Shown here: positions 1-64,000 of the stretch, one piece after another | Layout: each line of letters starts with the position of its first letter | How positions within the stretch are numbered: the stretch's first letter is position 1 | Source: Artocarpus heterophyllus | Lineage: Eukaryota > Streptophyta > Magnoliopsida > Rosales > Moraceae | Reading direction: 5' to 3' | DNA: 64,000 nucleotides | NCBI GenBank assembly: GCA_025403435.1 | Contig: JAJQZP010000440.1 | Coordinates: 124,001 to 188,000, forward strand | Made by a program: the position numbers and the translations under genes | Notes under the pieces: generated by a model | What the model saw: the letters and a program-made list of their open reading frames with translations, nothing else | Told to the model about the DNA's origin: nothing | Database searches by the model: none

Positions 1-3000
1 GAAGACTTGAGACCATCAAACCCGAGGTCATGTACCTCACATTGAGGAGGTCAAACTTTAACTTTACTTGTGTACCTCACATCTAGGAGGTCACCACTTT
101 AACTTTACTTTCAGTACATCACAATAAGAAGGCTGGTACGACACTTTTTTTTATTATTTTTACTCTTACATTCTTTTGTAACTTGGTGAGCATATCAAAT
201 GCAATCACATTATATGTAAACACATTTGCAAATCATAATTATTCTCTTTAAAACTTATTGCATAACAAATGCAACATAAAACTAATTACTTAAACTGTAA
301 AACATTATGCATTAACAAAATGCAAAACATACTTTAAACATAAATTTTGCAAATATATTGCAAACTTTTACTTGATCTTTCAAAACTTTATGCACATCAA
401 ATACAACCATGCTTTAACATAATAGTTGCAAACAAATTGCAAATCTTGATTTAAACTGTAAAACTTTTTGTATAACAAACGCAAACATACTTTTAAAAAT
501 AATTTGTATAATAATTGCAAACACATTTGCAAACATATATATATATATAAACATTTGAAAATTATTTATTTCATGCTGTAGGTGAGGTTTGAAACTTACT
601 TGGATTGCTCTTTAGCGTTTCCTATTCCATTCCTTTTCCTTCCATTAGTCGGTTCTGTGTCCTGATCATACGACACCCGACTAATGAGTTAACTTTCTCT
701 TTATCAATCCACCTGATTGGTAATAAAACTTTAAACATCTAGCATTTATTTCCTCTTAACTTAACTTGATACCCTATCGATTTATCCCCCTCTTTACTTT
801 GTACTTCGTTGCTTTTAACTTTGTAACCCATCAGATTACCTTACCTTTCACTCTAGTTCCATAACCCATCAAGTTATTATTCTTTTGACTTGGCTTTGTA
901 TGCAACCTATCAAGTTATATTTTTCTTTACTTGAACGGCCCTTATTAAATTTCTTGTCTCATGTGACAGTTTTGTTACTTAACGTATTATGGAATATTTT
1001 CTGTCTAAGAGCATTTTGCTAGTTTAGAGTGTTCGACTCCGTTTTAACCGTTTTCTTACAAATGACGATTTTACCCTTAACGGGTTTTTCGTCTATTCCG
1101 TAACTTAATAAAACTCATTGCTTAACTTTACCATTCCATTACCTACATAATATAAAAAAATCCCCACCAAGGAATGTTTCCCAACATCGGGCGTTTCGGG
1201 TTCGTTTTGACCATTTTCATAAAATGACAATTTTGCCCCTAATGTTTTTTTTTTCATTATTTCCTTAACTAAACTTTAAATCCTTTAAAAACATAATCCC
1301 TGTGGTTACTTGCTGCCCACAAAAATGTAGGAACCTAACGTTCTTTGGTGAAAAATCTAGGTTTTACATAATTTTATGGTTTTGATCCGAAATACAAAAA
1401 TATTTATATTTTTGCCACCGGTACCAAAAACAATCATTTTATACCAAAATGTTCAGTTTTTTGCAAGGAACAAAACTTATAAAAGTACCATGGTCAAATT
1501 CAATACATTCCATAATGTTTCCATTTCTTGAATTTTTGTGCTTAAAATTTTGTAAATTTCGTAACTCCTAAACGGAGTCGAATTTTGGAAAACTACTTAT
1601 GACATTTTAGCATTTTCGATGTGTTCTACAACTTTTATGTTTTAACTTTCTTGAAATTCTAACGTTTATGGGGACTTTTTGGTTGATTTTCAAATATACA
1701 AATAATACATTTTTCTTTGTAATTTAGTTCATTTTGAAATTTCACCAAAACCCTTACTTTCTTCTTTCCATCATCATCACCATCAATATATAGCATAAAA
1801 CAATCATGCCTTGACATCCATCTTTCATACCATAGTCCAAATCATTTTATTAAACACTTTGCATACATAAAAACATAAACTTTAACTTGATTTTAAAGAC
1901 TAGGATTTAGAATTTTTACCAAGAATTCTCCAATCTTTTAATCCTCTAATTGTGCAATTAAACTTGCTTAGATTCCTTTGTCATAAACTATGACAAAAAT
2001 CCATTAAAACCCAACAATAACTTTGAAAAAAAATCACTAAAACCCGAAAAAAAGTTTGAAAATTTACTTTCAAAGTTGCAAAACTTTGCACTTAAACATT
2101 GGAGCTTGCTTTAATCATGATTTGGAGGCTTAGAAATCATCAAAATTTGAGAGAGGATGGCCTTAGGGAGGGATGGTTTTGGAGAGCCAAAATGGAGCAT
2201 TTTTTTTCTTCATTCCTTCCTTCTTTCCTTTCTTTCTTTCTTTTCTTTCCTTTTCTTTCCTATTTCACGTTTCTTTCTTCTTCTTTTTCCCCACCATGGA
2301 GACCAACATTTTGGTCTCTTTCCTCATAAAACAAATGATATATATATATATATATATATATAACTTGATTTTTAAATTAAATTTAATGACTCATCACCAT
2401 GAGTCATCACTTATCAACATTTGTGATTAAAAAAGGTTAGACAATTTTGTATGGTGGGATTAGGCCACATCAAGATGTGTGGTGGCCCAATTAAATTTAG
2501 CAAGGTGTCCCCATTTTTTTTTACACAGTATAAATTTATACTGACTATATTTTTTATACTGTTGGCATTCCTTTCTATACTGTTCATGAGGTCCCACAAT
2601 CTCCCATACTTACTTACATAAATCACATAATGTAATTCTAATATTATCCAATTTTGTACAGTCTAAATTTATATTGACAATATTTTTCTTATACTGTCGT
2701 TACATTCTCTATATTGTTACAACATTTCTCATTCATCCATATTCTCTAAACAGTATTATTCCTGTGTTGCTTTAACGTAAACATCTAATTTTTGTACTGC
2801 TTAACTTTAAACAGTCAAATTCTTACATCGTATTACTTTTACAGTCAAATTTTTACACTATAGTACTCTATCAGTGTACTTTCTTACACTATATTATTCT
2901 AATACTGTATAATTTTTTATATTATTATATAGTATTTTTCCTTAAACTGTATTTTTGTCATAGTACAATCTTAATTTATTGCATTTTTACTATACTTAAA

Positions 3001-3016
3001 AGGCTCGGGTGTCACA
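1..3016 (-). mobile_element. Partial long LTR of a Ty3/gypsy-type element
   Basis: Read on the minus strand, the sequence begins at 3016 with TGTGACACCCGAGCC, a typical start of plant Ty3/gypsy LTRs, and runs without a recognisable terminus to the window edge. There is no gag or pol frame. It holds two related blocks near 1025-1085 and 1195-1245 (an ACGATTTTACCC / ACAATTTTGCCC motif), a short direct repeat at 31-111 (TGTACCTCACAT, then CTTTAACTTTACTT), an (AT)n tract at 2338-2362 and a cluster of ACAGTA-like hexamers at 2525-2960, which would lie in U3. Whether it is a solo LTR or the edge of a full element cannot be told. The short pyrimidine-rich frames at 2099-2430 look like low-complexity sequence, not genes. 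Confidence 0.6.
2525..2960. repeat. Cluster of ACAGTA/TACTGT hexamers
   Basis: About fifteen imperfect copies of TACTGT or its complement ACAGTA, often extended to TATACTGT or ACAGTCAAATT, lie at irregular spacing of roughly 20-40 bases. They sit close to the start of the minus-strand LTR, where U3 promoter elements are expected. No protein-binding identity is assigned. Confidence 0.5.
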
Positions 3017-3242
3017 TTTACAAGCTTTGGTTCATCGTCAATGGTTGTGCACCTTTGGCAACGCCTCCTCTTATTTGGTTTGTTTTTGATAATGGCATTT
3101 GAAAATTACACACTGTTGGTGTTGTTTTCTTTTTAACGATTTAATTTTTGTTAAAAAAAAAACTAAACAGTGACTTAAGAACACATTGCTACGAGGAAAT
3201 GTACTAATGTAACATCGTTGTGATTTGCTTATGTGATATGTA

Positions 3243-3362
3243 GAGTGTGTTTTTTAAAGCTATTCTAACTTATTAGTTCTAATCGCTATAGTGTAAAGCT
3301 CTTACATGTTATAATATTTTAGCTCTAGCTTATTAGTTTTAATTACGTTCTTAAACACACTC
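3243..3362. mobile_element. MITE-like 120-bp inverted-repeat element
   Basis: The ends are inverted copies of GAGTGTGTTT, and the interior contains CTTATTAGTTCTAAT-type repeats and TA-rich sequence. A related, longer sequence lies near 43710-43895, so this looks like a dispersed family. No clear target duplication was seen, which limits the call. Confidence 0.35.
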
Positions 3363-3823
3363 ATCATTTTCGTAGTAGGAAAATTAGTTGTTGCTTTTAT
3401 CAGATATCATTATGCAGTTGCTTAAGATGACATGACGTACCTCTCATGGTAAAAGATACATATAGCATGTTTGATAAAGTTCTCATACGCTACGATAAAG
3501 GCAAAAAAGTTGCTACAGTACAAAACTCTCATATGTTACAGCGTTTACAATTCTAACTAATGGCTCTAACTACCAGACGAAGCACCCTAATAATTGTTAA
3601 ATGAAGAAATATGAGTCAGAAATAGCTACAGGGTGAATTGAGACCTGAGAATGCTTTTATCATCATAGTTTTCGTCCCATATTCGATTCATAAAACCATT
3701 ATCGTCCTTATTCCCCACCAAGGAGAGGCAAGGACACGTTCAATAAATCTTTATGTATCTCATTACCCATGAGGCTTTTTATCGTCTAAGAAAATTCAAA
3801 TAAGTTGGAAACGAAAAATAGAC

Positions 3824-4690
3824 GGCTCATTTGGTAGTATTTTTATTTTTGGTTTTGGTTTTGGAAAACTTTGAAAATGAAAATATTTTGGAAAATGAGC
3901 TGGGCCTGTTTTGTAAATTGTGTTTGGTTGATACGTTTTGTCATTTTTAAGAACAGCTGAGAAAAATAAATTGTGCTTTATGTATGTGTTTTTGAAAACA
4001 CAAATTTAATTAAAAAAGCTAAATATTAATATAATAATAATAATTGTTATTATTTAGTTAAACGAAGAGGAATTCCTCTTCTTCCTCCTTTACTGTGGTG
4101 AGGCAAGCGCCGACGCCAGCGATTGTGCAAGCTACAGCGACTACGTCAATGTCGACTGACCCAACCACACCCCTTGACAATAGCAGATTGATGGTGCTCT
4201 CGCATCGACGGCCACTCCGAAAGCTTCCCTTCCATTGACAACCACTCTCGCAGAGATCAATGGCGCCACCAATAGAGATCGACACAACTTTCGATCCGAC
4301 AAAAATGGCCACTCCACGAGCTTCCCTCTTATCACGAATAGGCCGTTGGGTTGTGGTGGGGGCACTCCGATGAGGTTGGGCTCCGGAGATAGAGGAGGTG
4401 ACTGTTGCAGTTGGGCGGCACCAAGACTTGCCTGTAGAAGGAGGGTGGCTTGGTTTGCTGGGTGCTGCCAACTAGGTTCGCTAGTGTAGCTGGGATGGCA
4501 GCAAGTTCACCGGTGAGGGCTAGTTGTGGGTCTTAGAGAAATATTGAGGGAGGGAGTGCGAGAGAGTGAAGAGAAAATAAAGCGAAAACAACTTTTTTTT
4601 GTTTTCATTTTTGGGGCTTTTGGGGGAGTTTTTAGAAATGTTTTTGCTTTATGTTTTGTCTAAAATTTAACCAAACAAGTTATTGTTTTC
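3824..4690. mobile_element. Left part of a possible non-autonomous DNA transposon (split by the LTR element)
   Basis: The left edge (GGCTCATTTGGTAG) resembles the inverted right edge at 12960-12971 (GGGGCTGTTTGGTT). Both flanks consist of TTTTG/GAAAATG-rich sequence that reads as one continuous stretch once the LTR element and its TTTTC duplication are removed. A GC-richer core lies at 4075-4500, unlike the surroundings, and may be a captured fragment. No transposase and no firm target duplication were found; the terminal match is only about 9 of 12. Confidence 0.3.
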
Positions 4691-6665
4691 TGTGACACCC
4701 GTTATTCTCCTAACGGGTATTGAGGTAATTAAATTAATTTTTAATGTATAAAAAAAAATTGCTTCATTTAAATTTATTTTATAATATTTATTTTTATCTA
4801 TTTTTAAATTTTCTAAAATTCTCCTATATTTATTTAGTATGATTACTAAAAAGCCTTAGAACTTCTAATAAATCTCAAAAATGTCATATTGGCATTATAT
4901 GTGTTAAAGTCTTTAGATGAGACATAAGGATATCTTTTCCAACTACTCTTGACCCTCATTTTCTTTATTTCCTCCGTGACATGCTTCAACATGTCTCCTC
5001 TATAATTGTTTCTATCACTTCTCTTCAAAGACTTCATCTTTTCTTCCTTTCTCTTCCACGGTTCCCACACTCTTCTTCTCATTTCTTTGCTGAAGCAAAA
5101 TACTTAGAGAACTTCTTCAAGGCAGCCATAAAAATCAGCCACCATCACCTCCATTTGAGCAAGAATTTCAGTCATACCGAAGTAAAGGAACCTGTTTTGA
5201 AAACCATTTCAAGCTTCCAACTAACCATAATCCGAGGTTAGAATCTTATGAACAAATTTAGTCTTTCATTTATAAATTTTCTTTTATACTAAAGGATTAT
5301 TCAAATTTGCGTTCTTAAACCTAAGTATATGTTTGTTGCTATTTTGGAGCATATGTATGAAGTCTAAGTGTATATGCCCTAGACAGAAAATTTATATTGT
5401 TAAACTTTATAATACCTCTATGGGCAGTGGTTATTTCTTGAAATTCTAAGATTAAATTAAAATAAATTTTATGAATGTAGTTGTATGTTGTGCTTTAGTT
5501 TTAATTGTCCTTATGCACGCCTTAGGATCAAGGGAGTATGGAGCTAACGTTAATTGATTCCAGGATTAAGAGACTGTTGATAAGCTTAAAAGGTAGGGAT
5601 TCTATTACTCATCTTTTGTGAGGTTTTTATAGAATTAAAATTGATTGTTTTGCCGCAATATATATATATCTATGTTGAACTGATATTATATGTGTATCAC
5701 ATATGAAACTATGACATGGACTCGTCTTGTATTGTACGGCGAGGAACATAATGAATTGACACATGTTATAAATTGAGAAGCATGGTTAGGAAAACTAACT
5801 CTATTGATAATGATTCAATATAGAGAAATTGTGAGACATGAAGAGGGCGACGGTTACGTCCTTGGGCATGAATACCCTAAAAGGTAAAGTAGGGGGAAGG
5901 CGATGACGCTTCCTTGGGTTGAAAGTCCCAGAACACACTGTACAGGAATCGATTTGGTGAGGACTCGGGGCTTGATGTCCCCTCACCGGAACACCCTTGG
6001 AATGTTTATAGGGTGATCAAGTGCGCCCATTTGGGTCTCGATGAGTTGAGTGATACTCTATTTAACATGGATACCTAGGAACAATGATGATTGGTAATAT
6101 TTGCATAAATGTGTAATTATGACACTTGGTAATGATTAACTACGGTATCCATAAGATGTGATCATAATAAACCTCATAATCTGGAATATGATGTAACTTA
6201 CTAACCATGCAGGTTTTAATGTGGTAATGATAAAAACCTAAAGGTGAGTAATGGCTTTCTCTACTGAGCATAGTGTTGCTCATTCCCTTATGTTTATATC
6301 TTTTCAGGACTCACTAAGTGTGAGGTGGCTACGAGAAATATAGTTGAGGAAGTGATGTAGCTATATTACATTGGGACTGCTTCAATTGTTGAGAATGTTC
6401 TTCATGATAATGTAAGCATCAATTGTTACTTTCTGTGACTGTATTACAATGTGTTGAGGGTTAAAATGATGATGACAACAGTTTATATTATTAAATTTAA
6501 GGTGCTACATTAAAACTGTGGTTTATTTATCGTTTATATTTTTATTTTTGAGTTGAGAGTTTTCATTTAAGTCCCGGGCAAATTTTATTTTTAAGGTTTT
6601 ACTTTTATTATTTATTTTTATTTTATCTCATTAAAAACTGTTAACCCCCATATAGGGGCGTTACA
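4691..6665 (+). repeat. 5' LTR of the LOG-carrying element
   Basis: 1975 bp, TG...CA ends. It matches the 3' LTR throughout by eye; the only difference I found is one A in the run after AATGTAT (nine here, eight in the 3' LTR), and the lengths 1975 and 1974 agree with that. Small frames inside it (4846-5082, 4981-5241, 5801-5986) recur identically in the 3' copy and have no family resemblance, so I do not call them genes. Confidence 0.93.
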
Positions 6666-6672
6666 GAATTTT

Positions 6673-6685
6673 TGGTATCAGAGCC
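6673..6685 (+). other. tRNA-iMet primer-binding site
   Basis: TGGTATCAGAGCC lies seven bases after the 5' LTR end. This is the complement of the 3' end of plant initiator methionine tRNA and is the standard minus-strand priming site of many plant LTR elements. Confidence 0.9.
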
Positions 6686-8154
6686 TAAGTTCGGTTAACC
6701 TAGGGAGTGTAGCACCACTTTAAAAAAATATATTTTTGAGATGGTTTTGAAGCTGAATTTTCATTGTCATCATCAAAATGAACCTTCACATTGATTTATA
6801 CAGTCTAGAAGGATGTAACATGGAAAGGCCATAGAATGAAAATATCAATAGTTATATGAGTACAATAATTATATAGAAGGAAAGTATTAATAGTTATAAG
6901 GGAATGATAATTATATGGAATGAGTTTATAAGTAGAATGCTTATGAGAGATTCGTATAATATTTGGACCTATAAGCATATCTAATTCGTATAAACGATGA
7001 GAAATTTGTATAGATACGAGGATTTAAGAGCCTTTTGTCTCGTGAAAAACAATAAGAAATATAAGGCTTGACTTATTGATTTTAAAGTTTGACATAGATA
7101 TGCCAAATTTTTCGTAATTGATTCAAACCTAAGTAATGATTATGTGTGGATTCGATGGAGCACATAAGTGTCAATGTCTTTTCTTAAAAGTTCTATTTAT
7201 TTGAGGAATATGATATAAGTTGGGAATCATGGTATTGAATCATGAGAGAGATAAATGTTAGACTTTTGGTCTGTTGAGACTGTGTAAAGTCTAGAATGCA
7301 TGAATCTCAAAATTGGAATATTTTGTTACGTACATTGTATTTAAGTGTATCAGTGAATCTTTTGGTTACCTAAGGTTTTGTTATATGAGGAAATTATATA
7401 TTGTATAAGTAGAATTGTGGAGATTGTAGATGTTCCTAAGTAGTAACATCTAGTGTCTTTGTTCGTTGATATGGTCTACGTTGAAAAACGTAAATCGTAT
7501 TGATTTCAAGGTTAGTCGCATTCTAAACCCTTGGTAGTAATGATGATGAATCCATTGATAGATGTTGAGTATTAGGAATAACATATGGGTGTATGCATTG
7601 TTCAATAAGGTTTTGATTAAAACAAAATTATTTGAGTTGCTGGAAGATTGTGTTGTTATGAAATGATTTTAAATATCATTCAGGAAGATCCTTGTTGTCG
7701 TTAAATTAGATTTGTTGTTTATAGTCAACTTTATCTATAGTGGGCTTTGAATTGGGTTTGAGATTTATACAAATTGGTTTTCAATTTTATGTTTGTTATT
7801 TAACTCGTTCCAAATGTGTTAAGGCCTGAAACAACTTGACCATTTTCAACTAAGAACATTTGGGCCTAGTTCAAATCTTAAATCAGTTTGATTCACACTG
7901 TCTCTCCCACGTGATTTCTATACGTGTCATATACAGTGGTTTAATCATTGTTTACAAATACGTTTACTGTGCATAGGAGCTTATTTCTCTGAGTTCACTT
8001 TTTCTCTCTTAATTTGTTATTTTCTCTCTAAATCGCAAATCCTCTTCTTTTTCATTAAAAATTCTTCTTTTCCTAAAAAAGAAGAAGGAATTCTAGGATT
8101 CTGCAATTTACTATCTTAATTTTTCCTTTCTATTTACTCTTCTTTCATCTCATC
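6686..8154 (+). other. Non-coding 5' leader of the retroelement interior
   Basis: About 1.5 kb of AT-rich sequence between the primer site and the first ORF. I see no gag-like frame, zinc knuckle or other coding remnant. The last 170 bases are pyrimidine-rich (repeated TTTTCTCTCT) and lead to an ATG in good context (CATCATGGAC). Confidence 0.6.
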
Positions 8155-8676
8155 ATGGACCCAAAGTACCAACACCTGAGAAAGTATTTCCCATCACTCT
8201 CCCAAAAGATTCTCAGAAAGAAATACAAGGCTAGAATTACTCGGTTGTGGATTCTTATGCGTTTTGGTATCCCTTGTGATGTGAGAATGTTAATAGAGGG
8301 GAAAATCCGTCCGAGTGACTTTAGTCAAGATGTCGGTTTACCAGGAACGGGTACCAGTCGTAGTGCAATGAAAAGAAGAGCTCGTGCCATCGTGGTCGCT
8401 TGTAACAAATGTGGAAGACAAAATTGTAACGGTAAATGTACTTCACCTGGTTATATGTCTACGAATAGAGAGGATAAAATAAGGTTTTGTAGGAATGGAC
8501 TTTCAAAGGAGAACTTGGATAGTATCCATCCTCCTCTCCACGGTCACCCTAGTGGATATGTTCAAGGAGCTATTTTTAAACTCTGGCCTAAATTTTATAC
8601 AGAAAGACAACGCCTCAGGAATATGGTATTTCTAGATCCTGTTTGCCAAGCCATAAGAAAACTGGATGGGGAATAA
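8155..8676 (+). CDS. Small basic Cys-rich protein, resembling plant-virus nucleic-acid-binding proteins
   Basis: This 173-aa intact ORF is the first of two cargo genes inside the LTR element. The N-terminal 37 residues are basic (LRKKYKAR). A Gly/Ser-rich turn at 61-70 leads into the arginine-rich arm AMKRRARA (71-78), then four cysteines in C-x2-C-x4-C-x3-C (83, 86, 91, 95), then DKIRF (107-111) and NGLS (114-117). The order G-x-G-x-S, basic arm, Cys cluster, then K-[IL]-R-F is what I recall for the 3'-proximal nucleic-acid-binding proteins of Betaflexiviridae (carla-, viti- and related viruses), some of which suppress RNA silencing. An alternative is a much-altered gag nucleocapsid knuckle, since C-x2-C-x4-C-x3-C is close to CCHC. 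The ATG at 8155 has G at +4. Family assignment is inference; that the ORF is intact is seen directly. Confidence 0.6.
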   Translation: MDPKYQHLRKYFPSLSQKILRKKYKARITRLWILMRFGIPCDVRMLIEGKIRPSDFSQDVGLPGTGTSRSAMKRRARAIVVACNKCGRQNCNGKCTSPGYMSTNREDKIRFCRNGLSKENLDSIHPPLHGHPSGYVQGAIFKLWPKFYTERQRLRNMVFLDPVCQAIRKLDGE

Positions 8677-9321
8677 GTCATCGCTCTATAAAGGTTATTT
8701 AGTCTTTACTTATTTGAAGCAGTTTTAGCTGATGTTCAACAGTTTATGTTTTTCTTTTACTCAGAATATTTGCTTTTGTGTTTGAAATAATTGTGATTAT
8801 TAGATTGATACAGTAAGTGTTAATATCTTATTTAATTTATGATTTTCTTAAATATATATATATAATAAAATATATTATCTTATCAGACACGTTACATACG
8901 GTACAGTAATATGTTTGAATTTTGAAAAACTTATCCAGATATTTTAAGATTTGTGTCTCAAATTTCAAAAGTTCTACAGTATTTGTCGTTTATATTAAAT
9001 TTCTAGACTTGGTGTATATTTGTCAAAAAGTCTACAGTTGTGTCATGAGGGTCTTCTGTCGAATTGTTCTCAATTGTCAAAAGTTATACAATTAGAGTCT
9101 AATCTTTTTCAAAAAGTGAATCAGATTTTCTGTAAACTATCAATCACCTTATCTTACTTTCTTATCCGCACAAGATTTTGTTTAAATCTTTGGATTACCT
9201 TTTCATTACCTACTCGTCTATCTCTTTAGCCCTTTTTGTATATTTCTCATCTTTAAAAACTTATGTAGAACCCGAAGTCTAAGTGGAGCAGACATTAAGC
9301 AACCACTTCTATAAACCAAAT
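8677..9321 (+). other. AT-rich spacer between the two cargo ORFs
   Basis: 645 bases with no convincing coding frame; an ATG-less frame at 9020-9229 is not supported by composition or similarity. It contains a TATATATA run at 8854-8864 and several T-rich stretches. It could hold an internal promoter or splice signals for the second ORF, but none is identifiable by eye. Confidence 0.5.
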
Positions 9322-9972
9322 ATGTCTACCTCCCAGTCCACGAAGAAAATAAAGAATGTCTGTGTCTTTTGTGGTTCCAGCCTTGGAAAAGATAAAGCTT
9401 ATTTAGAAACTGCAAATCACTTAGGGCAAGTCCTAGCACACAAGAAGATTAACATAATCTATGGGGGTGGTAGTATAAAAATGATGGTAAATATGGCACT
9501 AGCAGCTAGGTCTAGCGACGCTACTGATGTAAGAATTTGGCCTCATATTCCAGTTGAAGGAAACCTTTGTAAGGAAGCCATAGGTAAGGGAGAAGGAGTC
9601 AGGAGTATCCCTAAAAATTTTAAAGACATAATCTATAATTCTGATGCTTTTATAGCATTACCTGGTGGTCTAGGTACTCTTGAGGAAATATTTATAGTTG
9701 CTTGTGGGCAATTGTTGGGCTTTTATTCCAAACCTTTGGGACTGCTGAACGTAAAGGGTTTTTATGACGGTCTTTTGAAATTTCTAGATTACGCTGTGGA
9801 AGAAAACATCACTACAGAATCGGAGAGACAAATCTTTGTTACTGCTTCAACAGCTGAGGAATTGATAGATAAAATGCAAATCATACATCCAGAATCCGAC
9901 ACTGCAACATCCAAGCTTGAATGGGAAAGGGAAAGCCGGGAGCGGCCAATTGATTTGAATCTCCATCTGTAA
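9322..9972 (+). CDS. LOG-like protein (cytokinin riboside 5'-monophosphate phosphoribohydrolase family), retroelement cargo
   Basis: LOG enzymes release active cytokinin bases from nucleotide precursors in the cytosol and nucleus. This 216-aa ORF has the family fold signature: CVFCGSS at 14-20, YGGGS at 47-51, and an intact PGGLGTLEE at 114-122, followed by KPLGLLNVKGFYDGLL. Length matches plant LOGs (about 210-220). I start at the ATG at 9322; the frame runs on upstream to 9283 without another ATG. Plant LOG genes normally have several introns; this copy has none, so it was probably captured through RNA. Two departures matter. The usual GLMG after GGGS reads KMMV, and the segment where LOGs have MH-x-RK reads IPKNFK, removing a residue known to be needed for catalysis. 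The C-terminus ends DLNLHL, an LxLxL pattern. It may therefore be inactive, altered or regulatory. Confidence 0.9.
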   Translation: MSTSQSTKKIKNVCVFCGSSLGKDKAYLETANHLGQVLAHKKINIIYGGGSIKMMVNMALAARSSDATDVRIWPHIPVEGNLCKEAIGKGEGVRSIPKNFKDIIYNSDAFIALPGGLGTLEEIFIVACGQLLGFYSKPLGLLNVKGFYDGLLKFLDYAVEENITTESERQIFVTASTAEELIDKMQIIHPESDTATSKLEWERESRERPIDLNLHL

Positions 9973-10928
9973 TCTTTTTGTTTTATCTTTGGCATGTAGG
10001 CATGTGTGTCCGTATTTCGTGTGTTACGAATAACCGTTTGCCTTGTATTCTGTGTTTTTTTGTGGTACGTCGTTGTTAAATCTTTTAGATTCATTGAGCC
10101 TAATGCCGGGATGGCTGGATACGGAGTACTTGATGCTCTCGAAACGCATCCTTCTTAAGGTCCGATCTTTTATTTATCGATGTTTTTGTATTCTATAAGC
10201 ATGCATGATATGGATAGCTGGTATACGGAGTGCCTTGTACTCTCGAAACGTATCCGTATTATGTTTGTAATGTGTAATATTCTGTTAATATTATGTGGAA
10301 GTACCAGAGTCAGTTATGGGGATATTCCATATGAAATATGAGTATATTATTTGGATTGAATGTTTGTGTCATGAGGATAGCTGTTTAATGAAAAATATGC
10401 CGGGTATGTTTGCAACTCTGAGATTCCGTTTAATATCTCTATGAGTAAGTTTAATGTATAGTTTTGAATAGAAGTGTTTGTGATATATGTTTTATGATTA
10501 TGTTCTAGTTTATTAGTTGAGGTATGAAATCAAATATATTTGACTTTTCCTTACTCAAAAAGGAAAAGGAACCTAAAGATGAAGTATATAAAATTTCTCT
10601 GGCAATCTCCTTAAATGTGATTGTAAATCACAGTCCATGGACAATGAAGGACTGGAATCATGGTATGGTCAATATGTATGCCTGATCAGATTCTTAGACT
10701 ATTATACGGTGTTATAAGTTGAAACTTGTCAGAAATACTCTTATTGAGGGATTTAGGAGTAAGATTTATTATGCAAGTAAATAAGTGGAAATACGATAAC
10801 TTAAATTTGGAGGACAAACAACATTAACGGTTTAGACTCAGAATTGGAATCATAGTGGAATCATAATTTTTACTAGTATTGCTAGAATTGAAATTTCGAG
10901 GACGAAATTTCTTTAAGGGGGGTAGAGC
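9973..10928 (+). other. 3' non-coding interior of the LOG element with polypurine tract
   Basis: Holds two related hairpin-forming repeats (listed separately), then AT-rich sequence, and ends with GAATTTCGAGGACGAAATTT, AAGGGGGG (polypurine tract, about 10914-10922) and TAGAGC immediately before the 3' LTR. The FEDEFRG-like coding remnant of pol that normally precedes this signature in chromoviruses was not found. Confidence 0.6.
10111..10260 (+). repeat. Two imperfect direct repeats, each able to form a stem-loop
   Basis: Unit 1 (10111-10151) and unit 2 (10212-10260) share the pattern ATACG-GAGT-loop-CTC-TCGAAA-CG(C/T)AT. Within unit 2 ATACG pairs with CGTAT and GAGT with ACTC; in unit 1 the same stems form with one A-C mismatch, as if the structure rather than sequence was kept. 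They lie 140-290 bases after the LOG stop codon. The role is unknown; packaging, stability or 3'-end signals are possible. Confidence 0.5.
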
Positions 10929-12902
10929 TGTGACACCCGTTATTCTCCTAACGGGTATTGAGGTAATTAAATTAATTTTTAATGTATAAAAAAAATTGCT
11001 TCATTTAAATTTATTTTATAATATTTATTTTTATCTATTTTTAAATTTTCTAAAATTCTCCTATATTTATTTAGTATGATTACTAAAAAGCCTTAGAACT
11101 TCTAATAAATCTCAAAAATGTCATATTGGCATTATATGTGTTAAAGTCTTTAGATGAGACATAAGGATATCTTTTCCAACTACTCTTGACCCTCATTTTC
11201 TTTATTTCCTCCGTGACATGCTTCAACATGTCTCCTCTATAATTGTTTCTATCACTTCTCTTCAAAGACTTCATCTTTTCTTCCTTTCTCTTCCACGGTT
11301 CCCACACTCTTCTTCTCATTTCTTTGCTGAAGCAAAATACTTAGAGAACTTCTTCAAGGCAGCCATAAAAATCAGCCACCATCACCTCCATTTGAGCAAG
11401 AATTTCAGTCATACCGAAGTAAAGGAACCTGTTTTGAAAACCATTTCAAGCTTCCAACTAACCATAATCCGAGGTTAGAATCTTATGAACAAATTTAGTC
11501 TTTCATTTATAAATTTTCTTTTATACTAAAGGATTATTCAAATTTGCGTTCTTAAACCTAAGTATATGTTTGTTGCTATTTTGGAGCATATGTATGAAGT
11601 CTAAGTGTATATGCCCTAGACAGAAAATTTATATTGTTAAACTTTATAATACCTCTATGGGCAGTGGTTATTTCTTGAAATTCTAAGATTAAATTAAAAT
11701 AAATTTTATGAATGTAGTTGTATGTTGTGCTTTAGTTTTAATTGTCCTTATGCACGCCTTAGGATCAAGGGAGTATGGAGCTAACGTTAATTGATTCCAG
11801 GATTAAGAGACTGTTGATAAGCTTAAAAGGTAGGGATTCTATTACTCATCTTTTGTGAGGTTTTTATAGAATTAAAATTGATTGTTTTGCCGCAATATAT
11901 ATATATCTATGTTGAACTGATATTATATGTGTATCACATATGAAACTATGACATGGACTCGTCTTGTATTGTACGGCGAGGAACATAATGAATTGACACA
12001 TGTTATAAATTGAGAAGCATGGTTAGGAAAACTAACTCTATTGATAATGATTCAATATAGAGAAATTGTGAGACATGAAGAGGGCGACGGTTACGTCCTT
12101 GGGCATGAATACCCTAAAAGGTAAAGTAGGGGGAAGGCGATGACGCTTCCTTGGGTTGAAAGTCCCAGAACACACTGTACAGGAATCGATTTGGTGAGGA
12201 CTCGGGGCTTGATGTCCCCTCACCGGAACACCCTTGGAATGTTTATAGGGTGATCAAGTGCGCCCATTTGGGTCTCGATGAGTTGAGTGATACTCTATTT
12301 AACATGGATACCTAGGAACAATGATGATTGGTAATATTTGCATAAATGTGTAATTATGACACTTGGTAATGATTAACTACGGTATCCATAAGATGTGATC
12401 ATAATAAACCTCATAATCTGGAATATGATGTAACTTACTAACCATGCAGGTTTTAATGTGGTAATGATAAAAACCTAAAGGTGAGTAATGGCTTTCTCTA
12501 CTGAGCATAGTGTTGCTCATTCCCTTATGTTTATATCTTTTCAGGACTCACTAAGTGTGAGGTGGCTACGAGAAATATAGTTGAGGAAGTGATGTAGCTA
12601 TATTACATTGGGACTGCTTCAATTGTTGAGAATGTTCTTCATGATAATGTAAGCATCAATTGTTACTTTCTGTGACTGTATTACAATGTGTTGAGGGTTA
12701 AAATGATGATGACAACAGTTTATATTATTAAATTTAAGGTGCTACATTAAAACTGTGGTTTATTTATCGTTTATATTTTTATTTTTGAGTTGAGAGTTTT
12801 CATTTAAGTCCCGGGCAAATTTTATTTTTAAGGTTTTACTTTTATTATTTATTTTTATTTTATCTCATTAAAAACTGTTAACCCCCATATAGGGGCGTTA
12901 CA
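10929..12902 (+). repeat. 3' LTR of the LOG-carrying element
   Basis: 1974 bp, almost identical to the 5' LTR, followed by the TTTTC target duplication at 12903-12907. Confidence 0.93.
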
Positions 12903-12971
12903 TTTTCATTTTTGTTTTTGTGTTTTTGAAAATGAGAAAAACCTTCTTAGAAACAAAACCAAACAGCCCCA
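12903..12971. mobile_element. Right end of the possible DNA transposon hit by the LTR element
   Basis: Continues the interrupted sequence left at 4690 and ends AAACCAAACAGCCCC, the partner of the weak inverted terminus at 3824. See the left-part entry for the doubts. Confidence 0.3.
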
Positions 12972-13572
12972 AAAGGATGCATTCAATATAAATTTACTGT
13001 GTTCATAAAACAAATAAGATCCCAACGAAACATGTGCAAAGAATAATACTTAGATTGCACTAATGTAAATATATTATTGGAAAATAAATAACACGTATAA
13101 TTTTCTTTTAAAACAGAGAATTATGAACATGCATTAGATGGGGCGTATTTCTCTAATTAGTTTTGATCTTGATTCAGATAAGAAGCTATCCTTTTTTTTC
13201 CCCTCAAACTCCATTGGCAATCATTTTTTTCTCTCTTTCCTATTAAATGGTGGGCTTTACAGATACGCCACCTTTTGGGAGTGTGGACTGAAATGTGCCA
13301 CATAGAAAAAAACTCTTTGAAAAATACCACAAACTAATTTTTTTTTTTATAATTTTACTCCTGTATTAATTTTTATGAGTGGTATATAGTATAAATTTGT
13401 TCGTAAAAAGCAAAAGTCAATCCACTCTTCAATAAGGTGATAGTAGGCATAAGTATCTTTATTAGATGCAAGATTCCCTAAGGCTCATGTTCATAGGAAA
13501 ACGTTATCCCTTGATGACATGTTGTTTTCTCCATGAGGAAAACAACATGTTCCTTTACCACTCTAGATCTAT

Positions 13573-13938
13573 GGGCCCGTTTGGCATAGCTTTCGTTCAT
13601 GCTTTTAGTTAGTAGAAGAATAAAAGCAAAAGCTGTAGCTTTTTAATAAATGTTTGAAACCATATTTTTAAAAGAGCTTTAATGGGTCAAAATAGCTTTA
13701 ATTATTTTTAAAAGTCACAAAAATGTTATATTTAAGCTTATAATGTATTATTGATGCTTTAGTATAAATTTCAAGTATATTTCAGAAGTTTTTTTTAGAA
13801 GCTACATTTTGTGGCTTTGATATAAAGCACGTTTGGAGAGCAAAAGCTCTTTTAATAGTTCATCCAAACACTTCAAGAAGTAGCTTTTGGACTCAAGAAG
13901 CCAAAAACAACTTTAAAAAAGCCCTCTCAAATAGGCCC
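13573..13938. mobile_element. MITE-like element, 366 bp, GGGCC termini
   Basis: The left end GGGCCCGTTTGGCATAGCTTT pairs with the inverted right end GGGCCTATTTGAGAGGGCTTT at about 15 of 21 positions. It is flanked by TAT on both sides (13570-13572 and 13939-13941), a 3-bp duplication as made by PIF/Harbinger-type elements. The interior is rich in AAAAGC/AGCTTT repeats and has no coding capacity. Confidence 0.5.
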
Positions 13939-13939
13939 T

Positions 13940-15240
13940 ATATCTGGAAGGCACTCCAAATCTATATCTACACCTTACATAGAAGTGGGAATAACTTTTA
14001 CACTTTAAACTTATTTTGAACCAATATAACAGTTTAAGCTTACTCTATTTTTCCTTAACTTATATCTAATGGCTCAAATTTAATACACATGGTTTTTTTA
14101 TCGGCACACACCTTATGCATCCATTTGTATTCAGTTTTCCTCGTTTTTTCTAAATGCTTTGCCAATGCCTTGTATGTTTTATGCAATCGTTCGCTCAATC
14201 TTTTCATTTTCTTGTTTTCACGAACCCATGCTCATATATTAAATTTAATTACCATCATTATATTTTTCTTTTCTTTACTCTTTCTCACCTTTATTCTCAA
14301 AATTTTTTTCCCTTTCACCATTAATTTTTTTCCACTTTCTTGTATAAATTTTGTAATTCCTAAACACCCATATTTTCAATTTTTTTTTTCCTTTCATCGT
14401 TATGATTTTTTCCCATGTTATTATTGAGATTTTGCAACTTTTAAGAAATTGACATTATTACTTCCAAAAAAATTATGATATTACCTTTTAATGTTAAAAC
14501 TATTTAGGGAATTAATTACATTACTATATCTTATGGTTTTCATTATTTCTCAATCTGTCATTTTGTTTTTAAAAGCTACAAAGGTATCATTTGAATTTAA
14601 AAAATGTGTTTCAATTTTGTCCCTCGTAGACTTTTCAACAGAAAAAAGGGGGGAAAATATAAAAATACCCCTACTTTGGTTATGAAATTATGTTTCTTCT
14701 TTAAAAACATTTTAAAAAATATTTAAAAATTTTAAAGGTTATAAACAAGATCTTTTTTTTGAACTTTGATGTTTTGTTACATGATTTTTTTTTAAATATA
14801 CAATATTTTACGTGGTTTTTTTAAGGATAATCATGTTGTTTTGTCTAATTTTTTTATTTAGGGTGATGAAATTGAAATAAGTTTGTACAATTTAAATAAT
14901 AACTTTGTTGTTTCTAAAAATAGAGAGACATATTGAGAAAAAATTAAAATTAAGATATACAATTATGTAATTAATCTAACTATTTATATAATGTTTATCT
15001 CTATTATGATATGCAAAAGATATCAGGTTGAAGCTCAATTTGAAGTGAATTATTATAGCATTTTTATCTATTTATCTATATATTTTCAAAGGGGAACACG
15101 GATAATAACTATTTATAATATTGCTGATTATGCTTTATAATTATGAGGTCTAGAAATATATGCAAACTACCAAAAAAAAATGTTGACCCCTTAAAAAAAA
15201 TAAGAAAAAGTCGTATTCCTCGCGCTGGTTTCTTATAATA
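13940..15240. other. AT-rich intergenic stretch
   Basis: No gene supported. The T-rich frames at 14089-14427 and 14491-14685 are compositional. An A/T-rich low-complexity zone spans 14700-15000. Confidence 0.5.
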
Positions 15241-16672
15241 AACGACACGGCGTTATAACTTGTTGGTAAAATGCAATGCGTCTCTTTTTTAATTTAACAC
15301 AACGAGGCCACGTCGTTTCTTCCCAAATGAGAAAAGCTACAAATGATATCATTCATTGAATACATGCATGCAAAACACACGCCATGTCGTTTCTAACTTG
15401 ACAAGGACTTACCAGGAAAAAAAGCCCTCAAGTACGACGCATCGTTGTCTTCCTCAAACGACATGTTGTTTCTTACTAATAAGAGAGCAACACATCATTT
15501 CTTGAAGACACGTCTGCATTTGCAAAATCCACTTCGTGACCTCTCTAATTTAACTTTACAAGAACTAGTCCCTAAAAAGCATCCTTGCATGTCGTTTTTC
15601 ACTACAAAATATTTTGCCAATACTTAACTCAACGATGACATGTCGTTTCTTCCTAAATAAGAAAGTGACATCATTGAAGACACGTATGCAATATGCAAAA
15701 CCCACTTCATGCGGTCGCTGGCTCGTCTTAAAAAGGACTGCCGAAAAGAGAGAGAGAGAGTGAAAAAACTCAAGAAGAAGGACGAATCGTTTTTTGCCTT
15801 AGTTTTAACCAAATGACATGTTGCTTTTTGACACAATATTTATCATTACAAAATTTCAAAATATTTCTTCCTTCCTCAAACGACATGTTATTTTGAGCGA
15901 TATTTTGCAAATATTTGGGATTTAGAAGATCTTTTGTGATGGCAAATATAAAAATATCTAAAAGGGAGAGAGGCCTTCCGAGAACCAAAGCACAAATTTT
16001 GCAAATTTCATTTAAACTATATCATTTATATCAAAATATTTTCCAAACTTTAAAATTTATACGTTGTTTCTTTGAACTACAATACTGTTTTTATTCATAC
16101 TTTAAACTCTAAAAATATATATTTTTAGATAAAATAATATTTGTTATCCTATTAAAAAGTTGAACTCATTAATTTATTTAAAACTCTTAAAAAACTAACT
16201 TGAATTATAATAGTTATCTACTTTTCCTTTATTTTTTTCTTGCTATTGAGCATATATTCTAAAAACAAAATATATAAGACCTTGGTATCTAATTAGTTCA
16301 TTTAAAGTGAAAAAACATTCAATTCAATCTTTAAGTATTATATCTAACCTTAAATTTAAAAATAATGTTTCAAAATTTGAGATAAATTTGAAGAAAAATT
16401 ATATTCTAAAGGTATAATATGAGGGTGTTTGTTTGAGTTTTCAAATTACGGTTCGAATTATTTTACTACAGTATTTTTACTCACAAAAATTTAAATCTTT
16501 ATTCAAATACTATACTCAAATACTCATACCAAACACACATAATTATATACTTTTCAGAGTTCTGGCGACCTATTCCAATGGAATTCGCAAAATTAAAAAA
16601 GTAAAAGAAAAACACTCGAGAAGAAGACGAACCGCTTTCCTACTAAATTCAAAACAAACGACACGTAGTTTT
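15241..16672. repeat. Cluster of AACGACATGTCGTT-type palindromes upstream of CAND1
   Basis: Copies or half-copies of a palindrome close to AAACGACATGTCGTTT occur at about 15241, 15310, 15383, 15456, 15587, 15635, 15808, 15877 and 16655. Three of them head diverged repeat units (15310-15380, 15464-15533, 15639-15712) that share TTTCTTCC-x-AAT, ATCATT-x-GAA, GAAGACACGT-x-TGCA and CAAAA-x-CCACTT blocks. The same motif recurs 5' of the other genes in the window. Confidence 0.6.
16433..16538. mobile_element. Small MITE-like inverted-repeat element
   Basis: The left end GTGTTTGTTTGAGTTTT matches the inverted right end GTGTTTGGTATGAGTATTT with few differences. 106 bp, AT-rich, no coding sequence. 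No clear target duplication. Confidence 0.4.
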
Positions 16673-17235
16673 GAGGATACAGTAACAAGTCTTGGTGGCA
16701 AGATGAAAAAGGAGAAAGAGGGCCCCTCACTTCACCTTCTCTCTCTGCCCTGCCCCTTCACTTCTGATCAAGTCCGATTCACCATTCACCAAACCCGGAC
16801 ATATAGAGAGAGAAAGAGAAAATTTTCCGCTGAGAGTGAGCTCGGCGAGAACTCAACTTTCACTTGCAGGTCAGCCTCCTCCTCCTCCTCCTCATCATCA
16901 TCTTCTTCTTCTTCTCAATTTCTTCGCCATTCCCACTCTCTCTTTTATTCCCAATCCGCAGATCAATAATATTTTCTCTCTTTCTTTTTCCCCCCTCAAA
17001 TTTCGTTTCATATCAGAAGAGCAATTTCAGTTTCTTTCTCGCAGTGCATTGCGTTTTTTTCCCCTAAACTTTCCAATCAATCTGCCACTGTATTCGATGT
17101 TTTGTCTCCTCTTTGCTAGGGTTACTTTGATACTGAGATCAGTAGTTTCTTGAAGTTTCTATTTTTTTATTGTTATAATGTTGCACCTTGGATTTCAGAT
17201 TTAACGCTTTATTTTCATGTCACTATTCTGCAGCT

Positions 17236-20200
17236 ATGGCGAATTTAGTTTTAACCAGTATACTGGAAAAGGTATGATTCTTAATGAACAGACCGAGGGT
17301 GGTTTTTTTTGTTTTTTGGAGTTTTATTTTGTGGATATATGCCTTGACTTGTTCGAGCTTGTTTGTGTGCAGATGACGGGCAAGGATAAGGATTATAGAT
17401 ATATGGCGACATCTGATCTCTTAAATGAGTTAAATAGAGAAAATTTTAAGGCAGATTCTGATTTAGAGGTTAGGTTATCCAATATCATCATTCAGCAGCT
17501 TGATGATGTTGCTGGCGATGTTTCTGGCTTAGCTGTCAAATGGTATGATATTTCTTTCTGCACATCATCTCATACATATAATTATACATTTATATCTATA
17601 TATGTATATGCATATATGAGAAACTATAGAACGTTAACAGTGAAAACAAGAACAAAAGGATTGAGGACTGGAATTCCACAATTGAAAAAACAAAAAAACA
17701 CGTAAAAAAGAACAAAAAACTAGAAGAAAACCTAGATTTTTTTTTAAATTTTATTTTAAGACCTGTTATAGATATACCCTTTTGTATGAATCATAGCTGT
17801 TGTGGTTTAGTTTGGGAGGAAGTTGAAAATTCTTGATAACTTCATTTGTTTATTTATTTGGCGTGATTTTGTAGTCTTGCCCCGTTAGTGAAGAAGGTTA
17901 GTGATGCACGAGTAGTAGATATGACCAATAAACTGTGTGAGAAGCTCTTGAATGGGAAGGATCAGCATCGTGACATCGCAAGCATAGCTTTGAAGACGAT
18001 TGTTGCGGAAGTTGCTACTCAGGCTCTTGCACAGTCTATTCTAGTTTCTATTTTGCCGCAATTGATTCAAGGAATTACTGCCCCTGTGAGTAATATTTTC
18101 TAGTCATTTCCATGTGTGGTAGCCAAATTGAAACTAGAATGAATGGTGTTTACATTTGATGGCTCTTTTATCAGATTTATGTATTCATTTTGAAAAGAAG
18201 TCTTCCATTCAAGAAGTAGATTGTGATTTGTAATCTGCTTGAATTAAGTGGAACTCCAACAAAAAGAAGTCTTCCCTTCAAGAAGTAGATTGTAATTTGT
18301 ACTCTGCTTGAATTAAGTGGAACATGAAGTTTCTCTGTGGTTGAACCTGAATCATTTACCTTTTTGCTTCTAGCGTATTCCCTTTTTGTACTTTTTTCAG
18401 ATTTTCATTGTCTTTGTGTTGCTTAAAACAGGGAGAACATAATAACAATATCTTGGTGGCACGCTTAATGGCAAAAATGTTGATGCCTCTATTGTTTATT
18501 ATTCTCTTAATTTTTATGGTCAATGAACTCTTTTTAGATTTGGCCTCCCTCATCTAAATTCTCCAATGGCATAAAATGCTATCTCCCTTATATTGTTTTG
18601 GCATTTCACACATTTAGAACGGAGTTTTAACTGTGAGAGAGTCGGTCGTAGTTTGGATCATTTGATCACATGTTCCACTATTATTGATGTATTGTCTTTT
18701 TATTTATTTATTATGAATTTTTCCTTTTAGCAATCAAGTTCAGGGCTTCTTGGTTATGGTTTTAGTGCCCTTCTTTTTCCCCAGGTAACAAGCACGGAGA
18801 TAAAATGTGAATGTCTTGATATTTTATGTGATATCCTCCATAAATTTGGAAATCTCATGGCAACCGAACATGAGCAGCTCTTGGGGGCGCTCCTGTTTCA
18901 GCTGAGTTCTAATCAAGCTAGTGTGAGAAAGAAAACCGTTTCTTGTATTGGTAAGATTAATGTAGAATCTCTACTATAGTTGTTCTTCTTTTACCTAAAC
19001 TATTACTTTTGGAAAGTACTTTTTAAATGTTGTTGATTTTGCTAAACAATTTCTGCTTTGCTTGCCACGTTTCCGTCGAATATGATGTGTGTCATGAATC
19101 AGTGTTTGGCTAATCTTATTCTTGTTCTGGCTTGTGCTCAATCATAGGAATTAGGTGTACTTTTTCCCCCATTTCTTTTTGAGCGTTTACAGGTGCTGAA
19201 ATTTAAACTGTTATTTACTTACCACTTCGAGGGGAAATTAACTCATGACTTTGTTTTCAGCATCTCTTGCTTCAAGCTTGTCTGATGACCTGCTTGCAAA
19301 GGTGACAGTTGAAGTTGTTCAGAACTTGAGAAATAAAGGTGCAAAATCAGAAATGACTCGCACAAACATTCAGATGATTGGTGCTTTGAGGTGGGTGTTA
19401 GAATGTTTAGCTTTCTGTCTAATGCTTCTTTATGGTGTATTTTTCGTCTCTCTAATTGTTATTAGTTGTTTCTGATGTGTTTTTGTATCTATTGTGTTTC
19501 AGTCGAGCTGTAGGTTATCGTTTTGGGCCGCATCTTCCCGACACTGTACCTGTTTTGATCAATTACTGTACAAGTGCATCAGAAAATGACGAGGAGCTTC
19601 GTGAGTACAGCTTGCAGGTACCCTTCATGGTTTTTGTTTTTTCTTTCGTTCTAGGATATTATGTGTAACTTGCATTTTTTATTTTCTTGCGTTCTTTTTT
19701 TTTTTGTGTTTATATGTTATATTTTGATTGCAGGCACTAGAAAGTTTTCTGCTTAGATGCCCCAGGGACATCTCATCCTACTGTGATAAGATTCTTCATC
19801 TTACTCTGGAGTATTTAAGTTATGACCCAAACTTCACGGATAACATGGAGGAGGATACTGATGACGACAGTCTTGAGGAGGAGGAAGAGGAGTATGTTTT
19901 AATCATTTAATCTACGTGCATGGGGCAATTCATGGCTCTTAATTCATAAAAAACTTGTTGCTTAATTTATGCTGGATGCTTTACATATTGTGTAGTGAAA
20001 GTGCAAATGAATATACGGACGATGAAGATGTTAGCTGGAAAGTTAGAAGAGCAGCTGCTAAATGCTTGGCAGCATTAATCGTGTCTCGTCCAGAGATGCT
20101 TGCGAAATTGTATGAGGAGGTATTTTTGTGATTCCTTTGGATGATTGTTATTCTGTAATTTACTACCATGGAGTCTTTATTTTTATTATATTTATTTATT

Positions 20201-23200
20201 TATCTATTTTTTTTTTGCGTTTTTGTCTTGGGTTCATACATTGATGCATCAACATATTGTCCCTCTTTTTCAGGCTTGCCCAAAATTGATTGAGAGATTC
20301 AAGGAGAGGGAGGAAAATGTCAAGGCAAGTCAAAATGATCTAAGTGCCTATCTCTTTATTACTTATTATGAGGTCAGTCATCTGATATTATTTTTCTGCA
20401 GATGGATGTATTTAATACATTTATTGAACTATTGCGTCAAACTGGAAATGTCACAAAAGGGCAGATTGACATTAATGAATTAAGGCAAGTTTTTATGTCG
20501 TTTATCTTCAAACAAAAATGACTTAATCGTGGTTTTTCCTTGTTTGCTCCTTTCAATAGTGCATGGCTTTTGTTTTTGGTGAAACCAAGCTTTGTATAAC
20601 GCACGTGTATCGTCTAAAGATTTAGAGAGCCAAATATAAGGCCACTCTTTGGGCATCTCTGTCTAAAGATTTTCAGCGGGTTTTCCTTCACTGATTTTCT
20701 GAGGGATTGGGTGGCAGTTTTGATAGATTAGTTTGTCCTACGATCTGTTTAGTTTTTTTTTTTTTATCTTGGATGTTGTATTCTCTAGATCTCTAGTTCT
20801 TTTTGAGGACTCCTTGTCCTTCCTCTATGTACATTTCATCTCTTTGTTTTCAATGAAAAGTTTTTTTCCTTATCAAAAAAAAAAAAAAAAAAAAGGTATG
20901 ATGTACGTGTATCATTTATTTAGTATTTTGTTGTCTTTCTTTCTACTGTTTCTCGTGCAGGACATTGAGGGATAACATCATCAATAAATTCTTTCAAACT
21001 GATTAATTCTTTTCATGTTTCTTATCCATCTATCTTGTATCTTTGTTTACTTAGAAACACTATCCAGCCTTCAAAAGTTGGTCATTCTGTTGAATGACCC
21101 ACATATGTTCTCTCTTTCTCCCCTCCTCTCTTTCATCTCTCCAAGTGTAGTGGTATTGCTTGTAAATTTGTCACATGCTGTGGACTTTGTTGGCACTTTA
21201 AAACATGGTGTTTTTTGTTGCATAGTTTATAGAAACTGGTATCAATTCTTTAAATTCATTTACGTTGCAGTCCAAGATGGTTGCTGAAGCAAGAAGTACC
21301 AAAGATTATTAAGTCGATAAACAGGCAACTACGTGAGAAGTCTATTAAGACCAAGGTAAGAATTGCTCATGTCCACTTTGGTAGATTTGTTTCAGACGTG
21401 TTTTGAAGTATTATGTTTATCCATTTGCAGGTTGGTGCCTTTTCTGTTTTGAAAGAACTCGTTGTTGTCTTGCCAGATTGCCTGGCAGACCACATCGGAT
21501 CCCTCATCCCAGGAATTGAAAAGGCATTAAATGTAAGTAAAACCGTTAAAGCTGCATCTTGAAGCTGCAATATTCTATATGATGTTGGTATTTTTCCATC
21601 ACCCCTTAATTATATTCTTGTGATGCTGTGCAGGACAAATCTTCTACCTCAAATTTGAAGATAGAAGCTCTTATCTTCACAAGATTGGTATTGGCTTCAC
21701 ATTCTCCATCTGTTTTCCATCCTTATGTGAAGGTAAACATCAGTTCGCTTTCTTAGTACATAAAGGGACATAATTAGGAGAACTTGAAAGCTGGGATATA
21801 AATACACTTTAAACAAAAAACTGAAATACTGAATGTTGGGCTTTTGAAATAAGTGGCAATGTTGTAGCCTTATACTGTTAAACACATGTAAAGATAGAAG
21901 ATTTGGAATGCCATGATTTGGTATATATTACGTAAACATTAAACTTCCGTTAGATTTTCAATTTTCTGCTGTTGTCATTTGGAGTAATTTTTAAACTAAA
22001 CATTTGAAATTAATTTGGTCTCTATGTATCATCATAAAGCTTTCAAGCAAAAAAAAGGAAAAAAAAAGAGAAAAAGAAAGGAAAAGAAGAGAAAAGAAAA
22101 ACGCTGCTTAACCCTTTTTAACATTTTAATATATATATATATGTCTATTTGTAGTTAATGTTGAACTTAGATAACTAATTGTGCTACATATAAACCATTG
22201 ACATCTTGTAGCATTTTTTCTAGTCTTGTTAAAAAAAATATGGGAGAAGTGTCTATTGTTGTAGTTTAAGTTTATCAGCTCAATTTTGTATGATCAAAAC
22301 CTCAAATGGATTTTTGCAACCTTTGGGTCAATTAATTAAACAATAGTCAATGTTGAGGGATAGACTGAGTTTGGACTTCAAATAGGTCAAGGGCTTGAAA
22401 TTATAAGTTTCTTTTAACTTTATCTGCTTATGTTATCATCTTTCATGTTTGGCTTCTTGAGTAATTGGATGTTATTATGATTCAAGAAATTCGTATAATC
22501 TTGTATTTTGTGTTTAGCTCAAAGTCATTTTATGTTGACAATTGTACAGGCTCTTTCTAGTCCCGTTTTATCTGCTGTAGGTGAGCGTTATTACAAAGTC
22601 ACAGCCGAGGCATTGAGAGTTTGTGGGGAACTTGTCCGTGTTGTTCGCCCTAGCATTGAAGTGAGTTTCCAGGCATTATTTAACTTTGTAACCTTGTCAG
22701 TCCATGGTCTAATTGTTGAAGAACGTTGTGATGTAGGGGACGGGTTTTGATTTTAAGCCGTATGTGCATCCAATTTATAGTGCCATAATGTCACGCTTGA
22801 CAAATCAAGATCAAGATCAGGTCAGTAGTGTTTCTGTTTTCTGTTAAAGCTTTGTACAGGGTTTGCTGTGGCTCACATTTTTCTTATCCAGGAGGTCAAG
22901 GAGTGTGCTATCACTTGCATGGGACTTGTTGTCTCAACATTTGGTGATAACCTCAAAGCAGAATTGCCTGCATGTCTCCCTGTACTTGTTGATCGCATGG
23001 GGAATGAGATCACCAGACTAACAGCTGTAAAGGTGAGTTGCAGCTATATAGATGTGTTGGCTTGAATTTATGCTGCTCTTATGCATTTGTGTTATTCTTA
23101 GAAAAGACATCATAATTGTGTTGTGCATTTATGTGTGTACGAGAGTCAAGTGTATCAGCTGTCGCTTCATTTTAGGTTTCCCTCTTTGTATCGGCTGTCG

Positions 23201-25400
23201 ACTTCTCATCATTGCCCGATTGTTAACTTGAGTGGGTCTTCTTCTTGGGAGGGATGTTTTGATTGTTCCTGGGATTTTAAATTCTCTAGAAACTTAACAG
23301 TCAGGGAATTAGATGAAGTTGCAGTGTTACTTTCTGTTTTGGAGTCTGTTAACATCAGGGGGGTTTTTTTGGATACGAGGGTGTGGGTGCTACAAAATTC
23401 AGGAATTTTTTCAGTAAAAACCTTCTTTTCCTTGCTGATTGATAATTCTTCTTTAATTCCTTTTCCGTTCTATGACCGGATTTGGAAATCCCGTGTTCCT
23501 TTCGAAGTGCAATTTTTTTTTTGGCTTCTTGTGCTTGATAAGTTAAACACTAATGATTTGATGCAGCAAAAGAATCCAAATATGATGTCGTCTCCTAACT
23601 GGTGTATTCTTTGTAAGAAAAATGATGAATTGGTCAATCATCTTTTCTTACATTGCCCCTTCACTTATAGCATTGGGTGCAGGTTAATAAGGGAGCTGGG
23701 ATTTTCATGGGTCACTCCTAGCAGCTGTAAAGAATTGTGTTTATTCTCTGCCTCTTGGCTTTAATAGAAGGGCTAAGTTGTTGTGGAGGACTGCTGTTTT
23801 GGGGGTTTTTTGAGGAGTGTGGCTGGAGAGAAATAGGAGAATTTTTTATAATGTTGAGGTTTATACTGACAAAATTTGGGATAAGGTTAGATATTGGGAA
23901 GCTTTATGGATTCATCAAGGTAGTGAATTTGTAAAGTTCTATTTTCTGACCTTGTTAGAAGTTGGACCCTGTTTATAAGGTTCTGCTTCTGATTTTTCTG
24001 AGAGAACCTCTCCCTCTTTGCTTTGTACGTATCCTTATTAATATAAAGTTTCTTTTTTTTTTTTTTTTTTTCTTTTAAAGAGTCAAGTGTGTAGTTCATG
24101 TAGTTATTATTCAGGGTGCTGAGATGAGTGCCTGGTTGTTTTTTTCTCATCAAGCGTGATTTATTTATTTGATTGTTGTTTTCTAGTTTTCTTTTTCATT
24201 AAGTTATTATTCAGGGTGCTGAGATGAGTGCCTGGTTTTTTTTTTTCTCATCAAGCGTGATTTATTTATTTGATTGTTGTTTTCTAGTTTTCTTTTTCAT
24301 TAGAATGGAGATTTTTTTTGTTTATTTATTTATTTTTTAACTTTTGATCATTGTTTAAGTCCTTGAGGGTTTATGTCTAGGCATTTGCTGTTATTGCCGC
24401 TTCTCCCCTGCAAATTGATCTCTCATGTGTTTTGGAGCAAGTCATAACAGAATTGACTGCATTCTTAAGAAAGGTATGAAAAATTTGGTACGCATTCTCT
24501 TCAATTGTTATTCCAATTTGGAACATGGACTCAACTTTGCTTCTCTATGAACTAGGCAAACCGGGTTTTAAGGCAGGCAACACTGGGGACCCTTAATTGC
24601 CTAATTGTTGCTTATGGTGACAAAATTGGCTCATCTGCTTATGAAGTTATTATTATTGAACTTTCTACTTTGATAAGGTTTATACTTTACCTTTTTTCCT
24701 AGCTTTTGAATTTCCCTTACTTTGATTGTTTTTATGGTAACGTGTGACTATTTCCAATGTTACCTTATACAAAACATAGTTCTTATTCATCATTGTTGTA
24801 TCAGTGATTCAGACTTGCACATGACGGCTCTTGCCTTGGAACTTTGCTGTACCTTGATGTCTGATAACAGATCAAGCTCAGTTATCGGTTTGGCTGTTAG
24901 AAACAAAGTTCTTCCTCAAGCACTAACATTAATCAAAAGCTCATTGCTTCAGGGGCAAGCTCTATCGGTATTTTTCTTCAAATTGTTGAATCTTGATCCA
25001 GATATTTTGCATGTTTGAGGACCTTAATTTTTGGATACTGCAGGCGTTGCAAAACTTCTTTGCTGCTTTGGTCTATTCTGCAAACACGAGTTCTGATGCC
25101 TTGTTGGATTCTCTTCTTTCAAGTGCTAAACCGTCTCCCCAAGCAGGTGGTGTTGCAAAACAAGCTTTGTACTCAATAGCACAATGTGTGGCTGTTCTTT
25201 GCCTTGCTGCGGGTGATCAGAAGTATTCATCTACAGTGAAAATGCTTACTGAAATCCTCAAAGATGACGGCTGTACCAATTCAGTAAGCCTAGCCACCCC
25301 TCCATATAAATAATATTTAAATAAAAGCAATTCCTAATGATGATTTTTTTTTTTTTTGCTTTGTAAGAAACCCCTAATAGATGGTAAAAATTTAAGTAAA

Positions 25401-25449
<49 letters not shown>

Positions 25450-28092
25450 CCCCCTTGCCCATACATCTATCAGTACAAAAAATTGTTTCCAAGATCTAGA
25501 CAAGTCTGCTAGTTTATTATTTACTTTTAAAGTCCGCTGAGTGTATGTTTTGATTGCTGTAAGGCCAAGCAACACCTTGCATTGCTCTGTCTTGGGGAGA
25601 TTGGGAGGAGGAAAGATCTAAGCTCTCACGCACATATTGAAAATATTGTTATTGAGTCATTTCAATCACCTTTTGAAGAGATAAAGTCTGCAGCCTCCTA
25701 TGCTCTTGGCAATATCGCTGTTGGTAATCTGTCCAAGTATCTGCCCTTTATCTTGGATCAGATTGACAATCAGCAGAAGAAACAGTATCTATTGCTTCAT
25801 TCTTTGAAGGAGGTGGGTTCTATCAAAAAATATGTCAATTGTGGAGCCTCTTGTTATTTTCTGTGAAATATTTCTCTGATTTAGCTTCTGACTATTAATG
25901 CAGGTCATAGTAAGACAATCCGTAGATAAAGCAGAATTTCAGAATTCCAGTGTTGAGAAGATCCTTAAATTACTTTTTAATCACTGTGAAAGTGAGGAAG
26001 AAGGTGTTCGCAATGTAGTAGCTGAGTGTTTGGGTAAAATTGCGCTTATTGAACCTGCAAAGCTTGTTCCTGCACTGAAGGTATTAGAAAGGACCTTTTA
26101 TCTTTATGCTAATTTTTGATAAAATTGTCTGATGGGATGATAATTTTTAGTTTATCTTCTTAATTTCAATAGGTACGAACAACCAGTCCAGCTGCATTCA
26201 CTCGGGCTACAGTTGTTATTGCGGTAAAATATTCAGTGGTTGAGCGTCCAGAGAAAATAGATGACATTATATACCCTGAGATCGCATCGTTCCTGATGCT
26301 TATTAAGGATGATGACCGGGTGAGCCTTGTATCTCTAATTTGTTGCTGACTGCTAAAAGAATTTAGGGTCATGCTTTTCTTTCAAAACTTGAATTCTTTT
26401 GTTTTTAAGTCCCCCCAGCATCTGTGGCTAGGTTTGTTTTGGACTTGTAATCACTGATTTGATGTTTTTTTGTGCAGCATGTAAGGCGTGCGGCCGTATT
26501 GGCCTTAAGCACATTTGCTCACAACAAGCCAAGCCTCATTAAGGGGCTTCTTCCAGAGTTATTACCACTTCTTTACGATCAAACAGTTGTTAAGGTAGGA
26601 TTTTTTACATTTATGGTATGCTTTACTGACCTGAAACGTGAGTAGGTGGATGAGAATCATTCCCATTTATATGTTGATATGATACCTTGAAATCCCTTCT
26701 TTTAGTCATTTTGTTCTTATTCTCTGATCTTTTTGTCTTTTTCATTCTTAAAAACTCTCTGCAGCAAGAATTGATAAGGACAGTTGATCTTGGTCCGTTT
26801 AAGCACATAGTGGATGATGGCCTTGAGTTAAGAAAGGCGGCTTTTGAATGCGTGGACACGTTGTTAGACAGTTGTCTTGACCAAGTGAACCCCTCGTCTT
26901 TCATTGTTCCTTACCTTAGATCTGGTCTTGATGGTGAGCGTTTAGTTTAAGTATCAGTCTTCAGCTTCTTCTCCCTTTTCATCCTTTCTCTCTCTGTCTC
27001 CCCCTCTCTCGCTCTCTCTCTCTAATTTCCATTCTACATGTGAGGTGTTGTAGGGTTAGTGATTTTGATAAGTTCCAGCTTCTTTTTCATGTTCATGACT
27101 ATATAAAAGAAGAAAAATGAAAAGTTAGTCCATTACTGTCCATTTATGCTGGAACTTATTTCTTCGTAGGTCTCTTCCCTTCTTAGTCTCGTAGATAAAT
27201 TGAATATACACAATATCGTGAATAAGTGTTAGTTTGCTGTTGTGTGTCTCACATTGAATGAATCTCTAACTGTTGGTCAATCCTAAAAGCAGTTTGTTGC
27301 TTAAAACTGATTTGTGTATCGGGTTTATGGCAGATCACTACGATGTTAAAATGCCTTGTCATCTTATCCTCTCAAAACTTTCAGAAAAATGTCCGTCTGC
27401 GGTACTGGCCGGTGGGTAGATTAGACGATTCTGCTATTCTTGGATACAGCATGCTCCGAATATATAACTAATGTATTACTTTTGTTTATTTTGCATTCAT
27501 CAGTTCTCGACTCATTGGTGGACCCTCTCCTAAAAACGATTAATTTCAAGCCAAAGCAAGATGCTGTCAAGCAAGAAGTTGATCGTAATGAAGACATGAT
27601 TCGCAGTGCTCTTCGAGCGATTGCATCCTTAAATCGTATAAGGTTTGCCCCTAAACTTAATCTGAGTCCACTCATTTGATGCACAAATCAAATGGCCACA
27701 CTGCCTTCTTGTCAGCCTTGAAAGACAGAAGTGTGTTCTTACCTTATCAAATGCCTGCAAAAATTGCACAAGTGCTCCTACCTTCCTAGTCCTTCCTCGA
27801 ACCCAAGTTTTGTTTATGCTTTCTTATGAACATCACTAAGTTAGGAGTAGAAAAAAAAGCCTGCGAGCTTCGGCTTTTTTGGCAAATGAGTGGGGATGGA
27901 AGTCCCTGCATCTGATCCCCATCTCTTTATTTTACTTTTTCTGTTCTCTTTATTGGTTATTCTTCTAATGCTTTGTCATGTTTGGTATTCTGCAGTGGTG
28001 GAGATTGCAGCCTCAAGTTCAAGAACCTCATGCATGAAATATCCAAGTCTCCAACACTTCATGACAAGTACTACTCCATCCGAAACGAGTAA
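17236..28092 (+). CDS. CAND1: Cullin-associated NEDD8-dissociated protein 1
   Basis: CAND1 binds un-neddylated cullin-RBX1 and exchanges substrate receptors of SCF-type ubiquitin ligases; in Arabidopsis it is needed for auxin response. My 28-exon model encodes 1218 aa, about the family length, as HEAT repeats throughout. Exons: 17236-17271, 17373-17542, 17875-18085, 18785-18950, 19261-19390, 19503-19617, 19734-19891, 19996-20119, 20274-20324, 20402-20484, 21271-21355, 21431-21532, 21634-21732, 22550-22660, 22737-22820, 22892-23032, 24381-24473, 24556-24677, 24805-24967, 25044-25283, 25564-25812, 25904-26080, 26173-26319, 26478-26594, 26765-26933, 27334-27411, 27504-27642, 27996-28092. The acidic loop ([17 protein letters not shown]) falls at the exon 7/8 junction. 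The reading frame stays open across all junctions and the ending YYSIRNE matches the family. Introns 9 and 10 use GC donors. CTGCAG just before the ATG suggests a 5'UTR intron. Confidence 0.96.
18193..18323 (+). repeat. Two-copy tandem repeat in CAND1 intron 3
   Basis: A unit of about 62 bases with GAAGTCTTCC, AAGAAGTAGATTGT and GAATTAAGTGGAAC occurs twice with a 68-base period and few differences. It lies in an intron and has no visible coding role. Confidence 0.75.
20325..20401 (+). other. GC-AG intron 9 of CAND1
   Basis: The donor reads AAG|GCAAGT and the acceptor CTGCAG. Using the GC donor keeps ENVK-MDVF in frame as in known CAND1 proteins. 77 bases long. Confidence 0.88.
20485..21270 (+). 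other. GC-AG intron 10 of CAND1
   Basis: The donor reads TTAAG|GCAAGT and the acceptor GTTGCAG; the join gives NELSPRWLL, as expected. It contains a LINE 3' fragment. Confidence 0.88.
20612..20895 (+). mobile_element. 5'-truncated LINE 3' fragment with poly(A) in CAND1 intron 10
   Basis: A sequence ending CAATGAAAAG...TTATC plus about twenty A residues is flanked by an 18-base target duplication (20594-20611 and 20896-20913, 15 of 18 identical, core ACGTGTATC). One translated frame resembles the C-terminal end of plant L1 ORF2 proteins. The poly(A) tail and long duplication indicate target-primed reverse transcription. Confidence 0.75.
23154..24078 (+). mobile_element. LINE fragment with zf-RVT domain in CAND1 intron 16
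   Basis: A frame at about 23190-23764 encodes the C-terminal part of a plant L1-type ORF2: [13 protein letters not shown], then [17 protein letters not shown], then the zinc-binding RT-associated motif C-x2-C-x7-H-x4-C ([19 protein letters not shown]). A perfect 12-base target duplication AGAGTCAAGTGT flanks it (23142-23153 and 24079-24090). The 5' end is truncated. The terminal homopolymer on this strand is T, not A, after TTAATATAAAGTTTC, which is odd for this orientation. Confidence 0.82.
24102..24302 (+). repeat. 100-bp tandem duplication in CAND1 intron 16
   Basis: Two nearly identical copies (24102-24201, 24202-24302) of a unit starting AGTTATTATTCAGGGTGCTG and ending CTTTTTCATTA. They differ mainly in the length of a T run, so the duplication looks recent. 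Confidence 0.85.
25402..25445 (+). repeat. (CT)n microsatellite in CAND1 intron 20
   Basis: Nearly pure CT dinucleotide array interrupted once by TTCT. Confidence 0.9.
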
Positions 28093-28834
28093 TGGACCAG
28101 TGCCTTGGTGTTGCATCCAACTTCACTTGCAAAAAAATGAGAGAATTCATCGATCATCCGATACTCAAACCTTTTTTTGGTTCGGGGGTTTAGAGAACCA
28201 AAAATGCAGAAAGTTTGTGGCCTCATTGATGCATGTGTAAAGCGGCTTAAAAGTTTAAAGTTGAAGCTTATAAAACAGGCGAGACGCATCACCATTTTCT
28301 TATATCCTAGGAATACCAGTTAATGATTTTCCTTGTATAGTTTTCAGAACACCAATCCACCATCACATGCCCATTGCTACCCCCCAACCCAAACTCTCAA
28401 TATATGGATTTGCGTTTATGGCCGAGGTAGGCTTGCACAAAATATCGTTTTGGAGATGTGTTTCGTCTGAATCATAATGGTTATTTTTTCTCTTGTTAAA
28501 AAGTTGTTATTGCAAAAATACGGTTGTCATGTCAACATTATAAAGCTAATTATGAATCTTCATAACTTCTCAACTTCTTGCTGGCTCTAACCAACAAAAT
28601 CAAAAATTAAAAAAAAGAGGAGTTTACTTCCATATCCACAAATTGCAAGTTGCATCCACAACCTTTGGAGAACTTTCTACAATAACTTTTAAAGATAAAT
28701 ATGGCACGTGTAAAATAATTTACAGACATCTATAAATGTGATTTCATATCAAACGAATATGAGAAACTATTATTGCTGTGTGTTTGTGATGAAAATCCAC
28801 AAGTACACTACTGCCAGAACTCTGCATTGGTTCT

Positions 28835-30797
28835 TCACTTCTCTTCAAACTCAACATCAATAATTTCAGGTGACGACTTTGAAGAGCCAGTGCCTCTACT
28901 ATCTCTTGTAAAGGAGTCCCCTTTGGGCTGCCACACAGTGTTTCCGCAGCCGGCACAACTTATCATTTGGTTCTTGTAACCAACAAATTGCCTATTGCAA
29001 GCCGGGCAAGACCCCTGTCAAAGTTAAAAGCAAAACAACACCAACGCATTTTTTCAAAAATCTATTTGGCACTATACATAACAATAAAACGTCAACTACA
29101 TTACCAAAATAGTAAATTTAGATGGTCATATGGTCTTGACTCTTGATAGCAACATCTTTAGGAGTGTCTTTCATGAATTGCAAATTCTAGAGTGATGCAT
29201 AGCATAATAGTGAGTGAAATGCTCCTAAGGAAAATAGATAGAGGTATTTCATATATTGTGTGATGAATGGAACTCAAACATTGTAGGCAACAACTCGTAG
29301 TGTGCACGCGAACACACTCATGTAAAAAAAAAAAAAAAAAAAATGCAAGGCAGCAAAGGCGTTGCTACCTTTATAACAAGGTTATTGGCGAAGGTTCCAA
29401 CGAGAAGAGGACCAGCGAAAGGCAGTACCCATATTCCAAATATCAAAAACCGGAAGAGCCATCCAGATAGCGCAAACCAGAGGAAGAAAATTGTCTACAA
29501 AATATGAGAGAAAAAGAAGCAGCCCTCATTCCGATGGTGGCGTAATCAACAAATAAATACATAGTTTGGACCAAAATGCTCAATTTTTGAGGGTCAACCC
29601 AGAATGCCAAAAACAATCACTACTACATAACTCTCGACTTGATAATCAATTCCCGCCAGTCTATACAAGCTAAATGTTGAAAAATACACTCTATTCCTTC
29701 TTTTATATCGAATCGATCATAACCACTACCCACATTCCAGGAAACCGTGGACCACAAATATGAACCAATAAAAAGATCCCATATTCCATAGAAAAACATC
29801 ACGTTCCCTTGCTGAAAAACAAAAATTATTTGCTGAGAGCGAAGGACGGCATTAAAATTCCTACCAAGATAACTAGAAGTTCCAACCAAAAAAAACCCCA
29901 CTCTGAGTCTCTGACTCTCCCACCCCAGTTGTTGTTTTTCTTTCTGTTACTTCGATAGTAGCTGGACTTCACTACAGAACCATATATTCTAATTCCTTGC
30001 AATTGAAAAAAGAAAAAAAATTGAGTAAACCGAAAACAAAATAGTACAGCAATGAAAAGAGAATTCTACATGTCCAATTTCCATAAAATAGGTTTTCTTT
30101 GATCTACAACTCAATTTTCATAGCCAGAAACTTAGCATGAGCCAACCAAACAAAGAAAGTTTTCAACTTTGCGTCGTCAAACCAAATCTTGAAAGTAATT
30201 GACTAAGAAATGGCAATTAGGGTCATGATGAAATGCTGTTAAAAATGATGACTTTAAGTTATTAAAGAAAGCGAAACTCACAGCAAAACTCCTTCCCAAT
30301 GGAGTCTCCAGAAAATCAACGAGCTGCTTCCTGTACTGTTCGGACGACAAACTAACAAGTTCTTGAGTAAACTTTAAAAATTAATTTAAAAATCGAAATA
30401 TAAACTGAGAGAGGAGACAAACCCTAGGCCAGTTTCTGCTAAAATCCATGGTTAGGGCGCGCCATCGAGATCCAATCTCGAGGTCCCTGTCGATCTCTCG
30501 GGCGCGGGTGAGAGCGGATCGGGCGACGGAGCTGAGGCGGTGGGAGACGGAGTACTGGCGGTCGAGGCGCTCGGCTGTCTTCCTGGCCTCAAAGAGGAAC
30601 CGCTCGAAGCCGTCGTTGGCGCTCCGCCATGCGTCCCTCCAGGCGTCGCCGGAGGCCATGCGCTTCGGGAAGCCGTCGAAGTCGCTGCGGCGGCGGAAGG
30701 CCAGAACGAAGGCCGAGTTTGGGCGGCGGTTGTTACGATGCCTGGCAGTCGCCGGGAGCGATACGGCTTGAGGATTCCATCGGAGAGTTGTGGCCAT
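28835..30797 (-). CDS. Putative plastid membrane protein with C-terminal zinc ribbon
   Basis: Model exons: 30797-30423, 30335-30282, 29494-29369, 29014-28835, giving 244 aa. A start of exon 2 at 30371 is also in frame (256 aa) but leaves a 51-base intron, short for plants. The N-terminal ~40 residues are rich in Arg, Ser, Ala and poor in acidic residues, as in chloroplast transit peptides. A helical charged segment follows ([23 protein letters not shown], split by my model into one exon), then hydrophobic stretches in exon 3 ([20 protein letters not shown], then [13 protein letters not shown]), then a zinc ribbon CPAC-x12-CAGC and an acidic tail ending DVEFEEK. I do not recognise the family by name; location and function are inference. 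An AACGACATCTCGTT motif lies just 5' at 30983. A plastid ycf4 relic sits in the second intron. Confidence 0.75.
29680..29925 (-). pseudogene. ycf4: Nuclear insertion of plastid DNA: decayed ycf4 fragment
   Basis: On the minus strand one open frame retains conserved pieces of the plastid photosystem I assembly protein Ycf4 in order: [40 protein letters not shown] and CIF. Similarity stops after CIF. Substitutions and small indels are present, so the transfer is not recent. It lies wholly inside an intron of the zinc-ribbon gene and is presumably spliced out. Confidence 0.85.
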
Positions 30798-31059
30798 GCG
30801 AGAGGGAAGGGAAGGGATAGAGACGAAGCTTCTGGACTTCGCGAGGTGAAGAAGAAGTACAAGACGAAAGACGAAGACGACGGTGATAACACGCTGCCAC
30901 AAGCGCAGACTTTCTCTTTTGTCTTCCTCCGATTTTTCAATAAATAATTAAAAAAGAAAAAGAAAAAGAAAAAAAAGGAAAACGACATCTCGTTTTGATA
31001 TTGATCAAACGGCCTCCTGCTAATAATCAGGTTCCTTTAATAATAATAATATTAATAAT

Positions 31060-31613
31060 TGTAGGCGATGGATCTACAATTAAATATTAAAAATTTTAGA
31101 TTGGGTTATTTAAGAAATTTGAGCTCTTAAATCACCATTAAATGGACCTGTTAGCGTAAGTCAACGTGCTAGATTGGAGTGAAATCAATAAAATAACGCT
31201 GAAACAAGACTAACAGATGATATTGATAGTGGTTTATTCTGTTAATGAAGAGCTGCGTCCATTGTAATTCACTAAAATGTTTCGGTTACAAATTACATGA
31301 GAGCAAAAAGAGATGAAAAAGCAAGTAGGCAGAGTTTTCGTATCTGTATATATCTCATATAATGAGACATTCATCCCCTTACATAGAGGGTGAAGGAGAA
31401 ACGTGACTCCCAACCGTCTGGCGGAGTGGGACAGCACATTGTAAATAACTGCAAGAGTGGGACACGTGTTGATTGATGATAGACTGCATGAATCATGCCT
31501 CTCCCATGTTTCAGTCCATGTCTAGATGTGTTATATCTGTCAGTTCGTGCTAGTAACCGTCAACTTGAGACGATCGATCCGGTTGAACCAAAACGAAACG
31601 AGAACATAATATT
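31060..31613. repeat. Left part of a solo LTR interrupted by the Tat element
   Basis: Begins TGTAGGCGATGG and matches the pattern of the Tat element LTR (TCTACAATTAAAT, TTATTTAAGAAATTTGAGC, GTTAATGAAGAGCTGCGTCCA) at clear divergence. It continues after the inserted element at 42803-42978. The whole is bounded by a perfect 5-bp duplication ATAAT at 31055-31059 and 42979-42983, showing it is a solo LTR of a related family. Confidence 0.85.
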
Positions 31614-32329
31614 TGTAGACGGTGAATCTACAATCAAATGCTAGAATTCTTGATTGAGTTATTTAGGAATTTGGGCCCTCAAATCACCGTTAATCTATTT
31701 GCTAGATTAAAGCGAAATAAACAAAATAAAACTACGGTAAGGATGACACAAGATTTATAGTGGTTTACTCTGTTAATGAAGAGCTACATCCACTGTATTT
31801 TTCTATGATTTCTTTGAGTACAAATTACAGTGTAAAGAAATGAGAAAACCAAATGGTAGGGTCTCGGTATCTGATTTTTATGTGTGTGTCCTGTACATCA
31901 TAGTGGTCTTCCTCTTATATAGAAGATGAGAAAGGATAGTGGCTCTCAACTATCTGGCGAAGTGGGATAGAGCACCATAAGTAACCGCAATAGTGGGACA
32001 CGTGTCGATCGGTGATAGACTACAAGAATCATGCCTCCCCCACGTTTCGATCGATGACTAGACGTGCTATAACTGCTTGTTCGTGCAAATAACTGTCAGT
32101 TCGAGACGATCGATCTGGTCGAACGAAGACATGGAAACGAATGCAAACTATGTTTAACAAGAGAAAAATGACTCAAACCACGTAATACAATCGAATGAAG
32201 TGAACAATGTGAACCGTCAATTGTATTGGGCTCCAGTCAGTAGATTTTAGTCAATCCATTTGTTTAGTATCAACGTTGGGCCACTTAGGCCTGCTAGCAA
32301 TTTGGACTTCACTAAATTGCACCCCAACA
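31614..32329 (-). repeat. 3' LTR of the Tat element
   Basis: 716 bp. Read on the minus strand it begins TGTTGGGGTG at 32329 and ends TCTACA at 31614. It lacks the block GAATGAATCTGTAAACCT present in the 5' LTR. Confidence 0.88.
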
Positions 32330-32987
32330 GATAGCCCCCCACTCCTTAGTATATGTAATGGACTACAGGAGTGAATGAAGATCATGCCCAAACTCGACGG
32401 CTCATGTCTCTGACTGATATCCTGCACCCGTAACTAAATCATTACCTTCTCCTGGGAAATCACGATACTTAATTACCTGCAATATGTGTCATTAGCCAAT
32501 TGGCAGCTCCAGAAAACTACTGCAATGCTGACGCATGAGTCTGATTCGAAAAGACACCGCCTCGGTTCTTGAAAAGACGCGTAACCCTAGCCCTTGGATC
32601 AGATGGCTCTGAATCAATTTTAGTCGTTGATCTGGTACCCTCGGGTGGTATATAACTCACGTTTTTCTCTCACCTCTTTCATTTCATCTCTCTCTTCGAA
32701 CCTAAGGCAGATTTCCTCCAGTTTCTCTATGATTTTTAGGCAAGATTTTCTTTTCTCTCCTAATTTTCTTGTGATTTTCTTTCCGTAATCTTGTTTTTCT
32801 TCCAATTTCAAGCATTTTGATACCAAACACGCTTCATTTCTCGAGAAAATCAGTGACTGCTTGACTTATTTGGCTGTCGTGACCCTAGAATACCCAAGAA
32901 CAGTTAAAGCCTACAAAGTTTTAGGATTCTTTAGCTTTTGGATCTTCGAATCCCTAGTTTTCCTTTGGTAGTCCTGTTTCTGCAAAA

Positions 32988-35154
32988 ATGTCAAAGGCAG
33001 TTATCATTGATTCGAGCTCCAGCAGTGGTGAAGACCCCTAATCGAGTAGCGACGAAAGGGAAGTCGACGAAATGATTCGTCAACAAACCATGACCGAATC
33101 GAGCGTACGGATGACTGGAGCCGATAGTGGAGAGGCGACGAGTCAAAGAGTAGAACGAAACCAGCCAGCTGGTCCCTCAACAAGGATCGACAATATCGAA
33201 CAACTCGAAAGGAGGAAGTATATTTCTCAAACCAAAGGATTATCATTTTTCACCAAGAATCTAGAGTCTGTTCTGACAGAGGGGGACTTGTTGACAGCAA
33301 GATTGAAGTATGGAATACTAGCCTCAGTTTAAATACGATTACCTTATCTGGGGGAGCATGCAGATACACAAAACGACAATTGGTTTTGTGTGTACACAAA
33401 ATGGTTCGAACATGAACTTCGACTGCCAATTCTGTAATCATGATTAAGATCATTAGCCATTTTTACATTTCCATGACCCAACTCATGCCAAATGGGGTTT
33501 GATTACTTATAGCCCTTATGGTCTTAATAGATGAAGCTGGAATTCAGTTCGATATATTTGACTTCCTCAGGTGCTATTACCGATGTTGAATAGCAAAAAT
33601 TTAGGCTGTTTCTTTTTTGTATATAGGCAGTTGAAGCAGCTCATAACAGAGTTTGTAGACGCTGATAGGCACTAGGAGGAGCGATACTTTTTCATGTCGA
33701 TCAACCGCGACTCCTTTGAACTAAACACTCGATTTTCTTTTCCATTCGCTTTCTGTCGTATTGGTAAGTATCATTACTTTTTATATTTCGAGCAGTAATT
33801 CCATCTAATAAACAATCTGTTTCCTTGCATATTACGAATTGAATCACCCAGCTCCCATCGACGAAAGGTTCCAGGCGAGGTTGGAAGCATTACTAGCTTT
33901 AAACGAACAAACTTGGGTAGATATCTCATAACCCGATCGACTCCAGAGGTCTTTGATTTGGAAGCGATTTAAAGAAATCCCCACAGGTATTCCTATTCGA
34001 TTTTCGAAACAAGTTGATTGGGTCTTCGTATACCACGGTGCACTTCAGCGGCTGTACGGCCCATCAAAAAATATTACACCACTATCTAACGAAGACATTC
34101 ATCTCGCAGAAGTCGCATTGTCAACCATGAAGGTAACACTGCCCTTGGTAGAAGAGATGCGAAAGAAGAGGCATGCGGACAAAGCCGCAAAGAAAAAGAG
34201 AAGCGACAAGGGCGAACCATCAGTACAAGAAGTTACCCCTCTAGCCACTTCATCAGATCTTCCTCCACCGCCTCCTTTCGACATACAGCCCCCACCATAT
34301 AAGAAAAGAAAGGGCGTTGGAACTTCAACTTCGACTAGGGATGCAGAATAGAGTGTTCTTGAGAAGACCCTTGACATCCCAATAGATGTGAGCATCATGT
34401 AAGACAAGGAGGCGGCAGCAAAAGCGGCCATAAACTTTTACTTCGAAAAAGACGAGGAGCTTCTTGGTGGGAAACCCTTCACTTAGCTCTTCAACGAATC
34501 GGCCGTAGCATTGGGACAGGTAAATCTCAAGCATGTTAATCCTTTTGGCTTCGATAGCATCACACCTACTGAGATTCCATCATGCTGGGTCTTCTGCTTC
34601 ACAATCTGTTCGCAAACAAAGCTGCTCACAAATATGAGCAAGAGGTACTTAAATGTAAAAAGCTTAAAGAAGAGCTGAAGAAAATGAAAGCTGAGGGGGA
34701 CAACAAATAGAAGGAGCTTAATGATATGGCCGATACATTGAACAGGTCGAACAAGAAGGTACTAAGCTTGTCTAGTAGCCTTCGTCTTTCCAAAGAAAAA
34801 GTTGACGGCCTAAAGAATACTCTGACTGCAAGAGACAAGGATATCGAAGACATCAAGGAGTAGCTGTTGGAGGTCCATGGCACTTCTTCCTTCAAAGAGC
34901 GACTTGAGGCCTTGTTGGAATTCAAGTCTAGCCGACTGAGCGTCGAAATAATCGACGAAGAAATCAAAGACCTCCAGGAATTGTTATCGACAGATGACCA
35001 GAATGTCCAAGGCGAACTGGCCAGTCAAGAAGTCCTTAACGAGCCCTGTGTCCCTGAGCCTGATGCTTCGTTGATTCCAACAGATAAAGTCTCTGAACCT
35101 ACAATTGTCGAGTCAACTGAAGAAAATGTTCAATCAGCGAATGGAGAAGCTTGA
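32988..35154 (+). pseudogene. Antisense ORF (aORF) of the Tat element, decayed
   Basis: Opposite in strand to gag-pol. From the ATG at 32988, a Ser/Asp-rich N-terminus (SKAVIIDSSSSSGEDP) meets a stop, then the frame continues (33072-33330). Further open blocks are 33953-34351, with a Lys-rich and Pro-rich segment (ending KKRKGVGTSTSTRD), and 34626-35154, a Lys/Glu-rich probable coiled coil. In-frame stops at 33673-33675, 34708-34710 and 34861-34863 are all TAG before or after otherwise coding sequence. Intron-like junctions between blocks are possible. Antisense ORFs of unknown function are known in Tat/Ogre retrotransposons; this copy is not functional as it stands. Confidence 0.65.
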
Positions 35155-35569
35155 AAACAGTTTTTTTTTTTGTATCGAACGTTTTATTCCGACAAAATGG
35201 AAATTGAAATTCAACTTTTGAAGTCATCATTAGATTAGCAACGCTTTTATATCGTATGCACCGATTAACCTTAGTCAATCGAAAAGCAACAGATCAATAA
35301 AGTGATAAACGAAAGTATCCAATCCAAAAGGATTATCAAAGTTACATGGCTACAGGTAATGTTTTGATAAAAATCGATCGAACTGGCCTTGAGTCAAGAA
35401 AAACTTAGACCAAGAGATCGAATTATATAGGTCGGTTTTCTTGATCTTATGAACCCTGATTACTAAATAGTAAAAACATTTCGGATCGAGTTTATCAAAT
35501 TCAAACTATGATTACGGCAGCATCAGTTGTACTAATTGAACTTATCGAGTCCAAAATTTAGTCCTGAAT

Positions 35570-36075
35570 GGCTGGATGAGATCGGTTGAATTCAAAATTG
35601 AGCCAAAAAGATGGTAAAATGAATCTGAATCGAGTAAGTCGAATATGAAAAATTAAAAATGGCATGCTCGAATTTACAGATCGAGCTAGTCGGATCCGTA
35701 GTTAGGGGTCATGAAGATGGCAAGATCAACCGTATGGATCGAGCTGGCCAGATCCATAGATGAGCCATAAAGATGGCGATGAGTGTGGATCGAGTTGATC
35801 GAGTCTAGATGAGCCATGATGATGGCAATTTGAGTTCGAATCGAGCTTGTCGAGTCCAAGGTTGAGCCATGAAGATAGCTATTTGAGAGTTCTGATCGAG
35901 CTGGTCAAGTCAGAAAATGCCATGAAAATGGCAAATGGAGCTCGGATCGAGCTTACCGAGACCGAGGTTGAGCCATGAAGATGGCTATTTTAGTTTCGAC
36001 CGAGCTGGTCGGATCCGTAGATGAGCCATGAAGATGGCGATTTGAGTTTGGATCGAGTTGGTGGAGTCCGAAGCT
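35570..36075. repeat. Degenerate ~60-bp tandem repeat array
   Basis: About eight units share GAGCCATGAAGATGGC, then GATTTGAG or similar, then GATCGAGCTGGTCGAGTCC. The array lies between the antisense ORF and pol of the Tat element, that is in the retroelement 3' untranslated zone. Such zones in plant Tat/Ogre elements are known to be hypervariable and to seed satellite DNA. Confidence 0.75.
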
Positions 36076-36299
36076 GAATTATATAGCATAGCTATGTTCC
36101 CTGAGGAAGGAATTTGTCAATATATTGGGGAAATAAAATTTGAATTAATAAAGCAGCTGCACTCGTTTATATCATATACGAGTTGCCTACGTACCCCATG
36201 TTTAGGGATCAAGCCAAACGTAGTTTAATTACACAAAGCAAAATGAATACTACGCATAGTACTTCCTCAAATAATTCACGTTTCAGCTCTTGGTAATGA

Positions 36300-39200
36300 G
36301 GGATCCATCAAGCTTTTCCAACTTGTATACTCCGTCACGAACGACTGACCTTATTCGATAAGGTCCTTCCTAATTTGCTGTCAATTTTCCAGTGTTAGCT
36401 TCTCTCGTATTCTGAAAGACTTTTTTGAGCGTAAGATCTCCTTCCTGGAATTTCTGACCTTGACCTTCTGGTTGTAGTATCTGGGGGCGGCTTGTTGGTA
36501 GAGACCTAGCCGATGGAAAGCTGTGTCCCTTTTCTCCTCTATCAAATCCAGTGCATCCTGCATCATCTCATCGTTTCCTGCCTCGTTTAGAAGAGAGTAA
36601 TCGACTCAAAGATCTCGAGCAACAACTTTTGTAGGAACAACAGCTTATGTTCTATATACAAGCAAAAAAAGGGATTCGCCAGTAGCTCTTCTTGGAGTCG
36701 TTTAGTAGGCCCAAAGCACCATCGGCAGTTCCTCGACCCAACGCCTTTTTCTTACATCAAGTTTCTTCTTTAGATTCTACATGATTGTCTTATTCGTTGC
36801 TTCTGCCTGGTCGTTTCCTTGCAGGTACCTTGGTGTTGAGAAGCTTGAAACAATGTCCCAATCGCGGCATAACTTCTTGAAGTACGAGGAGATGAATTAG
36901 GAGCCGTTGTCTGTGACGATCTCTCTCAAAACTCCAAACCGACAGATGATATTTCTCCAAATGAATCTTTCAACATCTCGCTCTTTAAGGTCCGTAAATG
37001 CTTCAGATTTGATCCATTTGGAGAAATAATCGGTGAGGACGAGCAAATACTTCACCTGTCTAGGAGCTGGTGGGAACGGTCTGACTACGTCCATCGAGTA
37101 TTTCATGAAAGGGTATGGTGAGCTGACCGAGGAGAGTTCTTTTGCCGGTTGGTGCATGATGGGGGCATGCCTCTGGCAACTATCACATTTACGAGCAAAG
37201 CTTTCACAATCGCTCTACATTGTCGACCAGAAGAATCCTTGCCTCTTAACCTTGTTGCACAATGATCTGCTACCTGAATGATTCCCACACGATCCCTCAT
37301 GAACTTCTCAAATGACTTTCGCGATCTCGTCATCCCCAAGGCATCGTAGATAAGGTCCCATGAAGGAACGCCTGTAGAGTTTTCCACCAATCAGGTAGTA
37401 TCTCACGGCTTGTACTCTGATCTTTCTCGCTGCCTGCTTGTCTTCCGATAACCAGCCATCACTGATGTACATTTGAATGGGCGTCCTCCAATCATCCATA
37501 GGGTCAAAATATTTCATCTTCTCGATTGGTATAATACTCGGGCCGTCAATTCTCTCCAAAGGGATTGTTCTCCTCTCACTGACTTCGACCGATGATCCCA
37601 AATTCGTAAGTGCATCAGCTCTTGAGTTCTGGTCTCGCGGTACATGTTTTATTTCAAACTAATCGAACTGGGGCTTGAGCTTGGAGACTAGGTTCAGATA
37701 TGGGAGCATCTTTTCGTCTCGTGCTTCGGACTCTCCGTTTACTTGGTTAACGACTAATGTGGAATCACTCTCTAGGATGATTTTAGTAGCCCTTAGCGCG
37801 GCAGCGAGCCTGGTACCAGCAATCACAGCCTCATATTCGGCTTCATTGTTAGTAGCCTTGAATCCTAACCGAAAGCAATGTTCGATCACTTCGCCAGTTG
37901 GGGACTTCAAAACTACTCCAATTCCTGACCCCTTCTCATTGCTCGATCCGTCGACTTATACAATCCATGTTTGTGATCCGTGCTCGGCAGGCCTATAAGT
38001 AAATTCGGCAACAAAGTCAGTAAGCACTTGAGCCTTCAAAGCTGTCTGAGGTCTGTACTCGATATCAAACTCTATCAGCTCAACCGCCCATTTTGTCATT
38101 ATTCCAAAGACGTCCAGCTTGTGCAAAATTGCTCTCATCGGGTATGATGACAGCACCACCATAGTGTGGTCTTGAAAATACGAACGGAGTTTTCGAGCCG
38201 ACATGACGAGCACAAGCACGAGCTTTTCAACAACAGCGTATCTTGTTTCAGCATCCAACATTGTGTGCCTCACGAAGAATACTGGTTTTTGGACCGAATC
38301 TTCTTCTCGAACAAGGACCGAACTTACCGCCGTCTCTAAAACCGCCAAGTATAGGTAGAGCGGTTCATCTTCTTTTGGCTTTGACAAGATCAGCAGAGTC
38401 GTTAAATACGTCTTCAATTCTTTGACAGCTAATTCGCATTGTTTTGTTCCACTCGAATTTGGTGTTCTTTTTGAGCAGCTGGAAACAAAGGAAGACATTT
38501 GTCAGAACTTCTGGTAATGAATCAACTTAGTACAGCTACTTGACCAGTCAGCTTTTGAATTTCTCGTTTGGTTCTTGGTGAAGGCATCAACTGAAATGCT
38601 TTATTCTGATCAGGATTTGCCTCGATTCCTCGCTTCGTGACGAGATAACCCAAGACATTTGTCAGAACTTCTGGCAATGAATCGACTTAGTGTAGCTACT
38701 CGACTAGTCAGCTTTTGAATTTCTCGTTTGGTTCTTGGTGAAGGCATCAACTGAAATGCTTTAATCTGATCAGGATTTGCCTCGATTCCTCGCTTCATGA
38801 TGAGATAACCCAAGAACATGCCGCTCGCGACTTCAAAAGTGCACTTTTCTAGATTCAGCTTCATGCCATACTTCTGAAGAACTTTGAAGCATTCTTGCAA
38901 ATGCTGAACATGGAGATGAGCCTGCAAAGACTTAACCAACATGTCATCGATGTAAACTTCCATATTCTTACCAATCTACTGCTCGAACATCATATTGACA
39001 AGTCGTTGGTAAGTTGCTCCCGCGTTCTTCAATCCAAAGGGCATGACTTTGAAGCAAAAAATTCCCTGCTCTGTTATAAAAGCAGTCTTCTCCTGGTCAT
39101 CAGGATAAAGAAGGATTTGATTGTAACTAGAGAATGCATCGATAAAACTTAAAATCTTGTGGCCAACTGTTACGTCAACGAGCCGATCGATATGCAGCAA

Positions 39201-42004
39201 CAGGATAGATGTCTTTTGGGCAAGTTTTGTTCAGGTCGATGAAATCGAAGCACATGCGCCACTTCCCATTCTTTTTCCTTACAATTACCATGTTGGCGAG
39301 CCAATCGGGATACTGGACAGGGCGTATAAAGCCTGCTTTGAGTAGTCTCCTCACTTCATCTTTGACAATGTTGTTCCGTTCGATTCCAAGCTTCCTCCTC
39401 TTTTACCGGACTAGTTTATGGCCAGGATCGATGTTTAGTTTATGTGAGATTATGCTCGGGTTGATTCCAGGCATATATGTGTAGGACCATGCAAAACAAT
39501 CAGCGTTAGCCTTAAGAAAATCAACAATTTAGGATTTTATACCCTCATCGAGTTGCGACTCGATTTTCATTGTTCGCCTATCATCTTGCGGGTCGATCTT
39601 GACTTCGTCCAGCTGCTCGAGAGCCTATTCAATGCAGCTTTGGTTGTTCTTTGTGTTCTGCTATATGGCATGTAATTGCTATAAAACTTTTTTCTGCTTC
39701 ATAGCTGTGACATAGCAACTCCTAGTTGCCTCCTGGCTTCCTCGAATCTCCCAAATGCCTCAATTCGTCGGAAACCTAATCATTTGGTGATAGGTTGAAG
39801 GGACCGCCTTCATGGAATGTATCCAAGGCTGCCCCAAAATGATGTTATACCCCGAAAGGCAATCCATGACCAAAAAGCTGGTTAGCTTATTCTTCCCCAC
39901 TGCATACACTAGAAGCTTGACTCTTCCAATGGCTGTCGCCACCTTGCCATTGAAACCTACTAACGACATCAGGGATTTCTCAATTTACTCCTCGTCGATT
40001 TCCATCTCTTTCAGCGTTGAGAGGAAAAGAATGTTGGCTGAGCTTTTAGTGTCAACCAATATTCTGCTAATCTCGCAATTCGCAATGTTGAGTTTGATAA
40101 CAAGCGCATCGTCATGCGGGGTATTGAGCCCAAATGCCTCGTCACTGTGGAACGAAGTTACATGCTCGTAGTGTTCGCTGTGAATCAAACTGACAGTTGC
40201 TTGATTACCTTTCCTTTGATGCGCCTTCATTTGGTTCACTGAATCGTCGCTGAAAACTTAGCCTCCACAAATGGCACCAATTACCTTCCTGACTGGTGGT
40301 GGTGATGGTGTCTTCTCACGGGTTGGTGATCTCTTTGTCCTCATCGTTCTTTGTCGAGCCTGTACATCTTCCTTCCTCGTTCCAAGAGGTACTCTCTCAA
40401 GTGCCCTTTCTTGAGTATCTCTACAGTCTCGGATCGCAAGGCTTTGTAGTCGACCGTCAAGTGCCCAGTATCTTGATGAAACTCGCAATATTTAGAATAA
40501 TCACGAGAATGGCTTGGTTTCATCTTTCTTGGCCATCGAACGTAATCTTTCCTTTCCAGCTGGGCGACTAGCTCGAATGGTGATATGCTAGGGCATATTT
40601 TGGCGGCGACAACGATCGCGTTGTGGATCGGGGTCTGTCTTCTTTTCATCTCCATTCTCTCTTTGGCGGCGTCCTCGTTCGTTCCCTTCAATCTGACTAA
40701 AGTTTCTGTTTTTGATCCGATTTGCTCTGATTTTTGGTTCTTCCCAATTCTTGTTCACAACTTTTGTTTTCCTTTTCTAGATCGATCCATCCTTTTGCTC
40801 TGTTGATGGCTTCCTGAATGGTGTGCGGGTAATCAGAGCAAATGCTGTTCTTGAAAGGGGACCTATGTAGAAGTCCTTTCTTCAAGGCCTCTCTATCCGT
40901 TCCATCTTCCAAATCTGAAATCTCTGAGAGCGTTTTGCTGAATCTTTTGATATAAGCCCTTAACGATTTACCCGAGCTCTAGATGACGGACCACAAATCT
41001 TTGGTCATCTTTCTTGTCTGAGTGTGTACCAAATACGCTTTGACAAACGAATTCGCCAAGTCTTCGAAGTTGTCAATCGATCCAGTAGGTAAGTTACTGA
41101 ACCATCGAAATGCTGGACCTTTAAGTGACTGCGTAAATAACTTGCACATCGTCTCATCAAGAATCGAGTTTGAAATGTTCGTGGCACTGACCACGTTCTT
41201 ATACTACAGCATGTGGTCTTTTGGGTCCATAGTTCCATCAAATCGGGCGAACACGAGGTTTCCATATTTCAGGGGTACAATTGAAGTGATCCTCTTTGTG
41301 AATGGAGTATCTCAAATGTTCTTCAAGATGTCGTCAAGTTCAGGGGTCTTGCTCGTGGCTTTTGAATTCTTCTGCTCGATTTTCTCTTCTACGAGTTTGC
41401 AATTCTGCTCGAGCATTTCTCTCATCATCAATTGGACCAACTCAAGTGTCATCAAAGTGACAGCTAGTGTTTCTTTCGAACAAGCGATCAGTTCTGTCTC
41501 CTCGTTTCTTTCAATCGAATTATCATTTCGAATAAATTCCACACGAGCACTTGTCATGGTGATAGTTGTCATTGCTGGGGTGGCTGTGGTTGTAAAAGCT
41601 GCTGATGTTGTTGCTGGTGCTGGAGTCGAAAGCGTATGCAAGGGTTGCATCTTTCCAATTGGGTTGTACGGCTATCGGGTTCCTGGTTGCGGCATTTGAG
41701 ATTGCCATTGCGCTGCTGACGAAATTGGGATCGTCGAATATCCATAGTACAAATAATAGTTTGACTGTGAAGCCATCTGAGAGTTTTGATAACTAATTTG
41801 GCTTCTCAAAGCCAAATTCTCATCGCTAAGTTGCTCCATCCTTCTGTCACATTCCTGGGATTGAGCTGTCTGCTCCTGGAGCATCTTCTTAAGGGTCTCG
41901 ACTTCTACTGCAAGGGCTTCCATTTGTTGGTTGTCTTGAGGAATTGGTTCGGTCTATTCCACTGTGGTCTCCAGAGTATGCTGGTTGTCGATGTTGTCTG
42001 CCAT
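36300..42004 (-). pseudogene. Tat gag-pol remnants
   Basis: Gag begins with ATG at 42004; a capsid-like block LKGPAFRWFSNLPTGSIDNF lies near 41110-41060. Protease at about 40100 reads LVDTKSSAN, with Lys in place of the Gly of DTGSS, so it would be inactive. RT spans about 39345-38700 with MPFGLKNAGATYQR and the catalytic YIDDMLVKS. A Ty3-type RNase H follows (38498-37990), then an archaeal-type RNase H with ATNNEAEYEAVIAG and ESDSTLVV (37990-37659). Integrase core at 37157-36897 has YSMDVV and IVTDNGS, and DQAEATNK near 36800 supplies the Glu. Stops and frameshifts occur throughout, and a 160-bp tandem duplication breaks the RT/RNase H junction. Confidence 0.88.
38494..38812 (-). repeat. 160-bp tandem duplication inside pol
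   Basis: Two copies of a unit starting GACATTTGTCAGAACTTCTGG at 38494 and 38654, differing at a handful of positions. It duplicates the end of the RT connection region (QLMPSPRTKREIQKL) and disrupts the frame. Confidence 0.88.
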
Positions 42005-42066
42005 TCGGATCCGAGTCTAAAGATCTTGGAGTTGATGACTTCAAAGCCCCACGGTGGGTGCCAAAC

Positions 42067-42802
42067 TGTAGACGGTGAATCTACAATCAAATGCTAGAAT
42101 TCTAGATTGAGTTATTTAGGAATTTGGGCCCTCAAATCACCGTTGAATGAATCTGTAAACCTGAATCTATTTGCTAGATTAAAGCAAAATGAACAAAATA
42201 AATCTATGGTAAGGATGATAGAGGATTTATAGTGGTTCACTCTGTTAATGAAGAGCTACGTCCACTGTATTTTTCTATGATTTCTTTGAGTAAAAATTAC
42301 AATGTAAAGAAATGAGAAAACCAAATGGTAGGGTCTTGGTATCTGATTTTTTTATGTGTGTCCCGTACATCAGAGTGATCTTCCTCTTATATAAAAGATG
42401 GGAAAGAATAATGGCTCTCAATTGTCTGGCGGAGTGGGATAGAGCACCATAAGTAACCGCCATAGTGGGACACGTGTCGATCGGTGATAGGCTGTAAGAA
42501 TCAAGCCTCCCCCACATTCCGATCCATGACTAGATGTGCTATAACTGCCTGTTCGTGCAAATAACTGTCAGTTCAAGACGATCAATCTGGTCAAACGAAG
42601 ACATGGAAACGAGTGCGAAACTATGCTTAACAAGAGCAAAACGACTCAAACCATGCAATCCGATCGAATGAAGCGAACAATGCGAACCGTCAATTGTCTT
42701 GGGCTCCAGTCAGTAGATTTTAGTCGATCTATTCGTTTAGTATCAACGTTAGGCCACTTAGGCCTACTAGCAATTTGGGCCTTATTAAATTACACCCCAA
42801 CA
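42067..42802 (-). repeat. 5' LTR of the Tat element
   Basis: 736 bp; starts (minus) TGTTGGGGTG at 42802 and ends TCTACA at 42067, followed by the putative primer-binding region TTTGGCACCCACCG. Confidence 0.88.
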
Positions 42803-42978
42803 ATATCTCAAGCGATCAAGAGACCGAAATGGCTCCAAGCAAAGTAATTGAACCAATCAAACCATACGAACGGTCAATCCAATTAGACTATTTTTTTTTT
42901 TGACCCATTCGATTAGTTTCATCGTTGGGCCACTCAGGCCCTTTGGTAATTTGGGCTTGACTAAATTGCACCCCAACA
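42803..42978. repeat. Right part of the interrupted solo LTR
   Basis: Continues from 31613 and ends GCACCCCAACA, followed by the ATAAT duplication at 42979-42983. It repeats the ATCGTTGGGCCACTCAGGCC block found in the Tat LTRs as ACGTTGGGCCACTTAGGCC. Confidence 0.83.
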
Positions 42979-42983
42979 ATAAT

Positions 42984-45126
42984 CAAAGGGTTAACTGTAT
43001 TAGTGTTTTTAAGGAATGTATTGCTTATAAAATCTATATGCTCCTCCTTGTTCTTGATTGGAAATTGGAAACTGATATTGGATAAGATGATTCCTTAATT
43101 ACAATATGGATTTGGTAATCTGTATATTTTGTGGTAATTATGTTGATTATTGTTGAACATTTGTCAAAGCCCAAACTTTAAATTTATAGTTTTCACAAAT
43201 AGGATCTTGGTTGCCATTTATAGTTACATAAATGGATCTTTTTTTTTTAACAACAAATTGCACGCTAAAACTTTTAAAATTTTGATATTTCAGACTTTAA
43301 TTGTCATATATTAATTGATGTTTGGTATTGATTGGACTTCGTTGCTAAAATTGTAAAGTTTTACTCAGTTATTTAATAAACATCATTCGTGTAAATATAG
43401 CATCTTGAAATGTATGTATAGTTTGTTGAGTGACATTAAACTTTGCCATGGTTACTTATTAGTAAAACTTTTATTGTTGTTTAAAATTACGAGAAAACTT
43501 GTTTATGAGTGAAAAACTGTTGTTTAGTATACGAGAAAAGCAATTTCATTAATGTTTTGATGTGGTTTAAAATTAAACCACATAGCGTTTCTAGCAAAGG
43601 AACTAGTAGATCGTAATTTCTAAAACAACTATTTGTACAAAAACGACACGCCATTTACTCTTCTAAATTTGCCGCCTAAAAGAAGCAAATGTATGTCGTA
43701 GAAAGACGATCTTTGTTGTGGGCTTTGTTTGATAATGTCGTTCGAACTTCTTAGTTCTAATTGCTACAATGTAAAACTTTTGTGTGCTACAATATAAAGC
43801 AAAAAGTATGTTATATTATAAAAGTCTCACATGCTATAATATTTTTGTTACAACTATTTTTGTTACAACTACGTTCCCAAACACCCTAATAACACCCTAA
43901 TAATATGTCATAGCTTTATTGTCGTTACACTAAAACACAACATGTCGTTTTATTTATGGTCTATTACAAAAATTTGTTGTCTTTTAGACTGGAACGACTT
44001 GTAGATTTTCACTCCAAATAAATTTGCTGCATTTATTTGGATCAAATACGTCGTTTGACGTTAACAAGTTTGCCAACGTTAATGCCCTTGAAACGACATG
44101 TTGGTTTCACATAAACTTCGGTTCTTTACGTGGAAAAAGTGAGATGATTTTGACAATTACAAATCTACTATAGCCAGTGCTCATATCTGAATTCAGAGTA
44201 TACTGTTTCACACGATCTTAAGTCGTTGTCTAGATGATATTATAAAAACGGCACGCCGTTTGTTGCCAACTCTAGTACTTATACAAGTCTATTGTCGTTT
44301 TTTGCGAATACAACAGCGTGTGGAGGTTTTTGAGTTTGTTGTCGCTTTTAACAACTGTCGTTGAACATTTACAAGTCTAGTAACCCTCGTTGTGAGAAAG
44401 AAATGACAAGGTGATGTTGCAACAAACGTCATGTAGATGCTTTAGCTTTGCTGTCGTGTTTAACAACTTGTCGTTTGACAGTTATTTGTCTACTGTCGTT
44501 TATGAAAGTAAAACGACATGCCCATGTCCAGAGTTTATAATCATTTTCGTTGTCGTTTATGAAAATCATTCTTCTTAAAAGGGCAAAAGTCAAATGAAAT
44601 CATATTTAATACCTTTCTTTGAGTAAAGTAGTTTTGACGCTGAGATATTTTCTTTTGAGAATGATGTAAAAATTTCAAATGAATTTTTACAGGTTTTTTT
44701 AGGGAAATTTCCAGAGGTTAAGTATAATTTGATTTAAGGGACATTTTCTTGAATGCAGTCTTTTGGCACTTAGAATGTCATAAATACCATCCGTGGAATA
44801 TATTCTCATTAAAGAATATTTTGATAGATAAGGGTTAAAAAAATAGAAAATGATGAAAGTGCTAGAGTTTAAACAGGTGGCACAATTTAAAAAAAATTAT
44901 ATAAATGGTGGTTTAATGTAATTTTTAAAGTTCTGTTTTGATGGTGAATTAAAAACATAAAAAAAAATAGAAGAAAAAGTAAAAATATTTGGGTTTTAAT
45001 TGTGTTTCCTCCTTCGTCGTGAACTTTAGTATATTAGGGCACATACCGATCTCCGACCGATCAAGTTCAGACTCTATTTCCAGAGATACACACAACTCTC
45101 TGCTTTCTCTTTCATTATCGCCAGCC
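42984..45126. other. Intergenic region 5' of SWC2 with palindromic motif cluster
   Basis: No gene seen. A sequence related to the 3243 MITE lies at about 43710-43895 (ends near CAAACACCCTAAT). AACGACATGTCGTT-type motifs or halves occur at about 43641, 43940, 44048, 44091, 44247, 44297, 44358, 44468 and 44510. Confidence 0.55.
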
Positions 45127-47205
45127 ATGGCAGCTTCCAAAAACGACCCTCCCGTTTTTCTCGACCGAACCTTTCGAGTCACCAGAGGAAAGAGGTAGCT
45201 TTAGCAATTCGTCCTCTAAACTCCATTTCTGAACTGAATCACCATTAAAAATCATCTCTGTTCTTTTCTTCAATTTTTTCAGGATGACCAAATTGCTTGA
45301 CGAGGAAATCGAAGAGGACGAGTTGTTCTGGAACCAGGACGCTCTTAAAGAGGTTTCCTTTTTTTTTTTTTTCAGTGAAAGAATGCAGTTTGGATTAGCT
45401 GTTCTTGATTTTTTTTTTTTGCGTGCGTTTTGATATAGGAAGAGGATGATGTTAACTATGAAGAAGAACCGGAGGTTGCTGATGAATTCGATACCGATTT
45501 TGACGAAGATGTGAGTTACATTCTACATTTTCCATTTTGCAACTGTAAAAAGAAAAAAAAAGGGGGACTTTTAGCACCTTATCGTGGTTTGGCATTTTGT
45601 GCTATTTAATTATAGTAGAGAATGAAGATTAATTGACGTATAGAATAATTATATTTTTAGCATCTATGTCTCGTAACTTTCTTGTAGTTTGGCATTTTTT
45701 GTGATACATCTTTACAATATAGGGTTGAATTTGCTTCAATATTCAATAAAATTTATTTCTTTTCAACAAGTGGAGTTGATTACTACTCTTTTTTCCAACT
45801 TCAGCGATTAAGTAGTTGAGGAAAAAATAATATAGAGTTCTATGATTGTTGTTGTTATTTTAATTTGATTTGCTTAAATTGTTGGTAGGAGCCAGAGCCA
45901 GACGAAGCAGAAAACAATGAAGCAGATGAAAGGTTGAAACTTGAACTTCGAAATGAGCTCAGTACTTTGTTGTGATGTTAATGTTGTTGGAATGTCTAAA
46001 GGTTGAGTTTTCTTTGATAGGGCACGGCCGAAGAAGAGGCTGATATTTCCAGGAAAGACATTGGCGAAGAAAAAGAAGAAGAAGAAGAAGAAAGTGCTAT
46101 CGAAATTAGAAGAGGATTCTAAGGATGAGGCAGAGAAAGCGGAAAATCAACAGCCTGAGGAACAACAGCATGATGCCCCCGAGGATGGAGGAGAAGGTGA
46201 AAGAATTGTGAGGAAGTCGACAAGAACCGCGGTCATTAATAGACAAGCGGAGAGAGATGCCCTACGCGCAGCCTTACAAGCCACGATGAGGGCAAGTTCT
46301 CAGTATTGTATTAGTTAACTATTGTGTTATTTTCTGCGTTGGTCATAGTCTGAATTGGACATATAATGTAAGTTGAATTTTGTATGGAGTAATGCTTGTT
46401 AATGAGTGATGATCTATCATATTGTTGGTTTTGATTTTAGTTCTTCAGTTGATTGCTTGGGGTTTTGCCGTATGAATGATATGGTTGCAAACACTGACAA
46501 TATGGAGACGTGCAATGACAAAGCTTGTTTAAGTATTAAATAGAAGTTCTTTTCTCTTTTGAACAATCAGCCAATAAAGAGGAAAAAGGAAGGAGAGGAG
46601 AAGAAGATGACCCAAGAGGAGATGCTTTTGGAAGCGGCTCAAACAGGTTGTGTACTAATCTAAATACGAGAAATGATGTGCTATGGGTCGGTTTGTCAGT
46701 TTTTCTTAGAAGTTTTAAGGCTGATTTTGACCTTCCTTTTTTTTCTGGAAAAGAAATCATGAACTTGAGGAATTTGGAGCGCGTTTTAGCAAGGGAGGAA
46801 GAAGTTAAGAAAAGATCAATTGTTCATAAAGCTGTGTACAGTGGTCCACAGATAAGATACTATTCAAAAGATGGTAAACTTTTGTTTTGTTTGTTTTGTT
46901 TGTGTTTTTGTTGTTTTCTTTTTGAGGCTGAAGCCTATACTCTAGGTTTGATTTTGTTGACAATATTAATTGGTCCAAAGCCATTTGATGTCCGCCTATA
47001 CATCTGCTGTAGGTCGTTCTTATCTGGAATTTAGTAGAGGAGTGTCATTTCAGTCAGAGATATCTGCGACTTCTGCTCCATGTAAGTAAATAGTGACGTC
47101 TTCTTATGACACTTGATTATTTGGTGAAAATGCTTACAAGCACCTCTATGATTAGAATGTGCCTGGTCATCGGTCACTCATCTAGATTGTTGATCTTCAA
47201 TTTAG

Positions 47206-47253
<48 letters not shown>

Positions 47254-48334
47254 CTGTGTATATATATATCTGTATATCTCTCTATCTCTCTATTTTTTTC
47301 CCGAGCTATACTTGCATTGTTGTTCAATATCAATCTTTTGATTCTTATAGCTTTTTATTTTGGTTTCTATTTCTTTCTAGATCCTGAGAAAGCCGTCTGT
47401 GCTGTTACTGGTTTACCTGCCAAGTAAGAGCTCTTCTTATTTCTTTGTGGTACCATTTAATTAACTCTCCAAGAGTAAAACAGCATAATTATTTAGGATG
47501 TAAAGAGGATATGGAAAAAGTTGATTGTTACTTATCATCATCATCGTTAACTAGTTTCGCGTTTTCTTTCGAGACTTGCTAACAAGCATGCTATTAAGCA
47601 TGATCAATTCTTGGTTACATGTCCCTTTCTTTCCTTCTTTACACTAGGTGATGGTAAAACAGTAGACAAATTGCTTATATTGCCAATATTGAAATTGGTC
47701 TCCATGGATTATGTTTTATTGTCTTGGTTTATCCCACTTACACATCTGCTCAATGAATTCATTGATGTTGTAGGTACCGTGATCCAAAGACAGGGTTGCC
47801 TTATGCAACAATAGAAGCTTTTAAAATTTTACGCAAACGGTACGACTTTCTTGGCTTCCAAGTTCAAGTAGCTATGTTTTTTAACTGATTGGGGAATTTG
47901 CATGTCCAAATAAGCATTTACATATTTCCAATCATGTTAACAATTCGCATACTTCTAGATTTTGTATTATGTGTTGGACCACCAGCAGGCAGTCAACAGA
48001 ACACTTTGTAGCTTTACTGTTCGGTTACAATTTTATTTATATGTTCCGCATCATTAATTCTATTACAGTTAAATCTCAATGCACTGAATAAGAATGCCAA
48101 GTTGATTTTATCGACCCCCCCTCCCCTTTTATTGTGCTTTTCAGCTTTCAGGATGAAAATCATGGTGTCCGGAAGGACATGGACATGGGAAATCTATTTG
48201 ATTCACTTTCCGATAAAGGGTTTTTGGAAAGGCGAAGGAGATCAGTGATGCCACGTAGGAATGAAATATCATATTCCCGACAGTTTGCACGTTTCCGCAG
48301 AGTTCCATCTCTGGAGGATGAAGATTCCGATTAG
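45127..48334 (+). CDS. SWC2: SWR1 complex subunit 2 (YL1/VPS72 homologue)
   Basis: SWC2 is the H2A.Z-H2B-binding subunit of the nuclear SWR1 chromatin remodeller. The 11-exon model encodes 362 aa, close to the Arabidopsis protein. Exons: 45127-45194, 45283-45352, 45439-45510, 45889-45932, 46021-46291, 46571-46646, 46754-46873, 47013-47081, 47381-47423, 47774-47839, 48145-48334. Domain order: N-terminal YL1 with acidic stretches (EIEEDELFWNQD, then EEDDVNYEEEPEVADEFDTD), RRP-rich segment with a nine-Lys run ([11 protein letters not shown]), ERIVRKSTRTAV, the charged helix EIMNLRNLERVLAREEEVKK, and the C-terminal YL1_C domain (VCAVTGLPAKYRDPKTGLPY). Intron 5 uses a GC donor. The last exon ends with a basic then acidic tail, SLEDEDSD. 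Confidence 0.95.
46292..46570 (+). other. GC-AG intron 5 of SWC2
   Basis: The donor is ATGAGG|GCAAGT and the acceptor AATCAG. The join TMR-PIKRKKE continues the frame; no GT donor nearby does so. Confidence 0.83.
47205..47291 (+). repeat. Compound (CT)n(TA)n microsatellite in SWC2 intron 8
   Basis: CT repeats, then TA repeats, then mixed TCTG/TATA/CTCT units. Likely length-polymorphic. Confidence 0.9.
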
Positions 48335-50675
48335 CTTTCCCATGGTAATTCTTAAGGAATTTTTCTCTCTTTTTCATGTTTAACTATATTCCACTTTTGT
48401 TCACTGGCTCTTGCTCCTCTTATTAAAATGACTAATTCCTGCCACTGCTCTTCCATGGTGTAAGAATGTAGTTATTTAAAGATAGAACGGTGATATTCTA
48501 CGTTTATGAGCAGAAACCTGTACGCAGAGGTAAGAAGAGGGAGAAATGTACTACCATTAGAACAAAATGTAACAAAGCTCTGCAAAGAAGGCAAGTACGT
48601 TCGAAACTTCACGTTTGTGACAATCCTTGGAAAGTTTCAATTGAGCCGTGCAGGAAAATGCTGGTGATATTCTTTCCACCTCCAATTCTGATATGTATGA
48701 ACTTCTCCACAGCGGCATCGAGTTGCGAGTCGACCTGCCATCCAGATTGGAGACATGATAAAATGTGATGAAAGCAGTGTGTATGGTACAAGATATTCTT
48801 GGACTGCTAATTAATGCTTAGCTGACCCAAACATCACCCTTTGTTACATTTTATTGATGCTATTGATCTATTTTGTCAATCCCATTCTTCCTGTAGAAAA
48901 TGAAAAGATTAAATAGTACAATACCATTTGGGCAATAGCTTTTGAATTTGTGTGGGGCTAGGATGTTTGGCTTCTCAATTCAGGAGCTATGCTAAGCTGC
49001 TACTGACAAATTGCTGACCTTTCTTGACAAAACTTTAGGACTTTCAATATTTCAGTTTGGACCCCTAACTTACGATGTGCAACATACTCTTGCGGGATTA
49101 TTTTACTATGATGTCATTATGTACTACGCCTAAAATAATGATCTTTGGAGGACTTATCAACGATATTGTTGCACGATGCATATGCTTAAACACTACTAGC
49201 AAAAATAGGAAAGAAGGAAAAAAAAAAAAAAAAAAAGAGAGGAAGAAACACAATAGTGCCAATGCCGTTTAAGCCGATTACTATTTTTGCTTTGCGTTTT
49301 AGTTTTTGAAGCTCGAAAAGTAAATAGCATGTTTTAAAATATTTAAAATAAATTATATATTTACGGTGTAATAATTTATTTATTAATATTTGTATGGTTA
49401 AGTAACTTTTATTTAAGGTGTAATAATGCTATTTACTTTAAATATTTTTAAGTATCTTATTTATTTTAAAAAAAAAAGGTTAAAAGGCCCCTCTCTCTTT
49501 TAAACTTGTTAGTGGGATTGCATTTTTAACCTTTTTTTTTTTTTTTTTCAAAGCCCCATCCCACCAGAGCACATGATGTTACTAGACCAAAAATCCTAGG
49601 CCTAACAAAGTTCAATTGAAAGATTTTTATTGAAACAAACGTCAACTAGCTCAATTGAATTGCTAGATGAATGCAATTTCTATAGCAATTTTGACACACC
49701 AAAAACTTGGCCATAATGGATGCTTTAAATTTATAAATATTTAGACTGAAAACTTGTAGTGGGCATGGAGAAACATCATTTGAATAACACATAATTATTA
49801 ACTAATACATCACATAGAAAAAAAAGATTAAATTTCAAAATTATTTTTTATGCTTTATCATAAAATAATTCATAGAAATTAAGAAATTCAAAAATTACGG
49901 TAATTTTTTAAGAAATTCAAAAAATTTGTTGTAATTTTTTACACAAATATTTTAATTCATATAATTTTAAAATAAAAAATTATGGTAAATTTAAAAAAAT
50001 TGTGGTAATCTTTGATGCAAAAATATTCAACTACGTAACTTTATCATAAAGTTTTAAATATAGAGGCAAATGAAATTTTTAAAATAAATGATTATATTTT
50101 TTTAAATTATGTAAATGACCCCTCTTTATTAATTATAAAATCAAAATGATAAAAACTAACATGAAGATTTTGATGAAAGGGCAAAAAAAAAAACTAAATT
50201 GGACAAAAGGCCTCTTTTTTTTTGGAATAAAAAAAAACACGCTTTTTTATGCAAGTAAACTGTCTCAGTTTTTTTTAACAGAAAAAGAAAAATGACTGTA
50301 ACAGAATAAAGAATCTCAACGTGTTGAAAAAAAAAAAAACTGGAACCGTTTTGATGTCTAAAAAACCTTTTTTTTGATCCCAAAAACTGTAAAAAAAAAA
50401 CAGATCTATTTCTCAAAAAAAATTTTCCCCGAGACTAGTTATCAAAATGCCCCTAACAGGAAGATTTTTACTTATTAATTAGTTATAGTTTATTAGTAAT
50501 AAATTTTGATAAACTCAAGTTTATCGTTGATAAATTAAAATATATCAGTTATAAAAGCTTAATTTATCAACAATAAACCTTAGTAATTCATTGATGGACC
50601 CGTAAAATAACAAAACCTGACCAAAAAAAAAATCTCAAAGTCAAAATCCATTATTGACAACCATATCGGAGAACC
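48335..50675. other. SWC2 3' flank and AT-rich intergenic DNA
   Basis: The first few hundred bases probably contain the SWC2 3'UTR. From 49200 onward the sequence is dominated by A/T runs and AAATTTTT-type repeats with no supported gene. Confidence 0.5.
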
Positions 50676-51240
50676 CTAGCCTCGATCATAGCTCAGAGAA
50701 GAGGACAACACTAGCATTAACAGAGATCCTACAGTTGGAGGAGCTAAAGAGGGTATGATCACCTTTGTGTTTATCGGAGAAGAAGTCATCATCTCGGGTT
50801 CCAAATTTGGTAAGATGGAGAAATGGTAGTTGTCTCTAGCGGAGTGCGGTGACGGCAGAATTGAAAGAAGATCGGATAAGGAGGTTATGGTGGTGGTGGT
50901 GGTTGTTAGAGGCCGAGACGAGGTCGAGGCGGGAGATGAGGGATTTGAAGGAAGGTTCGCGGTCAATGAAAGAGGTGACAAGGAGGGTGTCCCGTTCTTG
51001 ATGATGCCTCAACAGGAGAAGAAGACGAGGGAGAGGGAGAGGGAGAGGAGGACGACGACATTGCCGGAGAAGGTGGTGCCAGCTTGCCTTAAGACCTATG
51101 CCGTATTCTAGAGGTTGCTTAGCTGTCGTTGGTGGTGGTGGTTGTCGCTCAAAAGTGCTACGCTAAGATAGAGCTGAGGGTTGGAAGAATGAAAATGTTG
51201 AAAAACTGAAAGTAACACAACCGGCTACATGTTGTACTAG
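50676..51240. other. GC-richer island of unknown nature
   Basis: Composition changes sharply from the AT-rich flanks, with GGTGGTGGTGG and GAGGGAGAGGGAGAGG runs. Open frames exist on both strands but are low-complexity (Thr/Ser/Pro or Arg/Glu) and match no family I know. It may be a relic gene fragment. Confidence 0.3.
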
Positions 51241-52234
51241 GTGACTTAAAAATTAAATAATGTAATAATTTTTAAAGATATTTAATCAATAAAAAAGTTT
51301 AATATTTATTTTATATATTAAATATATTATCTTTATATTTATTTATGTTGAATGTATGATAAACAAATAAAAGTTTGAGACTGTCAATCTAAACCATCAA
51401 AATCGTGCATATGATAGACAGATTATATAGAAGGCATGAATTTCAATGTGATAATCTAAATATATAAGGTTCGTAATCGAGAGAATAAAGTTGAGCATTT
51501 TATTCATGTTAACATTGTTATGTTGTCTACATCCTTGATGAGAGATGGCTTGTCTTGGTCATCAGAGTTGAAATCTGCGAGTAGAAACATTGGTGACTAT
51601 ATATTAGATTGAGAGTAAAGTTGAATTGATTTGATTAATAATTTCACTTATTTAAATTAATTCACTTTAATCAATCATACTTGTCGTATCTTAACGTAGG
51701 TGATGAAAATAGCAAATCTAAAGAGACGGGGAGGGAAGAAAAGAAAGAGAGAACTAGTTGAATTGATGGGAATATTATAAAAGCCAAGGACCCTGGCCCT
51801 GACTATTGCCCCTCTGCTATCCTGGATAATAACGCAGTTGTGAAGGATTCTAGTGCAATTCAAATACCCGAGACTCCAGTTTGTGCGGGTGTAACTGGAG
51901 GTGATTAAAGTTTCATTGGTGGTTGATCTACAAATTGCTAATGTATTGAAGGGATGGAGAGAGACCTGAATAACGAAGACAAGGAATCGGAGCATTGATA
52001 GCCAAGATAAATTGAATTGGAGAAGGTCAAGTCACGACAAAAAAATCAACTGGAAGAACTGAGAACCAAAATTTTGCATCACCTATAATCCAATTTATGC
52101 GGCTAAAAAAAAAATTTTGTTTTTCAATTTTCCGTTGCGAGTGTTTTTTTTTTTTCACACCAAAAATGGGGCATCCAACAAAGAGTCGCCTGATATTTTT
52201 GTTTTGAGGTTGACACTTGAAAAGAAGACACAAG
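51241..52234. other. AT-rich stretch without a recognised gene
   Basis: Contains tracts of TATTTATTTTATATATTAAATATATT and purine-rich GAAGAAAAGAAAGAGAG. A minus-strand frame at 51675-51995 has no recognisable domain. Confidence 0.4.
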
Positions 52235-52489
52235 TTATAAGTGAGAATTATTAAGGTTCTTGGCCGCTTGAATTCTTTCTATTTGTCTCCCTAGTAATTC
52301 ATTACGATCTTCATCAGCCAACTTGCTCCAAGTTCCAGTTTTGTCATCACGTTTTAGTCCGAGAGTCCATATGCAAATTTCAAAGCATATGGGATTGGAG
52401 ACTTGCATAATCTTAAGACAGCCAACTTGCATTTATCTCCACTCAGTTAAACACAGTTGTTCAAACACAAATTTTGTATTTCACTCGAT

Positions 52490-52769
52490 TCATTTGCCCC
52501 ATCCTGACAGGATGAGCAAGCAAACGACTGTAAAACATAATGCAGCAACGATTGAGACGACAAGAGCAAACGCATAGGCGAGATTCGGAGAGTTGAAAGA
52601 TCTCTGGATCTTCAGTCCCTTGTCAATTAAGGTGCTAATGCGGCTGCCCCAGCCACTCTGAACGGCCTCGTTATGTTGTTCCCCGTCCACTTCAAGATCA
52701 CAATCTGCAATCTCCGGGATAAGACGCTTAACAAGGGCCTGCACCTTCACTCGTATCCATGGCAAGTCC
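52490..52769 (-). pseudogene. Orphan exon-like frame with C-terminal membrane segment
   Basis: Read on the minus strand, an acceptor-like TAAATCAG is followed at once by an open frame of about 92 residues: WIRVKVQALVKRLIPEIADC, a charged middle, then a single hydrophobic segment (LAYAFALVVSIVAALCFTVV, continuing CLLILSGW) and a stop. There is no usable ATG at its start, so it looks like a last exon of a tail-anchored protein. I see no matching upstream exons; a second coding-like frame (DDKTGTWSKLADEDRNELLG) at about 52235-52360 is in the same orientation. Product not recognised; fragment or pseudogene more likely than a working gene. Confidence 0.3.
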
Positions 52770-52799
52770 CTGATTTACTTCTCACGCCCAAGGAAAACA

Positions 52800-53790
52800 G
52801 GGAATACCTTTAGGCACTCAAAAGGCATAATCAAGCATGTAAGATCGAAATGGCTGATCAAGAATGTAACTTCCAGAGGCCGAGAGAATACGTTATAGAT
52901 GAGATATTGATTAAGATATCAATAAAATTCAATAAGAAAAATGCTGTCATCATCACATATATGGCAACACATTGAGGTGTGCTTACTTCACATAAAAGGA
53001 AAAGCAAAGATAATGAGTGTTGCCCTTTCCCATTCAATCACGTAACAAAATTAGGAATGGTAATTTGACAGGTCCTAAGCAACACAAGCGATGAGAAATG
53101 GGATTTGCACCGTCTTGATATTAATTCTCAGTTAAAGGAAATGAATGACAAAATTACTTTGTCTTGATGATAACTTCACATGTTATAAGCAAATGATTAT
53201 TACATTGATAACATTGATTATTTATAACTTCACATTATTATTTACTTTGTCTTGATTATATAAGCAAATGATTATTTAATTTATGTAATAGGATATTTCA
53301 ATAATTACATTGATAAGATTCTTATGCTTAAGTTTAGTAAATACTACAAAGAGAATTAGATTGTTTCTTATTCTACAATCTAATATGTAAGTAAAGACTA
53401 GAAAGGAAATCAATGATTCCTATTATTATGTCTTTTTTCTTTCCAAGCTCATTAACTTTTTCATTACATTTTTACACGGTTTATTATATGCATGGTCTAA
53501 AACCGTTGATATCATGCATCCCAACAAACCATCCACAGACACTTACGAGATTATCATGGATTACGATAATGTCAAATTCAACTAATTAAAATAAAGTCAA
53601 ATTCATTACAAAGTGTCTAACAAACCTGAGATTAGCACTTAAAAGTTAGCATATTTCTTATTTCTTACCCCTAAAGAGTGGCTGCAGGATTTTTGCCACT
53701 ACTTTTTTCATAACCAAAGAATGCCATGCCAAAAAAGTGGTATAAGTAACTCCATCGAGCAAACCTGAATTCAGCTGATTTGCCATTTTT
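52800..53790. other. AT-rich intergenic stretch, no gene seen
   Basis: Scattered TTATTTATAACTTCACATTATTA-like imperfect repeats around 53150-53290 (TTTGTCTTGAT twice, ACATTGATAA several times). Nothing codes convincingly. Confidence 0.45.
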
Positions 53791-53799
53791 CAGACTAAA

Positions 53800-53937
53800 G
53801 GTTGGAAACGAGGTGTCGTTGATGTCGTTGTTTAAAGTCTTGATTCTGCACTTCAGTATCAAAGCATCTCTCCTACTCAGGAAATCAACAACACGTGTCT
53901 GTAATCTGTACTATAAACTGCTGTCGTTTTTTCGTTT

Positions 53938-53969
<32 letters not shown>

Positions 53970-54215
53970 CTCCGGGAGAACAACAACGTGTCGTCTTATT
54001 TCAGTTCACCATCTTTACCATTCACTTTAAAACGACACATCATATTTGAGGAATAAATCCCGTGTTGCCCTTTTATCGTTTAGCCGAAAACTACCAAAGT
54101 TAACCGTCGTTTATTTTACTATAAACTACACGTCGTTTAATTAAAACTTTTATTGTGTTTTTTTTACATGATTTTAATGTCGTTTCATTTTTACCAAGAA
54201 ACGACGTTTCCTCAC
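53800..54215. repeat. Palindromic AACGAC/GTCGTT motif cluster 5' of the Agenet locus
   Basis: Motif copies or halves at about 53814, 53930, 53988, 54031, 54103, 54130, 54179 and 54201 (AAACGACACATCAT, ACACGTCGTTTAAT, AAACGACGTTTCC). Confidence 0.55.
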
Positions 54216-54920
54216 CTCCCCTCCACTTCTTCCGAACAAATTTTCCTATTCATTAAAAAAAAAAATTATATTGCTATATTTTGTTTTTGAACTTATGACA
54301 CATTTTCAATTTATTCTTTCTGTTTTTTATTTTAATAAATTGCATTCGAAACTTATGAATTTGTAACAAATTGCCTTCTATTAATAGCAATCTTATTTTT
54401 TAATTAAAATTGATGTATAATTTTCACATAAATCGTTAATTAAAGATCTTAAAACTATCTTTTTGAATGTTAATCTATATGTATATTTATAATAAAGTTA
54501 ATTTAAAATTTTTTATTTTCATAATAATTTAGTTAAAAATAATATTTACACCATAAATTTTAATTAAAATGCACAAAAATAATTTGCTACGTGTTATAAA
54601 TTTAAGATCTCAATTATCAAAATTAAAAGTTCATAAAGCACGTTAAAAATATATAGGCAACAATGAGAGGAAAAAAAAAAAAAAAAAAAAAAAACAGACG
54701 CACACGCACATAAACAAATAGAAAAGTACGGTCCTTATGGCTCCTCTGTTTCAGTCTCTCCCTCTCTTTTCCCTTCGCTTGAGCTTCCCGTAGCCGTATA
54801 TTTATTTTCAATACGTTCTTCACTCACTCTAAATCTTCTTCAGTTTCAGATACAGCACAAGACCCAAAACGAAATCGCCTTTGCCGACAAAAACCCTAGA
54901 ACCTTACTCGAAAACCGGCC

Positions 54921-55556
54921 ATGCCCGTCGCGGGCGTTGGCGGCGAAGCCTCCTTAGAGGTCGGAGCACCGAAACAGTAAAATTTTGGGTGGCAAGTTAC
55001 CAAAAGTAAAAAACTTCGGGGCACCGGTCCTAAAACCCTTTAATTAGTCAGTTCCTTTGTCTTCATCTTGTTTGATTCATATGAATCGGTAACTGAGTAT
55101 TGAAAATTTGGGGTTGCAGAAGGTCTCAGTTTCTAGGGAAGCAGAGGCTAGAAAGAAGGAGGAACTAAGTGAAGGAACACTAGTCGAGGTACGCATCGAT
55201 GAAGTGAGATTTCGAGGTTCTTGGTATGCTGCAATGGGTAAAGACAAGTATTTGGTACACTTCAAAGGCCTGAGAGTGAGAACAGACGGTGATCAAGAGT
55301 TTCTGAAAGAGAGGGTTGATAAACAGAATATAAGACCTTACCCTCCAGAAGCTATCATTGTTGATGGTTTCAACTTGAATGAAGAAGTTGAAGCTTTCTA
55401 CAACGATGGGTGGTGGAAAGTGTGATCTGCAAGATTCTCAAGGGAGGAAGGTACGAAGTGTTCTTCAAGGAAACTGGTGAAGAAATGGTGTTTGAACATT
55501 GTGATTTGAGACCACATCAAGATTGGATCAATGAAATTTGGGTAACGGCTTCTTAG
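54921..55556 (+). pseudogene. Agenet/Tudor-domain gene (DUF724-like), frameshifted
   Basis: A possible first exon starts at ATG 54921 (MPVAGVGGEASLE) with a weak donor, joined to an exon beginning at 55120 after GGGTTGCAG. This reads KKEELSEGTLVEVRIDEVRF, then RGSWYAAMGKDKYLVHFKGL, a first Agenet repeat, and NLNEEVEAFYNDGWWKV, the start of a second. At 55420-55425 the frame closes with TGA, but the frame two bases on (from 55422) continues the expected second repeat (VICKILKGGRYEVFFKETGE, HCDLRPHQDWI) to a stop at 55554-55556. So a 1-base loss or 2-base gain breaks it. Agenet proteins bind methylated histones or RNA in the family. A short truncated product cannot be excluded. Confidence 0.7.
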
Positions 55557-56830
55557 GTAGTTATGTCCTCAAGACACTTTTTATTTTTGTTTTCCAAACG
55601 TTTCATTTTTGGATCTATTTATGCAAAGCTTTATATATTGGAGTTGGTTAGATTTTCTGCTGTTAGTGTTGGCAATCAGATTTCACAGTCGGAGATTTGC
55701 CGTGCCAGCTGCAGATAGGAGAACTTTACAGTTTTTCCTCGACTGAATTCCAATATCTGTTTTTTTTTGTATGGAAAATACCAATGTTGCTGACCTTTTT
55801 ATCTTATTTGCTATGCAAATTTAGGAAGTTTTTGCGGCCCTTGAAGAAAATGTAGATAGCATTTGCAGCATTGGAGAGGCCATATCACACTTCTTTTGTA
55901 GCACGCTGTTTTTGGCTGGAAGCTCTTCTTTTCATCTACGGGTTCCACTCAGCGGTTGCTGTTATCTTTTGTTCATATTTTTGGAGTCGTTAAATTTGTT
56001 TATAGACAAAATTATTGTAAATCAATTGTTTCCCAGTAAAGTGACATTGGCCCTTTTCAAATTGTCAATATCATTGGTTTGGTACGTTCCAGAAATGTTT
56101 TAGTAAGTTCTCCATGTCCATTAGTGGTGTTCATATGCCTTGTTCATGCTGATAATGGGGACATAGCATTCAACTGTTCCTTTTTTTTTTTTGGTTGAAT
56201 GGTCTATTCCTTTTCAAACCGAGAGGACAGTCAAGAGTTCAAAACACCCGGGGAACTCCAACTCTCAACAGTTAAAAACTTTTTATTTTAAATATTGAAT
56301 GTATTTTTCGTGATCATCAAATTCCATAACGGAAGACGAGACTTAAATGTGTTTCTTCTAATTCCATAGTTGGTTTGGGCTAAGCTTGTGCAAGTGCGTC
56401 AAGCCCCAGCAACTAATTCTTAAATCTCCCATCAAAAATTAAAACAAAGACATTTTACAGGGTCTAATCCTTTTCATTGCCTTTCATATGAACTACAGCA
56501 TTATCAAGGATGACCTTCAAACAGTTCGCAGACAGCAAGCCGTTACTAACTTATGGGTTTGCTACCTTAGGAGTTAAAAACATTCCATATCCAGTTTGCA
56601 AAAAGCCCCAAAAGCCAAAACTATTAAAAACAAAGAATGCTCAAGAACGCAATGAAGTTCAAATTGAACAAAAGCCATGAAACAACAACCGTTTAATATT
56701 CCTCAACTGACATAACAAACAATAAGATTGATGAAATTTAAACAGGTCCAGTAAATAGGTTCCAACTGAAACGCAAAATTTGCTAAACAAAATAGTTTTG
56801 AAAAGCTGCCTAAAAACAGATCCAAAATTC
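55557..56830. other. Flank between the Agenet locus and RPL13
   Basis: Probable 3' remnants of the Agenet locus up to about 55900, then AT-rich sequence; no further gene is supported. Confidence 0.4.
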
Positions 56831-56831
56831 T

Positions 56832-57977
56832 CTACTTCTTGTCTTCTTTCTCAGCCTCTGCCGCCTTCTTCAGCCTTGCACCCAAATGGCGTTTGTTCAT
56901 GCGCTCTAGTCTGAGCTTGTCATATGCCTTGAATGATTTCAACTCATTAGTAACCTTGACAAGCTCAACAGTTGGCTTCTCAAGAGCAATAGGCAAGAAC
57001 TCTCCCTGGACCTGGGTAGCATTGGCCAGTTCCTCCGGAGCAGAATCACCAGCCTAAAGCAAATGATCAAGGACGACACACATTAACATTCACTAAAACA
57101 AACCAAACTCAGTACAAGACGGCTAATAATCTTTACCTTGAATTTGCGTGCACGTCTTGGGAAAACAACCAATTTGGCCTTGTAAGTTTTCAGCCGTTGA
57201 ACATTACTTTGAAGGCTCTCCAAAGATCGGTTCTTGCGGCGATGGTCAACAGAAATTCCAATGGTTGGGGCAAGCTTCTTTGGGATTCCAGCTGCCTGAA
57301 AGATGAACATGATACATCAACATAAGAAGCTACTTGCAGATTGTATCAATCAACAACTCATAAAGATTCTTTGAACAAAATGAAGACCGGCCCAATATTT
57401 GATAACATGATAGGCAAAAGAATGACCAAAGTTCTTAACTTCCACATGGACAAAGACACAAAATCGATAAAAATTTCAAAAGCAAACAAAAAAAAACACA
57501 TTTAAGAAACTTAACACGTGTAACAAAGACGATTAAAAAAAAAACAACATCCAAATAAGATCAACTACATGGCAACAACCCACCTTCAATTCCTCAAGGG
57601 AAAAGCCCCTGCCAGCCCTGACTTTCATGTTATACTTCAAAGTTTGTCCATGAACCACCGGACGAAGAGGACCAGCGGTGGGTCTGGGGAAGATCTTCAC
57701 AGCCTTTTTCTGCCGAGCTGGTAATAATTGTAAAGAAAAAATTTATAATTATAAAAGCCAAAGCCATACACAATTGATTTCAACAAGTAGCTTCATATGA
57801 ATACAACCATCAGACTGTAAAAGTCAAAAAGCAGAACATCTCCAGAACAGGGTGGGAAGGTCGCTCACCAATTCTCCTTCGGGTCTTCCTTGCTGGCTGA
57901 TTGAACCATGTCTTGACATAGTTCTGCCAATGCTTCTTGAAGTGTCCATTAGGGATAACATTGTTGTGCTTAACCAT
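56832..57977 (-). CDS. RPL13: 60S ribosomal protein L13 (eL13)
   Basis: Cytosolic large-subunit ribosomal protein. Exons: 57977-57869, 57717-57584, 57295-57137, 57053-56832, giving 207 aa, the usual plant length. The start [20 protein letters not shown], the basic body ([20 protein letters not shown]) and the Lys-rich end ([10 protein letters not shown]) are typical and every splice join keeps frame. The ATG is seven bases after an acceptor (TTTTGCAG), with a matching GTAAGT donor at 58764-58759, so there is a ~780-base 5'UTR intron, common in plant ribosomal protein genes. Upstream are a telo-box and two TGGGCC motifs. Confidence 0.96.
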
Positions 57978-57984
57978 GGCTTAC

Positions 57985-58764
57985 CTGCAAAATACTGCAC
58001 GGGCAACAAATGAAACCGACATTAACGAAACTGCATTTTGCATATAGGAAGCCTCAATTGAAACAATGCTGACACAAGAAGGGGATTTTCAATGCAACGG
58101 AAGCCTTCAACTATGCTAAGCATTGATAAGAACTAAATTATTTTTTGTTCTCAAAACAACATCAAGTCTGAGATTCTATTAATTCCAAATATTTTCTAAA
58201 AATATTAATGAATCATATCATACAGAATCCAAATTCTCAATAATTAACGCTTCACTCAGCAAAAAGTTTAAGAACTATTGCAAAAAACCCCAACAAATCT
58301 GAGCTTCCAAGTTACAAAACTTCAATAAAAAATTTAAGCAAAGAAAAATAAATCAAACTCCGAATCAACTCGAGCAGTACAATTCAGATCATAATCCATA
58401 TCAAAGTTCAACAGAAAATCCTTAATCCATGTAAATTTTCCTTCTAACTTTCACCTCAGCCAAACAGAAAATGAACAAAACATACATAAAAATTCTAACA
58501 TTTGTGCATTAACACTATAAATCACTTCAGAAAAAAAAAAAAAGAAACGACATAGCAAGAAAAACATAAGAGATCCTCAAAGATTTTCAAAAGAAAGCAC
58601 ATGTTTAGGAGCAGAGAGAGAGGAAAAAAACACGAGAAATGGAAATAGATACCAAATCTGGAAAATTTCCGTTCAAATGTTTCGTGTTTTTTAGTTTGGC
58701 GTAGTTGTTTGTCTAGGGTTCAGAAGCTTTCACAGAAATGTAATGGAAGTGGAAAGAGACTTAC
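57985..58764 (-). other. 5'UTR intron of RPL13
   Basis: The donor GTAAGTCTC at 58764 and acceptor TTTTGCAG ending at 57985 on the minus strand. The interior is AT-rich with a stretch of short repeats and no coding frame. An AAACGACATAG half-motif lies at 58546. Confidence 0.7.
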
Positions 58765-58862
58765 AGGTCGCGGCGCAGAGCTAACGGAATGGAGAAAATA
58801 AACCCTACAACGAAGCCCCTTCGATTTTTACGACTAGACTGAAAATTACGTATTTATAGTAC

Positions 58863-58936
58863 AAACCCTAGCTTTCTTCTCAATTGGGCCGCAGCGTTGG
58901 AGGGCCTTCTGATCAGTTCACACAATTATCTGGGCC
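58863..58936 (-). promoter_or_regulatory. RPL13 promoter: telo-box and two site II motifs
   Basis: AAACCCTA at 58863-58870 and TGGGCC at 58885-58890 and 58931-58936, just upstream of the inferred 5'UTR exon (about 58765-58850). Telo-box plus site II (TCP-binding) is the known combination driving plant ribosomal protein genes in growing cells. Confidence 0.75.
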
Positions 58937-59458
58937 GATTCCCTAAAAGGGAAGTTACGTTAAATAACATTGTTAGTAAATAGGTAAAATTTTTTAAAGT
59001 GCAAAACATTTTTAAAATCACATGTTTTTTTTAAAATATTTAAATTTTTAATTTTACTTTTTGATTTTTCTTTTTTTTCTTCTTCTCTTTCTTTTTGTTT
59101 TGGTTTTTTATTATCTCAATATTGTTTCGTGTTTTTTTTACGTCGTTTAATGTCAAAATAAATTTTGTTTTGATCTATTTGGGATGTTTACTTATTATTG
59201 TTGTTCTTTAGTTTATTTATTTTTAATCCCAATGAATAATGGTCTAATTCTCTCATTCTTTCATTCTTTTACTATACAAGTTGGACCGACTGACCAAATT
59301 ATGGGTCATTTTGATAGTGGAATTGTTTTTCAATATTACCATATATATGAGAAAGTTTGATCGCGGTAAACTACATAGTCAAATTCTTTTTTGTGCGAGA
59401 GCATTTTCATATTCTAGTAATTTCACATAGATTAAAGCACAAAATTAAATTATATAGA

Positions 59459-59586
59459 CGAGTGAGGGCAGCCTAGTTGATTGTAAGCCCTTTCACCTCG
59501 ACTATAGGTTGAGAGTTTGAGTCACGCTCAGCTCCACGTAGTAGCATACCCCTCCCCTTTATCAAAAATAAATAAATAAATAAATA
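59459..59586 (+). mobile_element. tRNA-derived SINE
   Basis: A 128-bp unit with a Pol III box A-like AGCCTAGTTGATTG, a box B-like GAGAGTTTGAGTCACGC, the body CTCAGCTCCACGTAGTAGCA and a simple (AAATA)n tail. A 7-base target duplication ATATAGA flanks it (59452-59458, 59587-59593). The box B has drifted from GGTTCGAATC, so it is probably silent. Confidence 0.75.
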
Positions 59587-59608
59587 ATATAGAGAAAGAA
59601 TAATACTA

Positions 59609-59719
59609 ACAATGTGCTAACAAAAAACCATGCTTTTTGGCAATTGATGATTAAAGTTGAGGGCTTTACCAACAATGTGACATAAGCTTAAAGTACATCC
59701 TTTTTTTTCAGGATGTTTC
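59609..59719. repeat. NLR 3'-flank segment, copy A
   Basis: About 110 bases with AATTGATGATTAAAGTTGAGG and GGATGTTTC match copy B at 62627-62755 with moderate divergence. This indicates a duplicated locus. Confidence 0.65.
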
Positions 59720-59814
59720 CACTTTACCAAATCCTACTAGTCTGCTTCTACACAGACATGTTTAAGAGAAGGGTGAAGATGTGGTTCATCCCAAAGCAGA
59801 GTGATCTTCTTCAG

Positions 59815-61489
59815 TCAATGAAAACCTCCTATACGAATTTCTTGCAAAGAATCAGGTACCTTTGCGCTAGAGTTGCATAATGTCATTAGTTCTGGAAGAT
59901 CCCACAGCCAGAGTTGAAGGAATCCGGGGGACATGGATATGATTTCATTTGTTGTTTCCTCGTTTACATCTTCTTCATCTGAGGCTTCTCCTGTTATTTC
60001 AACCAACTGTCTACAATTCCAAACAGCACAGCGTTCGATGCTTTGGAGGTGAGAAAACAGCGTGAGCGTGAACAATCTCTTCAACCCCCACAACCACTTA
60101 TTCTCAATTCTCTAAGAGAGGAAAAGGTGTTGGTTCAAAGTACTGATGATGATGACGACGATGGGATCCTTTCTCCCCCGACTAACTCAATTCACATTGG
60201 CAGCTGCCGAACATCTAGCGACTTGAGGCTTTGAAAAAGAAGAACATTGTAACAAGAAGAGTAAATAATGTGTCTAATGCTATTGCACTGATAAACTCGA
60301 CGCTCCCACATATCAGGCGCCTTTTCCAGTGTTGTAATAGCATGGCTTAAAATAGTTATATCATGGCAATTTTCAAATTTTAGGGGCTGAAGGCCTCTTG
60401 GTAAGAGTAATCTATCTTCAGTACCTACAGTTAATTCAAACAGGGATACATCCCTGCTATTATAGGAACCATAATCATCATAATAGTATCCTGTTCCCAC
60501 GTTAATGGTGTACTCCTTGGGTGTCCTCTCTTCCCATGATCTGATGCAGTAGTTGGAGTTACTGATGTTCTCAAATCTCCCATAGAAACGTTCCAAATTT
60601 TTCCAGGACCCTATTTCCTCTCCATTCAGGGCTATTGTCTCAACTGACTCAAAGAATTCTATATGAGAAAGTTTGGACAAGATCCCAAAAGTTATCACCT
60701 CTAAATTGAAACAATTGAAAAGGTTGAGATATCTCAAGTTAATTAGCTTGTCCAAGTTTTTGGGTACTTCTTCGATTGCCGCCGTGTACAACTCCAGCCC
60801 TCTTAGATCTACGAGATTTTCCAAATCAGTTCATGACACCCTCTAAGCAACAAGGAGGCGAGGCTTTCCAAGTTAGAAATCAAACTAGGAAGATTTTTTA
60901 TGTTTGTATACGTTGGATCAAGAACGGTAAGCGACTTCCCGTGCGCAAAAAATAATCTTGGGATGACTTTCAAGGATTCATTCTCGCATAGAAATAGTGT
61001 TAAGAGTTTAGGACATTTGGGCGGCGATGAATGAAAAGGGATACTCTTAATATTGTTACTCCCTCATGAGATTCTGAGACCTCTTTTCTTCGTTGGGTAT
61101 GTCATTTAAATTGATTCCAGATTTTACAAAAAAAAAAAAAAAGGGTGCAGACTAACACTCGTAACTTTGATGGCCATATCCCTTACCAAGTCATGCGTCT
61201 CCACTGCCTTAAACTTATCCTCATCCTTACCTCCTTCTAACAAGCAAACATTTTCAAGTCTGTTTAACATCACGTGACCCTCTTCAAACTATGATTTTCT
61301 GCTCTTCATTCCATTAATTAGTTTCTCGTCTATAAAAAGTTGCATTGACATTTCTCTTTGAATCCATGTGTCTTCAGGAAATAATGAGCAGTATAGAAAA
61401 CATTCTTGCAGCTTTGGAGATTCATTCCACTTACGGTAGCTGAATTCCGAAACAACAAATACGCGATCATTTCCTCTTATATCCAACAT
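59815..61489 (-). pseudogene. Truncated CC-NB-LRR (RPS2-like) resistance gene relic
   Basis: Reading minus: the end of the NB-ARC domain appears as ECFLYCSLFPEDTWIQRE (61400-61370 region), then LFIDEKLINGMKSRKS and an in-frame TAG at about 61286, where intact genes continue. After it come HVMLNRLENVCLLEGG and THDLVRDMAI, the MHD motif with Thr for Met. LRR-like blocks follow with a frame change after a poly-T tract at 61125-61143 (PPKCPKLLTLFLCENESL), then 60824-60192 (LRGLELYTAAIEEVPKNLDK) and 60093-59815 (LFSHLQSIERCAVWNCRQL). The coiled coil, P-loop and kinase-2 are absent. It cannot make a working receptor. Confidence 0.85.
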
Positions 61490-61499
61490 TAGAGACCTT

Positions 61500-62626
61500 T
61501 TTGTTAGCGGAGTTTGTTCAAAAAAATAATAATAATAAGAGAAGGAAATAAAAGCAGATTCTTTTAAAAAAATGAATTTAACTCAAGTTTTTTTTTTTTT
61601 TTGGGAAATAATATGCCGATAGTAATTCTATCTGGCTAACAAAAGAGATTAATCATGAATAGCTAAATAAATAAAACTAGTCAATAGAGTATAAACAGTA
61701 ACAAATCAATGGCTGCATCTTTAGCTTGGGGAAACTTTGCTAGATATCAGAAGCAAATTCTCTGAAAAATAATGCACATTAATGCAAATCAATGTCGAAC
61801 AAGTTGTTGGAAAATGGCATATATTATGAGATAGTACATGAATTTGCAGCTCTGAAAAATCTGGTTTATTTACTGATCAGATTGCGATCTTGCTCGGTTC
61901 ATTCTAATAGTCTTTGCTGCATAAGGAACAGAGATAAACTATATAATATGCAGAGTTTCGATGCATTTTCATCTGCATCTGTTAGACATGTTCTAGTTGT
62001 CTAGCTAGTCAATGAGTTTTACATAGGAAAAACAGTGTCACAAAATCGGACAACTACTAGAAGGCAAACATTACAATTTTCAAGCACAAATTAACATGAT
62101 TAACAGTCATTACGTACACTCTAGAAGAAAGCACAAATAGAACAAAAAAAACTTTTAATTTACACCAAATCATGACCATAGACTGAATGATATTGTGCCT
62201 GATGATGCATTAATCAACTACTCCAGAGCGAGCTTTGACTATGTTGAAGAAAACTGCAATAAAGAAGAACTAATGAGAGCCACACTTTTTTTCAATGTTT
62301 TAGGACAAAACTAAACCATAAGGCAAGATAAAACCGTTTAGCATCATTTACGGGATAGCAAAAACATGTTGAATGACTAATCCACTCACTGCTTTTAGGA
62401 AGATCAAGGATCAGAGGAATAAAGACAGAAAAATTAGAAAACAATTATTTGAAAAAAAAAATAGAAATTAACACACATGGTATTCACAATGCAAGTTCAC
62501 TAATTAAAAAAATTAAAAAGACCATAAGGAATTCAAATAGATAAAAAAAATTTTAAAAAATTTTTTCAACTCATATTTATGACTGCAGCAAACTAGAGTC
62601 CAATGAATTATGAAGAAACAATTACA
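61500..62626. other. Flank of the NLR relic, no gene seen
   Basis: AT-rich; a frame at 61792-62004 has no recognised domain. No N-terminal NLR exon was found here. Confidence 0.45.
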
Positions 62627-62755
62627 CTACCAATGTTGTAACACAAAACTATGTTTTTTAAAATTGATGATTGAAGTTGAGGACTTTACCAGCAATCATG
62701 AAGTCATATAAAGTTGACATAAGGTTGAAGGATATCTTTTGTTTTGGGATGTTTC
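62627..62755. repeat. NLR 3'-flank segment, copy B
   Basis: Matches 59609-59719 and stops at GGGATGTTTC, exactly where the copia-type LTR begins. In copy A the same sequence continues past GGATGTTTC. Confidence 0.65.
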
Positions 62756-64000
62756 TGTTGGGTTTGATGCCCTAAAAGCTGTGACATTGTACATATTGTT
62801 AATAAAAAAATAAAATGACATTTATTATTATTTTGGTTGATTATATGTATTATGAATACATTTATAAACATCAAGAAAATTCCATGATTATTTATGTGAC
62901 TATAAATTTAGCATATAAGTGTTATTTGCTTGGGGATAAAATTTATAGATAATAATCTAAATAGTCCGTAATAATTAATTAAAGTTTGGGATCTTTAATT
63001 AAAAATTACAAGTACGGTCCAATCTCATCTAAAATGAAATAGTCATTATCCGGACTATTAATGTAGAGACATTGGATTAGAGGTACTTTATATAATGAGA
63101 TTATATAGGACTGGACCAGATAAATTATGAATCTCTAATAATCATCTGTTACAAATAGAGTATTCAAATTTATCACTATGATGATCATATATTTGACAGT
63201 CTTAATCCTGAGTATTTATTAGACTCCTATTTATTACATTATGTTTTTTGACTTGCATGGTAAGATTTGTCTAAGCACAGATTATAACTTAGCATCTTGG
63301 AAACATAAAGTAATAAATGGCTGGGAATAATATTATACAGATATGGAATCCATTCCTTCCCTATGGAAGTTAGAAAAATAGTTCTCTTGAGTGATAATTC
63401 AAGGTTTGAACAATAGAGCGCTCGTTCATAATAAGATTATGAATTAATTGTTCATTAGAGAATTATTGGAACTCAAGGATAAAGAGGTAATAAGAGAGGT
63501 AAACGGAAATTGAACCTAGCTCTTATTATGAACTATTTATGGAGGACTGACTTATATGTAATGATTATATCAATGGACTACTCGTTAATTTTCTTTGAGT
63601 AATTATACTATAATCTCAAGAGTTCAGTTTCAGGTTTTTAGTGGAGTAACACTGAAACTAATAAATTTGGCACATTAATTAAAGAGTTTAATTAAATGTC
63701 AAATTTATTGGAGCTTGGGTTATAGGTCCATAGGTCCCCAATACCACCTCTGTAACACTATATTGGAATTTGCATAGAATGAATTATACATGTATAATTC
63801 AGAATTTTTGAATTATGAATTAATTTTTCACACTTGAATTATTAACGTGACACAGAAAAAATGTTCTCTGTGACACATAATGTAAAGTGATAAATGTTAT
63901 TACATTTAACTGAGCATTAGTTGATTAATTGATTATTGTTAAAATCTATTCTTAAATAAATGTGATTTATTTTTAAATCTAGATTTGGATATATATATAT
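62756..64000 (+). mobile_element. Copia-type LTR, running off the window
   Basis: Starts TGTTGGGTTTGATGCCCTAAAAGC, the usual opening of several plant Ty1/copia LTRs, directly after the truncated copy B. More than 1.2 kb of AT-rich LTR sequence follows with no end inside the window. Confidence 0.7.

Follow-up and report, generated by a model that had tools for sequence, protein, structure and literature searches.

A complete LTR element occupies positions 4691..12902 of a 64,000-nt stretch of Artocarpus heterophyllus DNA (the window); gag-pol is absent, and two ORFs are open in the sense orientation. The element is a non-autonomous LTR retrotransposon, and its family is high-copy and recently active. 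Comparisons of codon substitutions show that both ORF1 and ORF2 have been under purifying selection, and the protein encoded by ORF2 has the LOG fold. We are inclined to think that this is a helper-dependent family in which ORF1 and the LOG-derived ORF2, its only recognisable genes, form a two-gene accessory module, with both genes being selected.

Structure of the element and its copies

The initial annotation had described an LTR pair, a 5-bp target duplication, an iMet-type primer site and a polypurine tract, and two full-length sense ORFs in the absence of gag and pol. The complete element was confirmed, and so were the two ORFs (Table 1). Gag, protease, RT, RNase H and integrase were not found in the interior when all six frames, with stops read as X, were searched against Pfam (E up to 1), and positions 4500-13000 had no match in Rfam (E up to 1). 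An endogenous RNA virus was considered and dropped because the interior has no other virus genes. The two LTRs of the window element have no substitutions, their sole difference being 1 bp within an A run. Read from stop to stop, the frames of ORF1 and ORF2 span 199 and 229 codons, while 1,000 simulations of the interior under a first-order Markov model gave no frame longer than 181 codons. In 4 of the 20 fetched copies, the polypurine tract or its immediate flank shows a one-base change or a gap.

Table 1. Features of the LTR element in the window
Feature	Position	Strand	Remark
Target-site duplication, left copy	4686..4690		TTTTC
5' LTR	4691..6665	+	1975 bp, TG...CA
5' internal region	6666..8154	+	no Pfam domains
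Primer-binding site	6673..6684	+	TGGTATCAGAGC; presumably initiator tRNA-Met type; unchanged in 20 of 20 fetched copies
ORF1	8155..8676	+	173 aa
ORF2	9322..9972	+	216 aa; LOG-fold protein; single uninterrupted frame
3' internal region	9973..10928	+	
Polypurine tract	10915..10922	+	AAGGGGGG
3' LTR	10929..12902	+	1974 bp
Target-site duplication, right copy	12903..12907		TTTTC

The Met-type primer site fits the Tekay/Del chromoviruses but it also fits copia elements and is hence not diagnostic; according to excerpts of PMC6317226, tRNA-Met primers are used by copia lineages and by most chromoviruses. Athila and Tat elements are marked by a non-Met primer. The window element has the Met type, and its membership in Athila was dropped on this evidence.

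At least 285 distinct places in the 985-Mb source genome have an open ORF1 or ORF2 (one or both) that is nearly identical to that of the window. The element is thus not single-copy, and its copy number rules out a one-off capture. The total was roughly estimated at 1,500 copies (Lincoln-Petersen, 150 x 150 / 15) from two lists, one ranked by ORF2 identity and the other by ORF1 identity; this figure assumes that the lists are independent, and shared insertions are counted twice if the assembly holds two haplotypes. All 20 fetched copies are whole or nearly so, and each contains both ORFs between stretches of LTR sequence. Substitutions between the two LTRs number 0, 1, 2, 0, 0, 6, 0, 4, 2, 3, 1, 2 and 22 in the 13 copies with both LTRs complete, and 6, 0, 0, 1, 18, 0 and 13 in the overlap of the seven cut copies. 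There are at most six in 17 of the 20, and older pairs (18, 22 and 13) in three. The target duplication is present in 11 of the 13 further copies with complete LTRs. Noncoding sequence differs between copies by a median of 2%. The young LTR pairs, taken together with this divergence of about 2% among copies, indicate that many source copies were recently active.

The genome also contains a second LTR family, unrelated to the first, in which both genes recur in identical order. It is older, has the primer site TGGCGCCGTTGC (tRNA-Asp type), and contains gag and protease (Pfam scans covered the forward frames, and the core stretch in one copy, L067). It keeps ORF1 despite having its own gag. An ORF1-like sequence lies upstream of LOG in 6 of 6 and in 18 of 20 further LOG copies, these loci having been hand-picked, not drawn at random, from 150 that were listed. 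The four-cysteine motif of ORF1 is present in both families.

Properties of the two encoded proteins

ORF1 codes for a small basic protein (pI 10.2; 34 K/R versus 13 D/E). A basic patch, MKRRAR (residues 72-77), is followed by C83-x2-C86-x4-C91-x3-C95. The protein probably binds nucleic acid. Its only Pfam matches, Viral_NABP (E 0.012) and Carla_C4 (E 0.14), do not reach the curated cut-offs, with scores of 16 bits versus a cut-off of 23 for PF05515 and 12.6 versus 20.9 for PF01623. The ORF1 protein of the relative L067 reaches 18.2 bits (cut-off 23), and no Pfam families other than these two are touched by the ORF1 proteins of the window and L067 (E up to 1). The cysteine spacing (C-x2-C-x4-C-x3-C) differs from that of the carlavirus cysteine-rich protein (C-x2-C-x9-C-x4-C, as given in excerpts of PMC3689765). 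ORF1 resembles viral cysteine-rich proteins only weakly. It had initially been called a viral-type RNA-binding gene; a basic, virus-like gene with a cysteine motif is indeed present, but the family match is sub-threshold. The silencing suppression that had been suggested for it is a candidate function drawn from this match. A sequence search of PDB gave a best E of 0.063, and a single-sequence structure model (pLDDT 36.6) was set aside. Scans of IMG/VR with the ORF1 protein, the ORF2 protein and the junction of purine tract and LTR returned nothing, as did a scan of GTDB for this junction.

LOG enzymes activate cytokinins, and ORF2 had been annotated as a LOG-like cytokinin gene carried as cargo. 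It matches Pfam Lysine_decarbox (9e-22), and the motif PGGxGTxxE occurs as PGGLGTLEE (with G118S in one of 39 copies). In all 39 ORF2 sequences (the window, the 20 copies and 18 others), the LOG active-site residues Met96, His97, Arg99 and Lys100 are replaced by Ile, Pro, Asn and Phe. The catalytic Arg of MHxRK is Asn99 in the window's family, and Arg is kept in all six relatives that were read (L066-L071). In two LOGs that have been studied, replacement of Arg99 or its equivalent by alanine left no or almost no activity, and alanine at Lys abolished activity in one of the two (excerpts of PMC4979012 and PMC5379747). Because Asn replaces the catalytic Arg in 39 of 39 copies, hormone activation by the ORF2 protein of the window is unlikely. 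The gene is LOG-derived, as annotated, but cytokinin activation is not expected of this copy, Arg99 and Lys100 both being lost.

In a tree that included only four prokaryote LOGs, the element LOGs form one clade beside the Arabidopsis LOGs, and the window's ORF2 sits on a longer branch than its relatives do. Arabidopsis LOG3 scores 191 bits (52% identity) with L067 and 152 bits (41%) with the window; the best plasmid LOGs score 154 bits (47.1%, best of 163 records) and 127 bits (39.8%, best of 157), respectively. A bacterial origin of ORF2 was rejected since the plasmid LOGs are outscored by Arabidopsis LOG3, with a thin margin in identity for the window. Most likely, judging from these comparisons, ORF2 descends from a plant LOG through one captured mRNA. 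The LOGs compared are those of the elements, without the genome's own LOG genes, and 24 of the 26 sampled from the listed long single-frame LOG matches have an adjoining ORF1.

Selection and the function of the gene pair

When the two families are compared, ORF1 has a dN/dS of 0.13-0.15 and ORF2 one of 0.26-0.29; these ratios are rough, as dS is above 1.3 and near saturation. Values of 0.13-0.29 point to long-term purifying selection on both ORFs. Within the window's family, the copies used to assess one ORF had always been selected by the other. ORF1 has a pN/pS of 0.21 (Fisher p 2e-6; copies chosen by ORF2) and no gap block in 522 columns, versus 39 in 3,246 noncoding columns. For ORF2, assessed in copies for which ORF1 was the sole criterion, pN/pS is 0.38 (p 0.002; the 2 of 20 copies with an indel were left out of the codon count), and 18 of the 20 are without indel or stop. 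The pN/pS of 0.038 obtained for ORF2 when ORF2 itself guided the choice of copies is biased and was set aside. Multi-copy variants of ORF2 in the ORF1-chosen sample are no more constrained than singletons (pN/pS 0.40 versus 0.37), and dN/dS between the window and L070/L071 is 0.43-0.51, so the young family shows weaker constraint on ORF2. For pairs within the gag-protease family, dN/dS of ORF1 ranges from 0.37 to 1.49, as in decaying old copies. The earlier proposal that both ORFs are kept open and that the pair is selected is supported by the many copies, by pN/pS and by dN/dS across the two families.

These data also bear on whether the genes are passive cargo, open only through youth and few masters, with neither protein serving the element. 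The burst is recent according to the LTR pairs, so openness after insertion proves nothing. Damage occurs, with a stop in ORF1 in one of 20 ORF2-chosen copies and an indel in ORF2 in two of 20 ORF1-chosen copies, and old copies are decayed: 18 of the LOG copies sampled have an ORF1-like match, and in 13 of them its best stretch contains a stop. Nevertheless, the between-family ratios, which extend over a dS above 1.3, largely refute passive cargo, and the low pN/pS of ORF1 and its lack of indels also count against it. We regard it as very improbable.

Two further alternatives concern the individual proteins. ORF1 might be a stripped-down, nucleocapsid-like packaging protein of non-viral descent, which loads the element RNA into helper particles, its viral likeness being convergent. 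This would suit a small, basic protein with one four-cysteine motif common to both families, sub-threshold viral matches and an element without gag. However, Viral_NABP and Carla_C4 are the sole Pfam families touched, and the older family has gag yet keeps ORF1, so the protein is not a simple gag replacement; we consider this alternative unlikely, though a serious one. ORF2, in turn, might be a LOG-type hydrolase that remains active through a different catalytic residue, so that cells expressing the element would have more active cytokinin. The LOG fold, the intact PGGLGTLEE, the Arg kept in the six relatives and some constraint on ORF2 speak for it. Against it stand Asn and Phe at the Arg99 and Lys100 equivalents in every copy, the loss of activity upon alanine replacement of Arg (in one enzyme, of Lys) cited above, and the long branch of the window's ORF2, which make an active enzyme improbable.

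In the helper-dependent family that we favour, gag, RT and integrase would be supplied in trans, and the autonomous donor would probably be a Tekay/Del-type chromovirus. The target of ORF1 would be the RNA of the element itself, which it would shield from silencing or help to package; such an action would explain a selected gene in a trans-dependent element. Older members have retained Arg and Glu, and their LOG-like protein could still free cytokinin or a different base, favouring dividing cells, while ORF2 of the window's family, without the catalytic Arg, is probably now nucleotide-binding and non-catalytic. A broader proposal, which we offer tentatively and with some doubt, is that the ORF1-LOG pair is a portable module. 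A virus-like RNA-binding gene and one captured LOG would have spread between gag-protease and chromovirus-like helper-dependent families, selected for protection of the element RNA and for an influence on the nucleotide or hormone state of the host, with LOG as a non-catalytic effector in the bursting family.

An element that borrows its enzymes is not expected to keep selected protein genes, and here two accessory genes are kept. With the pair common to an unrelated LTR family, this is a concrete case of what a retrotransposon needs in plants besides gag and pol, candidates being silencing evasion, control of the host cell and packaging. The LOG lineages with and without the catalytic arginine provide a ready test of whether the hormone chemistry matters.

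Comparison with known systems

Steinbauerova et al. (2011) reportedly found similarity to LOGL4 in two Athila-like elements. Gypsy elements with a LOG-type (YgdH) domain have been published for Citrus and Populus (PMC9289625, which cites that 2011 study), and these are, like the window's family, LTR retrotransposons with a LOG-family domain. This qualifies the initial statement that no described family has this pair: the LOG domain in gypsy elements was already published, and in open-access PMC text we found neither the ORF1-LOG pair nor its sharing by two lineages nor the loss of the catalytic residue. The excerpts of PMC9289625 do not mention an ORF1 partner, and the main text of PMC7264820 lacks the terms 'LOG', 'cytokinin', 'non-autonomous' and 'Tekay'. 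The second family described here (tRNA-Asp-type primer site, gag-protease) is probably of the Citrus/Populus kind. The window's family differs from that kind by its tRNA-Met-type primer site, the absence of gag-pol, the ORF1 partner and the lost catalytic Arg.

Carla-, allexi- and mandariviruses encode small cysteine-rich proteins with a basic patch resembling a nuclear localisation signal and a zinc-finger-like cysteine motif (excerpts of PMC12172455 and PMC3689765). ORF1 is also small and has a basic patch and four cysteines; it differs in its sub-threshold similarity, its cysteine spacing and the lack of adjoining virus genes. Tekay chromoviruses of sunflower, maize and sorghum have an extra conserved 5' ORF (in 500 of 523 sunflower group-2 elements), for which the authors suggested a silencing role on the basis of a weak structural likeness to a dsRNA-binding protein in maize and sorghum, a feature that the sunflower protein lacks. 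Unlike the window's ORFs, it adjoins gag-pol, and the excerpts of PMC11728184 report neither a LOG domain nor a viral cysteine-rich likeness.

Captured genes inside LTR elements have precedents. Gypsy elements of Phalaenopsis carry an AlkB RNA demethylase and are similar to the window's family in that a captured enzyme gene is kept in an LTR lineage; they are, however, 25-kb elements with a polyprotein, and the enzyme is a different one with activity shown in vitro (excerpts of PMC9289625). Maize Bs1 and the gene-transducing LTR elements of maize, rice and sorghum also contain host gene sequence, and selection has been reported for captured genes in rice and sorghum (excerpts of PMC13317346). 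According to the same source, Bs1 contains segments without full-length ORFs, whereas the window's family has two full ORFs, an estimated 1,500 or so copies, and a gene pair that occurs in two LTR lineages.

Structure and lineage of the element

A complete LTR retroelement occupies positions 4691-12902 of the window. Its LTRs show no substitutions and differ by a single base within an A run. The interior of 4,263 bp, checked in all frames, is devoid of gag and pol domains. It holds two genes, ORF1, coding for a basic cysteine-motif protein, and ORF2, coding for a protein with the fold of LOG, a family of cytokinin-activating enzymes. The stop-to-stop frames of both exceed the longest frame among 1,000 simulated interiors. 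In the 3' internal region (10110-10256), two imperfect copies of a GGATACGGAGT...CTCTCGAAACG(C/T)ATCC stretch that could form hairpins were seen by eye; Rfam had no match.

In its LTR ends, and in the sequence ahead of the purine tract, the element presumably resembles Tekay/Del chromoviruses. Membership in Athila is ruled out by the Met-type primer site, which, in passages of PMC6317226, is attributed to copia elements and most chromoviruses and is foreign to the Athila/Tat side.

A further LTR-like retroelement was seen at 31371-42978, with direct repeats within 31371-32329 and 42067-42978 that are 74-99% alike in pieces.

Features of the LTR element and of other parts of the window
Feature	Position	Strand	Remark
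5' LTR	4691-6665		
Primer site	6673-6684		tRNA-Met-type
ORF1	8155-8676		interior of element
ORF2	9322-9972		interior of element
Purine tract	10915-10922		
3' LTR	10929-12902		
Target duplication	both ends of element		TTTTC
zf-RVT (zinc-binding-in-RT) fragment	23102-23764		E 2e-17; probably LINE-type
RT and RNase H pieces	37956-38975	minus	in retroelement 31371-42978
160-bp tandem duplication	38492-38811		in retroelement 31371-42978
Leucine-rich-repeat fragment	60192-60830	minus	Pfam LRR_14, E 0.0017, below cut-off; resembling a resistance-type gene

Copy number, recent activity and selection within the family

The 985-Mb source genome was searched for both genes. For ORF2, the best 150 of 6,114 candidates are all stop-free at 100% identity; for ORF1, the best 150 of 5,819 are all stop-free at 99% identity or more. 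Because only 15 elements are common to the two lists of 150 matches, these represent no fewer than 285 separate places; capture-recapture from the lists gives an estimated 1,500 copies. Twenty copies were taken from the ORF2 list, and all 20 contain both ORFs with LTR sequence on either side. The LTR pairs of the 13 copies with complete LTRs differ by 0, 1, 2, 0, 0, 6, 0, 4, 2, 3, 1, 2 and 22 substitutions, and target duplications match in 11 of these (mismatched in L021 and L027); the seven copies whose LTR is cut show 6, 0, 0, 1, 18, 0 and 13 substitutions in the overlap. Six substitutions or fewer are thus found in 17 of the 20 copies, the remaining three being older. The median difference in noncoding interior from one copy to another is 2%, which, together with the low LTR-pair divergence, means that most insertions are much younger than the split of their sources. 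Thus, several source lineages with intact ORFs were active together, in a recent burst from many sources.

An LTR variant occurs in five of the 20 fetched copies (L009, L011, L013, L023 and L026): both of their LTRs have about 380 bp of different sequence at position ~780. Copy L019 sits in an LTR of the same family in opposite orientation (target duplication CCCTA).

Each ORF was judged in copies picked by their match to the other one, with 20 such copies for ORF2. The ORF1 alleles show 20 synonymous and 16 nonsynonymous variants (pN/pS 0.21, p 2e-6), with ratios of 0.12 for variants in more than one copy and 0.32 for singletons. A stop occurs in one of 21 sequences, and there are no gaps in 522 columns, whereas the 3,246 columns of noncoding sequence hold 39 gap blocks. 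ORF2 is free of indels and stops in 18 copies and has a 1-bp indel in two (pN/pS 0.38, p 0.002). Its ratio for multi-copy variants (0.40) is no lower than for singletons (0.37); ORF2 is therefore less constrained in this young family. The catalytic Arg of LOG is replaced by Asn99 in ORF2 of the family.

A second LTR family with the same gene pair

Arabidopsis LOG3 has at least 150 LOG matches in the genome. Each of the 150 listed lies in a single frame, with 45-52% identity, and outscores the window's ORF2 (171-197 bits versus about 150); 41 of them contain a stop (counted by eye). An ORF1-like sequence begins about 0.7-1.2 kb upstream of LOG in all six loci read with flanks. Among 20 further LOG copies, 18 have an ORF1-like match, with a stop in 13, as expected of old copies. 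Among the six loci, the window's family has two old relatives, L070 and L071, with recognisable LTR pieces and amino-acid identity of 84 and 91% for ORF1 and 67 and 68% for ORF2.

L066-L069 belong to another family. For two of them the reading was extended outward: the LTRs are about 2.1 kb long, carry TGATGAG... ends and are 92% alike inside each element, and the primer site is TGGCGCCGTTGC, which we take to be of tRNA-Asp type. These LTRs have nothing significant in common with the window's (best E 0.024). Both elements have gag upstream and one has a protease match; Pfam gave no RT or integrase match in the forward frames, the core stretch being covered in one of the two elements. This gag-protease family (L067, L069, L072-L075) appears to be without its own RT and integrase and may depend on a helper. 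The RVT_2 (copia) match of L074 sits ahead of the 5' LTR and is part of a different element.

Between the window's element and L066-L069, dN/dS is 0.13-0.15 for ORF1 (dS 2.3-2.5) and 0.26-0.29 for ORF2 (dS 1.3-1.5); these ratios are rough because dS is near saturation, and the plain fact underlying them is that 50-59% amino-acid identity is retained between the families. L070 and L071 give 0.19-0.23 (ORF1) and, in the seven of eight pairs with computable dS, 0.10-0.14 (ORF2) against L066-L069, 0.38 and 0.31 against each other, and 0.30-0.36 (ORF1) and 0.43-0.51 (ORF2) against the window. Pairs within L066-L069 have higher ratios (ORF1 0.37-1.49, ORF2 0.27-0.62), as for copies decaying after insertion.

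Possible roles of the two genes

The ORF1 protein is basic (20 kDa), and in it the motif C-x2-C-x4-C-x3-C comes after a basic patch. This exact motif recurs in the second family, in L066, and in 14 of the 18 further ORF1-like sequences; L067 is short of one Cys. The only Pfam matches are to viral nucleic-acid-binding families, all below cut-off (E 0.012 and 0.14 for the window, 0.0026 for L067, 0.036 for L071). According to passages of PMC12172455, such viral proteins have both a nuclear localisation signal and a zinc finger; several are RNA silencing suppressors, and one is a transcription factor causing hyperplasia. The likeness of ORF1 to these proteins is a lead rather than a demonstration.

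Among the plasmid-borne LOG-type genes compared, those nearest to both element LOGs sit on Rhizobium/Agrobacterium-group plasmids, a number of which come from plant hosts; identity is 39.8% to ORF2 of the window and 47.1% to that of L067.

The best reading is that the window's element is helper-dependent and carries a selected two-gene accessory module. Lacking its own gag and pol, it would rely on a helper that supplies these functions in trans, and ORF1 would act on the element RNA. LOG would originally have been an enzyme and, in the bursting family, may now be a binding protein. The data establish the anatomy of the element, its copy numbers, the presence of the pair in two families, selection on the ORFs and the altered active site; the helper, the action of ORF1 on RNA and what became of the LOG protein are interpretation. 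Open-access PMC text yielded no report of ORF1 as a partner of LOG, of a pair common to two lineages or of the loss of the catalytic residue; LOG domains as such are already known in gypsy elements, from Citrus and Populus, as stated in a passage of PMC9289625.
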